Positions 1-64,000 of a DNA stretch of 64,000 nucleotides are shown piece by piece. The DNA comes from Dermatophagoides farinae (taxonomy: Eukaryota; Arthropoda; Arachnida; Sarcoptiformes; Pyroglyphidae): NCBI RefSeq assembly GCF_024713945.1, contig NW_027461521.1, positions 126,501 through 190,500 on the forward strand. The letters run 5' to 3'. Made by a program: the position numbers and the translations under genes. The notes beneath the pieces were generated by a model. It ran no database searches. It was not told the origin of the DNA and saw only the letters and a list, made by a program, of their open reading frames with translations. How positions within the stretch are numbered: position 1 is the stretch's first letter; every line of letters starts with the position of its first letter.

Positions 1-1815
1 AGTGAAGCTCAATTTCAAAGCATATTCAGTACAGATAATTTTTATTTATCTTGTCATAACGACAATGTCAAAAGTTTAATAAATAACCAAAACGTATTTG
101 CTCGATTAGATAAGAATATTTTAGACAAAACTACAAAATTGATGAAAGACGCTAAAAAACAACTGAACGAGAACTTCAAAAGTGGAACTCTTGGAACAAA
201 AGCTTTATACAACGAGCTTTCACTAGATAAACTTAAAACAGCTTTTATAGAGAGATTTGATGAAACAGATGCAACCGTTTTTAATAGTTTATTCTCCAAC
301 CATTTAGAAATTGATAAAACAGAGCTCAAGCAATTTTACGAAACTATCTTCACACTCAAGCATGAAGATTTCGATCTGGCAATTTGTTCTAACAAAAAAA
401 AAGACTCGTCAAATAAATCAATTAAAAATACCGCAAATGTGGAACCAGTGGATGCAATGATAGAAATGCTGTCAAACTGCAAATTCCGAAGTTGTCACTC
501 CACAATTCATACCTCGCACACTGACTCAAACAAACCAAACCACGATTCACGGAATAGCTTTTCCAGAACTAACAAACAAGATCGTCATAGTTTTAGTCTT
601 CAAAAAAGTGACTCTGTCGTGAAATACGCGTTGGATTTTTTTTATGCTAGGCGTAACCACGCTCATAGTATTGTAGCTCAAAAAATCCAGGTAAAGTCCG
701 AAATTGCGTGTCTGGTTTTCCGTAACTTGCCTATGCATCATTACATAATGATGTCTTCCAAAAAGTATAGTTCATACGAAAGTAAGCATCAGGAAAACAA
801 ACCTTACGTCTCCTCAGCTGTTTTACTCGAAACTGCAAAATCACAAAATCTCACCAGTGAAGGTTTCCCCATGAGTAATATAGTCCCGCCATCTAAGCCT
901 TCTGACTTCACAGAAGAAAAAATGGTTTCGCGAAAGACTAAAGCCTTGCTCAACAAGTTGTCAGCTGATAATTTCTGTGTTATCGTTCCTGAAATTTTGG
1001 GAATCTTTAATCTTTTGAACGAAGAAAATTTAATTCGTGCAGGTACTACGTGTTTATACAAACAAGCAACGAGTAACGAGTTAAACATCCACATTATTGT
1101 GGATTTTATAACTGTCGCGCTCCTTCTTCTTGGCAAGAACAAAAATCTGTTTAATAGATCCCTTATTTCGATTTGCCAAACGGAATTTTTGAAATTATTG
1201 AAAGACGACTTGAGACCAGACAAACTCATTGAACTTCTTGGAGACGTAGACAATATAGACGAAATCGCCGAGCAAAACGAAAAAATCAGACTGAAAATTT
1301 CTTCAACAATGCGCTTTTTAGCCAAACTCTTCCTCAACAACATTTTGTTAGCTCGACAGTATGCATATATACTCTACTCGTTTTTAGAAACGAAACCTTA
1401 CTCCGATGAGTATATTGACTTTAAAGGCATCACTAAATCCGACAATATGCATTTAAACTGTTTCATACAAAGTGATAACCTTACAGTTCCAGTTGTTTCC
1501 AATAATATCGTGTTGGCCATCACTGAATTTTTAATCTCGCTTGGAACTTTCGCCAAGTTAGTCAAAAAATACATCGGCATCTTTCATAGAACGCTAGAAC
1601 AGTTAGTTATTTATTATGACGCTGATTGTTATGAGGGTTACATCAATTTCAGAATGTCAGTGCTCTTCGATAATTTGATTTCAAACAAGCCTTTCTCTTT
1701 TGATGACTCAAACAGTAGTAATTCGCCTTATAAAAAATGGATAAACCATCTCAAAGCTAATCACACCATTAGAGCTTCAAAACATGTTTCCAACTCTGAC
1801 GAGGAATCAAGCTAG
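1..1815 (+). CDS. Translation initiation factor eIF4G, MIF4G domain (5' end outside window)
   Basis: The reading frame is open from base 1, so the N-terminus lies outside the window; 604 codons remain. The C-terminal half (about residue 305 on) has the MIF4G pattern: a first helix RKTKALLNKLSADNF like the eIF4G VRxLLNKLTPxxF, then RSLISICQTEFLKLL, the acidic-to-basic stretch before MRFLAKLFLNNILL (compare IRFIGELFKLxML), and a final FRMSVLFDNLISNK like the R-F-M-L-x-D-V-I-D-L-R helix. eIF4G scaffolds eIF4E, eIF4A and eIF3 on capped mRNA in the cytosol. The protein stops soon after MIF4G, so there is no MA3 or W2 module, as in many unicellular eukaryotes. The upstream 300 residues are polar and not recognised. 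Another MIF4G protein cannot be excluded, but helix spacing fits eIF4G best. Confidence 0.7.
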   Translation, partial: SEAQFQSIFSTDNFYLSCHNDNVKSLINNQNVFARLDKNILDKTTKLMKDAKKQLNENFKSGTLGTKALYNELSLDKLKTAFIERFDETDATVFNSLFSNHLEIDKTELKQFYETIFTLKHEDFDLAICSNKKKDSSNKSIKNTANVEPVDAMIEMLSNCKFRSCHSTIHTSHTDSNKPNHDSRNSFSRTNKQDRHSFSLQKSDSVVKYALDFFYARRNHAHSIVAQKIQVKSEIACLVFRNLPMHHYIMMSSKKYSSYESKHQENKPYVSSAVLLETAKSQNLTSEGFPMSNIVPPSKPSDFTEEKMVSRKTKALLNKLSADNFCVIVPEILGIFNLLNEENLIRAGTTCLYKQATSNELNIHIIVDFITVALLLLGKNKNLFNRSLISICQTEFLKLLKDDLRPDKLIELLGDVDNIDEIAEQNEKIRLKISSTMRFLAKLFLNNILLARQYAYILYSFLETKPYSDEYIDFKGITKSDNMHLNCFIQSDNLTVPVVSNNIVLAITEFLISLGTFAKLVKKYIGIFHRTLEQLVIYYDADCYEGYINFRMSVLFDNLISNKPFSFDDSNSSNSPYKKWINHLKANHTIRASKHVSNSDEESS

Positions 1816-1900
1816 CATGAGATGTGTTTTACAATTTTTGTATTATAATTCAATTACATATCAATGATGTGTATTTATATATGTATATGTGAGAAAAGAG

Positions 1901-4900
1901 TTAAAAAATTAAATTTTGTTTTTCCGATTCGGAGTCAGCCTCAGGGGCTTTGAAACCGAGTTGCAGGCCTTTTTTATATAAATAATTTTGTAGAAAATCT
2001 TCCCATGCTTCAGATCCATGTTCAAGCACAAAATCAAAGTAATATTTGTATAGATCGTAACTAGTCTTGGCGTCCTCGAAAGAATTGTGGGCAGAGTCCT
2101 GAATACGCTTTTCAAGAACAAACCAAGCGAGAAACTTGAGACTGATGAAACGCATGTTGTTTTTTAGACGGTAAATCTCGACCGTGTCTAAGAGCAAATG
2201 AGGATTGATGATTGCTCCAATGACTCTAAAGTCGTTTAGCAGGTCGTGGCCAATAATGATGCAATTGTAGTGGAGCAAAGTTCGGATATACTGATAAAAA
2301 TCTTTGTATTCGTATAGCCATTTGTTACTGTAGCTAACATGCAAATTTCCGGGTTCTATGCCGCTGTATTGAGTAAAATATTCCACCGGTTGGTTGGGCA
2401 TATTAATGTGAACATCGAGAAACGGACTTACAGCGGGGTCTGCATTGGCGTCCTGGTTAAAAAATGTACGAAGTAAAGTAACTCTTGCTAAAAAGTATTG
2501 TGGATAAGAACCGAGAATGTGGTCAGGAGACTTTGAATCAAAAGACTTTACAACGTATTCGGAGTCTAGCGCGCAACAAAATTTATCCGAAGCGACGAGT
2601 TCGATTTCCTTATCAGACAACGGAACGAAAGGCGGGTGGGCAATGCGATTTCTAGCAAAACTTATATTGTTTTTAATTTTAAGACTGGAAAACAAAGGTT
2701 CTCTAACCAAAGAAAACTCGAGAAAACGAAGTTTAGTCACTTTTCGATAAAAGAAAGCAAGCGGAAACTTGTAAGATTTGCTGAAGGAACGTACTTCTTC
2801 TTCTGACACTTCCGTTGTGCATGGACCGTTTATAAGAACCCACTTTCCGGAGGAACCGTCAGGGTTGGGGAAATTTATATAGGTCACGAGCTGATCTTCA
2901 TATGTAGGTCGTTCGACGGTAGTTTCGTCAGCCTCAATAGAAGATAAAATTTTAAGATCTTTTTTGCTTTCATGATAGTTGTTTTGCCACAACTTTTCCA
3001 AAACTAAACGTACGTCGTTGTTCCAAGAAGAATTAACAAACGCTAACACTCCAACGAGAGAATATACATGATCGGAGTTCGCCAAATTTCCCTCAACAAT
3101 TTTCCATTCACTTTGAGGTTTACTGATAAACGATATTTTGTCTGGGACTACAAAAGCTTTTGAATAGTCGCGAATACGACGTTTGACGATGTTTAATAAA
3201 TACGTTGGCGGGTTCTCTTGAGCTTTCAACAAAACGTAAACTTTTAACAACAAATGAATATTTTCAAAACGTTCACACAATGCCAACCGATTTGCTTTCA
3301 TCGTGAAACATAAAATATCAGACAGTTTCTCGTGTTTGATTGATATTAGATGTGAACCTCCTTTTTCATTTACACAGTTAGTACATTTCATGTATTCTTT
3401 TTTAGTCGAATTTATTGATTTGTTAATCATTTCAAGAAAGAAATTAATTCCTAACAAGTTAGAAGAAGTGCTAAAAGATTGAGACTTGAAAGAGAAATTG
3501 TTGTTTTCATAAGTTGAACCGCAAATCGGCCCAGATAAAATAAGGTCATCGGCCACCAAGTTCAACTTTGCATTTTCTTCAGCCGTAGTTTTTTTGATAC
3601 CTAGTTCTTCTTCGATCAAATGCTCTATTTGTGAAAGCGTTACCTCGTCTATCTTAAAGTAATTTGAATTGTTTGAATTCTGGTCTTGAAATAGAACAGT
3701 TCCGTTTTCATTGATGTCAACTTTTTGAAAAAAACTACTATAAGTAAACTGAATACAACGAGAAAGTATTGATGATAAAGACGGCAAAGAAGGTGGAAGT
3801 ACATCATCAACGTTAAGCTCGATGATTAACTTGCTTATATTAATGGAAATCTCGGTGTTAGTAGCAAGACAATATTCAGTTCTAATGATGTCGCTTTTCA
3901 TATAGTTCTTAGACGGCCTTTGTAAACTTTTATTTTTTTCATGTCCGTCGAATTTAGCAGACTTCGTATTAACTACCATATCATAAAAACTACGCAATAA
4001 ATTGAACAAAGCTAACGAAACTAGTAAGAACTGTTGCTTACGATTTTTTCGTAAAGCATTATCGTACTCAGCTTCATGTTTGTCTATGATGCGTGTATCG
4101 TTAATTTTTTGAAAAAAACTATACCCTTGGTTTCTACCTGGATTAGAATTCAAGCTTGTTGACCTAAAATAATCGCTAAAAAGCAATGATTTTGCATTGA
4201 TTCCTGCTTTTGAATATAATTTTTGACTTAATAACCCTCGAGGAATTATTGTTTCGGGAAAGCTAACCTCAGATTTATTCTTCAAGAAGTGCATTTCATT
4301 TGTGCATACATCGCAGAAAAACCTAGCGTTCACAGGCTGTCCAAAACGGTAACCCAAAGAAGTATCAATATTTTCAAATACAAATAAAGCTAAACAAATA
4401 ATGCAATTAGGCTTGTCACATTGATGAGTACTTAAATTTTGAATAAGTTCTGGAAAAACATAATACATTATCATTAATAGACTGTTGAGCCAATCATTAG
4501 TATACCCGTTTTCATATCCTGGGATGCGTAAATCATCAACTAGTTTGAATTTGGGAGGATTGTTATTAGGATACTCCGATATATATTTCAGCAAATCACT
4601 ACGAAAAACAACGTAATAACTATCAACAAGTTTGGGATGAATAAATCGTTCTTCCGGTGCTGCTATCATCAACGCAGCTAACGGATGTTGAAACAACGGA
4701 ATTGACAATTTAGCGTTTTCATAATAATCAAAATAATCGTCTACAGATATTTTATGCTTTTGGTTACTCGAAAGTAAATTTTTCTTTAATATTTTTATTA
4801 ACGTTATTTGAGTGTTTGCAGATATACTACATTCCTTATACAATTTTTCTAAATCAGCTTGAGAACTACTATTTTTATCATGGCTCGTGCTTGTATTCAT
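1901..4900 (-). CDS. PAN2: PAN2, catalytic subunit of the PAN2-PAN3 poly(A) nuclease, without WD40 domain
   Basis: PAN2 trims mRNA poly(A) tails in the cytoplasm. The 999-residue protein has a pseudo-ubiquitin-hydrolase (UCH-like) domain from about residue 100 (NGYTNDWLNSLLMIMYY, with no catalytic Cys, as is normal for PAN2; Cys pairs CDKPNCIIC and CDVC) and a C-terminal DEDDh exonuclease. The exonuclease motifs are complete: ALDSEYV near residue 780 (Asp and Glu), IIGHDLLNDFRVIG (Asp), LLDTVEIYRL, and HNSFEDAKTSYDLYKYY (His and Asp). PAN2 usually begins with about 350 residues of WD40 propeller plus a linker; here the UCH-like part starts almost at once, and the 524 bases up to the divergent neighbour hold no coding exon. 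The ATG at 4900 is the first in frame. Confidence 0.93.
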   Translation of the reverse strand: MNTSTSHDKNSSSQADLEKLYKECSISANTQITLIKILKKNLLSSNQKHKISVDDYFDYYENAKLSIPLFQHPLAALMIAAPEERFIHPKLVDSYYVVFRSDLLKYISEYPNNNPPKFKLVDDLRIPGYENGYTNDWLNSLLMIMYYVFPELIQNLSTHQCDKPNCIICLALFVFENIDTSLGYRFGQPVNARFFCDVCTNEMHFLKNKSEVSFPETIIPRGLLSQKLYSKAGINAKSLLFSDYFRSTSLNSNPGRNQGYSFFQKINDTRIIDKHEAEYDNALRKNRKQQFLLVSLALFNLLRSFYDMVVNTKSAKFDGHEKNKSLQRPSKNYMKSDIIRTEYCLATNTEISINISKLIIELNVDDVLPPSLPSLSSILSRCIQFTYSSFFQKVDINENGTVLFQDQNSNNSNYFKIDEVTLSQIEHLIEEELGIKKTTAEENAKLNLVADDLILSGPICGSTYENNNFSFKSQSFSTSSNLLGINFFLEMINKSINSTKKEYMKCTNCVNEKGGSHLISIKHEKLSDILCFTMKANRLALCERFENIHLLLKVYVLLKAQENPPTYLLNIVKRRIRDYSKAFVVPDKISFISKPQSEWKIVEGNLANSDHVYSLVGVLAFVNSSWNNDVRLVLEKLWQNNYHESKKDLKILSSIEADETTVERPTYEDQLVTYINFPNPDGSSGKWVLINGPCTTEVSEEEVRSFSKSYKFPLAFFYRKVTKLRFLEFSLVREPLFSSLKIKNNISFARNRIAHPPFVPLSDKEIELVASDKFCCALDSEYVVKSFDSKSPDHILGSYPQYFLARVTLLRTFFNQDANADPAVSPFLDVHINMPNQPVEYFTQYSGIEPGNLHVSYSNKWLYEYKDFYQYIRTLLHYNCIIIGHDLLNDFRVIGAIINPHLLLDTVEIYRLKNNMRFISLKFLAWFVLEKRIQDSAHNSFEDAKTSYDLYKYYFDFVLEHGSEAWEDFLQNYLYKKGLQLGFKAPEADSESEKQNLIF

Positions 4901-5424
4901 GTAAAGCAGCTTTTACACTATTGATCTAATTTAAACACACAAATCACTAGAGAAATAATAACTCAATACTTCTTTCAATAATTCAATAGCAATCTTATTT
5001 TTGTAAACAAAGTACTTCATTACGTATTTTAATCATATAATAATGTAAATAATTCGATATGCCGTTATAAGTATGTAACTTATGAGCACAGAATCAATCA
5101 ACTAGAAGTAGCAACGACAATTAATAGATGTCCTGATAATTATATATTCAAATATTACAACCAATTAAATAAAATAAATTTCAAATAATTACACGATAAA
5201 TAAGTTTTAAAATTTTTCCGATCTTTTTTATATCAGATTCTGCGATTTCATGGATAATGTAACAACCTTTAAGACTTATAATCTGATTAAATTAATTTTA
5301 ATTATTTATTTTTTAAACTATATACATTCTGATCAACTTCGGCATAGCTTTAAAACCGTGATATAGCTGATTTCTAATCATTTAAAACCAAAAAACTAAC
5401 GTTCGCTTCTAATTGTATGATACT
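4901..5424. other. Divergent intergenic region between PAN2 and the four-TM gene
   Basis: AT-rich spacer separating two divergently transcribed genes. I read both strands for missing PAN2 exons and found only short, stop-rich stretches. It presumably holds both promoters, but no conserved motif stands out. Confidence 0.6.
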
Positions 5425-7122
5425 ATGTTAATTAATAACAAAGATTTAACGACGTATTTTTATGCAAGAAGCCCCGTAATGGTCACGGATCACTCGCAAG
5501 AAGAAGAAGAGAATGAAAATAAAACTTATTTTGATGAAAATAAAAAAGATCATCTCAAATCAATAATGGAGCCAGAAAGCTCAGATGAATCAATCAACGC
5601 GCGAAATATGAATCCCTTTGATGATAATTTTACTACAGCATATCCAGCTTCTGACAAAACATTGAATAACGTAGGTTCATTAATCGATAAATCAATGAAT
5701 TTAAAATTTTTAAAGCCATTTGATGAAAACAGCCAAAACATTATAAATTATCCAAAAAAAGCTGTTATCGATGATATAAAGTTACAAAAACTTCAAGAGC
5801 CATCGGTATATTGGCTAAGGTTTTTGTTCAGTGGAAATACTCTCTCGTTCATTAATTGTATTCGGGGATTCGTCTTTTTACCGCTATTGATAGGTTTGTT
5901 GATCCTCTGTTTGCTTAGCAACCACTGGCAATATATAAGTTATTCGTACCAAAACATGGACAATTATTTCACTTTCGGTCTGAGATCATTTACAGAAAAA
6001 ACAAATACTATCGATGACAACAATTTATCGGTTGTGTACGAAAAAAAAATTTTTTATAACGATATCATTAACGAGCCGCAGATTGCTAATTTATCGCCAT
6101 GTAATATCGAATTTGCAACTAATATCGCAATGAAAACTTTAGGAAACGACATGACTCTTGATTTACATCAAACCAGAACTAATCGAGAATATAAAAAAGC
6201 TCTATTCACTTTACTGTACGAGCCTTTATTTAAAGACTTGACATGTCAATCTATTGTAAAGCTCAGTCAAACGGGTTATTATATACAAGTATTAATAGTA
6301 GTAACAATAATACTTACGTTGATTGAATGGTCCGTTATTCTCCTGCACGTATTTAATAAAACACGCTTAGACGAAGCAAAACTCGCTTATTCATATGCTT
6401 GTGGCATTCCTTACTTCGGAAATTTTTCACCAGAAAAAGAAATCAAATACTATACTTATGACAACGATTTCTTTAAACTTTATATGGTTTCTAAATATCA
6501 GATTAGACTACCACAAGAACTAAATAAATCTTTGCGAATTTGTTCTTCTAATGCAATTTTAGACTGTGCTTTTCCAGATGAAACAAAAAGTGAAAACACC
6601 ACTCCAAGATTCACTTCCTATCCAACACAAAACACAGAAAAATCCGCTGAACATTATAAAGTAGTAAAAACCTTTAAAAAAGCGCAGAAATCAACAAAAA
6701 TTCATCTCGAAAAAATTACACCGTCCTATAGAGTTACCATAGAGAAATTGTGGTGGGTACCCATAAACAAGATTTTACAAGCCTTCAACATACAATTGAC
6801 TCAAGGAAATTTAAATCATTATTTTTTTGTAAGTATACTAGAAGGCGTAACCACAATATTTTCAACATTTTCTATGGCTGTTGCTATTTCTACGTTCTTC
6901 TTAACTTTAAAGATGTCTAAAGAAACAAAAATAATTGATAAAATGGTTCAGATATCGCATCCAAACTTAGGCTTAGCATTTTATTTATTTCTTTTCACGT
7001 CAATTTTATACATAATAAACTTTACTTCCCACTTGTTCAGTCCGAAAATTATTCGCTATGTAGATATAAAGTTAAACTCAAAAAATATAAAAAACAGCAA
7101 TACATGTCAAATGAACTTGTAA
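5425..7122 (+). CDS. Four-transmembrane protein of unknown function, claudin-like layout
   Basis: The protein has 565 residues from the first in-frame ATG. An acidic, polar N-terminus of about 140 residues is followed by four hydrophobic segments (numbered from the TTG four codons upstream: about 150-169, 290-312, 472-497 and 519-541). The loop after TM1 is about 120 residues, starts with HW and contains FGLRS and two Cys (about 230 and 278), the second just before TM2 in CQSIVKLSQTGYY. That order (TM1, W...GL..C...C loop, TM2, intracellular loop, TM3, TM4) recalls the claudin/PMP22 superfamily, in which apicomplexans have the invasion protein CLAMP. The resemblance is one of layout only. Both tails and the 150-residue central loop would be cytosolic. 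I do not recognise the family firmly. Confidence 0.6.
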   Translation: MLINNKDLTTYFYARSPVMVTDHSQEEEENENKTYFDENKKDHLKSIMEPESSDESINARNMNPFDDNFTTAYPASDKTLNNVGSLIDKSMNLKFLKPFDENSQNIINYPKKAVIDDIKLQKLQEPSVYWLRFLFSGNTLSFINCIRGFVFLPLLIGLLILCLLSNHWQYISYSYQNMDNYFTFGLRSFTEKTNTIDDNNLSVVYEKKIFYNDIINEPQIANLSPCNIEFATNIAMKTLGNDMTLDLHQTRTNREYKKALFTLLYEPLFKDLTCQSIVKLSQTGYYIQVLIVVTIILTLIEWSVILLHVFNKTRLDEAKLAYSYACGIPYFGNFSPEKEIKYYTYDNDFFKLYMVSKYQIRLPQELNKSLRICSSNAILDCAFPDETKSENTTPRFTSYPTQNTEKSAEHYKVVKTFKKAQKSTKIHLEKITPSYRVTIEKLWWVPINKILQAFNIQLTQGNLNHYFFVSILEGVTTIFSTFSMAVAISTFFLTLKMSKETKIIDKMVQISHPNLGLAFYLFLFTSILYIINFTSHLFSPKIIRYVDIKLNSKNIKNSNTCQMNL

Positions 7123-7444
7123 GTAACATGTAATCATTATAATAGAAAAGGTATGAGTAAATAGTTGTTTTTTCTAATAAAAACTGTATTGTAAACAGTA
7201 GCATACCGTTGTCATACACGCATGTTATTGAATTAGTGAGTAACTAATTAAAATTCTTTATAAGTTTTCCGCGATTAATAAAATCAATCGTTTAAAATAC
7301 TTTATTTAGCTAGGATAGTGAGTGTTGTTTCTTTGTTTACTGAAAAAAAAGAAAAAAAAATCAGCTAAATATTTTCTTTTGTAGATTCATTCTTTGATAA
7401 AATACACAAAATTGATAGATTTACTCTATTATGATTATTTATAA
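7123..7444. other. Intergenic region upstream of MCM6
   Basis: AT-rich spacer between two same-strand genes. It contains homopolymer tracts such as AAAAAAAA near 7345 and no convincing ORF or RNA gene. It presumably holds the four-TM gene 3' end and the MCM6 promoter. Confidence 0.5.
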
Positions 7445-10261
7445 ATGAACCAGAATATTTGTAAGTACTCTTTATTAACTTAACTATTTTCAGCTTTGTC
7501 GTCTAAATGGGTCGAAGAATTGCTGCGAAGAAACTATTCAACCTTAACTCAAATTTGGCACAGTGACTTTAAAAGAGACTTCGATCAATACCTGAACTAC
7601 ACACATTTTAATTCGAATGTCTCAGAAAACAACTCAGCTTCCTGGTTAGAAAAACAGCTATTAAACGATGAATATATAAGTCAAGGGGTTATACAGTTGG
7701 ACATTCAAGATTTAGATAATTTTATTGAGAATTTACGGTTAGAAAGATGGTATAAATTGCATGAAAATAACATTACTACACCTGATATGCCAGTAGCGAC
7801 TTCTTTCAACAGTACTTCACATTTTTTATGTATGTTTTTCAAAACCTTACTTGACGAATTGAAAATTTCATTTAAGAACTATATATCCGATTTACTTGAA
7901 CGAAACACTTCAATAGAAAAAGATATTATGCGAATTCTGACACTGATCGCATCCGATAACATTGAACTAGAAATATCTCCCATCAATTCTTTGAAACTAA
8001 GTTATCCTGCAGAATGTCGCGCTGAAGATGTTGGAAAGTTATTCTCCATGCAAGCTATCGTGACTAAATGCACCAGTGTAAAACCAGAACTTATACAAGC
8101 AAACTATTTGTGTGAAATTTGTGGTACAGTACGAAAAAATGTAAAGCAAGAATACTGTTTCACAGAGCCTGTACGATGTTGGAATGACAGTTGTAACAAC
8201 CGAACTCGTTGGAAAAGAATTCCAGAATCTTGCTTGTTTGGAAGTTGGCAACGACTAGTTGTTCAGGAAAATACAAACGCAGTATCAGCCTCTGGTCGAG
8301 TTCCTAGAACTATTGATGTGATAATTCGAAATAGTGCAGTCCAAAAAGTACGTTCAGGGGAAACAGCGATAATCACAGGATATTTAGCTAGTGTTCCAGA
8401 CGTAACAGGGTTAATGAGATCTGATTTACTACAAAGTACAATCACACGACAAAAAAACAAAGAACTTACTAAGGAATCTAATGTAGCTGAGTCAGGAGTA
8501 CATGGCGTTACCAAACTTGGAGTGCGTGAGTTATCATATAAACTTTTGTTTATGGGGCTACATGTCAAAGTAGCTACTAACAATCCTTCAAGAAGCGTTA
8601 ATAATTCTTCAGCTACGCAGAATGAATTAATTCGTCAGTTGTTTTCAATGAATACACCGCCCGCAGAAACAAGAGAGTTGCTTCACGCAGATACGAATAC
8701 TTTGAGTCAAGATTTACAAAGCGTTCAAACGTTCTGGCTTTATTTAGAAAACCCTCTAGTAGCATCTTACGGAATTACCTACGAAATTCATAAAACATTT
8801 AAACAATTAGGAAATGGATACAACGTTTTATCTAGGCTAGCTTCTTACGTTGCTCCGCAAGTATATGGAAATACTATTATCAAAGAAGCTCTTCTTTGTT
8901 TATTTGTAGGTGGAGTAGAAAAACATACTCATGGCATACATTTGCGAGGAGATATAAACATTTGTTTGGTTGGTGACCCGGGAACAGCGAAATCACAACT
9001 TTTAAAATGGACATATTCGTTTGCTGATTTGTCTGTTTATGCAAGCGGGAAAAGCAGCACTGCAGCGGGTTTAACTGCAAGTGTTCATCGCGACCCTGAG
9101 TCAGGAGAAAGCGTCGTCGAAGTCGGCGCTTTAATTTTGGCTGACACAGGTATTTGTTGCATAGATGAATTTGACAAGATGGACAACAAAGACAGAATAG
9201 CAATTCATGAAGCAATGGAACAGCAAACTATAAGTATTGCCAAGGCTGGAATAAGGGCCACGATGAACGCCAGAGCTAGTGTTTTGGCTGCTTGCAGTCC
9301 TGCACATGGCCGATACGATATCAAGCGAAGCTTAAGAGAAAATTTATACCTCGGTTCTACAATTTTAAGCCGGTTTGATTTAATATTTGTAATATTAGAT
9401 AACACTGACCAAGATGAGGATATTGCCATTGCTCGGCATTTGATAAAACAATCCAGAAATGAAAACATATTGTTTTACGATAGCGTGATTCAAAATAACG
9501 AAATGTTCAAGCTTTATATCAAAATTGCTAAGTTAATGAGACCTAGACTTACACCTCAAGTCAAAAATCTTTTAGCCAATAATTACGTTTCAGTTCGTCA
9601 GCAAACCAAACACAAGAATACAAATGGTTCTGGCAGAATCACTACGCGGCAATTAGAAAGCACAATTCGACTTTCAGAAGCCATTGCCAAATTGTCATTG
9701 TCTGACGAGGTATTAGAAAACCATGTTTATTCCGCCATTAATTTATTCAAACACTCACTTTATCGAATACAACAAGACAGCATAACAATCGAAGAAACTG
9801 TATCTGAAGATGAATTTGAAAACAACGAAAACAATGATTTTCAAAATAATGATAACCGTGAAATTAACTATTCCTTTTCAATTAACGCTGACGAATTCGT
9901 CAAGATTCAAAATATTTTAGTTTCACATTTGAAACTAGTCGAAACAGAACAATTTTTGCATTCTAATGAAATTTCTGGAATTAGCTATTACGACTTAGTT
10001 GGTTGGTTTGTAAAGCACAAAACATGTCACGAACAATTTGTTGAATACAAAATTAAAAAAATAATTAAAAAACTTTGTTCAATGAACATATTACACATCA
10101 ATTCACAAACTAAAATAATAACTATACACCCCAACTATTCCGATCACGCTGTTTCTACAAGTCAAACAATGTTAAACGACTCAGAAGAACCCATACATGA
10201 CAACCAAGATGCTACTCTCATGAATGAAAATGATTTCATAAATTATTTGTACAATAAATAG
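7445..10261 (+). CDS. MCM6: MCM6 replicative helicase subunit (two exons)
   Basis: MCM6 is one of the six AAA+ subunits of the MCM2-7 helicase that unwinds replication origins. Splicing 7445-7460 to 7494-10261 gives a 927-residue protein starting MNQNISLSSKW; without the splice there is no ATG near the N-terminus. The zinc finger at about 210-240 (CEIC, then CWNDSCNNRTRW) has the MCM6-type spacing and NRxRW/F ending, followed by the OB-fold stretch VPRTIDVIIRNSAV. Walker A is GDPGTAKSQ (about 498), Walker B ICCIDEFDK (about 560), and the arginine finger SRFDLIF (about 630). A C-terminal winged-helix region follows an acidic, Asn-rich linker. All ATPase residues are intact and the length is normal. 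Confidence 0.95.
7461..7493 (+). other. 33-nt spliceosomal intron in MCM6
   Basis: The donor is GTAAGT, a TTAAC branch-like motif lies shortly before the acceptor, and the acceptor is TTTTCAG. Removing it joins an upstream ATG exon of 16 nt to the long MCM6 frame in phase 1. Confidence 0.85.
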
Positions 10262-10319
10262 CTCTATTTCCTTTATTTATAATATTGAAAACTAAATTTT
10301 TTTATCATTCTCAAAATAA

Positions 10320-10340
10320 TAAAAGTTTTTCAAACTTTTA
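10320..10340. other. 9-bp perfect hairpin downstream of MCM6
   Basis: Inverted repeat TAAAAGTTT / AAACTTTTA with a 3-nt loop, 59 bases after the MCM6 stop. It may sit in the 3' UTR or mark transcript-end processing; in AT-rich DNA it may also be chance. Confidence 0.35.
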
Positions 10341-10396
10341 ATTGAGAAATAAGCAAAAATTTTATCTAATGAGTACATAAGTCATGTAAATCACTA

Positions 10397-11539
10397 ATGC
10401 TTAAAAATTTGATCTCAAGATGTTTTACTTATCCGAAAATTAAATTGATTCCCGCCGTTTTGGAATATGAAGTTCTGATTATTGGTCACAATCTTTATTC
10501 TGAAGTCATTGAATTTTTATTCGACTTCGAAACAGACATAAAAAAGAATAACCTGCTTTACGCACACACATTAGAAGAATTAGAAAAATTATGTGTTGAA
10601 ATAAATGCAATCTCTGAATTAGAAAAGCAGACTATTTACAAAATTCACTTGTTCAACAGCAACTATTATGACACATCTGCCTTGAAACAAAACAGCTTAA
10701 AAAACACGGTTTGCTTTAGCGACCAAACCACCTTGCTTTCAAAGCTGAAAAAATTCGGCTCGGCATACTTTTTTTTTCTGAAACTACTATCTCTGTTTGA
10801 GTCCGACTTAATTTCTGAATCGATATGTGTCAACTCCTTAAACAAACTTATTTTCTCATTATTAAAATTCGAAAGTGAGCTTTCTTTTGTCTTTACTCTT
10901 TCTTTGCCTACACTTTTAAATAATAATTTTCAAGACAAGCTACTACAGTTGGCCAAACTTTGCAACACTCTGCCAGAATTTCAAGAATTATTCAGAAAAC
11001 TTTACTGTCGAAACTACAGTTTGAACAATTTAACAGACACACCCATTTCGAAAAAATTAATACGCTTATACGATATCATCAAAAAAGAGTTAAGCAGCAG
11101 CACGGAAAAATATGTTCCAAAAAACATCCTCGTTGAAACTAGTGCAGAACAACTAAAACCCACTCGCGATTTTTCAAAATACTTCCAAGAGTTTCCACTA
11201 CCTCCGACACTGTACTTTGTTGAATGTTCGCATTTTTTTCAGAAATATCTTGGGGAAGGCGAGAAAGCCGTAACAGAGTTTTTCAATTTGCGCAAGAACA
11301 GTACATACAATATCCTGTGGATTCAAAACATAGAACTTATAGGGGATAAAAACTTAACGTGCCAATTTGCTCAAAGTTTGCTCACGACTATGCAAATCGA
11401 ACTAGACGGCATTAGTCAAATCTCCAGCAAGAATAGTCTGGTCATCGCAACTACGAACAACCCTGTAAGCAAACTTCACTATTCCCTAACGCGCCCAGGT
11501 CGATTTGACATCTGGTTGAATGACCGAAATTTGTGTTAA
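10397..11539 (+). CDS. Degenerate AAA-family protein (pseudo-ATPase)
   Basis: A 380-residue protein whose last 120 residues follow an AAA domain from the motif after Walker A onward: FFQKYLGEGEKAVTEFF matches the AAA consensus L-x-K-Y-x-G-E-S-E-K. Sensor-1-like NSLVIATTNNP and the second-region-of-homology LTRPGRFD, with its arginines, are also present. Walker A (GxxGxGK[ST]) cannot be found where expected, and the Walker B position reads ILWIQNIE instead of IIFFDEID, so Asp-Glu are lost. The chain ends directly after RPGRFD with no lid subdomain. The N-terminal 260 residues are Leu-rich and not recognised. It may be a relic of a two-ring AAA protein (Pex1/Pex6, NSF or Afg2 type) kept as a non-hydrolysing partner; which one is not clear. 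Confidence 0.55.
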   Translation: MLKNLISRCFTYPKIKLIPAVLEYEVLIIGHNLYSEVIEFLFDFETDIKKNNLLYAHTLEELEKLCVEINAISELEKQTIYKIHLFNSNYYDTSALKQNSLKNTVCFSDQTTLLSKLKKFGSAYFFFLKLLSLFESDLISESICVNSLNKLIFSLLKFESELSFVFTLSLPTLLNNNFQDKLLQLAKLCNTLPEFQELFRKLYCRNYSLNNLTDTPISKKLIRLYDIIKKELSSSTEKYVPKNILVETSAEQLKPTRDFSKYFQEFPLPPTLYFVECSHFFQKYLGEGEKAVTEFFNLRKNSTYNILWIQNIELIGDKNLTCQFAQSLLTTMQIELDGISQISSKNSLVIATTNNPVSKLHYSLTRPGRFDIWLNDRNLC

Positions 11540-11565
11540 CTTAATATGCATTGGTTGACGTTTTT

Positions 11566-11943
11566 TCAGTCGTATAATCCATATTCTCGGTTGGCAAACT
11601 CGTCTAACTCCATTTTAGTCTTTATCGCTTCCATATCGGATAAAGATGAATTTTCCTCACTATCGGAATCTTTTTCATTTTCGAAATTATTCACATTATT
11701 TTCTGCAGTCTCTAAAATACTTTCAAAATTTGTGCTTGTTAAAAACGTTTTATTTTTTTTCACAAAACTTTTATCGTCAATATACCCCTGTGTGCTCGAC
11801 ATTTCGTCACTGCTAGATACGTCGCTAAATACCTTTTCCTGATTCTCATTTTCTTTTATTTTTTTCTCTTTTTGTGTTACTTGTTGGTTCGAAAGACTAT
11901 TTATTTTTTTGAGATCCTGTTTAATTTTATCTGCTAAATTCAT
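11566..11943 (-). CDS. Small charged protein of unknown function
   Basis: 125 residues from ATG at 11943, rich in Lys, Glu, Asp, Ser and Asn, with an acidic serine cluster (KDSDSEENSSLSDME) and a C-terminal LDEFANREYGLYD. Composition suggests an intrinsically disordered, perhaps nuclear or nucleolar protein. It converges with the AAA gene, whose stop lies 26 bases from this stop. A 98-codon plus-strand frame overlaps it, but its composition (runs of Phe, Leu and Ser) is what an antisense frame of this gene would give. No family recognised. Confidence 0.5.
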   Translation of the reverse strand: MNLADKIKQDLKKINSLSNQQVTQKEKKIKENENQEKVFSDVSSSDEMSSTQGYIDDKSFVKKNKTFLTSTNFESILETAENNVNNFENEKDSDSEENSSLSDMEAIKTKMELDEFANREYGLYD

Positions 11944-12102
11944 CACTACTTATATTATCTATTCAGATGCTGAATTATTTATCCATAAATAACACTGAAT
12001 TTCTTTATTTTGTTCAAAAAGTTAATATTGACATTATTAATTTTTGACAATTTTAGATAATATCGATTTATTTAATAATCACTACATCAAGGAAATCGAA
12101 CT

Positions 12103-13362
12103 ATGCCTCATATCGAAGACATTGGTAAGTAATGCTGCGTATATATTATAGTTGACGAAATCCTACGGTCTGTAAAAAGCTACGAAGCCATCATCGTTGG
12201 AAAACGATTCTGTTCGTACATTCGCGATAAAGATATCAAGATTGTGATCGAAAAGCAAAAAGAAAATTTAACTAAGAAATATGGAAACGAACACTTGTCA
12301 GACACTGATTCAACAGAAAAATGGTTTTCTGCCTTTATAAGGTATGCGGTAGAACACAATATTTGCTCAATCGCATCTCACGCGCCGCTAGCCGACGAAA
12401 TTGATCAATCCATGCTGAAAATAGAAGACAGAGACACTATCGAATATCCTAAGCGTCTCAAACTCGAACGCATTATTCCTGTCAACGGACCTTTCTTTTT
12501 AGTCCTCAACGACCAGGATGCAAAAAGAAACCGACGTTACTTGTTTTACGCTGCAATAGTTTTATTTTTGATATTAATTTGCTGTCTCTTTCCGGTGTGG
12601 CCTTTTAAATTGAAGTACTACGCGTGGTCATTTGTCTATTATCTCTCGCTCACGTACATTTTAATCTCGGTTTTGCGGCTCGTCTTGTTTACTGGGCTTT
12701 GGTTTTTCTGCATTAACTTTTGGTTGTTCCCCAATTTATATGACGAAGATCTTGGAGTTATCGATTCGTTTATTCCTCTTTACTCCTTATCGTTCGAAAA
12801 GCCTCGTTCCGGATCTATTCTAACTAGAGTCATAGCAATTCTACTGCTGACTTCTACGACTTATCAATTAAACAAACAAGTAAGCTTTATGGAGTTCCCT
12901 GATACTACTTATCAACTACTATCTCAAGCGTTTGACTGGGGAGTTAATAAAATTTCTTTTGGTGCCGATGAAATTGTCGTCGACCGCTATTTCGATGAAA
13001 TGCTTCCGCCACACGAACGACTTAACAAATATTGGGAGCTTTGCTCCAAAGGTTGCGATTTCGAGAGTTTTTCGGAACTTAAATCTATTTGCTATTTCGA
13101 TTGTCAGTGCCTTAAAGAATTAAAAGATAGTAGGTGCACAACCAAGTGCGAACACGAAGTCGTTCAAGATTTCAGACATCGTCTTCAACTTTGTGAAACC
13201 AACCCGGAAGTTATAGCGAATGAACGTATAATGTTCGAAAAAGAACAAGAGTTAAACAAATCCATTGCCACTAAAGCGGAAGACTCGACCGAAGAAGAGG
13301 CTGTCGTTTCTGATAATGATCACGTTGAATCACCAGAAGATGAAGAAGCGTTTCAAGTATAA
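12103..13362 (+). CDS. SEC62: SEC62, ER post-translational translocation subunit (two exons)
   Basis: SEC62 works with Sec61 and Sec63 in post-translational import into the ER. Exon 1 (12103-12124) and exon 2 (12152-13362) give 410 residues starting MPHIEDIVDEILRSVKSYEA. The signature region is clear: a TM segment running into CCLFPVWPFKLKYYAW, a second TM ending in RLVLFTGLWFFCINFWLFPN, then the acidic YDEDLGVIDSFIPLYS, all matching Sec62 FPxWP...R-x-x-x-F...FW-x-FPNL...DSFxPL. The two TM segments lie at about 138-156 and 167-195. The tail from about residue 270 is unusual: eight Cys within about 60 residues, in CSKGC, CYFDCQC and CTTKCE clusters, then an acidic end. A Cys-rich tail of this kind is not something I know from Sec62. 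Confidence 0.88.
12125..12151 (+). other. 27-nt spliceosomal intron in SEC62
   Basis: The sequence runs from GTAAGTAATG to TATTATAG. Removing it restores a continuous frame from the ATG through the Sec62 N-terminal cytosolic domain; unspliced, the frame stops at once. It is among the shortest introns known outside ciliates and nucleomorphs. Confidence 0.88.
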
Positions 13363-13378
13363 CAAATTTAAATTATTT

Positions 13379-16300
13379 TCAAACGTTACTGAGATCTGTT
13401 TTCCACTTTTCTAAGTAAACATTTAAACAAAACACTTCCGATAAAGTCAATTTTTTAGCTTCGCTTGTGTTCTCCTTTTTTTCCACCACATCCTCTATAA
13501 AATTAATTACGTTTGAAACTTCATTTTCAACTAAACAATTCTTTAATGTTGTTAAATCAAAATTAGCTAACAATGCTTGTATGAATTTAGAAAATACACT
13601 CCAAAAATCTTGAAGCGGCAATTTCTTTGAATTTAAATATTTTTCGACTTCAACGCGCCGATAAACCTGTTTCGATAAATGAGTTTCAGGAGTGTGAGAC
13701 TCATTTATCGAAATCACTAATTTTTCGTTTTCATAATATATATGATAAGGAAAACATTCGAACAAATCAGCTACATGACCTGCGAGAATTATCAATGTGA
13801 ACGTTTTTCGATTCGTCACTAAATTTTTTGTAAGTAAAAGGTTCAACAAAATTAAAACTTGTTCTAAGATTTTATACGCGTTAAAAACCAAAAGTTGGTG
13901 ACTAATCTGGTTGTTGGGCTGAAATTGTGACTTGCCCCAGACTGAAATTTGATTTTTCAAGAAATAAATCAGCACGTTACAGGTAATATCGCTTGTTTCT
14001 GCGTTCGTAACGAATTTCGAAAGAATCGGAACTAATTTAATTAGAGTATTGTTCAGCTCAGGTGATAGTATCGAGTTTTTCATAAACTGGCAGCAAAAAC
14101 TAAAAACAATTAAGTGAAATTCGGAAAAAAATGATTGTGCGCTCGTCAAAAGTAATTCATCACTCGTCGAAGACGATTCTTCAGAATTGTGATTTTTCGT
14201 CTTTTCACTTCCAGACACGTTCTTTAAGTTCAATTTTATCTTTTCTGAAAGACCATAAATAAGTGTAACAACGGTTGTAAGTAAAGCGTCTATGAAATTG
14301 ATCGCATCGTTCGAAACGGTTACATAGAAACCTTCCAAATTCAAATTTTTATACGTCTTAATCACTTCTCCAGAAACAATGTAAATTTCATTGAATTCGT
14401 TGCTCAATATTAACATGCATTGGACTAATTTTTTAAGTTCGTACTGGAGGAAATCCCATTCATAAACAAGCTTGACTAGCTGCTGAAAATATGTGATAAA
14501 ATTTAAATCTACTTGTTTTGTAATTTTAAGAATGATGTTATTTTCGCTATGTTCATTTCTATAAGAATTCCGCAATAACATGACGAAATCATATATCTGA
14601 TCAACTGAACAGACAAAGTTTCGAATGAAAAAGTCCTTTAAATGTGAAATAACAAATTCGTCGTCTGCGCAGAATTGATATAAATAATTAACAAGTTCTA
14701 TCCAAATTGGTTCGATGAAATCGCTTGTTGTATCGAGCTGTTTAACGAGCATTAAAACAATTTCTTGAGTACATGGTCTCTTGCTAAAAATTATAAACCT
14801 CATTACAGCGTAAGTCAATGCTTTGGGAAATAAATCTAAATTATTTAAACCATGCTCAACGGATTTTTCCGAAATCGAATCGTGAATAATAGATCTTGTG
14901 TTTGGAATGTCGGATCTAAAAGCAAAATATTTGTAACAAACCACGTTGCACACGTTGAAACAGTACAAACAAATAACTAAATCTTTGTTCTTCATTTTTT
15001 GTCGCATTAAATAACAATTGTCAATCAACTGAAACGCTTCAGAAACGATTGCAGTAGCTAAAATTAAGTCTGCGTGTTTTATTTCATGGAAATAAAATAA
15101 GCAGGGTAGTAGAATTGAATCTTTATGACGAAACTGCAGTATAACTTCTAGATGCTCCTCGATTGACGAGTGTATTTTAAATATTTGTAAATATAAAATC
15201 TTACTTAGTTGTTTGCAAATTAATAATGCATCCTCACTATTCGTTGTAAAATAAATACAGCAATCTAGCAAGTAAACTTCAATTAAATCATTTGTGTCCA
15301 TTAGTAATTCAGGTTCATAGGTAACCACAGCAACAAGCAAATTAGCTAATTCAATTCGAACTTTGGTGTTTTTGTCAAATTTGCATTCATAACAGAATGG
15401 AAGAAACTCGCTTAAAAATGGTTTCGAGACTGATTTTGAAATTAAGTTAGCTATTGTGCTGATAAAAGTCGATCTTGAGTTTTGCGAGTTTACGTCGAGT
15501 AAGTTATTATTAATGATTTGCAGTTTGATCTCTTCATGTTTTTTTTTTGGTATCAGATCTGGATATAAATAAAGCAAACTCAAACAATGAGAAATGGCCA
15601 CCTCTCGTAAAGAAGGATTATCATGTTTTAACAAATCGATAAAAACATTAATTAAATTCGTATCTGAATTAGTGTGATTTTGTAAGTTAATTGATTGTTG
15701 TAAGGTTGGAAAGATCTGAAAGGAAAAATTTAACGCTGCTGTAATTTCTTCAACAGTTTCTGATTGTATTGAGTCAAGTAGTCTCTGCCAAACATCACGT
15801 TGAAATATGTCCATTAAATCACTTATAAGGTTATTAGGCAAGTCTTTTAATATTAAAAGAAATTTATCGTTGTAGGACAAAATCAAGCCCATTGAATATA
15901 AATCCAATAATAATAATTTAGCCATTTGCTTGTCGCTCGATTTTTGGTAAATTGTGTCGATTAACTTGCATATTAATTTATGAAGTTGTGAAAATACTTT
16001 ATCACTGTTTAAAATTAGTGCTGCGTTTATCAAATGCATTAACATGTGTTTGAGTAAATCATATTGAAAACAACATAGAATGTCGACTAAAAGTAAAACA
16101 AATTTGTCAATCCATATATTTTGCTTTTTAAATAGTTCTGTAAATGAATTAATACAACAAGTAATTGTGTTTTTAATCAGCTGATCTTCTATTTTTAGAC
16201 TGAACTCCTCTATAGGAAGGGAGAGACACACAAAAAAAGAAGAGAAGCTCGAAAAAAACGTTAAAAGATCAGCTAGTTTTATATTGTATTGAAATAATGA

Positions 16301-16489
16301 CCACAACACATACAGTTTCCCATAATTAGACAAATTTAAAGTTTGAATTTTTTCAGGTTTTATTGAATACACATCAAGAATACTTCTAGTTTTTATGTGG
16401 TTTATGATAGAGAAGTCTGAACTTAACAAGATTTGACAAGCTATTTCGTCATTATCGCAAGAAAGTATGGATTCAGTTAGTTGAGACAT
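13379..16489 (-). CDS. HEAT-repeat protein, probable condensin II subunit G2 (NCAPG2-like)
   Basis: A 1036-residue all-helical protein without a signal peptide. Residues about 260-360 give the best clue: DLLKHDNPSLREVAISHCLS, then LLDVNSQNSRSTFISTIANL, SKPFLSEFLPFCYECKFDKN and TKVRIELANLLVAVV. This succession resembles the NCAPG2 core (a repeat with VR-x-x-A, the stretch around D-x-S-S-x-D-V-R, then L-x-x-L-L-P-x-L...D-x-S-E-K-V-R-V-A-F-V-D-M-L). NCAPG2 is the HEAT-B subunit of condensin II, which binds the SMC2/SMC4 ring through its kleisin. SMC2 lies 5 kb away, which is suggestive only. The rest is low-complexity helical sequence. Condensin I CAP-G or an unrelated HEAT scaffold remain possible. 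Confidence 0.45.
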   Translation of the reverse strand: MSQLTESILSCDNDEIACQILLSSDFSIINHIKTRSILDVYSIKPEKIQTLNLSNYGKLYVLWSLFQYNIKLADLLTFFSSFSSFFVCLSLPIEEFSLKIEDQLIKNTITCCINSFTELFKKQNIWIDKFVLLLVDILCCFQYDLLKHMLMHLINAALILNSDKVFSQLHKLICKLIDTIYQKSSDKQMAKLLLLDLYSMGLILSYNDKFLLILKDLPNNLISDLMDIFQRDVWQRLLDSIQSETVEEITAALNFSFQIFPTLQQSINLQNHTNSDTNLINVFIDLLKHDNPSLREVAISHCLSLLYLYPDLIPKKKHEEIKLQIINNNLLDVNSQNSRSTFISTIANLISKSVSKPFLSEFLPFCYECKFDKNTKVRIELANLLVAVVTYEPELLMDTNDLIEVYLLDCCIYFTTNSEDALLICKQLSKILYLQIFKIHSSIEEHLEVILQFRHKDSILLPCLFYFHEIKHADLILATAIVSEAFQLIDNCYLMRQKMKNKDLVICLYCFNVCNVVCYKYFAFRSDIPNTRSIIHDSISEKSVEHGLNNLDLFPKALTYAVMRFIIFSKRPCTQEIVLMLVKQLDTTSDFIEPIWIELVNYLYQFCADDEFVISHLKDFFIRNFVCSVDQIYDFVMLLRNSYRNEHSENNIILKITKQVDLNFITYFQQLVKLVYEWDFLQYELKKLVQCMLILSNEFNEIYIVSGEVIKTYKNLNLEGFYVTVSNDAINFIDALLTTVVTLIYGLSEKIKLNLKNVSGSEKTKNHNSEESSSTSDELLLTSAQSFFSEFHLIVFSFCCQFMKNSILSPELNNTLIKLVPILSKFVTNAETSDITCNVLIYFLKNQISVWGKSQFQPNNQISHQLLVFNAYKILEQVLILLNLLLTKNLVTNRKTFTLIILAGHVADLFECFPYHIYYENEKLVISINESHTPETHLSKQVYRRVEVEKYLNSKKLPLQDFWSVFSKFIQALLANFDLTTLKNCLVENEVSNVINFIEDVVEKKENTSEAKKLTLSEVFCLNVYLEKWKTDLSNV

Positions 16490-16682
16490 GCATTATTCAA
16501 AAAATTTAGTGTATTGGCTGAAAATCATTCATTTTTTATTAAGTTATTCTAATAAAAACAATTATTTAATACAAAAAAATTAACTATTTTTAGAGTATTC
16601 GAACAGTTTAAGTATGATTGATTCAATACTGACGATATTATTTAATTAAAATCTCTTAAATAATTTTATAAGTAGTTCACAT

Positions 16683-18083
16683 TCATAAACCTAAATTTTG
16701 AAAGAAGTTACTTATCTTATCTTGTAATGAAAAATTTGTATTTTTGTTCGTAACTTGAACCAGTGTGTTGGGAAACTTTCTGTCATTGGGATCCCATGAT
16801 GATAAGTCGTGTAACAGAGTATCAATTTCTTTGTTAATACTTGGCAAATTTCGTATATTACGTTGAAGCGTGTCTGCATTTTTATGCATTCTGATATCTG
16901 GGTCATCTCGACTTATTATATAATATAAACACATTCCAAGAGAAAATAAATCACACTTAAACAAATCTAAAGATTTGATTGAAGCTTTGTTTTCGGCGAT
17001 TTTGAGATGTTGGTAGAGCTCTGGAGCAATAAAAACGTCGTCGTAATGTTTAGAAAGCAAATAAAAGTCTATTACGTAGTTATAATCAAATATATCAGTT
17101 AGTAAAATTTGCTTCGAGTTTTCTGAGACAATCAAATTATTAGGTTTGATGTGCAAATGATGAATGCTTTTTTTTGCAAGATCTTTTAGTGTACGCGCAA
17201 TTTTACAGAAACTTGTATATACCGTGGCCCAATTTAACTTAATCTTTTTTGACTTGATATTATTGGAGAGATTCATATAAATACTACCATTAAAACTGAA
17301 AGGATAAACAAGTCCTACAGCGCCTTTGTAAGCTTTTTCCTCGTTTGAAACACTGGTTTCAAACAATTCCGTAACATCTAAGACTGGTAAGAGCGAAGTT
17401 TTATACATTTCAGGGGTAATGTGTTCTTTCAGGGACAGTGCTCTTTTTTTAATTGTAGTAACTGTGTGCAATAACTGGCCGTTTTTGAAATCTCGCAAAA
17501 CTGGTAAACATTTTAAAACTAGAGTATTCTTTTTGCCGGAATCGGTTGTGTTATCGTCCGAATATTCTACATCTAAATCGTTCGAAGCACTGTCAGAAGC
17601 TGATTCTGACATATAATCAATAAATGCTCTATCATTAACGATATGATTTTTAGACTTGTCTTCCCAGTCAATTTTGTATTTTTTTTTCTTGAGAGTTTCT
17701 ATATCACCTTGTAATTCAGCAATTTCAGAATTCAATTTATCAATATTATCGTCTTGTTCTTTGATTTGTAAAAGGCACTCAGCCAAGTCGTCGGAATTCA
17801 TGTCAAAATCGTCATTGTTAAAATTCTCTAATAGTTGTTTATCTTCATTTTCAGCATTAGTTTCGTAGTATTCCACTGCTTTATTTAATACATCTTTTAA
17901 AGTTTGAATCTGTGAAATTTCAGTTTGTTTTTTGTAAATTTGGTTTTCTATTTCTCGAATTTGCTTACGTAATTCTTGTTGAACACAAAAACTGTAACCA
18001 ATACAATTCACAGATCCCTGAAGGAATGACAAAAAAGTGAATGACGATGGCCAGTCAATCGAACTTTTGAAATTTGATCCCAT
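16683..18083 (-). CDS. Coiled-coil pseudokinase
   Basis: From the first ATG (18083) the protein has 466 residues. Residues about 35-140 form a charged coiled coil (LRKQIREIENQIYKKQTEI and following), then an acidic Ser/Asp linker, then a kinase-like fold. The kinase motifs are recognisable but inactive: the catalytic loop reads HHLHIKPNNLIV near 312 (HRDLKPxN with the catalytic Asp replaced by His), the DFG position reads TDIFD, APE is kept (FIAPELYQ), and subdomain IX reads DLFSLGMCLYYII. No glycine loop or VAIK lysine is obvious. Such folds act as scaffolds. PAN3 is also a pseudokinase with a coiled coil, but there the coil follows the kinase, so I do not assign it. The start lies 83 bases from the divergent gene at 18166. 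Confidence 0.6.
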   Translation of the reverse strand: MGSNFKSSIDWPSSFTFLSFLQGSVNCIGYSFCVQQELRKQIREIENQIYKKQTEISQIQTLKDVLNKAVEYYETNAENEDKQLLENFNNDDFDMNSDDLAECLLQIKEQDDNIDKLNSEIAELQGDIETLKKKKYKIDWEDKSKNHIVNDRAFIDYMSESASDSASNDLDVEYSDDNTTDSGKKNTLVLKCLPVLRDFKNGQLLHTVTTIKKRALSLKEHITPEMYKTSLLPVLDVTELFETSVSNEEKAYKGAVGLVYPFSFNGSIYMNLSNNIKSKKIKLNWATVYTSFCKIARTLKDLAKKSIHHLHIKPNNLIVSENSKQILLTDIFDYNYVIDFYLLSKHYDDVFIAPELYQHLKIAENKASIKSLDLFKCDLFSLGMCLYYIISRDDPDIRMHKNADTLQRNIRNLPSINKEIDTLLHDLSSWDPNDRKFPNTLVQVTNKNTNFSLQDKISNFFQNLGL

Positions 18084-18165
18084 CAATACCAAAGAAACAC
18101 ACACGTTCGAAGAGCGCTAATTCCAGTATTTCAAACAATAAATCGAGTCACAACACTAAGCTTTT

Positions 18166-18876
18166 ATGCCGGATGACTTATCAATGCAACACATGCAACT
18201 GCTTGATAAAAAGTGCAACCCTGAAAAAATTTTAATTTATAATCCTGAAAATGTGCAAAATTATCAAGACAGCCCACATATAGGTCCTGTTAATACAACC
18301 TACATAGATCACTCTTTCTCGATTGACGAAGAACATCTCAAGTTTAATTACAATTTTTGGTATAATGTTGCGTTAAACGCAGCTTACGCCAGTAACAAAT
18401 CAATAGAAAATAGCTGCGACTATATTAATACTACTAACGGTTTAACGAACTCGAAACTATACGATTACAAAGAAAAAAACAATCGAGATTCTGACAGTAA
18501 AATTCAAAATTACAAGGACTTGAGTATATTAACTCAAATCCCTAAACGAGGAAAAAAAGATTTTAGTACTTCTTGTTATGCCCCTATTTCAGGATACATT
18601 TTGGCTGAAGGATATGATATAAGATTTGGCGAAGAAGGAAGACGTGACTTGAAGCGTCACATCAGTCAGATTTTTCGCGACGACAACAAAATTCGCAGTA
18701 AATGCGAAATTATCTTTGGAAATCTTAAAACTGCAAATGTTCAAACTTTGCTTGAAATAGCGGAAGTCTCCGGATGTATACAGTATGCGTTAAAAACTTG
18801 TGCAAATTATTGGAAATTTATGAATGTGCGAAAAGAAAAATCGCGTATTTGTTTGTATCCCAACAAGTACCGATGA
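18166..18876 (+). CDS. Hypothetical protein
   Basis: A 236-residue soluble protein, not recognised. The N-terminal 150 residues are Asn/Ser/Tyr-rich and look disordered. The last 90, starting at about GYDIRFGEEGRRDLKRH, look like a compact helical unit with conserved-looking Cys and aromatic residues (SGCIQYALKTCANYWKFMN). No signal peptide, TM segment or nucleotide-binding motif. It is transcribed divergently from the pseudokinase with only 82 bases between the ATGs, so both probably share one promoter. Confidence 0.55.
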   Translation: MPDDLSMQHMQLLDKKCNPEKILIYNPENVQNYQDSPHIGPVNTTYIDHSFSIDEEHLKFNYNFWYNVALNAAYASNKSIENSCDYINTTNGLTNSKLYDYKEKNNRDSDSKIQNYKDLSILTQIPKRGKKDFSTSCYAPISGYILAEGYDIRFGEEGRRDLKRHISQIFRDDNKIRSKCEIIFGNLKTANVQTLLEIAEVSGCIQYALKTCANYWKFMNVRKEKSRICLYPNKYR

Positions 18877-19048
18877 TGGTATAGGTTAAATAAATTCTAA
18901 AATTATAAAATAGCTAATTTAATTTTAGTCGGTCTAGCTTGAATCTTCTGTAAAAAATTTATTAATTAACGTTGCACCCGTATTAATTCAAGCAGATAAT
19001 ATAGCAAGGTTATGCAACTAGGATTTCAAGAATTTTGGTTGCATTGGC

Positions 19049-20008
19049 ATGAACTTATTATTAAAAAACATACTATTTCCAAAAAGACCAGCAACTTACT
19101 CAGAAAGATCTCTTGAAGGCTTATTTTACGTGCCAAAACACTTTGGTTCAGCCGGCATAAAAAATTTAGAAGAAGCTAAAGATTACTACAATAACCGAAA
19201 CGCTGAAAAACAACAGTTAATCCCTTGTTTGTACATAGCAGCACCAAAAACATCATCAAATATTATAGTTTATTTTCACGCAAACGGGTGTGATTTAGGA
19301 GACATACAGCAGGAACTTGAAATCCTCACGCAATATTGCAACTGTCACATAGTTGCGTTTGAATACCCTGGATACGGAATTTCGAGAGAGAAAAAATGTG
19401 ACATCAAATCAATCAATCAATACGCTGAGTCGGTTATCAAATTATTGTTGCTTTTTGTGAAAAACTCACAACAAATATTTTTGATGGGCCGAAGTATAGG
19501 CACGGGGCCAGCTACGGAAATGATGAAGGTATTCCAAAATAAACAAATCACTTTAGGTGGCTTGATTTTACATTCTCCTTTTTTAAGTATCGAGGACTTG
19601 ATCAATGATTATGTTCCAAATCCGTTCAGCATATTGAGTGAATCTGGGTGGAACACTCAGAAAAATATGGAAGAATTTGGCGAAGTACCACTATTGATTC
19701 AACACTCCAAGTGTGACGAAGTGATTAACGTTTCACACACAAATAAATTATTTAAAAACCGCGTGAACAAGAAATCGACGCATCTTTGTATTTCTACAAC
19801 TAGCACGCACAATAACTACGATGTTTATACCGATTTGTGCAAACCCATAAAGTTGTTCTTAGAGACTTATGGTCTAAATGACGAGGTTTTTGTCAGAAAT
19901 TTAGTATTTTTATTCGAACTTTCCGACGACCTAATTTTTCAAGACATTCCCGAAAACTTATTTACGTATATACGGCGCGAATTGCTGTGTGGGTGTCGAA
20001 TGGACTAA
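19049..20008 (+). CDS. Alpha/beta hydrolase, ABHD17-like (possible protein depalmitoylase)
   Basis: A 319-residue serine hydrolase. The core reads IIVYFHANGCDLGD (oxyanion loop), AFEYPGYGIS, LMGRSIGTGPA (nucleophile elbow, Ser about residue 149), LILHSPFLS, LLIQHSKCDEVI (acid Asp) and a final HNNYD (catalytic His). This order and the YPGYG and G-x-S-I-G-T-G-P motifs place it with the ABHD17/ABHD13 group; ABHD17 enzymes remove palmitate from proteins such as Ras. The N-terminus (ILFPKRPATYSERSLEGLFY) matches the F-P-P-x-P-x-Y start of that group but lacks the palmitoylated Cys cluster. A C-terminal extension of about 50 residues follows the His. Confidence 0.82.
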   Translation: MNLLLKNILFPKRPATYSERSLEGLFYVPKHFGSAGIKNLEEAKDYYNNRNAEKQQLIPCLYIAAPKTSSNIIVYFHANGCDLGDIQQELEILTQYCNCHIVAFEYPGYGISREKKCDIKSINQYAESVIKLLLLFVKNSQQIFLMGRSIGTGPATEMMKVFQNKQITLGGLILHSPFLSIEDLINDYVPNPFSILSESGWNTQKNMEEFGEVPLLIQHSKCDEVINVSHTNKLFKNRVNKKSTHLCISTTSTHNNYDVYTDLCKPIKLFLETYGLNDEVFVRNLVFLFELSDDLIFQDIPENLFTYIRRELLCGCRMD

Positions 20009-20251
20009 AACGTGTTAATTAAAGAAGATTAAACAGCGGCATGAAATGTTTATATAATCTAATGATTGTTCTGTTTATTTAGATCTTATTAACGGTAAAT
20101 TAATATTTTCAGTTTAATTGCTCTATTTATAAATTGTGGTAATTGATTAGGTTTATTATAATGAAAAAGCGTAATATTGAAATTCATAAATAAAATATTA
20201 ATTGAGCAATAGTAAATTATAACTAATATACTAGTTAAGTATTAATATAAT

Positions 20252-20824
20252 ATGTTTTCGTGGTTTTGGTCTGTGTTAGGCAAATTAGGTCTGCTTAGTA
20301 AGAAAGGAAAGATAGTATTTCTCGGACTAGACAATGCAGGCAAAACAACACTGTTGAATGTGTTGAAAGATGACAGGCTCACAATGCACATTCCTACATT
20401 GCATCCCCATTCCGAAGATTTGGTAATCGAAGGAATCCAATTTCAAACGTTTGATCTTGGTGGTCACGAAACAGCACGACGAATCTGGAAAGATTATTTA
20501 GCTACTGTAAACGGTATTATTTTTATAATTGACGCAGCGGACCCAAGTAGGTTTCCGGAAGCTTACGAAGAGCTGGCTGCTTTGTTGGCTAGCGAAGAAC
20601 TGGCAAAAACTCCGATTTGCGTGTTAGGCAACAAGATTGACAAGGATACTGCAGTATCCGAGCATGAACTGCGCAGAGCCATTGGCCTGACTGAAAATTT
20701 GACTTATGGTAAGAAATATCAGCCTTCATCGACGACCCGACCTTTAGAACTTTTCATGTGCAGTGTTTCAAAAAGAATGGGTTACATAGAAGGGTTTCGC
20801 TGGCTTGCAAAATTCATTCCTTAG
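20252..20824 (+). CDS. SAR1: SAR1, small GTPase of the COPII coat
   Basis: Sar1 switches on COPII coat assembly at ER exit sites by recruiting Sec23/Sec24. The 190 residues equal the length of yeast Sar1. The N-terminal amphipathic helix MFSWFWSVLGKLGLLSKK, P-loop GLDNAGKT (about 25-32), effector Thr in HIPTLHPHSEDL (the Sar1 hallmark), switch II DLGGHETARRIWKDYL, NKIDKDTA and a C-terminal GFRWLAKFIP are all present. The G2 His-Pro and the R-R-x-W-K-D-Y-x-x-x-V stretch distinguish Sar1 from Arf. SEC24, whose recruitment it drives, is also in this window. Confidence 0.97.
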   Translation: MFSWFWSVLGKLGLLSKKGKIVFLGLDNAGKTTLLNVLKDDRLTMHIPTLHPHSEDLVIEGIQFQTFDLGGHETARRIWKDYLATVNGIIFIIDAADPSRFPEAYEELAALLASEELAKTPICVLGNKIDKDTAVSEHELRRAIGLTENLTYGKKYQPSSTTRPLELFMCSVSKRMGYIEGFRWLAKFIP

Positions 20825-21059
20825 TAATAAAGCAATTTTAATAAATTAGGGGTGGCGTAATTTGCGGACTAAAACTATAAATTGTTTATTTCTTGAATTA
20901 ATCCTCGTATCTCTTTATATAAAATTTATTATATTTCTATGAAAGAAGCACATTGTGTTTCGAAACCGCATAATAGAGGACAGTATCTATTTGTGGTTTT
21001 TTAATTATCAAGGATGCAAACTGTTGACTCCTATTGCTGAACGTTAAATTTGTACTGCA

Positions 21060-24000
21060 ATGAAGTTAACTCAAATTATTATTGAAGGATTTAAAAGTTT
21101 TCGCGACAAAGTCGTTGTTTCACCGTTCTCACCTAATTTGAACGCCATTATTGGCGCAAACGGAAGTGGTAAATCTAACTTTTTCGACGCAATTTGCTTT
21201 GCCTTGGGATTCAGATCTGGTAAAGACTTGCGAATCGACGAAAACGTAGATTTGATATATAAACGAGGGCAGCATAACGTAGAAACCGCTTCAGTGACTT
21301 TAGAATTCGATAACTCAGACAAGTTGACCAGTCCAAGTGCATATGTTCAGTGCGATAAAATCATCGTCTGCCGAAAATTGTCTATAAACGGAAAATTGCA
21401 CATATCTATCAACAAGGTTACTGTAAAAAATGTTGATTTACAAAAAATGTTGTTGGAATCTAGAATCAACGTGCAAACGGGTAATTTCATGGTTCTTCAA
21501 GGAAAAGTGTTTCGAGTTGTACAAATGAAGCCTGTGGAACTGTACAGCATGTTATGCGATACTTTAGGAACGAGTGGCTTCGACAAAGAAAAACAGGCTT
21601 GCGAGAAAACGCTGATCGAAAAACAAAAAACGTTGTCTGTCATTGAGCAAGACATCAACGAAAGTTTTAAGCCTGCGCTAGAAAAACTAGCTATTCAAAA
21701 AAAAAATTATATGGACTGGCTTACTATAAAGTCTGTTATTGAGCACAAAGAATACTGTATCGTAGAGGCTCGAATAACTGAAGTTAAAAAACAGTTGGAC
21801 GAACAAGTTGTTGAGCTACAATCCTACTACGAAATGCTCGAACAAGAAAAACGTGCTTTGAACGAACTGAATGAAAACAAGCAATTCTGCTCAACTAAAC
21901 TGGCAGAATTGCAAACGGAAAAAACTAAATTTTCAAATTCGGTCTCCATTGACGAGTTAGAAAAAGCGATTGAAGTGCTGAAGACCGAACAAGTAAAGTC
22001 TCACATGAACGTCAATATGAAGTCTACGGAGCTTAACACGTCTAAATTGACATTACAAAAGTCTGACGAGGAACTTCTTGAAGTCTCCAGCTTAATTGAT
22101 CAAATTGAGTCGAAACACTCGGATTTCCTGTCTTCTAAATCTGCTTATCAAAAAGAAAAAGCTAAGATTGAAAATGAAATTAGCTCAATTGACAAGCAAT
22201 TGAACTCTGCTCGTTTAGGAGAGCCTGTGGCAGATGATGGCGTTCCATTAAAAGAAAAAATAGCTACGTTACAAAAAAAATTCCAGGAGAAACAAATTAA
22301 GTTGTCTACGTTAGTTGCTAATATTGAATATAAGCAGAATAAATTATTAGAGAAGCGTAAAAAAAAAAGTACTGTCGATCACAAAAGCGATCAACTAGAC
22401 ATCGACGCATTAACGTCTGAGATAAAAAATTTAGAAAACAGATTATCGGACTTAAGGTTTGAAAAAGACGAATACGAAAATACTAAACGAACATTATCAG
22501 AATTAGAGCTCACACTAAATGAAAACAACAACTTATTTTCGAGGTTGACTTATCGTTTTAACTCTGAACACACTATTTTGAAGTATTTTACAAACAACTC
22601 TAAGGTTATAGGTACAGTAATGAGTTGCTTCAAAATCAAGCCGGAATTTCAAGACTTCACATTAGCTTTAGAAGAGTGCGCGAAGTCAAAACTCTTGCAC
22701 ATCGTTATAAAAGACGATGGAGTCACTTCTAGTATTTTTTCAATTTGCAAAACAAAACACATTGCGAGTAACATGCGTACCGTTAAATAACGTGTTCTTT
22801 CCTCCTCATTTGAAGAACGTGAAAAAAGAAATTTCACGTCATCCTGATGTTTATTGTTGTTTAGATTTGTTGACATACGACACCGTGTTTTGAAAATGTG
22901 ATATTTTACGCGTTCGGAAATACTTGTTTTACACGGGACAAAGCCATTGCAAAAAAATTAATGCTTGATAAAACGTTGAACAATACGATTATTGTGACAG
23001 ACGGAACGTCATATGATCCAAATGGAAAATCTCAGGAGGTAACTTGGTGGGTATGAACGAAATGATTAATTCTTGGAACAAATACATGGGACTGACAAAC
23101 AGTATACCTGAGAAAGTAAACTCTTTTGAAGAAACTAAAAAAAATTGCTTAATTTTATTGACATAGAGCATCAATACGACAGGATTTCCTCAGAGTTAAT
23201 AGTAAAGAAACAGAAATTGGAGTTGATTACTCCTTTGAATAGTCAAACTTCGTCTTCGGAGTTACAAAAAGAATTAAAAGAAGGACAAGATGAAATCGAA
23301 AAGCTCAATAGAGAAAGAGCCGATCTGGCATCAGAAGTCGACTCTATTGATGGTGAAATTAAAAAACACTTTAAAATGTATGAGAATTTTGCTGTCGATA
23401 ATAAAAAATATGTAGAAAACACTGAAGATCGAAAAAAATAAGCTGGTAACTAAGAAAAAAGAATTTAGAAAAACAGATATCCGATCTAGAATCAATGAAA
23501 AGTGCGGAAATAGAGAAAGAATTGCACGTTTTGAAAGATAAAAAACAAGAGTTGAACCAAGAAATTACTATGTTACAAAAACTTATTGAAGATAAGGAAA
23601 CAGAGTTAAGCTCACTGCTAAAGCACAAGGAAGAAATAGATTTGAATTTTAAAAAAAAATTTAGATGAGTTGTCAAGTATTAAAAAAAAACTTGAAGAAT
23701 TAGAATCTGCTATTGAAGAGTTTAAAAAAATCGCTAAAGGTCACAAATGAAAAACAACTGGAAAAGGTAGCTTTACAAGAAAAAATTCACACTAAAATAT
23801 CTTGCCTTAAAGCTACAAGCCAAAAGTTTGAAAAAGAAAAGTCGAACTTATTGGCCAAAAAAGATCAGTTAAATAAGCTCAAGCAATACAAACTTGACTT
23901 AATTTCCGATATTTTCCAGCAATGGCAGAACTTGAATTTCGACGATATAGTTCGAGATCTGGAAAAAGACAAAGAACGAAAAGAAGAATTGCAAATGTCA

Positions 24001-24577
24001 ATAAACCAGCACTCCATCGAGTCTTATGTGAATTTGGAAACTCAATTTGCAAACATCATAGAAGAAAAAAAAAAAGTAGAAATCGAGCGAGACTCTCTAC
24101 TCGATTTGATCGACCGAATTTCAAAAAACAAACAAGCAGTAATCACAAAAGGGTTCAGAAAATTTGCATTTCTTCTGAGTCAAATCTATACTGAGCTTGT
24201 GCCTAACTCTGATATCGTTTTAAACGCGGTCAGTAACACTGATCTTTCAAAAGGGTTTGAACTCCACATTATAATGAACAACGAAAAAATCGAAAGTTTA
24301 TCTAGTTTTTTCCGGAGGGCAAAAAACCATGATATCGTTGACGTTTTTGTTAGCTTTGTTGAAATTGAATCCGTCACCATTTTACTTGTTTGACGAAGTT
24401 GATTCTGCTTTGGACGTTGGTCACGCAACTAAGCTTGGATCTTTTTTGAAACGATATTTTTCAGACAGTCAATTTATAACAGTTTCACATCGCAAAGCTT
24501 TTTATGAGCATGCCGATAAAATTTTCATAACAGATTCGTCGAATGGAATAACTACAATTAAACAATATCTTTTTTAA
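21060..24577 (+). CDS. SMC2: SMC2, condensin ATPase, interrupted by about nine single-base frameshifts
   Basis: SMC2 pairs with SMC4 in condensin. The first 576 codons are clean: IIEGFKSF, Walker A GANGSGKSN, the SMC2-type stretch NFMVLQGKVFRVVQMKP and the first coiled coil into the hinge. From about 22770 the frame changes repeatedly while the protein goes on: hinge piece VPLNNVFFPPHLKNV, then NVIFYAFGNTC, then GGN, a second coiled coil, signature FSGGQKTMISL, Walker B FYLFDEVDSALD and the D-loop/switch end SDSQFITVSHRKAFYEHA. Shifts lie at about 22775, T4 22888, 23032, A8 23137, A7 23432, A6 23455, A9 23651, A7 23724 and T6 24306; some need a base added and some a base removed. Total span (about 1170 residues) equals a normal SMC2, so no segment is lost. 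Confidence 0.85.
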
Positions 24578-24578
24578 T

Positions 24579-26735
24579 TCAGTATTCAAACATAATTTCA
24601 TGTTCCGCTTCAAGCTTGAATTGTTTCTTTATGTGAAATTTATATGTAGCTCGCAGTGTGAATATGTAGAAAGATTCAATTAAGCTGCACAAAATTGAAA
24701 TTACAATTAAATAGTACTCTTTGTAATAAATATAGTATAAAACCCCTACGAATAAGCGCATATACAGTTTTTTGAATTTCTTTAATTTCAAGTAGATGAG
24801 TACTGCCTGGTACAGTTTTATCGTCGAAATCAAACGAATGTTTATTTATGATTCTAGAGACGTAGTTAATTGGTAATACGTTGTTAACGGATAGCTTGAA
24901 AATTATTTTATTGTAGGCGTCCGTGGAAATAATTTCTTGGTCAAGGGTTGTAGATGGTTGCGTTTTTTTTTTCTTTGTGAAGGAGATCTGCATAATATAT
25001 ATGGCTTTGAGACGAAAACGCGTTGCTTTTGCTAAGATATAATTGCCAATAGGTTACAATATTCCAAGAGTAATATAGCAAGAAAACATACATAATAACG
25101 AGAAAGTAATTGATCTGAGAAGATTTTATAATTATATTGCTCGCACAGACGGTGGAAATTCGCTGCTCGTAAGAAGCTAGAGATTTAGAAACTATTCCGT
25201 GCTTCTCAAAAAACTCGGTAATATACTTTAGAATTCTTTTTTGAAGGTTTAACAAATAAATGCTGAGCCGAATAATTAGCAAGCTTGAAAGTTCAATGTT
25301 TATTGAGTTTTGAATTTTATACAGGCAATACTTCAGATAAATTAAAGTAAGTAAATAGCTGATAATATCTACAATGTTATGCACTGCACTAAGAAGTATT
25401 TCGAAGGCATTTGACATAATACACAAAAGAACTAGGTGACTTACGCAATAAAATACTAAGATAACGTATTGAGCAGACGTTGATGTGTCGAATAGAAGCA
25501 ACAATATTAAAATAATTTTAATAAGTTGATTTAAAATTCCGATTGACATCAACGCTACATTGCTGTCTACAGTACAAGCTTCGGTTAAATGTAACCCTAC
25601 GTAGTGGAAGTTGTAACTGTTTTTTATAGCTACTTTTAAACTATTAAATATCAGGCTAGTTTTGACTACCTTTTGAAACTTATGTTGGCAGTCGAAATTT
25701 TCTACGTTTTCTACAAAGCATTGATAGCATCTCGTATCATCAGTGCTTCTGTCGAACGATGATGATTCGTTCTCTTTGTCAAAAGATTCTGAATTTTCTT
25801 CTTCTAACAAAGCAATGTCTATATCGTTGATTTTATGTGCACTAGAATTATTAGAATTTAAAGAGTGATGATCTTTAAATTTGTAACTCATAGTTTCTTC
25901 ATCAGTATTTGCATTTGACTCTTCCAGTTCTGAAAAATCTTCGTTGTTGTTCATTGTTTGCGGTAAAAAACATCCTTTACAGTATTTTTTTTTTGGAGCG
26001 CTGAGATATTTGTTCTTTTTGATGAGATCAAAATCATAAAACGGGTTTTGAATGTGTCGATTTCCAATGTATTTTTCAAATAAAGTTACAGCATTCAGTT
26101 GAATTAAATTTAAAAAGATCATAAAAAGATTCTTATAAATTAGTTTTGACTTGACTCTATAGACAAAGCGCAGTATCATAAGTGGCGTGTTAAAAAAGAA
26201 TAGCGAAATGACACATGAAAACTTAGCCGTGATAAACAAATCTCGAGATCTAATGTTATCTTGAACTTGTTTTTCGACATTTGAGCTGATGGTTAATGCA
26301 TATAAAAAAAAAAGTAATTATAACCAAGTACCTGTATTGAATTACATAGTTATCTATGAACTGGCATGAGAAGTAATCAAAAATAATTTCGTTGTAATCT
26401 AAACAGTAGTTGACAATTAGAATTAATACAGAAGAAAACTTTGAATTTATCAAATTCGAATCGTACTCGTGAAATGAATCTAATACAAACCAAATATAAA
26501 TAATATTAGTCACGCTGAATACAATTGGTAATAGATCTAAATCAAACAATTTTTCATTTCCAACGTAATCAACATATCTAGGAGCTCCTAAGAAGTAAAA
26601 CAATTGAGCCGTTTGTAGTATAAAGAAAGTGAACCATTGCGTAGATCTCAAAGAAGAATTGCTGGTAAAAGTAATATATAGTATATTACTTCCTTGAATG
26701 GATAAAAAAAACAATATATAACAAATTCGGTTCAT
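24579..26735 (-). CDS. Polytopic membrane protein of unknown function (two exons, two frameshifts)
   Basis: Splicing out 26286-26331 joins a 5' exon of hydrophobic segments (MNRICYILFFLSIQGSNILY...) to a long second exon through YSSNVEKQVQDNIRSRDLF. A change of frame at an A10 run near 24970 and another at an A6 run near 24775 then connect to a last hydrophobic stretch ending at 24579, for about 700 residues in all. I count roughly ten hydrophobic segments, with one long acidic Ser/Asn/Glu loop (about 25740-25990) that also holds two CxxC pairs (YCKGC, CYQC). The fold is not recognised; no RING, ABC or transporter signature is visible. The two shifts agree with the indel problem affecting this whole block. 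Confidence 0.55.
26286..26331 (-). other. 46-nt intron in the polytopic membrane protein gene
   Basis: On the minus strand the donor is GTACTT, and GCATTAACCATCAG forms the branch-like TTAAC and acceptor. Removal links two separately open frames without a stop. Confidence 0.65.
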
Positions 26736-27127
26736 CCACTAGCTTTTTTGTTAGTAAAAATAGTAAAATAAACTGGATAAATATAATTATTTTGACTAAC
26801 ATGAGTATACAAAGAAGCCTATATGAAGTTCTTTACGTCATTGTGAAAAAGGTTTTTAGTAGTGGATAACTATTTGTTATTGATTAATATTTAATAATAA
26901 CGAATTTAAATAATTTAATAAGTCCTGCTCTTTACTTAGTAGAGTGGTGATCAATGACAATAAAACAATTTTTAACTAGCCGTAATGTTAAATATTGAAA
27001 GCAAAAATTTTAGAAGATGTTGTGCTTCTGTGTGTGAAGACATAATATACGAATATCAATAGATTAAATGATTATTTGAACATTTGTTGTACTGTGTTTG
27101 TGATAAAATCGTGTTAGAAATGAACTT
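26736..27127. other. Divergent intergenic region
   Basis: AT-rich spacer between the minus-strand membrane protein gene and the plus-strand lipase. No ORF, RNA gene or repeat that I can support. Confidence 0.5.
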
Positions 27128-28986
27128 ATGAAAAAATTTGGCTTTATTTTTTTGTTGACTCGATCTTTTAGTCACATATTGACAGGTTCATTAGATTTAA
27201 GCAATGTTCAATTTGGAATTCAAGAAAAGTGTAATGTCGAGTTCGAGTGGTTTGTCAAAAGCTTACTAAATATACCAGTAGAGTACAGTATTTCTCGAAT
27301 ACAAAGACTTATTAAAACGGTTTGCTATATCAAAATTTCTGGATCATCGAACAATGTCATATTATTCCGCCGATTTGACTGAGCCTTTGAATTCTAAAAA
27401 AAAAAACAATGAAAGAAATTTAAACGAAAGCGAAAAATCGCTAATATTACAATCCACAATTATTTCGTTTCTGAATGCTATAGGTAATGACGCATTTTTG
27501 AAGAAGGAAAATATAAAAACAAAAAATGATGAATATTTATCGGATAAACCTAAACTTTCGTTGGCAGAATTGACAAAATATGATAGAGTCATTCAAAAAC
27601 TTTTGAATTCAGCTTATATAAATAATGTTTTGAAGGTATTAATGGAAAAACCTAGGTTAACAATTGAGGCAGACGAAGTTATATTTACTGCCAAAATCTC
27701 CGTTGTTAAATTTGACTAGTACAATTTGTGAAATAGATTCTGCAACTCCAATGCATAGTTGTTTTAGCTTGGATTTGTTACGTCATTTCACGAAATGTAG
27801 AGCTACTAAAACATCAACTTGTAACATTGAAAAATATAATGAAATCGCAACAATCTGCTCGAAACAACACCTGTCATGTGCCATCTATAATCAATGTTAA
27901 TACTCATAAAGAAGAATATAACCAATTGGTAGATGCCGATTATTTTTAGCAACTAGCCTATGGGCAAACTATGTCTATTATAAGTATGAATGTACCAAAG
28001 ACATAGATGACATAGCTAAATCCAATATACTAACAGGATATAAACCTGTATCTGTTTTTAATCTGACTCATCTGTACGAAGATGATCATTCAAAACAGAA
28101 AGCAATTACTGAGACTCCTTTGAGTACTGTTTTAGATCTGAGCGAAACCAATGCAAATTTGTTGTTGTAACGAGAGGTACATCCGTACAAAACGAATGGA
28201 TGATCAACTTCCACACGCTCATGATAAAGGCTGAATTATATGCTGGTAAAATACATAGTGGATATTACGTTATTGGAAGTCGACTTGCGTCTTTATAAAA
28301 ACCACTTTAGATACGTTGAAAAACCTACTATAGGAAAATATGGAAAAAAAAAACAATGTTAAAGGACAACGTAAACTTCAAGTGTAATGAATACGAAATC
28401 ATATTTACTGGCCATTCATTAGGAGGAGCCGTTTCTAAAGTAGCAGCTTTGGACCTATCTAAAATGATGCAAAACGCTAAAATCCATGTTGTGACATTTG
28501 GCTCACCGAATGTGTTTGACAAAAATGCGAACGAGTTATTTAACTCGAGTAAAAAATATACTTACAAAACGATTTTACATCTATGAATATGATGTAGTAT
28601 CTAAATTTCCTTGTACGAATGGTAATGGGATTCCCCGTTGCAAATATAGCAATGGAGAAAAAATATGACGTACCTAATATTTATAATGAAAATGATGATG
28701 AAGTTGACAAAAAAAAAACGTTATTAGAGATTATTATGTTGCAGATAATGATGCAAACGTAAAATTAATAGAATCAAAACATTTGCATATGCAAAATAAT
28801 ATTTTCGATGAGGAGAGCTTTGGAACTGTAATACTCAATAAAATAGACAAATCTATTAATATTGATAACATGTTAATTCCAGGTCCTTTCCAGTTTAGAA
28901 ATTCTCATGTTTGTTCTTACGAATGCTACTTTTTATCAAAATATTGCAACAATAAAAAAGTTTGCAAGTCTTGCCCAAAATCATAG
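27128..28986 (+). CDS. Secreted class 3 lipase, interrupted by several frameshifts
   Basis: The start ATG is followed by a signal-peptide-like MKKFGFIFLLTRSFSHI. The frame then changes at about 27360, 27690 and at several points up to 28760, but lipase motifs run in order: ATSLWANYVYYKYEC, the beta-strand RGTSVQNEWMINF (class 3 R-G-T), GKIHSGYYV (V-H-x-G-F), the nucleophile elbow IIFTGHSLGGAVSKVAAL near 28410, and VVTFGSPNVFD. These lipases hydrolyse triacylglycerols or phospholipids. The last part, ending CKSCPKS, is Cys-rich. The total span of about 620 residues is plausible for a secreted protist lipase with an N-terminal extension. It could be a pseudogene, but the retained motifs and the same indel pattern in neighbours favour sequence errors. 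Confidence 0.65.
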
Positions 28987-29122
28987 ATTATATCTAAGTT
29001 TATTCTAGGCATGTAAAACGTAATTGACCAAAAAGCACAAAATTTCAAATATATTTATTTTTTCGTAAAAAATCTTTTTGATTTCTATAAATAGTTGGAA
29101 ATATTTAAAGTAAACATTATCT

Positions 29123-29716
29123 ATGTCGTCTCGACGTATTCACAACAAAAAAATTTTGAAGTTTTATGAATTCTCACTAGATTTCACTCCCCTTTTGTCT
29201 TTAGTTTTAGATTCTCTGGCTGTTAAATATTTAATCAGCCACAAATTGAATATTAAAAACGTAATTATAGAAGTATTAGGTAATAGACCTTTTTCATTGT
29301 CAATGTACGATTGCAGCTGGAAAAAATCTGATGCAACTTTTCTCAATAACCTTGGTGTAAAAAAATTAGAATGTACACACACAAAAGACGAAAACAAAAT
29401 AGATGAATATAAATGTATAAAGTTTCATGCAAGTCATGGTAATCCAAAAAAACACATCTTTATTTTGAATGATAAAAGTATTTGTTTTAGGATATCGACG
29501 TTGAAATACACGCCTGTTTTATTTTTTCAAAATACAGCATTACGTTTCAGCAAAATTCCAGAAATTACTCGTGCGAAAGTTGAAAATAATATACAGAAAA
29601 AAGACAATAAAATTCTTAGTGGAGAAGAGAACGATAACTTAATCAAAGTAAAAAAAAGAAGAACGAAAAATCCAAACCCTTTGTCTGTATTAAAGCCAAA
29701 AAAAAAAAAATTGTAG
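29123..29716 (+). CDS. UTP23: UTP23, SSU processome PIN-domain protein
   Basis: A 197-residue protein. The C-terminus RRTKNPNPLSVLKPKKKKL is the hallmark Utp23 tail (K-G-P-N-P-L-S-V-K-K-K). The body follows the Utp23/Fcf1 PIN fold: basic start MSSRRIHNKKILKFYEFSLD, then CTHTKDENKIDEYKCIKFHA and HGNPKKHIFILNDK. VLFFQNTALRFSKIP is the L-x-Y-I-x-x-N-x-x-x-L-x-x-P motif. In Utp23 the PIN active site is degenerate and the protein acts by binding snR30 and ES6 of pre-rRNA in the nucleolus; here too few acidic residues remain for a nuclease. It is the one intact gene in the 27-36 kb block, even though it ends in a long A run. Confidence 0.85.
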   Translation: MSSRRIHNKKILKFYEFSLDFTPLLSLVLDSLAVKYLISHKLNIKNVIIEVLGNRPFSLSMYDCSWKKSDATFLNNLGVKKLECTHTKDENKIDEYKCIKFHASHGNPKKHIFILNDKSICFRISTLKYTPVLFFQNTALRFSKIPEITRAKVENNIQKKDNKILSGEENDNLIKVKKRRTKNPNPLSVLKPKKKKL

Positions 29717-29781
29717 TTGTCTAACACAATTATTGATTGAAATTACTAAACAAATATTGAAAATCTAAATTTTTCAATAGC

Positions 29782-32300
29782 ATGAAACTAGATGTTTTGA
29801 ATGCAAATTACATTAAATACGAACCTATTTTATGAACAATTTTTGAAAAATTAAACATTCGCTCAGACTAGTGGAGTTTGAAGGATACTTGATTCCACTT
29901 TTTTTTTTGAACGTACTAAAACCTTATCAAAAGAAGGTCTACAGTGGTTATTACAAAATTATGAATTAGGCATTAGTTGTATTTTAGCAGATGACATGGG
30001 ACTTGGTAAAACTATCCAAGTAATTGCTTTTTTATCAGTTTTTAATTGAGAATAAAAACATATTTGCAACCAGGGTCGTGTTCTTTGACTAATTATTTGG
30101 ACGACTTGTTAAAACAAAACTTCAAAGACAAAAATAAAATCGTTGATTCAATGCTTGAATATAGTGATTCTGTTTTTTCGAAACGTGTTTTGATTATAAC
30201 ATGTACTACACTGCTGTATCAGTTAGAAGCTGAATTTTTAAAGTTTTATCCGTTGATACACATAAAAATTCATAAAAGCACTAGCAGTTTAACTCAAAAA
30301 ATTAAAGAGCTCGGTATACATGTAGTAAGTTATGATTGTTGTCGCATGAACTATCATATTTTGCATGATATTCAGTTTGAAATGGTAATTCTCGATGAAG
30401 GACAAAAAATAAAAAATCCCAACGGTTTAACTACTCTTGCAATCAAACGAATTAAGTCAAAGTTTAAACTCATTCTAACTGGGACGCCGTTCCAAAATAG
30501 TTTCAGAGAGTTATGGAGCTTGATAGATTTCATTAACCCTGGTCTTCTTGGTTCTTTGCCTGCGTTTTCAAATGGCCTTCATATCTCCTATTGAAGACGG
30601 ATTTACAAAAGGGATGCCTCTTGATAAAAAGTTGTTCGCTAAAAAATGTTTAACTTTATTAAGAGGACTACTAACTGCCCATATTTTAAGACGCACCAAA
30701 ACCGATAGTAAAATACTTAATAACATTCAATGTGCTGAATTAATGTGTTTGTGTCCTATTACTGCCATTCAGTACAAATTATATATTAATTTTTTAAAGG
30801 AATATGGTCCACAGTTTCTCAGAAATATTACGGCTTTAAATTCAGTTCAGAAAGATACTAAAAACCATTCATTAAAATATTTTAACATTCTTAGTATTTT
30901 GTCAAACCATCCTGATGCCTTGTTTGAAAACTTAGAAGAATTTGAGTATAGAATACACCAAAAATAATTTGACGTATGGTGATTATGAACGTAGTGGTAA
31001 ATTAAAAGTAGTGCTTCAACTTTTAAAAAAGTTCGAATTGGAAGGACAAAAAGTTGTTATTTTTTCTCAGCGCATCAAATATTTGAATTTCATTGAAAAC
31101 TATATCAGTTCGTCTTACAAATATTTAAAATTAGATGGCAGTGTTACTTCGTACCAGAAAAGAACAAGTATGATCGATAACTTCAATACAAATTCAGATA
31201 TCCGCGTCTTTCTTATGAGTACAAAAATTGGGGGGTGTCGGTATAAATTTGTGTTCTGCGTCCAGAGTAATTATTTTTGATCCTGACTGGAATCCAGCAA
31301 ATGATTCTCAAGCTTTGAACCGTTGCTATAGAATTGGCCAATCTTGTAACGTAGAAATTTACCGACTTATAAGTGCAACTCCTTTCGAACAATACATGTA
31401 TCGCATACAAAAACAAAAATTATCTATTGCGAACGCAGTCTTTGACGAAGGAGTTATCCAGTTGTCTAAAAGAGATTTAACTGACCTTTTAGAATATCCA
31501 AATCCAATAGATTCCAGTCCGATGCTAGATTTTAACTCAATAGCATATCGTCTTTTACTAACTGCTCTCAAGAATAAAATTTCTTTTAACGACCCTATTA
31601 GTGATCCGAGTACTGTGTTCACAAAAACATTCGGAAATACCTCAAGTTTTATCAGAATTTGATTTTAATATTATCATTGACAAGATTTTCCAAAATTCAA
31701 ACTTAGCTAAAGATAAAGAATCTTCTTCCGATTTCGCAGATCTTATAAGTAATTTGAATCGTATAAATGAAGATGAATGCAGCGATGTTGATTACAATGA
31801 TGCTTATACTGACAAGCAAGCAGCTGTGAGTAATCTGTTTAAAGCCACGGGTTCTTTGGTATCTCAGAAGGAATATCAAGCCATCAATAATACTATTAAA
31901 CAAAAGTTAGAGACAAGTGTCAATTCGGAATTCCGCTCATTTGCTTTAAGTCAACGTGCCTGTCAAGCTAAAAAAGACAATGAACTTGTTTGGACTGGTA
32001 AGCATGGTGATGCTGGAATGGAAGTGGTAGAAAAAGCGAGACTTTATAGATGAAAGTCTTGTCCGAAGTTTCTTCGGACAAAAAGATTTTGAAATCTTGT
32101 TGAACATTATATATATATTACGCAACACACCGAAAAAATTCACCACTGGTGAATTGATAAAAAATGTTTTTAGCGACAAGTTCAATAGTCCTGAAAAAAA
32201 AATCATGTTTAAGAAGTTTCTTTTGATTATCTGTGACAAGATCGATTCGATACCTGTTAGGTGGCAGCTTAAGAAAAAGTTTTTATACGAATTTCATTGA
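29782..32300 (+). CDS. SNF2-family ATPase, ERCC6/CSB (Rad26)-like, interrupted by about eight frameshifts
   Basis: CSB/Rad26 remodels RNA polymerase II stalled at DNA damage in transcription-coupled repair. The motifs come in order across frame changes: LKPYQK / [13 protein letters not shown], Walker [21 protein letters not shown] (29980), [17 protein letters not shown], the DEGH box as [12 protein letters not shown] (characteristic of CSB), LTGTPFQN and [20 protein letters not shown]. In lobe 2 they are [40 protein letters not shown] and [23 protein letters not shown] and a C-terminal winged-helix stretch ([24 protein letters not shown]) match the CSB tail. Breaks include A4 near 29929, T4 near 30568 and G6 near 31231. 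Restoring each by one base gives spacings like CSB. The start is uncertain because of an early break. Confidence 0.75.
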
Positions 32301-32427
32301 TTATCAGTTCTTTAAGTTAGCAACGCCAAACTATTAAATCTGCCATTGTGAGGTCGTTATCGTCGTTTACAAAAGCAATTTTTTTAAACGATGCTGAGAA
32401 CTGAGTCCAACTCAGAAGGTTTTTGAC

Positions 32428-33471
32428 TCAGCCGTAGCCATCAATTTGTTTATTAGATTTTCTGGGGCATAATACTTCCAGAAAATTTTGTGCGAAGCTT
32501 GTAAAATATAAACACTTTAAAAGACACCCAATATCGATTTTGATATAGTTTACATCCCGAATTTCGATTATTTGAAAAGTGAATGGATATTGCTCTGTGG
32601 TCAACTGCGAGTCAGAAGCTGTTTTAGACAATCCATCGTTGTTCTTAACGATATTATTTATGCAAAAAGAAACAAAGCTGTCGTTTTTTAAGCCACAAAA
32701 CAAAAACACGGCATTTCTAGATTGCACGGAATGAAAACATATTTATCATGTTTAAGGACAATAGAAGTGCAAAAATTCAAGTTTCGATCTTTATTGGATT
32801 GGCTGTTTTCTTTCAAGATAGTTATTTGGTCTTTGTAGGCACAGCGCTAGTAGATCCGATAACAAATCAATGTTTCCTTTTATATCACTGCTTAGTGAAT
32901 TGAGTCTCGATAACATATAACTCATTGTTTTTAAATGCGTAAACGTCGATCTGGGTGCTGCTGGATTTAAGTTGCCCGTTTAGTTTTACAAGCGAGTAAG
33001 TAAAAATGTCTTTCTTCAAATCTTTGAAAACGAAACACTGACTGAGATTATTTGTTTCATTATTAAATTTTTCGTGACTAGGTCTTGCGCGTGAAACAAT
33101 AAATTTTTTCTCGAGAATTTTGGCGAACTTTTCACAAGAAAACTATAAATTCAATTCCTCGAGTCGCTCGATCTCGTTTGAGATGGTTGAAACAAACCGA
33201 TCAAAAATCCGCTATATTCATTTAAAGGGTAAATGTATGAGATTTTGTTGTAGATCGAATCAGAAATTTGCGACTGGGCGGTGTTTTTCGTTTTGTTGAC
33301 GATTTTGAAAAAATCGGACAGTTTTGCGATTATCTTTCCAGGCTGAGTTTCAGCTGGTTTCATGTAGTCTAAAAGCAAGACATTGTCACTCGTTGTGTAC
33401 TTGCTCATTAGATGACCCGCAGCTTTAGTTTCAAGCTTGTTAAGTGTTATTTGCCATTTGAAAATTCTCAA
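32428..33471 (-). CDS. Hypothetical protein, interrupted by frameshifts
   Basis: Consecutive minus-strand frames carry protein-like sequence over the whole span: KWQITLNKLETKAAGHLMSK, then after a shift at a T run near 33200 DRFVSTISNEIERLEELN. These are followed by KFAKILEKKFIVSRARPSHE, FVFKDLKKDIFTYSLVKLNG, AYKDQITILKENSQSNKDRN and finally QSRNAVFLFCGLKNDSFVSF. Together they would be about 340 residues. I recognise no family. The real start may be the TTG-opened end at 33471, the first internal ATG at 33408, or an exon upstream. Composition (Lys, Asn, Phe, balanced hydrophobics) argues that it is coding rather than antisense. Confidence 0.4.
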
Positions 33472-33537
33472 CTAAAAAAAACCAAAAACAAATTAATTTA
33501 GATCGAATAAATCTGCTTCTTGATTAATCGTTTATTG

Positions 33538-34093
33538 ATGGATATTGCACAAGTTTTTTCACTCGCTAGAGTATGTAACTACCACTTATTAGCTTTTAGA
33601 GAAAAGATTTGCTTCTAGCTTACGCGATTGTTCGGCAAAGCTCGAAACTTGAAAAATAGCGTCAACAAGCGACAAATCAAACTGTTGCAGCAAAACAATT
33701 TATTGACTGCTTGGGAAGTGGAATATCTTTTGAAAAATATCGGAATGAAACTGTCCAGACACGAAGCTGAGTTGCTTCTCTCTGAATTTGAGACGAGAGG
33801 TGGATTTAACGAAAAAGACGTAATGCATCTGTGCGCAAAAGTATTATCACAATCATATTCTGAAGGAAAAATTTTACAAAGCTTTAAAATTGCTTGCCAC
33901 CAAAGACGATAAAATAAAAGTATCTGTTCTAGCTGAGTACCTAATGAAAACCGGAACTATTTTTAAAATGTCTTTTGATCAAATAATTTTGTTCTGTGAA
34001 TACTGCCTCTATGAAGAGAAGAAGCAAGGAAAAATAAATCTGGACGACTATTTAGACATTGGAATCGTTGTAAAATGTGCTTTTATCAATTAG
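33538..34093 (+). CDS. Calmodulin/light-chain-like EF-hand protein (two exons, one frameshift)
   Basis: Splicing 33538-33570 to 33619 gives MDIAQVFSLARLTRLFGK and then an EF-hand-type helical protein: LLTAWEVEYLLKNIGMKLSR, HEAELLLSEFETRGGFNEKD, LLATKDDKIKVSVLAEYLMK and YEEKKQGKINLDDYLDIGIV. One extra A at about 33884 separates the two halves. The pattern of four helix-loop-helix units resembles calmodulin, centrin or myosin light chains, but the 12-residue calcium loops are mostly degenerate, as in essential light chains. About 168 residues. Function beyond a calmodulin-like partner role cannot be stated. Confidence 0.55.
33571..33618 (+). other. 48-nt intron in the EF-hand gene
   Basis: Donor GTATGT, acceptor TTGCTTCTAG. 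Removal joins an ATG exon of 11 codons to the EF-hand frame in phase 0; an in-frame stop inside the intron prevents read-through. Confidence 0.6.
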
Positions 34094-34132
34094 ATTTTTT
34101 GCAAACATGTTTGTTACATTTTCATATAAGTT

Positions 34133-34421
34133 ATGAAATTGAAGTTAATTCGATACGCCCTCTTGTTTAAGCTTGCGAGTTGTGAACCGTTTTTCCCCTA
34201 TTTAGGACGAAGTAAAACGCCACGGAGGAAAAACTCCTCCTGTTCCAGCGATAAGAAAACCGCCTCAGCATCTTCGAGTAAGCTATTTTTATCCTACTGC
34301 AAATAATTTCATAAATCCGGTAAAAACTCATGCTGAAATTCCTCCAGGATACCCGACATATTTCCCGCGGATAAATTTATATGACATTCCGCTTGCAAAT
34401 ATTGCGCAAATGTTTGAATGA
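34133..34421 (+). CDS. Small putative secreted Pro/basic-rich protein (one frameshift)
   Basis: The ATG at 34133 opens MKLKLIRYALLFKLASCEPF, a signal-peptide-like N-terminus. After one extra base in the AAAA near 34210 a second frame continues with HGGKTPPVPAIRKPPQHLR and ends AEIPPGYPTYFPR...LANIAQMFE. The mature part is rich in Pro, Tyr, Asn and basic residues, giving about 95 residues in total. An alternative is a short intron ending at TATTTAG near 34204. It lies tail to tail with the subtilase, nine bases from its possible end. No family recognised. Confidence 0.4.
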
Positions 34422-34430
34422 GTAAGTTGC

Positions 34431-36256
34431 TTAGTAAAACTTATAATATTGAGAAGACAATAGAGTCAATTCTTGCACGATGTTTGCTTTAAAATTTTCA
34501 ATTCGATTAGTTTCGTAAGAGTTATGATCAGCTTTATTGTTCAACGAGCTGTAAGACAAAGCTTCTGTGTTCCGAGTGCTAGTTTTTTGTCTATCCTTCT
34601 TAGGAAGAAAACTGTTTGAAGGATCATTAAATTTGTTTTTGGTTCTTTGTCGAATTGTTTAGCGAAGCGAATTTTTTTTCGTAAAGACTATTTGCATATT
34701 TTTAAAGCATTAACTGTGTCAGCTACCCCTCTACAAGCACAAATATCTTTTAAATTGGATGTCACTTTGCAAGAAGAAAGAATAGCTTCTTTACCTCTAA
34801 ATTTGTCAGTTGAGGGTATATAGACCAAATTAGTCCAGCCAAACCCGCAATATGTGGCGCGGCAAAAGATGTGCCTGAGTAGTTCGTATAACCATTAGAA
34901 GAAATGGAATATATGTTCTCACCTGGGGCAAACACAGACACGTGATCTTTTCCGTAGTTTGAAAAAAAACTTCTTCTTCCATGAATGTTAGACGCTCCGA
35001 CCGATATCATATTTGGTAAATTGAACCCAGATGGATAATGCTGTTTTTTTTGAATTTGACAAATCAATTCCTTTGTTTCCTGCAGAAGTGATGATTAAAT
35101 GATCAAAATCTTGCGTGGCTTTGAATGCTCGGTATTCAGTTTGATTAGGAGTCAGCTCGTAAACTGCCGTAGCTGTGGTTGCTTATCTTTGCGCCGTTTC
35201 TTATAGCGTAGTTTAAAGCTTTCAACTGATTACTAACAACTCCTTTGTCCTCACTAATAAACTTTAAACACATTGCATGGCAATGAGGGCAAATTGATCT
35301 GAATACAGGGTTCTTACACCTGCCCACCATAATGCCGGCCAGTGGAGAACCATGCGTCAGTTTTCCACCGAGATCATTATTGTTATCAATGAAGTTCCAA
35401 CCTAAACAATCGTCTATTTTTTCCGTTACCGTCGTTATCGATCAAATCGTAACAATCAGTTTCATTTTTTATTATTCCACAAAGACTTTTTGATTACTGG
35501 GTTAAACACATCGCAAACCATTGTCAATAATAGCTATTATTGGCCTGTCTACTATTTTAGGTAATTGAAATCCTAGCAAATTTCTATACTGAGGGTTGAA
35601 AACCACTTCGCTTCGCAAACCGTGGTCGTACGCTGCATTCAAGTTCCACTGCATGTCTTTTCTTTTGTCCAAGTGTGAAAAAATCGGATTAAATGGATTA
35701 AACAGCGGTGTTGTTTCGACATATTGACTCGCAGATCTTTTCTCATCTATTCTTTCATGTTTACTGGTCTATTGCATATGGGCAGTAATTAACTTACCGT
35801 TGCTGGGAGATCGTAGTCAAAATGTTTTTCTGGAAGTTCGATACTATTACGTATGAATTCTTCTTGCGAGGGCATACGAGGCTGAAGTTCTAAGATTTCG
35901 TCGTTACTGATTATTTCTATTCCGTCTATGTTTTTTGCCAAATCAGTTAATTTTGAAAAATTGTAATCATTTGGAATCGTAAGTACAGCCATGTTCAAGC
36001 TTGGTAAATACTCAACATTAAATTTTTGATTTATATCGTCCTCATTCAGTGTTTGAATTTTGCTCGTGTTCTCAACGCAAAGTTTGATAATTTTATCGAC
36101 AATAGATTTATGTAATCCGTCTTTGTTGCTGGTACTTTCGTTCTTTGTGAATGTGCTGTCATTTGAAAATATTATTGTATACGTGTTATTTACGATTGGT
36201 CTAGATACCACAGTACATAAGATTGAACTGACAAAGTAAATCCATTTATTATTCAT
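34431..36256 (-). CDS. Secreted subtilisin-like serine protease (S8), two exons, several frameshifts
   Basis: The N-terminus has a signal peptide (MNNKWIYFVSSILCTVVS) and an I9-type propeptide. A 29-nt intron follows. Across several frame changes the whole catalytic domain can be read: Asp in RPIIAIIDNG, the DNDGNGKIDDCLGWNF subtilase strand, His in KLTHGSPLAGIM (usual HGTxVAGI), NHSYGS, oxyanion Asn in LIITSAGNKGID, SVGASN, SNYG, and Ser in YSGTSFAAPHIAGLAGLIW. The catalytic part ends at about 34690 (VADTVNALKICK); with two more single-base corrections a Ser/Asn/Lys-rich tail would run on to 34431. In apicomplexans such proteases process invasion and egress proteins, but that role is inference. 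Because every catalytic residue is kept, I do not call it a pseudogene. Confidence 0.75.
35769..35797 (-). other. 29-nt intron in the subtilase gene
   Basis: On the minus strand it runs from GTAAGTTAATTAC to ATGCAATAG. Removal joins DYDLPAT to TSKHERIDEKRSASQ in frame. Confidence 0.75.
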
Positions 36257-36404
36257 TCTTATAAACTACCGTTTAATTTTGTATAATATTTTAGTTTCTA
36301 TCTAACAAGAACGTAAACCAACTATTTGATTGGCAGCAAAATTTCTTTTAATTAATTTTTAATTTAATTTAATTTTGTATTGACAGCGCGGCACGTTGAA
36401 ATGT

Positions 36405-37037
36405 ATGGTTAATAAATTATACGTTATAGACACTGGGTTGCTTTTGAGAAATGTGAATCTTTTGCATCCTGATAATTATTTTTACTGTCCAGAATCTGTA
36501 CTAAACGAGTTGAAATGTCGAAATTCCAAGGAGCATTTGGAAAAATATAGTGATTTTATTACGTCCATCGAGCCAAACAAGAATGCGAAACTGATAACTA
36601 GAAATGCTGCTTCTATGACGAGAGATATTTTCAAACTCAGTTCCACTGATTTAGATGTTTGTGCTGTGGCAATTGATTTATGTCTTAAGTATGGCATCCC
36701 TATTAGAGGTCCAGCAGATTGCATTAGTTACGTAAGATTCGGAAAAAAGCCTGAACTACCACCGTCACCTAAGCTAGATTACGAGCTGATAGTTCTGACT
36801 GGCGACTTTGCAATACAAAATGTGTGTCTTTTGTTGGGGATTAAATTTACAGGATTCCGCAAATCGAATCTGAAGAAATTAAATGTTTGGAATGTGTTCT
36901 GCGAGTAAGTTATAATGCATTTCTATTTTTGTAGGATATGTAATGAAAAGCTCAATACCTCAGAAAAAAAGACTTGCGGGAAGTGTGGTTCCAGTGCAAT
37001 AAAATTCGTAAGAAATTCGTTTCAGAATGGAGTGTGA
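36405..37037 (+). CDS. NOB1: NOB1, endonuclease for 18S rRNA 3'-end maturation (two exons)
   Basis: Nob1 makes the final cut at the 18S rRNA 3' end in cytoplasmic pre-40S particles. Exon 1 (36405-36904) holds the PIN domain with its acidic residues: VIDTGLLL, ESVLNELKC, SSTDLDVCAVA and IVLTGDFAIQN, followed by LLLGIKFTGF and WNVFC. Splicing to 36935-37037 completes the zinc ribbon: CEIC in exon 1/2 and TCGKCGSS in exon 2, which read without splicing would be lost. The 200-residue product stops 16 residues after the ribbon, far short of yeast or human NOB1. A GTGAGT at the stop could be a further donor, but the nearest acceptor adds only two codons. The start is ATG at 36405, three codons after a TTG. 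Confidence 0.88.
36905..36934 (+). other. 30-nt intron in NOB1
   Basis: Donor GTAAGT, acceptor TTTTTGTAG. It splits the zinc ribbon between its two CxxC pairs, inside the Glu codon of CEIC. Confidence 0.88.
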
Positions 37038-37377
37038 GTAAAGTTGATCACGTATATATATTTTTTTATTTTTGATTACACATTTGCTGAATTAATAATA
37101 TATAGACCGTTTTAGGTGAATATTAATGATAATAAATTCGAATTAATTGACAAATTGTAAATCAGAATTGAAAGTAAAAAATAATTGATGCAACAAGTTG
37201 CTTACTGTAAAATTGTCAATTCACACAGCTAAACGATAATTTAAATCATATAACCCATCCGACTTGTACACTAAGTTGATCTGGTTGGAATTGAGCTAGT
37301 TCACGCGATTATTCTAAAATAAGAAAAAAATAGAAAACCTAGGCTATTATTTCTTTACGAAAAAATATATTGAAATA
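37038..37377. other. Intergenic region between NOB1 and the FHA-RINGv gene
   Basis: AT-rich spacer between two same-strand genes. No ORF, RNA gene or repeat that I can support. Confidence 0.5.
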
Positions 37378-38532
37378 ATGTTAAATACAAAACATGATTA
37401 TATTTATCGAGATCACTTGACTATGCAACAAGTAAGTGAATCTCAGCTTGAGATCAATCGACAACTGTTATTAACAATAAATTATCGAACATGGAGTCGT
37501 GATTCTCACGAGTTGTTTGATTACGAAAGTACAGATATCCATATTGGCTCCCACATTATAAACGGACCGTGCAGATTGATTCGCCACGGTATGGAAGTTG
37601 TTCCCGTGGATTCTAACTCAGTTGATTTTCAAGAAAATACAGATTTGCTACTAAACGTGAAGGTAAAAGGCAATCATTATTACATTTTTCCGTCTTGTTT
37701 GAACATTCCTATATCTACATATTACCCACAGAAAGGAATGTGGCTCGTGGTAAAGGCATTAAGTAGAGGAGTTTATACTTTGAGAGAAAGTGACATATTA
37801 AAATTAGGGAGATATAAACTGCGTGTACGTATGCTAGTAACTGAAGAAGACCAAAAGCGCGAGGGCGACGCGTTATTATCACAGCTATTTTTTGTTCTTT
37901 CTTCGTTGTTTGTCAAAAACGAAGTCCCAATGATAACTACGGATGACTTAAAATACGACGACAAAGTTCACTGCAGATTCTGTTTGTTTGGATATTCAGA
38001 CCCTGCAAATCCCTTAATTGAAGTCTGCGAATGTAAAGGCAGTATTCAATTCATTCATTTTTTATGTTTACGCAACTGGATATCTTATAAATTAACGATT
38101 GACGATAAAGAAAACCAACAGTATTACTTTGTCTACAAGCCCATAAATTGTGAACTTTGTCATGCAATCTTCCCTACCTACGCTATTATCAATGGAAAAA
38201 GAAGTCCTATACTGGAAATCCCACGCTTTAAAGCGCCGTATATTGTTTTGGAAAATTTTGGTGTGACCAATAGAGGTTTGCACGTTTGTAGCTTGGCAGT
38301 TAACAACGAGTGCAAACTTGGACGAGGCCACGAAAGCAATATACGTATAGGCCATGTATCAATATCGCGTTGGCATGCTACCATCAAATACTCTGATGGG
38401 GAATTCTTGATATCAGATCACGAGAGCAAGTTTGGAACATTAATCGCTTTACGACGACCCATCATATTGAATTCGAACAATCATATAACGGTGCAGGTTG
38501 GCCGTTGTGTTATTGGTCTGGATGTTTCTTAA
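37378..38532 (+). CDS. FHA-RINGv protein, probable E3 ubiquitin ligase with phosphopeptide-binding domain
   Basis: A 384-residue protein. The central RING variant (RINGv, MARCH type) reads CRFC, CECKGS, HFLCLRNW and CELC, spacing C-x2-C, C-x-C, H-x2-C, C-x2-C at about residues 198-262; this fold normally recruits E2 enzymes. The C-terminal 100 residues are an FHA domain: KLGRGHESNIRIGHVSISRW with the Gly-Arg and Ser-Arg-x-His that bind phosphothreonine, then ISDHESKFGT. The N-terminal part contains GVYTLRESDILKLGR, which resembles the end of a degenerate FHA domain, so the layout may be FHA-RINGv-FHA. No TM segment is present, unlike MARCH proteins. I associate this domain pairing with ciliates and other alveolates. 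Substrates unknown. Confidence 0.8.
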   Translation: MLNTKHDYIYRDHLTMQQVSESQLEINRQLLLTINYRTWSRDSHELFDYESTDIHIGSHIINGPCRLIRHGMEVVPVDSNSVDFQENTDLLLNVKVKGNHYYIFPSCLNIPISTYYPQKGMWLVVKALSRGVYTLRESDILKLGRYKLRVRMLVTEEDQKREGDALLSQLFFVLSSLFVKNEVPMITTDDLKYDDKVHCRFCLFGYSDPANPLIEVCECKGSIQFIHFLCLRNWISYKLTIDDKENQQYYFVYKPINCELCHAIFPTYAIINGKRSPILEIPRFKAPYIVLENFGVTNRGLHVCSLAVNNECKLGRGHESNIRIGHVSISRWHATIKYSDGEFLISDHESKFGTLIALRRPIILNSNNHITVQVGRCVIGLDVS

Positions 38533-39153
38533 AACTAATATAAATAAATAAAATTAACACTGTAGTTTTTTAATTCATCAGTCCGTTCTCTTGGACACAA
38601 ATAAATTACTTTCCATCTTTTTTAGGTGTTGTGTTAAAACGAGTAAATGATTAAACATGATATTATCACTCTAATGCTAACCGCTTTAGTACTGTAACAA
38701 CCTCATATGGTCAAATAGTAAGAAGATCTAAAATGTCAATTGAGCAATTAGTGAATTGATTCTAAAATTTTTCAACTGTAAAAGTAAGTTTTGATTGTAA
38801 CATCTTTTTGCTAAATCGTATGTATGATTGAAACAGTAAAATGTAATTTTATCACTATGTGGTGCTAGCAAATATTTAAGTAGTCGTTGTATGCGTTTTC
38901 ATATTATACTATTAGTTGGAATTTTCAGCGCTTAACGTTTTGCGGGATTTATCATCAAGTTTGTCTGATTTATGACAACAAACTTGCTTTAACTGCGAGC
39001 AAGAACCGATATATATTTAGCGTAATCAACAACAAAGCTTTGTACCAGATTCAGGTTCTTTAATCGCGATTTAATAGTTCTCTGGAGCTTTTATCAAATT
39101 GAATGTTCGAATATCTGAATTATTTTTATTTCAAAATATTTAATAAATACTAA
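38533..39153. other. Long intergenic region, about 620 bases
   Basis: The largest gene-free stretch in the window, between two same-strand genes. Reading both strands I find no ORF of interest. It holds a perfect hairpin at 38956-38986 and is locally less AT-rich than other spacers around 38930-39060. A non-coding RNA is possible but unproven; I do not see U1-U6, 5S, tRNA or SRP signatures. Confidence 0.5.
38956..38986. other. 9-bp perfect hairpin in the 38.5-39.2 kb spacer
   Basis: CAAGTTTGT pairs with ACAAACTTG across a 13-nt loop. It lies about 170 bases upstream of the DTD1 start and could be part of a structured RNA or 5' UTR. Confidence 0.4.
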
Positions 39154-39630
39154 ATGAAGATAGTTATACAACGAGTAATAAGCGCTGAATTTATAAGCAA
39201 AAACGAGTTAGTTTCTAAAATCGGTAATGGAATTTATGTACTCGTCGGTGCTGAACAGGGAGATACAATGGAAGACGTAGATTATGTTGCGAAAAAGATT
39301 CTAAACTGTAAATTTTTCAACGACTCTGAACTAGGTTTGCCCGACGATTCGAGCCACCGCTGGAAAAAATCTGTCAAGGAACGCGGTCTTGAAATTCTTA
39401 TTGCGACAAATTTCACACTACCATCGAGTTTGAAAAAGGGAACTAAACCCAACTTGTGTTTAGCGCTAGATCCCGAACAAGCCAGGGTTTTAACTTCGGC
39501 GTTGGTTGAAAAATTAATGGCCATGTATTCTCCTGAAAAAATCAAGAGAGGCGTTTTCCAGTGTTATTCGCGCATCAAGCTTGAATGTGATGGACCCTGC
39601 ACGTTTCTCATTGAGACTAAAAAAAAATGA
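39154..39630 (+). CDS. DTD1: D-aminoacyl-tRNA deacylase (DTD1)
   Basis: DTD hydrolyses D-aminoacyl-tRNAs, and Gly mischarged on tRNA-Ala, keeping D-amino acids out of translation. The 158 residues fit the family length: MKIVIQRVISAEF, IGNGIYVLVGAEQGD, KKILNCKFFND, then the first active-site motif as IATNFTLPSSLKKGTKPNL and the Gly-cisPro motif as CDGPCTFLIE near the C-terminus. The consensus motifs are S-Q-F-T-L and N-x-G-P-V-T; here SQ is TN and N-x-GPV is C-D-GPC. The Gly-Pro pair that provides chiral selection is kept. These are conservative-looking changes, so I expect an active enzyme. Confidence 0.92.
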   Translation: MKIVIQRVISAEFISKNELVSKIGNGIYVLVGAEQGDTMEDVDYVAKKILNCKFFNDSELGLPDDSSHRWKKSVKERGLEILIATNFTLPSSLKKGTKPNLCLALDPEQARVLTSALVEKLMAMYSPEKIKRGVFQCYSRIKLECDGPCTFLIETKKK

Positions 39631-39782
39631 TGGCTTACTTAGGAAAGGTAAATTTTTATTTGCAGTTTTAATAACTCTTTTCGCGTCTGGAAAAGACTCT
39701 GTGGCTGCGGCTTAGAACTCATAATTAGTCGATTCGGCTGTTTGAATTTATCTAACAAAAATCGTTGATTATTAAATCGAAA

Positions 39783-40949
39783 TTATAAATCTATTCCTTT
39801 CGATAAATATTGTAGGCGATCCACTAGGTAATCAGCTGTCTTTAAAAACTCGTTTTTCGCAGTTGAAAAGGTGTTGAATTGCTTAGAAATAATAAGTTTG
39901 TTTGGCTTGTCAATCCAGTAGGGCAAGTGGTTGTTTGTAATGAACTTGATAAGTTCTTCCGTGATAAAGCTTTCTGTTATCGAGAAAGCGTTCGCCATAG
40001 CTTTGATATTGACGGTTTTATACGGACGTAAATACTGTTGATAAGCGGACTTTCTAAACTCTTTAACAAAATGCCAGTAATGCTGATGCACAAAATAGTT
40101 CTCTTCGATAATTTTTGAGTTGATAATTAATAGTTCGTAAAATTTGTTGTAATTGCATTCTAAAAAGTTGTTGGCAAAATTCCAGACTTCGTTCACCTCG
40201 TTCTTGAGTTTCGCAATGTTTACAGAATGTTTGATTGTTTTCATTAGGTCTTTTCGCGTCTGGGTCAACATGGCAATCCAGATCGTAATGCTGCAATAGT
40301 CGTTAAACGAAATCAGTTCTTGCGCGTTGAATGTAGTGATCGACTTTAACAGAAGTTCTGAAGCAGCAGTGTAGTTCTTGTTGTAGGAGGCCAGTATTAT
40401 TCCTTCGTACACTTGGAGGCGGTTTTTGTCTTCCCAGTCTGAACTTTTCATATACATGTTCTTGGCGTTCTCTAGCATTTTAAATGCCTCGGTCACGTTG
40501 TTTGAAAACATGTGAATGCGAATGATGGTTATGTAGATATTTGTTCGAGTAGACGCGTCTACGTGTTTCATTTCCTGGACTTCATTGAATAGTTTAATGC
40601 TTTCTTCAAAGTTGCCGATTTTTGCGTAAAATTTGGCTTTCGCGATGCGCAAATCCTTGATGTCTGATTCGCCCCCGTGCGAGTTAGCGTCGTTGAAAGC
40701 CTTCTCAAACTCAGCTAGTTTTTCTTTGTTTGCAGTTTCCATACTCTCGATATCTGCCGTATTGATTACCAAATTGAGTTTTTGCTTATTTTGAAAGTAA
40801 AAATTCAAGTTGTTTCCAGCTTTTATTTTGTCCAACAGCATTTTCCTGTAAAGGTTAGGTTCCTTTCCCACAGTAATGTAGTGGGAAAATTGGAAGAGTT
40901 CGTACTCTGGAGACTGATTATCTTTGAATTCGGCAATGAGCTTCGACAT
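39783..40949 (-). CDS. RPN7: RPN7 (PSMD6), 26S proteasome lid subunit
   Basis: Rpn7 is one of six PCI-domain subunits of the proteasome lid. The 388-residue protein has helical TPR-like repeats (about 90-220; AKAKFYAKIGNFEESIKLF) followed by a PCI domain: SSDWEDKNRLQVYEGIILAS, AASELLLKSITTFNAQELIS, FVKEFRKSAYQQYLRPYKTV, NIKAMANAFSITESFITEEL, then the winged helix and a final helix that joins the lid helical bundle. These match Rpn7 G-D-W-x-R-x-N-R-L-K-V-Y-E-G and F-V-R-E-M-R...A-Y-x-Q-L-x-x-Y. It is transcribed divergently from RPN3 with 240 bases between ATGs. CSN1 is the nearest alternative, but the W-x-R-x-N-R-L stretch and length favour Rpn7. Confidence 0.9.
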   Translation of the reverse strand: MSKLIAEFKDNQSPEYELFQFSHYITVGKEPNLYRKMLLDKIKAGNNLNFYFQNKQKLNLVINTADIESMETANKEKLAEFEKAFNDANSHGGESDIKDLRIAKAKFYAKIGNFEESIKLFNEVQEMKHVDASTRTNIYITIIRIHMFSNNVTEAFKMLENAKNMYMKSSDWEDKNRLQVYEGIILASYNKNYTAASELLLKSITTFNAQELISFNDYCSITIWIAMLTQTRKDLMKTIKHSVNIAKLKNEVNEVWNFANNFLECNYNKFYELLIINSKIIEENYFVHQHYWHFVKEFRKSAYQQYLRPYKTVNIKAMANAFSITESFITEELIKFITNNHLPYWIDKPNKLIISKQFNTFSTAKNEFLKTADYLVDRLQYLSKGIDL

Positions 40950-41189
40950 AATTCTGGGGTGGCTGTGCGAATTTTCACTGGATTAAGTCGGATTTTGATT
41001 GCGGCCGAAAGTAAAAATGCATTTAATTATTAATAATTTAATAAGATCGAATTCCGAAAAATATTTGGCTAATATAATTATCAAATATATTTGCGGTTCA
41101 AGGTGATATAATAGCCTTTATACCTGTTCAGATGATTTAATTGACAAACTAAACTTATAATAGAAAAGACTCCACAGCAAAGAATATTA
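40950..41189. promoter_or_regulatory. Shared divergent promoter region of RPN7 and RPN3
   Basis: A 240-base spacer between the start codons of two lid subunits, so it must contain both promoters. The middle is very AT-rich (about 41016-41100). No motif could be matched to a known factor. Confidence 0.6.
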
Positions 41190-42896
41190 ATGGTTAGCGT
41201 GATTAACAATTCAACTACAAGCTCAAAAAGCAACATCTTTGTGGCCCATTTGGGCTTTTGTATCGATGGATTATTACGGTGCGAAAAAGGACCTTCTCTA
41301 GAACACGAAACTGCACGTTGCTGCAGAGTTTTGGCTAGATGCAGAAAGTTTTTTGACTTCGCGTTGTTTGAGGAAATCATCAGTCAGTTTGAAAATACTC
41401 AAATTTACGAAATGTTGTGTGAATACAAAAAGTTGAAAGTGGCTGCTCGCTGCTACAAAGATTTGCAGTTAGCGTCGCTTGATGGTGAAAACACTAAGTC
41501 CATCACGTTTAGCAAGGAAGAAATCAACAATTTGAAATCTGACATTGAGCAAAAAGACGATGCATTGTCTTCCGAGTATAACGACGCTGGCGAAGATAAA
41601 AAAGAAAGAACTCCCAATTCAGAGAAAAAAAACACAAACAATACTTCAGCAACTACGAATGCTGCAATTATATCGCAGAAATTGTCTAAGTATACGTTGC
41701 AGACAATTGCAGACTTGTTAAAGAACTCAGATTCAATTTTAATTAAACGATTTCTCTTAGTTTTGATTGGATACTTTTTAATTAACGCATGGAACTATTA
41801 TGATCCTGAGATAAGTAATGAGCACATCAAGTTTGCAAAGCGTTACGGACCGATTTATTGCAACTACGTCAACGAGATTTTGCTTAACCCCATAGCGCAT
41901 TTTGACCGTTTAGACGAAAAACTTTTCTTTATCATGTTTCGATATTATCAGTGCAACGATGAATTAAAAAAAATACCTGAACTGTTGATTGCGCATTACC
42001 GTTCTCGTCGCGCAACTGAGTCAGATTACTGTGTAGCTAGTATAATTAATTATGTATTGTTTTGTTATCTCGAGCTGCGCGACGTTGCAGCAGCCTTGCG
42101 GTTTATTGACGTTTCTATGTTTCCGAAAAACCGGCTTTCCATCGAACACCAGTGCAGAAATTTATTTAACAACGGCCGAATCAAATTAATTCTAGGACAC
42201 TACAAAGACGCTCTAAACAATTTTCAAGACATCTTAGTCAAGCTCAAAGACTTTTCTACAAACGACGCTTTTGTGCTGCGCGTGACCAAGCACGAAATCG
42301 TGACGCAACTCCTTTTGTCGTACATATCTCCTTTATCAGTATTTACCAACACGAAGTTCAGCCAAGCTCTGTTCCCGTACTACGAACTTACAAAAGCGGT
42401 ATTCAAAGGAGACCTCAAAGAGTATCAAGCTGTTTTTGCTAAAAATACAGATCACTATTTGAAAGACGGGTTACTTGGCGTTTTGAAGCGACTATATAAT
42501 TTTGTGTTAAATCGAAGTCTGATTCAAATTAACGAAGCTTACTACCAGATCCACTTCACGGAAATCATGCAAATCATTGGTATTAAAGACTTAAACGACA
42601 CCATCAGCATTCTTATGCAGGCCATTTCCAACAAGGTTATAGCTGGAGAATTAGATCTGGAACAACAAGTGTTTAGATCAAGAAGCATAGACAACTCGAA
42701 AAACACTATAGATTTCACTACGGAAGTGATTGACAAAATTCACCACGTGATCAATTTTTACAAAAATGCTGTAATACATATGCCTCACTTAGACAAAGGC
42801 AGTCTTCAGTCTCTAATTATTTCAAACGAAAACCGTAGAAAAGCGCTTTCCAACTGGGCAACTGCTGCTGATGACATCAGCGAACCCGAGCTGTAG
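41190..42896 (+). CDS. RPN3: RPN3 (PSMD3), 26S proteasome lid subunit
   Basis: Rpn3 is a PCI subunit of the proteasome lid next to Rpn7 and Rpn12. The 568-residue protein shows an N-terminal helical region, a charged low-complexity insert (about 120-160), TPR-like repeats (IEHQCRNLFNNGRIKLILGH, YKDALNNFQDILVKL) and a C-terminal PCI domain: KFSQALFPYYELTKAVFKGD, LKEYQAVF, IQINEAYYQIHFTEIMQIIG, ISNKVIAGELDLEQQVFRS. These follow the Rpn3 order S-L-x-P-Y-x-x-L-T-x-A-V-x-x-G-x-L and Y-S-x-I-S-L-x-D-I-A...I-R-D-G-V-I-E-A. The length is slightly above yeast Rpn3. Confidence 0.9.
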   Translation: MVSVINNSTTSSKSNIFVAHLGFCIDGLLRCEKGPSLEHETARCCRVLARCRKFFDFALFEEIISQFENTQIYEMLCEYKKLKVAARCYKDLQLASLDGENTKSITFSKEEINNLKSDIEQKDDALSSEYNDAGEDKKERTPNSEKKNTNNTSATTNAAIISQKLSKYTLQTIADLLKNSDSILIKRFLLVLIGYFLINAWNYYDPEISNEHIKFAKRYGPIYCNYVNEILLNPIAHFDRLDEKLFFIMFRYYQCNDELKKIPELLIAHYRSRRATESDYCVASIINYVLFCYLELRDVAAALRFIDVSMFPKNRLSIEHQCRNLFNNGRIKLILGHYKDALNNFQDILVKLKDFSTNDAFVLRVTKHEIVTQLLLSYISPLSVFTNTKFSQALFPYYELTKAVFKGDLKEYQAVFAKNTDHYLKDGLLGVLKRLYNFVLNRSLIQINEAYYQIHFTEIMQIIGIKDLNDTISILMQAISNKVIAGELDLEQQVFRSRSIDNSKNTIDFTTEVIDKIHHVINFYKNAVIHMPHLDKGSLQSLIISNENRRKALSNWATAADDISEPEL

Positions 42897-42934
42897 GTTC
42901 AGACACACAGTTGACTTCTGGTTCGAGGCTATTG

Positions 42935-42950
42935 ATCTGTTATAACAGAT
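42935..42950. other. 16-bp perfect palindrome downstream of RPN3
   Basis: ATCTGTTATAACAGAT equals its own reverse complement. It lies 38 bases after the RPN3 stop and 143 before SEC24, and may be a regulator half-site pair or an RNA hairpin near the transcript end. Function unknown. Confidence 0.4.
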
Positions 42951-43093
42951 TTAACCAGATATTTTTCAACAGCTATTTTATTATTATTTTTTGGAATATT
43001 GTTTATACAGTCAGTAATATTTTTTTCTTCATAATTTAGTCTGAAAGATTGATTATTTGAATTGTATGGCATTAAGTACGAATCAAAAACTAC

Positions 43094-46000
43094 ATGACAA
43101 GTAATGTTTTAGAACAGCCAAAGTTTAATACTTTAATAAAAGACACAGAGACTCGTGTTGATATTAATAAAATTCCCAGACCGTTTCATCACGCGTTAAA
43201 TGTGCAACTAACAGAGCAAGGGGGCCCAAAAATAGTAAACAATCTCGCTTCAGCTCGTTCATACGTTACTTACATCGAATCTAATTCTTCTACCTATCGC
43301 TATTTCAGATCTACTATTAACACGTTTCCTAAAGATAACGTATTGTTTTCTGCTTTGAATCTACCATTATGTTTCGTTTTAACGCCGTTTCCACTTACGA
43401 ACGAGTTTGAACTGAAAGTCCCTTATATCGACTACAATTGGTTAGTAAATGGACCGTCTCGGAACACAGAGAATTCGAACTTTCAGTCGCTGTTCGACGT
43501 GAAAAATGAATACTATGTTCAATGTAACAAGTGTGGCTGTATTTTGAATTTGTATTCTATGTTTAGTTCAACGTCTGTTAACTGCAACATTTGCCAAAAA
43601 TCGATGCCCATTCCAAGTTGGTATTTCGAATTGATGCGAAAACATCAGAGTTTAGTTGCAAACAACAATTATTTTCGGCAAAACATCGAGATCAAACATT
43701 TTTCACCTGAAATTTTGTCTACAATTAACAACTATAAATTTAGACCAGAACTTATCTTCGGAACATTAGACTATGTTTCTAACCCGCTACTTAGAACCGA
43801 CGCATCTAAAAAACAAAAAAAAAATATCTTGGCAGAAGTTGTTAAGCAAACCGCAGCTAATTCATCGTTGAATCAGCCCAACGACTTATTAGCTTTGAAC
43901 ATACTGCCGATTTCTTTTTCTTGTGTAATTTTAATTGATAAAAATAGAGCATCGCAAAAATCGCAACTTTTTGAAAGTGTGTTCTACTACCTAAAATCTG
44001 CAATTAGTAACTGGAACCTAATTTCGCTTAATTTGTGTGTTTTAGTTTTCGACAAGGTTATTTTCTGGCCGGTAATAAAAAAAAACACGGATGGTACTGT
44101 TTTTGTTGAAAAGCAAATATACACAAATATCACTGAAGGACCTTTCATTCCTCAAAAGGCTGCATCATTGTTTTTTTCGTTGAAAGGTCCTCTTGATTCG
44201 GCAGAAAATAACGTTTTGATCAGTTCTTATCTTGACTCGATCCATCAAATGGCTACCGAACCTTACAATGTTGATACCAGTGTTAGCAATATTACTTATT
44301 TTCAAATTGCTGGCGTCATGACGCAAGTAGCAGTAATTTTGTTACAACATTTCATGGACGGATATTCTCGAGGTTTACAAGACCACGGCTCAGTCATACT
44401 ACTCTCAAATAACTCGTATTTGAACAAGGTGAGCGCGACAACAGAAAGCACAGAAAGCAAAATATATGAAGAGTGGTCTGCACAATTGCAAGATTTGTTA
44501 AATTTTGAAAAAGAGATAGAAAATCTGGATAATACAATTGCTAACTCAGGAAGAAGTCAAACTACGGAAACATCACTAGCTGGAAATCCTGAAGAAAAGA
44601 AAAACGACTTGATACAAAACGCCAAACTGATATCAAGTGAACTGTCTAGTTCAACGCTCGATCTAGTTAATAAAAGTTACGATCAGCTAAAGACTTCCAA
44701 AATAGCAAATATGCTTAATTTGGGACACCTTGATAAGAATGCTTTTACTTTACCTACTGAAAAAAATGATTTTCTGGCATTGCTTGCCAAACTGTGTGTA
44801 AAATACAATATCAGCGTGAACATTTTATTTGCTTCTTCCAATTTTTCTGTGGATCCGGTTTTTACACATATCATGTTGGAACTTTCTCGTCTTACAGGTG
44901 GTAAATCCATGCAAATTTTCGAGTTTAATCTGCAAAAACATTACCTTGAGCTATTTAACTATTTAGTTTCCGTTTACGAAATTGAGAATGCATATAATGT
45001 TTCTTGTAAGTTGCTAGTTAGTGCTGGTTTAAAAATAAAGAACAACATATTTCGCATCAACAGCAACCATGAAAACACAGATTCAAAAAACGTCTTTTCC
45101 GTTCCCACATGGCGAATCAATGATTCGTTCGCGGTAGAATTGGAAATAGACAAGACCTTAGTGCCCTTTGGCCAGATATATGCGCAACTCATTGTGGCAT
45201 ACACGAACGCGCAAGGAAGATGCATGACAAGAGTGCTCAACAAAGTTTTTGATATTACGTCTCAAGTCGAAAAAATTTACAAGTCAGGAGACTACGAAGC
45301 GCTTGTGTTTTACTATACTCAATTCGGCTTGCATAAACTGAAGCAAGGCTCGAACTATGTCAAGCTGCTATTGAAGCAGGTTTCGGAATTTTTGGCTCAA
45401 TATCGAGTCAACGTACCAAACTCGTCTTCTTTACACCAACTTATCATTCCAGAAGCTTTCAGAGGGCTTTTGTGTTACATAAACGCGCTTTTAAAACAAG
45501 ATTGCTTTAGAACGTGCGACTCGCCTCAGCAGCAGACGTATATCTCTTTCCATGACCTGGCGTCTGCAGGTCTAATTTTATCACTGCAAGTTTTGTATCC
45601 GTTTATTTATCCAGTTTATTTCGAATACGAGCCCCGAGATTTGGAAGTGCTTGCGAAAGTCGGACGCGAGACAGAAGTTGAAAATTATTACTTTGTTTCA
45701 GCTACGGTTGCAGCAACAGGCTGCTTGATTCGCTCGGATGGAATTTATTTAATTGACTGTGGTGGTTGTTTTACAGTGTTTATCGGTATAGATACAAATG
45801 CAGAAGTGACTTCACTCTTAACGCAAAACCAACGTGACGAGGGCTTGTCTCTTTTGACTGTCCAGGACAGCCCAAACGAACTCTCCACAGCAGTTGCTAA
45901 CCTTATTAAACAGTTAATGATTGAAAATAGCAAAACAGGGCCTCTGTCTACGTACATAATACGTATGGGCAGTGCGAGTGAATATTTATTTTACAAAAAA

Positions 46001-46117
46001 TTGTATGAAGATCGAGTGAGCAGTGTCATGTCTTATTCTGAGTTCATTATTGACGTAAGTTAGCTATTTTTTATTTTTTTATAGATCCATTCTCGTGTTA
46101 CATCGATTTTGACTTAA
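43094..46117 (+). CDS. SEC24: SEC24, COPII cargo adaptor (two exons)
   Basis: Sec24 selects cargo for COPII vesicles leaving the ER and is recruited by Sar1-GTP with Sec23. Domains in order: zinc finger at about 140-175 (CNKCGC ... CNIC), the RPELIFGTLDYV strand typical of Sec24, trunk domain from about 275 (SFSCVILIDKN; FSLKGPLDS; LTGGKSMQIF), beta-sandwich, helical domain (SSLHQLIIPEAFRGLLCYIN) and gelsolin-like domain (RSDGIYLIDCGGCFTVFIG). The unspliced frame ends with GACGTAAGTTAG, that is, a donor site; removing 46055-46084 replaces the stop by IHSRVTSILT, matching the Sec24 ending S-Y-x-x-F-L-x-x-I-H-x-x-I. The spliced product has 997 residues. A charged insert at about 445-530 interrupts the trunk. 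Confidence 0.92.
46055..46084 (+). other. 30-nt intron near the 3' end of SEC24
   Basis: Donor GTAAGT, acceptor TTTTTTATAG. The intron carries an in-frame TAG right after the donor, so an annotation made without splicing would end ten codons short and miss the conserved C-terminal helix. Confidence 0.8.
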
Positions 46118-46168
46118 CACGCTAGATTTCAAATACTCGCGATTGAAGGCACAAGAAAGCGTTTTGAA

Positions 46169-46690
46169 CTATTCTTTTTCCAGCCATTGGTTTTCTTCGA
46201 TTAGCTCTTGCTCTTCTTCTGAGTTGAAGTCGTTTTGTATGTTAAATATGTTTCGAATTTCTTCAACAGAACGACCGCGAATTTCGCTTGCAATTTTAGT
46301 GGCACAGAGTTCGACAAGTCCTGGAATGTCTAATACGTTTGCCGCTGTTATGAGCTCGAAAATTACAAAAAGTTCTCGCGAAATAAAATTGTAATCCCAC
46401 GCGTTCAAAAGTTTGTTCAATGGCGTCGCTGGCAAAGGTTTGGGCAACGATTGGGGTTTTTTCAGTCTATAGTGGTTCAAATATTCCACAATTTTAGAGA
46501 ATATGTTTGAGCTAACGTTGTGAATCGGAATGTCTTTTTCAGGCTCGCAGTTATCGATAATTGAATTCAAAAAATTACAGCCTCTCGCTGCGTCAATCAA
46601 TATTTTGAATCTAGAGCTGTCATCAGTCACAACGGTGATGTAGTGTATCTGTTCGTTATTTAGCTGTGTTCCTTCTACTGTTTCCGACAT
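46169..46690 (-). CDS. SKP1: SKP1, SCF ubiquitin ligase adaptor
   Basis: Skp1 links F-box proteins to cullin-1 in SCF E3 ligases. The 173 residues contain the BTB/POZ fold (IPIHNVSSNIFSKIVEYLNH), the LNAWDYNFISRELFVIFELI stretch, AANVLDIPGLVELCATKIAS and the C-terminal F-box-binding helices (GRSVEEIRNIFNIQNDFNSE, then EENQWLEKE), matching the Skp1 consensus A-A-N-Y-L-x-I-x-x-L-L-x-x-x-C and N-D-F-T-P-E-E-E...E-N-x-W. The length is about ten residues above human SKP1. It converges on SEC24, with stops 51 bases apart, and diverges from the SUMO gene. Confidence 0.95.
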   Translation of the reverse strand: MSETVEGTQLNNEQIHYITVVTDDSSRFKILIDAARGCNFLNSIIDNCEPEKDIPIHNVSSNIFSKIVEYLNHYRLKKPQSLPKPLPATPLNKLLNAWDYNFISRELFVIFELITAANVLDIPGLVELCATKIASEIRGRSVEEIRNIFNIQNDFNSEEEQELIEENQWLEKE

Positions 46691-46884
46691 GGTGAAACTT
46701 ATTCCCTAGCATTAGTGTGCATTCCAAGCAAAATAGATTGAATTTTTCAGAATTTAATTCCGAAAAAATACGATAAAATAATTTAACCGCCAACGTAAAC
46801 CAACTAAAAAATATAAAAAATAGAAATAAATTTTAAAATAAATTTTAGATTTGCATCACAAATTAACTTCTGTTACCTGGCTTC
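46691..46884. promoter_or_regulatory. Shared divergent promoter region of SKP1 and SUMO
   Basis: A 194-base AT-rich spacer between the start codons of two ubiquitin-pathway genes. It must contain both promoters; no motif identified. Confidence 0.55.
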
Positions 46885-47325
46885 ATGAGTTCTACTAATG
46901 ATAATGCATATGATAAAACTTCAAAAGCAGCGGTAGAAAACTGTGCAAACAGCTCACGCAGCGAAACGTCCAACTTAACCGTAGAAAAAAACAAGCCTTC
47001 CGCTGATGCAGTGTCAAATACTTCAACTAATCCGGAAAACAGAGATAAAATTGTCGAAGCTGAGTCAGAGGACGCTGAAAGTGTACGAATAGAAGTTCGA
47101 TCTATCACGGGCACACGCGTTCAATTCAAAATAAAAAAATCTACTCCGTTAGGCAAGCTAATGAAAATATATTGTAAAAGACTCGGACAACCGTTGGAAG
47201 CTGTTAGATTTTTGTTCGACGGGTGCCGCATTTCCGCCACAGACACTGCAATCAGCTTGGGAATGAAAGAAAATGACGTAATAGACGCTTTGATCCAACA
47301 AGTTGGCGGTTTCCTTTTTATTTAA
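46885..47325 (+). CDS. SUMO (Smt3), ubiquitin-like modifier
   Basis: A 146-residue precursor. The last 80 residues form the SUMO fold: VRIEVRSITGTRVQFKIKKS, TPLGKLMKIYCKRLGQPLEA, VRFLFDGCRISATDTAISLG and ENDVIDALIQQVGG, followed by FLFI. Ulp-type proteases would remove these four residues to expose Gly-Gly for conjugation. F-L-F-D-G replaces the common F-L-F-D-G-x-R/x-x-x-x-D stretch without loss, and D-V-I-D-A matches D-x-I-D/E-V. The N-terminal tail is about 65 residues, three times the usual length, and rich in Ser, Asn, Lys and Glu. It lacks an obvious psi-K-x-E site, so chain formation through it is uncertain. Confidence 0.92.
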   Translation: MSSTNDNAYDKTSKAAVENCANSSRSETSNLTVEKNKPSADAVSNTSTNPENRDKIVEAESEDAESVRIEVRSITGTRVQFKIKKSTPLGKLMKIYCKRLGQPLEAVRFLFDGCRISATDTAISLGMKENDVIDALIQQVGGFLFI

Positions 47326-47453
47326 ATTAGCACATTGACAAAAAAATTTCGATTAAATTCATTTAAGCACAGTTCATTAAATAGTTCAATTTTTTGTAAA
47401 AATGATAGATAGACGAAAAATAAGTTGGTATTTAAATTTTCTACCATCCCAAT

Positions 47454-48707
47454 TTAATCAACACGATTGTTGAGAATGTCTCCTATGCGGGTCATTAGTA
47501 AAACCGACAAGTGTAGGTTAGATGGAACATTCTGTTCGGAGACGTACTTCCAGTATGAGTCTTCTGAAGGTGAAATCGACGACATGTAGTCGAAAATCTT
47601 TTTGATGTGTTCTTCAGGAAGGGAACTGAGGAAGATCGTAGCACCGTGAATCATGTCGGTATCGATGCTATAGGCCATAAGTTTTTGCTTTAACTGGCTG
47701 GTAGCCTTCGAGATAGAATCGTTTTCTAGAGGTTGGTTATTCACTATGGCCTCGTCGATCAGTTTTTTGATAGAAGTTGCTCTCCTGAAGTCACTGATTT
47801 CTCGTTTGCTTTTTTCTCGGTCCAACATAATTTCAGTTTTTTCACGGTATGTTAAATTGGCTTCAGTGTTGTTAAATTCGTTTTTTTTTGTAAAAATTTC
47901 TTCGTAACTTTCGGCCATATCGTTGTAAAACTTGATCAGTTGTTGAGCTTCTTCTTCAGACAGTTCTTTGGTTTCGGGCTCGGTGTTTTTTAGCTGTGCA
48001 GTTACGTTTTCAGTTAGTCGTAAAGTAGAAATCTTCTGTGGACTGGTAATTTCAATTGGGTTTGTGGAAGAATGTAAGTAGATTCCTGCGTCGTCGCTAA
48101 CAGCCTGGACTTTTGGTTGACTCTGAGTAGTATTTCTAGGGACAGGCGAAAAATCGAGGTTAAAGACTGGGTTTTTCACTAACGCGTTAAGAGCTGAATT
48201 CGAACGGACTCTGTCTTGTACTTGACCCATTTGAACTTGAATGGCCTCAAGGTATTGAGGATCTATCAATCCAATCAGGACTGGTTGTGTGGTATTGTGG
48301 TTCCCTTGGCCAAAGTTAAACAAAGAGTTAAACTTTTGAGTTATCATATCAAGAGTTTGAAGAGAATTCGCAGGATTCGAATCAGCCTGAGTCTTTTCTA
48401 CTTTGTCGCTAAGAGTAGATTCATCGATGTCCTTTATTATTTCAGAAAAAAGAAGAGCAACTAAGGTTGGTCTAGACATTTTGTTGCTAATTGGTGCCTC
48501 CGTAGTGTTTGACTGCGTTGAAGAATTAGAATCTGATTGCACGTCGTAAGAAGTGCTAACAGTCGCAGGTTGTGTCTTAGAAATCTTCGTACTCGGGTCG
48601 TTAGATTCCGCCAACTCAAGATTCCTCAGGTTACCATGGGCCTGACCTACTACGTTGGCTTGCGTATAGCTAATTAATCCAATTACAACAAGTGATCCTA
48701 ATCTCAT
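47454..48707 (-). CDS. Secreted protein of unknown function, multiply N-glycosylatable
   Basis: The first ATG (48707) gives 417 residues starting with a clear signal peptide, MRLGSLVVIGLISYTQANVV. The mature part is Ser/Thr/Asn-rich in its first 200 residues with several N-x-S/T sites (SNTTEA, HNTTQP, RNTTQS, ENVTAQ, ANLTYR) and helical, acidic to basic in the second half (LSEEEAQQLIKFYNDMAESY, EKTEIMLDREKSKREISDF). No Cys is visible, no TM segment follows the signal, and no GPI-like hydrophobic tail is present. I recognise no domain; it looks lineage-specific. Secretion to the surface, a vacuole or the extracellular matrix is inferred from the signal peptide only. Confidence 0.65.
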   Translation of the reverse strand: MRLGSLVVIGLISYTQANVVGQAHGNLRNLELAESNDPSTKISKTQPATVSTSYDVQSDSNSSTQSNTTEAPISNKMSRPTLVALLFSEIIKDIDESTLSDKVEKTQADSNPANSLQTLDMITQKFNSLFNFGQGNHNTTQPVLIGLIDPQYLEAIQVQMGQVQDRVRSNSALNALVKNPVFNLDFSPVPRNTTQSQPKVQAVSDDAGIYLHSSTNPIEITSPQKISTLRLTENVTAQLKNTEPETKELSEEEAQQLIKFYNDMAESYEEIFTKKNEFNNTEANLTYREKTEIMLDREKSKREISDFRRATSIKKLIDEAIVNNQPLENDSISKATSQLKQKLMAYSIDTDMIHGATIFLSSLPEEHIKKIFDYMSSISPSEDSYWKYVSEQNVPSNLHLSVLLMTRIGDILNNRVD

Positions 48708-48776
48708 TTTTATATAATTTTTATTGTGTGTTAAAAAGGTGGTGTGATGTGTAAGCAAAATCGATTAAAAAAAAAG

Positions 48777-50045
48777 CTACCATTCGTCAATTGAAGTTGT
48801 TATTATTGATGGTCTCACACAAAAACTAAAACCATGTTTTGCACAAAAATTCGTTAAGCTCATGTGAATTTTTTCTGTTCCACCAGTTGGCATAGTGTGA
48901 GGGCTAAAAAATAGTTTTTGCTCGATTTTTGAAATATTATTAATCGCTTTGTACAATTTTGCTAACCCCGCTCCGTTTATACATCCTGAGTCACAAATGA
49001 AAAGCTCATTGTTTATCTCACCGTTGAGTGAGCCCGTTTGAATTAATTTATTTATTTCTGAATACCCGGAAACAAATTTAGTCGCATCGTTTTTATTGAT
49101 GTTTTTTTCTTGCTGTTGCTGTTTGAAATAAAACAAATAGTTATAACACGCTTTGTTAAAGGGTTGAAACACATAATTAATATTGTTCATTTTTAAAACG
49201 GCTTGAGTAAACAAGATTTCTTGCGTTGAAATCTTTTTTTGGCGCTGATAATAATCTGTGGTTAAATTGCACCGATTCAAAAAAGTGAATAGTTCATCCG
49301 CACTAATTATGATATCTATTAACTTTTCTTGTTTTTCATTTTTATATTCTCGTCGAAAAAGCTCGATCTTTTTATCGTAACATTCACATACATGAATTGA
49401 TATAGTCGTTGGAAAAACACGTCTAAGCAAAAAAGACGAAGCCACCAGGTTTGCAGCAAAATTATATCTTTTTTTGAGTATTGAATGCGCATACGTTTTA
49501 ATTAACATGGCTTGAAGCACTTCAACTGAAGGCACTGTTGAAATCTGCGATACTATACTATCTTGGGCCGATTTTTCACTCATGAGTAATGTAACCGGGC
49601 ATTGTATGTTTATTTTGTTAGGTTTCAAGCTAGACAACGTATTTTTAATATGAAGAGCAAGGTCCTGGTCACAAACAAAATCGACTCCTTTAATGTGCAA
49701 ATTATCGTTAAGCCAAGCATAGAGCTCGACTCTTTCAAGTTTATAATATGTGCATAGATATGACTCCGAAATCGAACTAAGGCTTATAACTACGTTATTT
49801 TGAAAATCATTTTTTTGTAGCCTATCTTGTAAAATGCTCTCAAATGTGTCTAAACTGGATGATTCTAATAATGCAGATTCGGCGTCAGAGATGCAAGACG
49901 TACAAGCTAAACAATCTCTAGTCGAAATTACCGATTTTTTGCCGTCATCCGTAAAGTTTTTAATTAAACTATTTGCTGTAATAACACAGTTGTTTTCCTG
50001 ACGTATAAAATCATTCAAATCGGCTAATTTAACCTTGAAATTCAT
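48777..50045 (-). CDS. NAR1: NAR1 (NARFL/CIAO3), cytosolic Fe-S cluster assembly protein
   Basis: Nar1 is the [Fe-only]-hydrogenase-like member of the cytosolic iron-sulfur assembly (CIA) targeting complex. From ATG 50045 the protein has 422 residues. The N-terminal cluster ligands are visible: a Cys in NNCVITA (about 20) and ISTRDCLACTSCISDAESAL (family: S-L-x-D-C-L-A-C-S-G-C-V-T-S-A-E-x-x-L). Also matching are VVISLSSISESYLCTYYKL (V-x-S-I-S-P-Q-S), ISIHVCECYDKKIELFRREY (V-M-P-C-Y-D-K-K-L-E-A-x-R) and CINGAGLAKL (C-L-N-G-G-G-Q). The usual C-P-G-W motif reads QCPVTLLMSE: Cys-Pro stay but Gly-Trp are lost. This divergent but complete set of Cys positions suggests function is kept. Confidence 0.85.
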   Translation of the reverse strand: MNFKVKLADLNDFIRQENNCVITANSLIKNFTDDGKKSVISTRDCLACTSCISDAESALLESSSLDTFESILQDRLQKNDFQNNVVISLSSISESYLCTYYKLERVELYAWLNDNLHIKGVDFVCDQDLALHIKNTLSSLKPNKINIQCPVTLLMSEKSAQDSIVSQISTVPSVEVLQAMLIKTYAHSILKKRYNFAANLVASSFLLRRVFPTTISIHVCECYDKKIELFRREYKNEKQEKLIDIIISADELFTFLNRCNLTTDYYQRQKKISTQEILFTQAVLKMNNINYVFQPFNKACYNYLFYFKQQQQEKNINKNDATKFVSGYSEINKLIQTGSLNGEINNELFICDSGCINGAGLAKLYKAINNISKIEQKLFFSPHTMPTGGTEKIHMSLTNFCAKHGFSFCVRPSIITTSIDEW

Positions 50046-50066
50046 CAATTTTTTTTCGAGAAAAAA

Positions 50067-51431
50067 TTAATGTTGGTTTTTCTCAAAAGACTCTGAAACT
50101 ATTTTTTTTTGAGCTAAACCGGACAAAGAATTGATCGGGCCTTCGTATTTTTCTAGAATAACTTGACTATTTTTCAACTTTTTACTGATATCAAAATTTT
50201 TTTTTTCATTTAATAATTTTATTTTAGTTTCAGAATCAATTTTTTGCATTTGCCACCTATCGCCAGATCTACTCAAATTTTGTGTTTCACTTTGAACTTG
50301 TATAATTGGAAAGCTTTCGTCACATCTGGCAGCCCAAGACGCAGCTTCGAGTAGATTGTCGAATTTTTTTATTATTGGACTACACTTACCATTGTCACCT
50401 AGTCTAATACAGTAAGCAATATTTTTTTTTGTAGATTTATCGGTAAATGGTCTATAGTTAATAGGACATGCTTTATAATCATAATCAACATGAGTAACAC
50501 AAGGAAATTCGAATTGACAATTCACTGAAAGTTTTTTCAACTTAGCTATGGTGTTTGGGTCTTCTCTGTTTTTGTATTCGGTGAAATCCAGTTTTTGACA
50601 CAATCCATTATAATCAAAATTCGCAATACAATATATTTTATTGTTGATTTTTTTTTCACTGTATTTCAACGGGCAATTGGGTTTGTAATCGCGTTGACAC
50701 GCTTTAGAATAAAAATACGTACTTATTGCTTTTACTATATTAGCATATAATAGTGGAACTAAATTTAAAGTAGATTTCTCGCTGACTTTTTTAATTAGCT
50801 CTGCTACTTTTTCTTTCGATTTTTTTGCAGAAGGTAATGATACTGAAGCGCTGGATTTATTAGTCGGTACGTTCATATCTAGATCATCAGGCCACATTGA
50901 GTTTTTGGTATCTTTATATTTTTTGATATAGTTTCTTGACGAAGAAGACAGCAAGTAATAATGAACCTCTGGGTATGTAATATCAAAAGTATTACATAAT
51001 ATTAAATGTTTATAATATTTCTTGATCTTTAAGCCTTCAATCAAATAGTTGTTATTTATATAAGGAATTAACACAGAAAAAATATCTGATGAACACGTAA
51101 CACAGGATTTTTCTGCATTGTTTAGAATTACAAAACAATTTTTCGTTATATAGTTTTCTATATTTTTATAAAGCAAATTTTGTTCGTGTTGCTTCTTTTC
51201 TTGAATAAATTTATCCAAATTTTCCTTCAAATTATTTTGGTTGACTTGGCCGTGTTCGTTTTTTTCGTCATTATTTTCTTCATTAATTGATTGATCTAAA
51301 TACAGTACAAGAGGTCCAAAATCCGGAACACTAACTTTGTAACTGGCTAAACAGCAAAACGAAAGTTTAATCTGATTTTTCCGATAAAATATTAAACTAA
51401 TAATTACTAGACTTTTGAATAAATATAGCAT
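50067..51431 (-). CDS. CPW-WPC domain protein, probably secreted or surface
   Basis: From ATG 51431 the protein has 454 residues, with a hydrophobic N-terminus (MLYLFKSLVIISLIFY) that can act as a signal. Residues about 243-311 form a CPW-WPC domain: ACQRDYKPNCPLKY, then YCIANFDYNGLC, then NCQFEFPC, with the family spacing C-x-R-D-Y...C-P-x-x-W...C-x-A...Y-x-G-x-C...C-x-x-x-W-P-C. A second, looser copy follows at about 312-382 (DYDYKACPINY, YCIRLGDNGKC, RCDESFPI). Both name-giving Trp are replaced by Tyr or Phe. In Plasmodium these proteins are translationally repressed in gametocytes and appear in the ookinete; the family is otherwise found in related alveolates. A basic Lys/Ser tail follows. 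It is divergent from the PI4-kinase gene, 153 bases away. Confidence 0.75.
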   Translation of the reverse strand: MLYLFKSLVIISLIFYRKNQIKLSFCCLASYKVSVPDFGPLVLYLDQSINEENNDEKNEHGQVNQNNLKENLDKFIQEKKQHEQNLLYKNIENYITKNCFVILNNAEKSCVTCSSDIFSVLIPYINNNYLIEGLKIKKYYKHLILCNTFDITYPEVHYYLLSSSSRNYIKKYKDTKNSMWPDDLDMNVPTNKSSASVSLPSAKKSKEKVAELIKKVSEKSTLNLVPLLYANIVKAISTYFYSKACQRDYKPNCPLKYSEKKINNKIYCIANFDYNGLCQKLDFTEYKNREDPNTIAKLKKLSVNCQFEFPCVTHVDYDYKACPINYRPFTDKSTKKNIAYCIRLGDNGKCSPIIKKFDNLLEAASWAARCDESFPIIQVQSETQNLSRSGDRWQMQKIDSETKIKLLNEKKNFDISKKLKNSQVILEKYEGPINSLSGLAQKKIVSESFEKNQH

Positions 51432-51584
51432 TGAAAGCTTAAATACAATCCAGCTATTTAATAATAAATATTTATTAATTTTGATCAATTAAGCACGTAC
51501 TTATTAAAGGTCATATTTGATATTTAACAATAAATAATTGAATCAGTCGGTTTGAATTTCCAATTTCAACTTGGAGTTTTTTAA

Positions 51585-54500
51585 ATGCCAATTGAAGTTG
51601 ACAATAGTTTTCGCAATGAATTATTAAGTGTCATATTTAAAGCAAGAAAAAAAGACGGACCGTCTATCCTAACTATTATCAATAATTACTACGTTTTCAA
51701 ACCACTTCTAGATATAATTTACAATAATAATTCAAACTGTTTATTCTCGAAAAACAACCCGGAAAATATCGATCACATAAATACAAATTTCAAGTCATTG
51801 AAAACTGATAAAATTGTTGTAGATGAAAATTTATTTTTGATTTATAATTCAGTTTTGCATCTAAACTTTGTCGAACCATTGGATTATTTAATTAAAGCTT
51901 GTAATAAAAGACATTCATCAGATGCTACAACAATATTGAACAAATCTGTTAAGTTTTTAAATAAGTTTAAATCACCTAAAAATGTAAAAACCAGTTACAA
52001 TGAGGACGTAATAAAAAAACTGCGTGTGCTACTAACGGTATATTCAATATTTGCAAGTCATAGATTAGGCGAAATACAGTGTTTGAAATGTAAATTAATT
52101 ATATTAAATAATTTGTTTGACATATTATTTAGTTGTGCTAATAGAACGATCAAGAGAAAACTTAGAATTAGTTTGTTAGAATATTTAAATATAAAATGGC
52201 TAACTCAGTTGATTGAAAAAATTGATTTAACAAGTATTTTTAGTAGTTATTGCTACTTAACGAATAGTTTGCCGTCGAAAAAAAGTGACATATCGGAAGA
52301 AGTAACAGATTTTTCATTGGTCAATGCTAAAGAAAAAGAAAATAATTTTAGCTTTTTACACGGTTACCAGCCCAAAAAAGAAACTTTTCCATATCATTCC
52401 GAACTATACATCCCGTGTAATATCACATCACGTCAATGCAACGATTATGACGATTACTATAATGACATATCAAACAGACAAGCTTATTATTTACGAAATA
52501 TGACCAAGCAAAAATCACGCCTAAGTTCAAAAAAAGAAAAATTTAACGATACTGATATAAAACAAGAGCGTACTTGTGCCCATCAAATGCGTACAAATCA
52601 TTACAAATATAATTATTTATCAATTCCACCGTTACTCGAATTGTTGTTTAGTCGAGCTATATTATTAATTACGAGCCTCTCCTTGCCAAAGTTGCTGCCG
52701 TGCGGAAAACGACTGCAAGGATTTTACAAGCATTCCAAATACAACGTACTAATAAATAACTTAATTGTGGTATCTAACAAAATTATTGAAAAATTAGCAT
52801 CATTTTCAAATCTGAACGTGCATTTAAATTTGCAAGACTACTGTCTAAGACATCACACAGTATACACTCGAAGTTTGTTGACTAGTCACTCAGCCATGAA
52901 GGATGTCCTTAATGCAAACTCTTTTGATTATAAAAAGAAATTAAACACAATAATACTAGATCTTACCCAACAAGACAATTTAAACAAATCAAACATCAAT
53001 GTATCTTATTCTCAATTGATGAGCACATTAGTTATCACGATAGCCGTGTGGCGTCATACGTTTAAACTCAACAACAATCTTCTCTTTTTGTACCGTAACC
53101 TAAATTACAATCTGCCAATTACAATGATGCTCATTGCTGAGTATCAATCCAAGTTCCCAGATAACTATTTGAGCAGAGAAATCGATAATTTAATTACATG
53201 GAAAAACACTTTAAACGAAAAAACAACCCATAATGAACTTAATCGTGAATTCAAAAGATATTTCAAAGATAATATTCTTCTTAACTTCACTGAACAGTCA
53301 TTTACTTTAGTCGACATTAAAAATAAAATTGAAATTCTTATTTTGACCATTGTTCAAAAAGTAAGCAATCTCACGTGTAACAAAAATTTGTTGGAAGAAC
53401 TATTAACAAATGATTTATTTTCGGTAAAAATCATACAATCTGTTCTTTTAAATTTCAATTTATCTTTTGTATTCGTTTCTAGCTGTTATTTGAAATACCA
53501 CGAGTACATAAAAAAATTTGATTTCAATTCTTTTAGCAATATCAATTCAGCACTCAGTTTACTCACAGACGAAGATTTTATCAAAAAAATTTTGCATGAC
53601 AGTAATAGAAAATTATATGATATATTATGTTTCGTCTGTAACTTATTAAAAAAACAGTATTCAGACAATATAGACGTTTTGAAATTTCTGTTAATTATAT
53701 CTTTACTAGATATTTATCGAGAAGAATGGATTAATTCTTTACTCAAGCTAGATACCGCAAATGTTGTGATCAAAATTTTACAAATCCTTCTAGACTATTT
53801 GTTTAACTTTTATTCCACTCAAGAAAAAACAAACTTTATGATGTTTGAACCAAAAAGTAAAGCATTATTCACCTATGAAGCGTTCATTCTTGACTTGATA
53901 ATCATTTTAAATGCAAAACATCAGTTTTACCTTCGAAGAGCGTTAAGTTTTTATCCCGCACATCTAGTTTTATCAAAAGCTACTGAATTAAAATCAACCA
54001 TTTTACCCGAAGCTTATTTATATGATTACATAAAAAACGAGACAAACGAAACGAGGCTTTCATGTTTATACGAAACAAATGCCGAAGAATTAATAATACT
54101 CGATAGTTTGTTTCGAGTTATTTTAAACTTCTTTGACTTTATAAATTTATCAGACCATACAGTTAATTTAACAAGAGAGCTGATCAAAATTTATCATTAC
54201 TTTCTCGACATTGTATCAGGACGAACGGATCAGAACACTAATGTTACATTTATCTTAACTGTAGCAACTTGTACTGACAACAATAAAATAGAATATTTGA
54301 AATCAATCGTTTCGATATACTGTAACATATTAAAAGTCATTTGCACTTTAAAAAATATTATTGCGACAACCTCATTTTTGGCTCATCAAAAAAGCAATGG
54401 CACAAACCAACAATACAAAAAAATCTTGAATGTATCTGCTTATATAGAATCACTAAGCGCTGATCTGGGCTATAACCGTTTGAACATCCCTCAACTAAAA

Positions 54501-57407
54501 AATTTTATTAGCAAAAGCAACTACATTATTGAACAAAATAAACATATTACTGTGAAAAATCCGCGCATAGGATTTGAAAAAATAACCATGTTTGACGATG
54601 CTTTCTGCTCCTCAATACAACTTAGCTTGAAAAATCTTGTTTTAAATTTATTAATTCAGGTATTTCAAGTCAGATACAGTCATTTAGAAAACATTGAAAT
54701 AACTTCTTTGTGTTCAGTAGTGCGTTTAAGAATGTTAATGTCACAGTTGAACTTGCTCAAAGATTTATTTGATATAATTAAAACGACCTTTGAGAAATGT
54801 AAAAAGAATTTTTTTTTAGAATACAGCCGATTTTTACTGGCTATTCAAGACTTAGAAATTGAAAAGTTATACATGGCTTTGTTTACTAGATTGGAAAAAC
54901 GAGGGCCAAATTCGCAAAACGTAAACATTAGTACAAAGAGCAAAACCAGAATAAGCAGTAAATTGTTGCATAGTGAGTGTTGCAGTTCAAAGCATGAAGA
55001 AGTTGAATATTTTCTACTCAACCAACTCAAAAGTGAAATAAATAATTTACTTGCCTTAATCATTCCCAAAAGATCAAATATCTTAAAGCCAAATAAATTA
55101 ATTCAACAAATTATAAATGATTCAAACTTCTACCTTTTTGAATCAATCTTTCAAGACGTAGTAGGTTTTCCTATCAATTTTAGTCAAAATGTATATTTCA
55201 ATTTATACATTAGCCACGTATTACGTTTTCTAAGAAACGTCAAAAATAATGCTAAAGACAATGCTGATAAGTCTTCTAGCCAAGCAAAAAGTCCAAAACA
55301 GACGAAAAGTATAAAGTTGAAGCAAGATTACACAAAATTAATTAATAAATTGCCCATTACAATTGACATAATAACTTCGATGAATATACTTAATTTAACT
55401 TATGATGAGTATTTGATTTTTATAAAAAGAGTACTGAGCGTGATATTTTTACTTCTCCAGGACCCTAAAACAGTTCATAAAGCTGACAGTTTTCAACAAG
55501 CCTTAAAATTGCAGATACCGTGGTTAATTGAACTTTCAATGAAACATGACGATCAACGAATATGTAAAGTATTTTACAAATTTGTTTGGTCGCCGCACTT
55601 AAGACTTAATTGGATTTGGCATTTAACAAGTAAATACAACAGAGTTTTAAGTACCATATTATGTGTTATTGAAGTGTACAAACAAAACCCCACCAATTGC
55701 ATAACATCGCAAAAGGTGTTATGTAAGCCAGTTTGTGGCAATAGAACAAAACACATTGATCTTTCCAATGTTGAAATCAAAAATCTACTGCTTAAATTAT
55801 TATCACTTGACGAAATGTTATCTAAATATAATACATTGGAAACCTCAATTCAGTTTTATATCGGCTTGGTTGAAGTTTCATACAAGTTAAGTTTCGTGCC
55901 AGTTTGCGAACGAAAAACAATCCTTCAAGAGTTAATCATGAAAGCGTCATTAGATAAACATTGTACTAACAATCAGGTGGTTGATTTCTTTTTTACCAAC
56001 AAATTAATACGAGCAATAGATATTGAATCTTTGAAACCCATGAAAAGCGCGGCTAAGGCTCCTTATTTAATTAAGTTTATTTATGAAGATAACTCAAGTA
56101 AAGCTTTCATTGTGAAGTCAAAAGACGAAATTCGTAATGATGATCTGGTTTGCCAAGTCTCAAAACAAATTAATCGACTTTTCACAAAATTCAGTTTTCC
56201 AGTTCAGCTGCTAACATACGACGTGCTTTCTTGTGCCGTATGTTGTAGACACAAAAAAGACCATGACAGCAAAACAGACAATTTATTAATATATGAGGGA
56301 GGAATAATAGAAGTTTTAGAATCATGCAAAAGTAGACATGAAATAGCTGAAGAAGGCTATTCAACAATCAATGCTTACTTTACCGTATTGAGCAAATTTG
56401 ATTTTCAGAAGTTACAGAGATTGCAGTGGAAATTCTTAACAAGTCTAGTAGGAGCGTCGTTAATTTCCTTTATACTAAAAATTAAAGACAGACATAATGC
56501 AAATATAATGATCAAAGATGTCGGAAGCATAGCACACATTGACTTTGGTTTTATTTTGGATTCGTCTCCAGGTAATGATTTTGGGTTTGAACGGGCTGCG
56601 TTCAAATTAACAAATGAAATGCTTGCAGTGGTAAAAGGTCGAGTTTATTGCTTAAAATCCAAAATAAACAACGTTTTAATTTTGACTGGATATAGCGTCA
56701 AAGCTAATTTCGATCATTTAATAAAAAAATACTGCAACTTTTTAGACTTGGCGCCCAAAAAAAAAATTTACGACAAACTAATGTATATATCTCAGCAAGA
56801 TACAGAAGATGAATTAACGCGAAGCTCGAAAAGCTATAGTCTTGATCTCATTTCGCGTAGTCGAGAAAATAAATTTAGTCTCGATCTCGATAATCAGATA
56901 AATCATATTGTAGCGTCTAAGATGCTTGAATTTGACGGCTTTTTACAAACTGAAATGTTTGGCCTCGGTGTTATTAACTTGACCAATGAATATGACAATT
57001 CTTACTTAGAAGAGACGACGGGTTTTTCGGTCGAAAATCTAAAAAGCGTTTTTGACGAGCTGTTAAACAATAAGCATATTTACGAAGTAAATTTCAACTC
57101 TATCAATACAAACAACGGTAATACAAAGGCTGGTGAAATATTATTTAGAATATTAATGAACGAAGGTTATTCTATTTTACGAGAAAATCCGGAAGTTATA
57201 GTCGACATAGTCAAGAAATTTTCAGACCTTGAATTAAATAGTATTAAAGCCTCCACCATAAAAAAACTAAATACTAGATTGCAACAGTCTCAGTCGCATA
57301 AAGAAGCGTTAAAATACATGAGTAAACAGATAAATGGAAGTCTAAATGCAATAACAACTAGTTTATACGATTACTTCCAAAATGTCATAAATGGCATTAA
57401 ATTTTAA
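51585..57407 (+). CDS. PI4KA: Phosphatidylinositol 4-kinase III alpha (PI4KA/Stt4)
   Basis: PI4K III alpha makes PI4P at the plasma membrane, feeding PI(4,5)P2 synthesis. The 1940 residues are about the length of yeast Stt4. A long helical-solenoid N-terminus is followed by the lipid-kinase unit: SAAKAPYLIKFIYED (a PI4KA hallmark before the N-lobe), RNDDLVCQVSKQI (G-D-D-x-R-Q-D-x-L-x-x-Q, altered), IIEVLESCKSRHEI, catalytic loop KIKDRHNANIMI (about 1633), HIDFGFILDSSPGNDFGFER (DFG about 1651; P-G then F-E as in PI4KA) and AFKLTNEM. A stretch of about 130 residues that I cannot align to any PI4K splits the C-lobe before the final helices (LFRILMNEGYSILRENPEVI ... TSLYDYFQNVI). Catalytic residues are intact. 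Confidence 0.9.
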   Translation: MPIEVDNSFRNELLSVIFKARKKDGPSILTIINNYYVFKPLLDIIYNNNSNCLFSKNNPENIDHINTNFKSLKTDKIVVDENLFLIYNSVLHLNFVEPLDYLIKACNKRHSSDATTILNKSVKFLNKFKSPKNVKTSYNEDVIKKLRVLLTVYSIFASHRLGEIQCLKCKLIILNNLFDILFSCANRTIKRKLRISLLEYLNIKWLTQLIEKIDLTSIFSSYCYLTNSLPSKKSDISEEVTDFSLVNAKEKENNFSFLHGYQPKKETFPYHSELYIPCNITSRQCNDYDDYYNDISNRQAYYLRNMTKQKSRLSSKKEKFNDTDIKQERTCAHQMRTNHYKYNYLSIPPLLELLFSRAILLITSLSLPKLLPCGKRLQGFYKHSKYNVLINNLIVVSNKIIEKLASFSNLNVHLNLQDYCLRHHTVYTRSLLTSHSAMKDVLNANSFDYKKKLNTIILDLTQQDNLNKSNINVSYSQLMSTLVITIAVWRHTFKLNNNLLFLYRNLNYNLPITMMLIAEYQSKFPDNYLSREIDNLITWKNTLNEKTTHNELNREFKRYFKDNILLNFTEQSFTLVDIKNKIEILILTIVQKVSNLTCNKNLLEELLTNDLFSVKIIQSVLLNFNLSFVFVSSCYLKYHEYIKKFDFNSFSNINSALSLLTDEDFIKKILHDSNRKLYDILCFVCNLLKKQYSDNIDVLKFLLIISLLDIYREEWINSLLKLDTANVVIKILQILLDYLFNFYSTQEKTNFMMFEPKSKALFTYEAFILDLIIILNAKHQFYLRRALSFYPAHLVLSKATELKSTILPEAYLYDYIKNETNETRLSCLYETNAEELIILDSLFRVILNFFDFINLSDHTVNLTRELIKIYHYFLDIVSGRTDQNTNVTFILTVATCTDNNKIEYLKSIVSIYCNILKVICTLKNIIATTSFLAHQKSNGTNQQYKKILNVSAYIESLSADLGYNRLNIPQLKNFISKSNYIIEQNKHITVKNPRIGFEKITMFDDAFCSSIQLSLKNLVLNLLIQVFQVRYSHLENIEITSLCSVVRLRMLMSQLNLLKDLFDIIKTTFEKCKKNFFLEYSRFLLAIQDLEIEKLYMALFTRLEKRGPNSQNVNISTKSKTRISSKLLHSECCSSKHEEVEYFLLNQLKSEINNLLALIIPKRSNILKPNKLIQQIINDSNFYLFESIFQDVVGFPINFSQNVYFNLYISHVLRFLRNVKNNAKDNADKSSSQAKSPKQTKSIKLKQDYTKLINKLPITIDIITSMNILNLTYDEYLIFIKRVLSVIFLLLQDPKTVHKADSFQQALKLQIPWLIELSMKHDDQRICKVFYKFVWSPHLRLNWIWHLTSKYNRVLSTILCVIEVYKQNPTNCITSQKVLCKPVCGNRTKHIDLSNVEIKNLLLKLLSLDEMLSKYNTLETSIQFYIGLVEVSYKLSFVPVCERKTILQELIMKASLDKHCTNNQVVDFFFTNKLIRAIDIESLKPMKSAAKAPYLIKFIYEDNSSKAFIVKSKDEIRNDDLVCQVSKQINRLFTKFSFPVQLLTYDVLSCAVCCRHKKDHDSKTDNLLIYEGGIIEVLESCKSRHEIAEEGYSTINAYFTVLSKFDFQKLQRLQWKFLTSLVGASLISFILKIKDRHNANIMIKDVGSIAHIDFGFILDSSPGNDFGFERAAFKLTNEMLAVVKGRVYCLKSKINNVLILTGYSVKANFDHLIKKYCNFLDLAPKKKIYDKLMYISQQDTEDELTRSSKSYSLDLISRSRENKFSLDLDNQINHIVASKMLEFDGFLQTEMFGLGVINLTNEYDNSYLEETTGFSVENLKSVFDELLNNKHIYEVNFNSINTNNGNTKAGEILFRILMNEGYSILRENPEVIVDIVKKFSDLELNSIKASTIKKLNTRLQQSQSHKEALKYMSKQINGSLNAITTSLYDYFQNVINGIKF

Positions 57408-57463
57408 CAAGCAAAAATTAAATATCACAAACTTTGTTATATCATATGTTGAAAAATAAGAAA

Positions 57464-60400
57464 TTATTCTAAATGATTAGCAGCAACTATCAACGAGCCT
57501 AAACCGTTAGGATACAAAAAGATCAAGTTATCTGGCTCTGCGACTTTAAAATTATTGATAGCTTTGTTTAAGACATCTTCGATAATGGAACTGCCAAGCT
57601 TGTTAATTTGCATTAAAATACTATATGTGGAATTTATTACAGCGTTTCTGTCGTGATCTGCATCCAATTTGTTTTTTATTATGCCAACAAGAAATTTGAA
57701 AAGCAGGCTCATTGGGAGAGGAACAGGGTCAGCTGAGAGAGCTGACTCAACTACGAGAATTGTGAGCTTTTCAATCATCAATAAGAACTTAGTATTATTT
57801 TTGCAATAATAACTAATGAGATCTGTTGATTCGTGCGATAATGCAAATAATAAATAATCCGCTAGAGCGCTTAGTATATTATAATGATAATAGTAGTCAT
57901 GTAAAAGTAATAAATCTCTACTATCGTTGTTTTTGTTTGTGTTCCACAGTACGAGATCGGTTTTATCAGCTGAATACGCATAAATCATATGTTCTGACTG
58001 ATATTTACTCTCTTGTTTAGCATAGAGCTTAGAAGAACTGGGCGAGAGGTCTCCAAAGTTTAAGAAGATACTAAACATTTTATTTTGCAACTCGTAGTGA
58101 GTGTTGTAAATTTTGTTCTCGATCGATACTTTCATAGTAATTAGACAGAGCAAAATCAAGCCGTAAATGTTTTTTGATATGGCTTGAGCACATTTAATCA
58201 CTAAATCATAAGTGTCCAACGTACTAGAGAGTTTGGTTAATATCTTGAACAAATAGACGTAGTAAACATGCTCGATCGAATTGTTTGCTTCAAAATTTAA
58301 CTCTTTTTCCCGTGCCAATTTGTCGAGAAGCGAAGCAACCAAAACAAGCGACGGCAATACAACTGGACCCAAAAGGAAAGAAGCAGGAATGTTTAAAAAA
58401 ATGTTCATCAGTATTGTCAAAGCGATAAAATGAACGCGTTCATCGGTGGAGTTAAGTTGAACTAGAATATTATTAAAAAAGTCTAGAATCCTCTTTCTGC
58501 TCAAAGGAAACCTCAAAAGATAATTAGCGAGAGTTACTTTAGCTATGCGAAGTATTTTATTTTCAATGAAGTTATCTTTATACGAAAGTTGGCTATGTGC
58601 ATTGGCTACGAGTAATTTAAGCGTATTATTTGAGATATTATGAATCATTTTTACGCTATCTTCGGAAAATGGAGACTTTTTAACGGCTACAGTTTTATCT
58701 TCAGACGACGCAACGTTTTTATTTTCAAACAAGGCTACTTTGTAATTGATTGGCTGTTGAGAAATGATGTAATTAAATATCTCTAGAGAGCTCGAAATCG
58801 CCTGTAGGATTTTGTTTGAGAAAACTTTTTGGTTCGTTAAAAATAAGCTAAGAGTTGTTAATAGGCTTTTGATAAAGTTTAACTCGCTCAGCAGTACATA
58901 TAAACTTCCATAAACATCTTTGTATTTTTTGCAAGAAAAAAGAACTATGAGCCGCAGAACCAGTTTATTGTTGACCGTGACAACAGTTGCGGAACTTTCG
59001 TTCAAAACGGTAGGAAGTCTCGAGAAAGAATCCGAAACGTATTGGAGCAAGAGTTTTATCTTTTCCAGCGATAACAGAGAATCTTGAGCGAAGCTATCAG
59101 TAGATAATTTGGTCAGGGTCTTCATTTTTGTCTCGATTAAGTAGTAAATAATGGAAGCGCAGCCAGATTTAAGCGTATAAAGCTCTGATGATAAAATATC
59201 AAACAATATTACATACAGCTCGTTTAAATTCGGAAGTTCGAGCAATCTCTGCTGGTAGTCAGGATTACTAACGACGTTTGACCTGATAAAAGTTAGCAAA
59301 AAGTCAATCAAATATTGAGCAAGAAGTTTTGCTTGAATCGACTTGTCATAAGTAGACTTTTTTTGCACGAAATGATTTTCCAGACGCTCGCCTGAGGCGA
59401 CACAAGGTTGCAACGTGTAAACCAAAGACTTTTTTTCCTCGTAAGTTAGTTTGTTATTTTTTTTAGAAATCGGCGTAGAGTCGATCTTGATACCAAATAC
59501 TTGCATAAACGTTTTGAAATTTTTGTAATTTTCTTGGCGTAAAGCAATTTCTAAATGCATTTTCAAAGTTTCCTTCATTTGTTCAATGAAAAAAGAAATG
59601 TACTTTTCAGGAGACCTATCACTTCTGTTGAGTGCCATCAGCAGAACATTTTTAATCAAGTCCGAAATCCGCGTTAGAAATGGTATAGTTAATCCTGTAA
59701 AAGTATCTTTAAAGTAAAACGATTTTCCAGACAACATGCCTAGCAAGAAATTTATGATTCTGGTCGATATGTAGCTTAAGTCAAGGTACGCAACCAAGCA
59801 GGCAATAATGTTGTGAGCTTCTAATTTGTAATATTCCTTAGCCAAAGCCTTCTTGGTTGGATCCATACTTTTCTTCGTATTTTTTCCCACCACAACGGCG
59901 TAATTTGACTCGTTCAAAAAAATTCTGTGCATTTCTTCTTCACAAATTTCCAGTCCGATAGGCAAGAAAGACGGCACTAATTTCTCATCTTCAGACTTGA
60001 GTTGTCGATGCTCGTTTTTCCGCGCTTTTTCAATCGGCAAGATTACTTGCAGCAAAGCAGAAACAGTTACATTATAAGAGACTCGAGCTAAACCCTTCTG
60101 CATTTTTTGCTTCAACTTCGAAAATAAAAACAAAGTGTCACTGAACGGAAGATTTTCAACATAATAACGCAACGATTTACGCGCAGCTTCCCGAATTTTT
60201 ACATCAGTGCATACTAAACATTTGATTATTGCGCCAATCAACATCACAAGTTCTTTCCGCTTGTGAATTTCCTCTAAATACTGAATACTTTTCAGTAGAG
60301 CGCCCACCGCAAGCGAGTTTATTGCTAACTTTTCGCCTGTCTTCACCATAGATTTATCGCGTTGTACATATCTTTTCCCAGCTACGCGGTGTTTTGCAAA

Positions 60401-63400
60401 AAGCGTTGGAAAAGCGATGTAACGCAAAATTGGAAGAACGACTTGGAACAGGTTATTTGTGTGTATCTTTGTAGACTTAACCTCTTGATCTAGCTGAGTA
60501 TTGATTACGGATGGAAGCCCGATGAAAAACCTCAAAAGCGACTCTCTGTGGTTTTTAGCCAAAGTTTCGTCACGGATGTCTTTGTGTACCAAAATCAAAG
60601 TATTTAAAAAAGATTTGTCGTAAATCTTCGTGAAACAGAAATATAACAATCTCTGCGCTGCTAGAGCAAGTTCTCCATGGTAGGATTGTTGGTCGTAGCA
60701 TTTTTTCTGAATTAAGTTAGTCAAAGCTACCGGATAGAGAAAAGTCTCGATAGTATGCATGGACAAATTATCCTTCATCTTGAACAATAGTTGAAGTGCA
60801 TCTTGTCTTTCGACGCTTTGAATTGAAATTAGTTTTGAAAAAAAAACATCTAAGCTTTTACAGCTGACGTCCGGATCGTTACAAACCATTTCACTGAATG
60901 ATGCTGATATGTCGAAGTAAAGATCTATACATTCAGATTCGTTCATCGAACAACTTATCGAGTTTGCGCAAGGTTGTAAATATTTAATCACCATTTGGAC
61001 CACCATAATATAAAATTCGTAAACCTTTCGAGAAGTAACCCAAGCATCTGCGTTGCGTGACTCCACCTGAACGTTTTTCAAAAAACGCAAATATGAGTAG
61101 ATAAATCCAGCTGAAGCTGAAACCTGATTTTCATCGTCAAGCTTACTTTCAGTAATTGAAGAGGCCAATGAAGAGAAGAAATAACTCCAAAATCTTTGTA
61201 AACAAAGTAAGAGACTTATATTAGTGTTGCTGTCTGATTGGATTTTAGAAATAGTTTCCAGTAATACCGGAGCATAATCGAAAAACCAAGTGTTTCGGGC
61301 AGAAGAAGAAACTAACTTCTGAATGTGGTACTTATCGTTATTTTTAGTAGTTATCGAAAAAATAAGTCCGTGGTTCAATAAATAGCTGATAATATTTATT
61401 TTTAGGTCTTCTAGACTGGTCGAGCCGCCGGCATGCACAAGTAAATAAGAAAAAATCAGAGTCAAAAAAACTTCTTGAGCCTTTTTAAGCGAGTTTTCGT
61501 TTAATTTTTTAACAACCTTGATGCTGAGTATGGAAAAAAATTGAACAGCGTAAGCATCTTCTGAAGAGTTGATATATTTAACAATACTTCCAATATTAGT
61601 TGCTTCGTTCCAAAATTGCGATAAGTTTTCAATTTCAGATATATTGTACCCTATGGAAATTAGTATGATAAGTTTAAACAGTAATCTATTTATTTCAATG
61701 GTGTCCAATGTAGTCATCTTGTAAATGAAAATAAAGTATTTAAACAGCTGTGAATAAAACTCAAAATTATCAAGTGCCAATAAAGATTTTTCAGCGCTAA
61801 CAGAAAAGCTTACTACATTAAAAACAGACTCAAGCAGAGACGTAATCGTAGTCAACAGTACAATGTAAAAATATTCTTTATTCTTAAATTTTTTCAGACT
61901 AATAATCTGCACATTAGACTCAACGAACTCGTTGTAATGTGGTAAAGAAAAAACAAGAATCTTGAGTAATTTATCCATATTGTCTTTGTTAATCAAAGAA
62001 GCAGCGTTGCTCACTTTGGAATAACGAATCGTGTTAATGATAACCTCAATAGAATGTTTCATTTTTCGAAAAACCAACATTTCATGGTTTAACAAAAGAG
62101 CTGAAGAAACTTTAGTAGCGAATGTTAGCAAGTTAATAACGCAAGAATAATTTAAAATTAAGCAGTCCCACAATTGTTGGTTACAACTAAACATGATTGA
62201 TTGTGATTTAGTCAAAACTTCTGGGTTGTCCTCTGCACTGAGTTCGTCTTCATCGTCACTGGAAACATAGTCTGCTTCATCTAGTTCTTTTTTTGAAATT
62301 TTTGTAACTATTTCTTTCTTACCTCTAGAAATTTCTTTAGTCATAACCTCAAAAAGCCTGACGTTGTTGCTGCGTAAAATATTTTTTATCAGAATGTTCA
62401 CGACGGTTATTAAGTCAAATACTCCGTTGAAGTTTGCCAATGAATTTGTCGAAATATTCTTTGGCAGTTGAAAAGTCGACACATCAACCGCAGAAAAAAT
62501 TTTTGCGATGACTTCTGAATACAGAGAATAACACCAACATGCTTGTTCATTGGTAAAGAAAAAGTATAAAAATTTTGTAGTTTGATATGACGGTAAACAG
62601 TGGAAGTTCACACAATAACCATTAATCTCCTCACTAATTAAATCAATCATTTCATAAATAAATGGTGTGCACAGTTTTTGCATTTCTTCAAAATGATTGC
62701 ATTGAATAATGCAACGGGTAGTGTAGTTCAAACATGACTTCAAGACTGTTTTTGTGCTTTTCGTTAAACATGCAAAAAAAGCAGTATTCTCATCAATAAA
62801 ATCTGAGAACTCATTGTCGGTTTGTTTTAAACTACTGATCTTGCGTGATAGCGTGCTGAAAAGCTCAAACAATGAAACCACTAAAAGATTAAAAAATAGA
62901 TAACAAAAAGAATCGTCAACAAAGCTTTTAGAATATAGTAAAGTAAACATTTCTAAAACCAATTCCAATGTTTTGAACAGTTCAAAAGGAAATTTAATAA
63001 TTTCTCGAATGGAAACATTCCCTTTGCTTATTTTGTACAGTAAAGCTAGTTTTTCATGAATCATTATATCGTGAACAGGTGCGGATTCAAAGATAGATTT
63101 GTAAGTCATCTGAGATTTTACGTTAGAAATACATTGATTAATAAAATGAGTTGCTTTCGATACATAAGAAATATTTAAATCGTATGAAGTTTCGAGCAAC
63201 AGTTTATTCATTATCAGGCTAATCATTTTCAAAGCTTCTTTATTCCAAACAATATCAAACCTCGTAAACAAAGTACTTAGGAAGCAACGTGACTTTTTAG
63301 ATCTACTTCTGGTGACGTTGGTAAAAATCAAATACATTAAAATTTCTTTGTTAACGTCGTCGCCTAGCGCGAAAGACATTGATCCTAGTTCAGTTTGTAT

Positions 63401-64000
63401 AGCCTTTAAAAACCCGTGCTTTGAGTTAATACACAGTTCTAACTTTTCGTATAAGTCCGCGGTAACAACTCGGCGACCGAAAATTGCAGTGCTGTTTTGT
63501 TTGATAAATTTTAAACAAAGAATATGGCACTTTTTATTGTCCAAAAGTAAAAGGTGATTCAACACCAAATCATAAACAACTTGATAAATGTTTACATCAT
63601 CGGCAGATTTTTTTTTGGTTGCAAGCATTGAATTTTTAGAAAGTGGCATAAGCTCATTTACAATTTCAAGAAGTGAATTGATAATACTTTGCTTAGACTC
63701 GGTAGCAATATTATCGTATAAGTCATTTAATTGTTCGGTTGTAAAAACAAGTGAAATAATTTTTTTAGAATGAACAACACTGATTTTTTTAAGTAATAAA
63801 CTGATCAGCTCAGTTGCCAAAATTAGTTGTAGATCTGCAAACGTCGCTTCAGAACGTTGATACTCGTAATTCATCTCATTTTTAAAGCTAGAAACAATTT
63901 GTCTAACAAAGTTAATCATGAATTCCAGGTATCGGATTCGATTTATCACGATGTTTGCAGTACTGAAGTTAATGATAGATACATCAGGCAATCTATTTGC
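57464..64000 (-). CDS. UTP20: UTP20 (DRIM), giant HEAT-repeat protein of the SSU processome (5' end outside window)
   Basis: The frame is open to the right edge, so the N-terminus is missing; 2178 codons are present, against about 2500-2800 for whole Utp20. The protein is an uninterrupted alpha-solenoid. The clearest family signature is near 60100-60250: DVKIREAARKSLRYYVENLP, then KLKQKMQKGLARVSYNVTVS, matching Utp20 R-x-x-A-R-x-x-L...L-x-x-x-L-x-x-G-Y-x-x-H-V-L-x-Y-T-V-H-x-L. It is followed by the expected E-E-M-H-R-I-F and VAYLDLSYISTRI segments. An acidic insert (EADYVSSDDEDELSAEDNPE) lies near 62240. Utp20 braces the 5' domain and U3 region in early pre-40S particles. UTP23 and NOB1, also here, act in the same pathway. 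Another giant HEAT protein is possible but less likely. Confidence 0.7.
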   Translation of the reverse strand, partial: ANRLPDVSIINFSTANIVINRIRYLEFMINFVRQIVSSFKNEMNYEYQRSEATFADLQLILATELISLLLKKISVVHSKKIISLVFTTEQLNDLYDNIATESKQSIINSLLEIVNELMPLSKNSMLATKKKSADDVNIYQVVYDLVLNHLLLLDNKKCHILCLKFIKQNSTAIFGRRVVTADLYEKLELCINSKHGFLKAIQTELGSMSFALGDDVNKEILMYLIFTNVTRSRSKKSRCFLSTLFTRFDIVWNKEALKMISLIMNKLLLETSYDLNISYVSKATHFINQCISNVKSQMTYKSIFESAPVHDIMIHEKLALLYKISKGNVSIREIIKFPFELFKTLELVLEMFTLLYSKSFVDDSFCYLFFNLLVVSLFELFSTLSRKISSLKQTDNEFSDFIDENTAFFACLTKSTKTVLKSCLNYTTRCIIQCNHFEEMQKLCTPFIYEMIDLISEEINGYCVNFHCLPSYQTTKFLYFFFTNEQACWCYSLYSEVIAKIFSAVDVSTFQLPKNISTNSLANFNGVFDLITVVNILIKNILRSNNVRLFEVMTKEISRGKKEIVTKISKKELDEADYVSSDDEDELSAEDNPEVLTKSQSIMFSCNQQLWDCLILNYSCVINLLTFATKVSSALLLNHEMLVFRKMKHSIEVIINTIRYSKVSNAASLINKDNMDKLLKILVFSLPHYNEFVESNVQIISLKKFKNKEYFYIVLLTTITSLLESVFNVVSFSVSAEKSLLALDNFEFYSQLFKYFIFIYKMTTLDTIEINRLLFKLIILISIGYNISEIENLSQFWNEATNIGSIVKYINSSEDAYAVQFFSILSIKVVKKLNENSLKKAQEVFLTLIFSYLLVHAGGSTSLEDLKINIISYLLNHGLIFSITTKNNDKYHIQKLVSSSARNTWFFDYAPVLLETISKIQSDSNTNISLLLCLQRFWSYFFSSLASSITESKLDDENQVSASAGFIYSYLRFLKNVQVESRNADAWVTSRKVYEFYIMVVQMVIKYLQPCANSISCSMNESECIDLYFDISASFSEMVCNDPDVSCKSLDVFFSKLISIQSVERQDALQLLFKMKDNLSMHTIETFLYPVALTNLIQKKCYDQQSYHGELALAAQRLLYFCFTKIYDKSFLNTLILVHKDIRDETLAKNHRESLLRFFIGLPSVINTQLDQEVKSTKIHTNNLFQVVLPILRYIAFPTLFAKHRVAGKRYVQRDKSMVKTGEKLAINSLAVGALLKSIQYLEEIHKRKELVMLIGAIIKCLVCTDVKIREAARKSLRYYVENLPFSDTLFLFSKLKQKMQKGLARVSYNVTVSALLQVILPIEKARKNEHRQLKSEDEKLVPSFLPIGLEICEEEMHRIFLNESNYAVVVGKNTKKSMDPTKKALAKEYYKLEAHNIIACLVAYLDLSYISTRIINFLLGMLSGKSFYFKDTFTGLTIPFLTRISDLIKNVLLMALNRSDRSPEKYISFFIEQMKETLKMHLEIALRQENYKNFKTFMQVFGIKIDSTPISKKNNKLTYEEKKSLVYTLQPCVASGERLENHFVQKKSTYDKSIQAKLLAQYLIDFLLTFIRSNVVSNPDYQQRLLELPNLNELYVILFDILSSELYTLKSGCASIIYYLIETKMKTLTKLSTDSFAQDSLLSLEKIKLLLQYVSDSFSRLPTVLNESSATVVTVNNKLVLRLIVLFSCKKYKDVYGSLYVLLSELNFIKSLLTTLSLFLTNQKVFSNKILQAISSSLEIFNYIISQQPINYKVALFENKNVASSEDKTVAVKKSPFSEDSVKMIHNISNNTLKLLVANAHSQLSYKDNFIENKILRIAKVTLANYLLRFPLSRKRILDFFNNILVQLNSTDERVHFIALTILMNIFLNIPASFLLGPVVLPSLVLVASLLDKLAREKELNFEANNSIEHVYYVYLFKILTKLSSTLDTYDLVIKCAQAISKNIYGLILLCLITMKVSIENKIYNTHYELQNKMFSIFLNFGDLSPSSSKLYAKQESKYQSEHMIYAYSADKTDLVLWNTNKNNDSRDLLLLHDYYYHYNILSALADYLLFALSHESTDLISYYCKNNTKFLLMIEKLTILVVESALSADPVPLPMSLLFKFLVGIIKNKLDADHDRNAVINSTYSILMQINKLGSSIIEDVLNKAINNFKVAEPDNLIFLYPNGLGSLIVAANHLE

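What the first reader, a model, noticed from the sequence alone, without database searches (positions are those of the whole stretch)
22760..35900. A 13-kb block where almost every gene is broken by one-base shifts, flanked by clean sequence
SMC2 (3' half), the polytopic membrane gene, the lipase, the CSB-like ATPase, the hypothetical at 32.4-33.5 kb, the EF-hand gene, the small secreted gene and the subtilase all change frame repeatedly. Most breaks that I could place sit in A, T or G runs, in both directions, while motif order, catalytic residues and overall lengths survive. The PI4-kinase reads straight through an A10 run and the other long genes outside the block are unbroken, so the genome as a whole is not error-prone. 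This points to a locally unpolished or low-coverage assembly segment. The alternative is a very recent block-wide loss of constraint.
Basis: partly seen in the sequence, partly recalled or inferred. Interest (0 to 1): 0.7.

Follow-up and report, generated by a model that had tools for sequence, protein, structure and literature searches.

The report
Sequencing-error block in hidden parasite contig
The run of broken genes looks like a stretch of uncorrected long-read sequencing errors and not biology, but the contig it sits on appears to belong to an apicomplexan parasite hidden inside a house-dust-mite genome assembly.

Summary
A codon-model HMM finds 35 frame shifts in window 22,781-35,810 (3.2 per kb coding), against 19 in 200 kb coding outside two blocks (0.095 per kb). 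The interpretation (local unpolished or low-coverage assembly) is supported. Two nonsense codons are read through, as in indel-only simulations (mean 1.9); 4 or 8 substitutions per indel give means of 7.4 and 11.2. 28 of 35 shifts are an extra base. Homopolymer enrichment is two-fold, reached by 0 of 200 simulations, and intron motifs are not enriched. A second stretch of the same contig, C18:34,680-42,325, is broken likewise. No other close copy of the broken SMC2 was found. Read depth could not be checked. The assembly resembles Dermatophagoides farinae (62.43 Mb, PacBio; PMC11074847) in size, scaffold count and mitogenome length. C14, C15, C16 and C18 carry six MCM genes beside those elsewhere, and C18 encodes an F5/8C-ricin-LCCL protein of apicomplexan LAP2/4 kind. 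The block is an artefact; the hidden apicomplexan is worth following.

The parts
22781..35810 (.). Block of dense one-base frame shifts (35 called), read as unpolished long-read consensus
   Evidence: Maximum-likelihood elevated interval; counts
21060..24576 (+). SMC2-like condensin ATPase: 5' half clean, 3' half broken
   Evidence: Best PDB hits are SMC2; Pfam SMC_N profile 2-136 in the clean part, 137-212 in a block piece; other copies in the assembly only 37-50% identical over the tail piece
24582..26738 (-). Large membrane-protein-like gene in several frames
   Evidence: Open pieces; no Pfam family above cut-off; membrane nature judged by eye only
27130..28990 (+). Class-3 lipase-like gene, broken
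   Evidence: Lipase_3 E 5.7e-16 on one piece
29114..29716 (+). Open ORF of 200 aa inside the block, unknown, not visibly broken
29840..32340 (+). SNF2-family ATPase gene, CSB/ERCC6-like, broken
   Evidence: SNF2-rel_dom E 7.3e-26 and Helicase_C E 4.5e-7 on two pieces; best PDB hit ERCC-6
32431..33447 (-). Hypothetical gene, broken
   Evidence: Coding path in several frames
33530..34100 (+).
   Evidence: Two pieces; no Pfam family on the one tested
34130..34430 (+). Small secreted-like gene; frame change judged by eye only
   Evidence: sequence; not on the coding path
34790..36255 (-). Subtilase-like gene, broken except for its 5' part
   Evidence: Peptidase_S8 E 1.3e-17 on one piece; clean 5' ORF 35,789-36,265
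51585..57407 (+). Clean PI4-kinase-like ORF of 1,940 aa, internal control
7787..10261 (+). Clean MCM6-like ORF, one of a second group of MCM genes in the assembly

Best explanation
The block is a stretch of about 13 kb in which the deposited consensus keeps long-read indel errors, mostly one extra base and twice as often in homopolymers as expected, because too few usable reads covered it for correction. It lies on a contig of a co-sequenced eukaryote, most likely an apicomplexan living in or on the mite Dermatophagoides farinae, whose sequence depth need not match the host's. Shown: the shifts, their signs, their rarity elsewhere on the contig, the lack of matching nonsense substitutions, homopolymer enrichment, a second such stretch, and a second group of normally single-copy eukaryotic genes. 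Inferred: low read depth, PacBio reads as the error source, the host's name, and the apicomplexan identity.
For: 35 shifts in 10.8 kb coding against 19 in 200 kb. Nonsense read-through 2; indel-only simulation mean 1.9 (0-5 in 40 runs); with 240 substitutions per 60 indels mean 7.4 (2-14), with 480 mean 11.2 (6-19). Extra-base share 28 of 35; simulations with equal insertions and deletions give 0.50. Homopolymer ratio 2.01 pooled over both blocks, reached by 0 of 200 simulations with unweighted positions. A/T runs of 8 or more in block 1: 19 against 9.45 expected, p 0.004. Second block C18:34,680-42,325 with 15 shifts, 11 extra. Intron motif near 3 of 35 shifts, chance 0.0885. Six MCM ORFs on C14, C15, C16, C18; ABCE1 on C18 and another on C9 at 56-59% identity. 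The matching published assembly used PacBio Sequel subreads of N50 9,679 b (PMC11074847). [quoted passage not shown]
Against: No reads were examined, so depth is not shown. PMC4719071 says raw PacBio errors are not biased to homopolymers, which sits badly with the two-fold enrichment unless consensus calling adds it. The published assembly was polished with about 105-fold Illumina data, so a block missed by polishing needs locally poor short-read depth or mapping, which is unexplained. In the second block A/T runs of 8 or more are not in excess (5 in 7.9 kb). Two substitutions per indel are not excluded (mean 4.4, range 1-8).
Confidence: 0.92

Rival explanations
1. A real block of recently decayed genes (loss of constraint over 13 kb).
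For: Frames are truly broken in the deposited sequence, in most genes of one contiguous block.
Against: Neutral decay usually brings more substitutions than indels (general knowledge); the nonsense count fits indels alone and lies at or below the bottom of the simulated range with four or eight substitutions per indel. Extra bases outnumber missing ones 28 to 7. The block breaks SMC2, with no other close copy found (the co-sequenced genome may be incomplete). A second block is broken likewise.
Confidence: 0.03
2. Short introns of about 30 bases read as frame shifts.
For: The organism seems to have such introns: a GTAAGT...TTGTAG stretch of about 30 bases follows the PIN-domain ORF at 36.9 kb (sequence), and 6 of 18 shifts outside the blocks lie near the motif against 0.03 by chance.
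Against: In block 1, 3 of 35 shifts lie near the motif against 0.0885 by chance; in block 2, 0 of 16. Introns would not be expected to cluster in two blocks.
Confidence: 0.01
3. Programmed frameshifting or RNA editing that restores the messages.
For: Profile order and motifs continue across the shifts.
Against: Confined to two blocks, while long genes elsewhere on the contig read straight through; both signs occur; I know of no system that acts on a block of unrelated genes. No shift motif was searched for.
Confidence: 0.01
4. The block is a real strain-variable or partly absent segment of the co-sequenced organism, so that depth and polishing fell only there; the errors are still artefact.
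For: Sharp edges; the published DNA came from about 3,000 pooled mites (PMC11074847).
Against: Edges fall inside genes (SMC2, subtilase); no tandem repeats at the edges (other repeats were not searched). Housekeeping genes lie within.
Confidence: 0.03

Closest known systems
Gene-fragmenting indel errors in long-read assemblies (e.g. PMC12007338, passages seen)
   Same: Short indels, linked to homopolymers, that split genes
   Different: Here the errors cluster in two blocks on one contig; excess of extra bases, where the passages on that paper's nanopore assembly stress deletions
Apicomplexan contamination of animal assemblies (PMC5244568, passages seen)
   Same: Apicomplexan sequence inside an animal record; gregarines found there in 12 arthropod transcriptomes
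   Different: No mention of 'mite', 'Dermatophagoides' or 'Arachnida' in its main text; here long contigs with core genes sit in a chromosome-level assembly
Apicomplexan LAP2/4 (CCp) proteins (PMC11285972, passages and section 7 seen)
   Same: F5/8C, ricin B and LCCL domains in one large protein; the paper gives LAP2/4 two F5/8C domains, and its Cryptosporidium LAP2 (Cpa135) has ricin B and LCCL
   Different: The laminin-G domains that the paper gives LAP2/4 were not seen in the scan; 1,175 of 1,355 residues scanned; no tree made; the paper's domain figure is not held

Membership tests
Uncorrected long-read consensus block | Indels far in excess of substitutions | tested here: met
   up to about two substitutions per indel not excluded
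Uncorrected long-read consensus block | Local, with clean flanks | tested here: met
Uncorrected long-read consensus block | Errors enriched in homopolymers | tested here: met
   two-fold; long-run excess in block 1 only
Uncorrected long-read consensus block | Low read depth or discordant reads | not testable with these tools
   no reads held
Pseudogene block | Nonsense substitutions along with indels | tested here: not met
   2 read-throughs, as in indel-only runs
Pseudogene block | Genes dispensable or duplicated | tested here: inconclusive
   SMC2 has no other close copy found, but the co-sequenced genome may be incomplete; other block genes not tested
Apicomplexan genome | LAP2/4 domain set F5/8C, ricin B, LCCL | tested here: met
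   LAP-like sets also occur in chromerids, colponemids and some dinoflagellates (PMC11285972)
Apicomplexan genome | Ribosomal RNA placement | not tested
   RF01960 search not answered in 11 tries
Apicomplexan genome | Alveolin (PF12314) and AP2 (PF00847) genes | not tested
   searches not answered
Dermatophagoides farinae assembly of PMC11074847 as host | Size, scaffold number, mitogenome length | tested here: inconclusive
   62,435,336 b in 22 contigs against 62.43 Mb from 21 scaffolds; C22 is 14,266 b, the length quoted for D. farinae GQ465336.1; but C1 is given as 9,170,000 b against 9,172,953 b, that paper's own mitogenome is 14,320 b, and no sequence was compared

The most novel reading that the evidence does not exclude
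A Dermatophagoides farinae genome assembly holds a substantial part, perhaps most, of the genome of an undescribed apicomplexan of house dust mites (contigs C14, C15, C16, C18 and probably others), filed as mite sequence; its genes could have entered mite protein and allergen catalogues.
Probability: 0.75. Interest if true: 0.55.

Novelty: not a real feature. Interest (0 to 1): 0.4.

Why it matters
Anyone annotating these genes would call a cluster of pseudogenes that is probably not there. More important, the contig appears not to be mite DNA: an apicomplexan genome inside a mite assembly would distort gene counts, claims of gene transfer and allergen searches, and would at the same time offer long contigs of a little-sequenced parasite group from a widespread indoor animal.

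Tried and rejected
The first HMM stop test could not see nonsense codons: it read through none even in simulations with 450 substitutions, so it was replaced by the version and its zero counts are not used. A DNA search with 18.5 kb of window missed even the self match and is not used; a 2.55-kb piece found only itself and one 39-b match on C8. Introns, programmed shifting and decay were considered and set aside as given above. PDB searches with PI4K, ABCE1, MetRS, MCM6, V-ATPase a and phosphorylase do not by themselves place the organism; best hits for V-ATPase a and phosphorylase point to no one lineage. MetRS of C18 scores higher with bacterial and trypanosomatid enzymes than with the human cytoplasmic one (the names of the organisms are recalled from entry codes); that Cryptosporidium has this type is recalled. 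Microsporidia were considered from compactness and set aside because of long proteins and the LAP-like gene; no tree was made. Pfam scans of 30 further C18 proteins (searches gave 40 in all,'s ten from the window besides) found one apicomplexan-type architecture; the others with hits are general eukaryotic families. NCBIfam and Rfam, tRNA and tandem-repeat scans of the window gave nothing useful. A paper search on PacBio insertion excess returned none, so that PacBio long reads favour insertions is recalled. My notebook entry 2 put C10 in the second MCM group; on recount I leave C10 unassigned.
Full report
What was checked. The window is bases 126,501-190,500 of contig C18 (314,559 b) in an assembly of 62,435,336 b in 22 contigs. 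With the window I held C18:1-260,500 (20 pieces); the last 54 kb were not fetched and the first 2,500 bases read N. A codon-model HMM with states for the reading frames of both strands and for non-coding sequence was trained on 96 ORFs of at least 300 aa.

The block. With the final settings 35 frame switches fall between window 22,781 and 35,810, in 10.8 kb of coding sequence; this is the strongest elevated interval on the contig. A second interval, C18:34,680-42,325, has 15 switches in 5.7 kb. Nineteen switches remain in 200 kb (0.095 per kb; one search corrects the coding total, which did not leave out the first block). The number found depends on the shift penalty (23 to 43 in the block, 8 to 30 outside both), but the contrast holds at each of the three settings. 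A small third cluster of 4 switches at C18:108.8-109.3 kb was not pursued.

Nature of the breaks. In the block 28 of 35 switches are an extra base, in the second 11 of 15, elsewhere 10 of 19. Two nonsense codons are read through in block 1 and one in block 2. In simulations on clean C18 stretches (40 runs each), 60 indels alone give a mean of 1.9 read-through stops (0-5); with 120, 240 and 480 substitutions added the means are 4.4 (1-8), 7.4 (2-14) and 11.2 (6-19). Two stops are thus ordinary for indels alone, possible with two substitutions per indel, at the bottom of the range with four and below all 40 runs with eight. The posterior mass of shifts in homopolymers of 5 or more is 2.01 times the local expectation pooled over both blocks; 0 of 200 simulations with unweighted positions reach this, while 12 simulations weighted to homopolymers give 2.2 (79.1 against 35.5). 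In absolute terms only about 10.5 of 63.9 shifts fall in such runs; the weighted simulations give 79.1 of 406. A/T runs of 8 or more are twice as dense in block 1 (19 against 9.45 expected, p 0.004) but not in block 2 (5 in 7.9 kb). Intron-like motifs are not enriched at block shifts (3 of 35 against 0.0885 by chance; 0 of 16 in block 2), whereas 6 of 18 shifts elsewhere lie near one (0.03 by chance), so a few short introns probably account for part of the background.

Genes. Pfam on 7 of 43 block pieces, kept apart, supports SMC, lipase, SNF2, helicase C and subtilase pieces (5 of 7 above cut-off); the SMC profile continues from the clean half (2-136) to the broken half (137-212). PDB matches name SMC2 (172 bits against 92.5 for the best entry not named SMC2 or plain SMC protein) and ERCC-6/CSB. 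The tail piece of SMC2 finds other copies in the assembly only at 37-50% identity, so no second close copy of this gene was seen.

Whose genome. Samples of C1 and C8 differ from C18 in microsatellites (129.6 and 11.1 bases per kb against 2.35), though two other host-side loci (C9, C2) show none. Codon-usage correlation with C18 is 0.74-0.79 for three ORFs on C8 and C9 and 0.84-0.92 for four on C15, C16 and C18, two of which are C18's own. The C18-trained HMM switches in the 7-kb C8 sample, presumably host introns and foreign codon use, so I make no comparison of error rates with the host. The MCM6-like protein of the window finds six long MCM ORFs on C14 (two), C15, C16 (two) and C18, and other MCM loci on C1, C2, C6, C8 (two) and C10 (orthology of each not worked out, C10 unassigned, C14 not sampled for codon use). 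ABCE1 occurs on C18 in one open frame and on C9 in two pieces at 56-59% identity. Two sets of such genes point to two eukaryotes. One protein of C18 (C18:219,960-224,027; 1,175 of 1,355 residues scanned) has F5/8C, ricin B and LCCL domains. PMC11285972 (passages and section 7) gives LAP2/4 proteins of apicomplexans and chromerids F5/8C domains, cites the Cryptosporidium member as having ricin B and LCCL, and reports LAP-like variants in some dinoflagellates. I infer an apicomplexan, probably gregarine- or Cryptosporidium-like given an arthropod host, without a tree or rRNA.

The host. PMC11074847 (text parts 1-3 of 5 read; passages) reports a D. farinae assembly of 62.43 Mb from 21 scaffolds, largest 9,172,953 b, from PacBio Sequel subreads (mean 7,442, N50 9,679 b), merged from three assemblers and polished with Illumina reads, with contamination removed by BLAST to microbial RefSeq; it quotes 14,266 b for a known D. 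farinae mitogenome. Here C22 is 14,266 b and C1 is given as 9,170,000 b. The match is close but not proven; C1 differs by about 3 kb, that paper's own mitogenome is 14,320 b, and no sequence was compared. The mite-like look of the C1 sample is recalled judgement.

Mechanism proposed. A co-sequenced parasite at its own depth; in two places too few long reads, or short reads that failed to map, left indels in the consensus. Block sizes (13.0 and 7.6 kb) are on the scale of single subreads. Shown: the pattern. Inferred: the depth. Against a simple account: short-read polishing should have caught such errors, and PMC4719071 (section 8) states raw PacBio errors are not homopolymer-biased, while PMC12007338 (passages) gives homopolymer indels as 92% of PacBio CCS errors. 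That PacBio reads favour insertions is recalled.

Known or new. The block is an ordinary kind of assembly error. An apicomplexan in a D. farinae assembly was not seen in the listings of my searches (titles and abstract starts: 12 of 177 papers, 10 of 16, 15 of 1,189, 16 of 17); PMC5244568, a survey of apicomplexan contamination, has no mention of mite or Dermatophagoides in its main text. Most subscription literature is not in the library.

Changes made in checking. Odds were lowered slightly where facts were weaker than first written: 0.93 to 0.92 for the artefact, because two substitutions per indel are not excluded, and 0.8 to 0.75 for the apicomplexan, because the LAP-type domains also occur in chromerids and dinoflagellates. 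The strain-variable rival went from 0.1 to 0.03 so that the odds add to one.

Noticed in passing
C18:34,680-42,325 (loci L006, L007): Second block of dense one-base shifts over other genes, same signature
   Followed up: partly
C18:219,960-224,027 (L018/L019): Large ORF with F5/8C, ricin B and LCCL domains, as in apicomplexan LAP2/4 proteins
   Followed up: partly
G000 contigs C14, C15, C16 (L036, L037): Further MCM ORFs, those on C15 and C16 with C18-like codon usage: probably more contigs of the second eukaryote; C20 and C21, with long open frames, may belong too
   Followed up: partly
window 36,903-36,933: Intron-like stretch of about 30 bases (GTAAGT...TTGTAG) after a PIN-domain ORF; the organism seems to have few, very short introns
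   Followed up: partly
C18:11,269-12,780 (L004): Methionyl-tRNA synthetase scoring best with bacterial-type enzymes, without an obvious targeting extension
   Followed up: no
C18:108,787-109,318 (L013): Small cluster of four apparent shifts near a low-coding stretch; nature unknown
   Followed up: no
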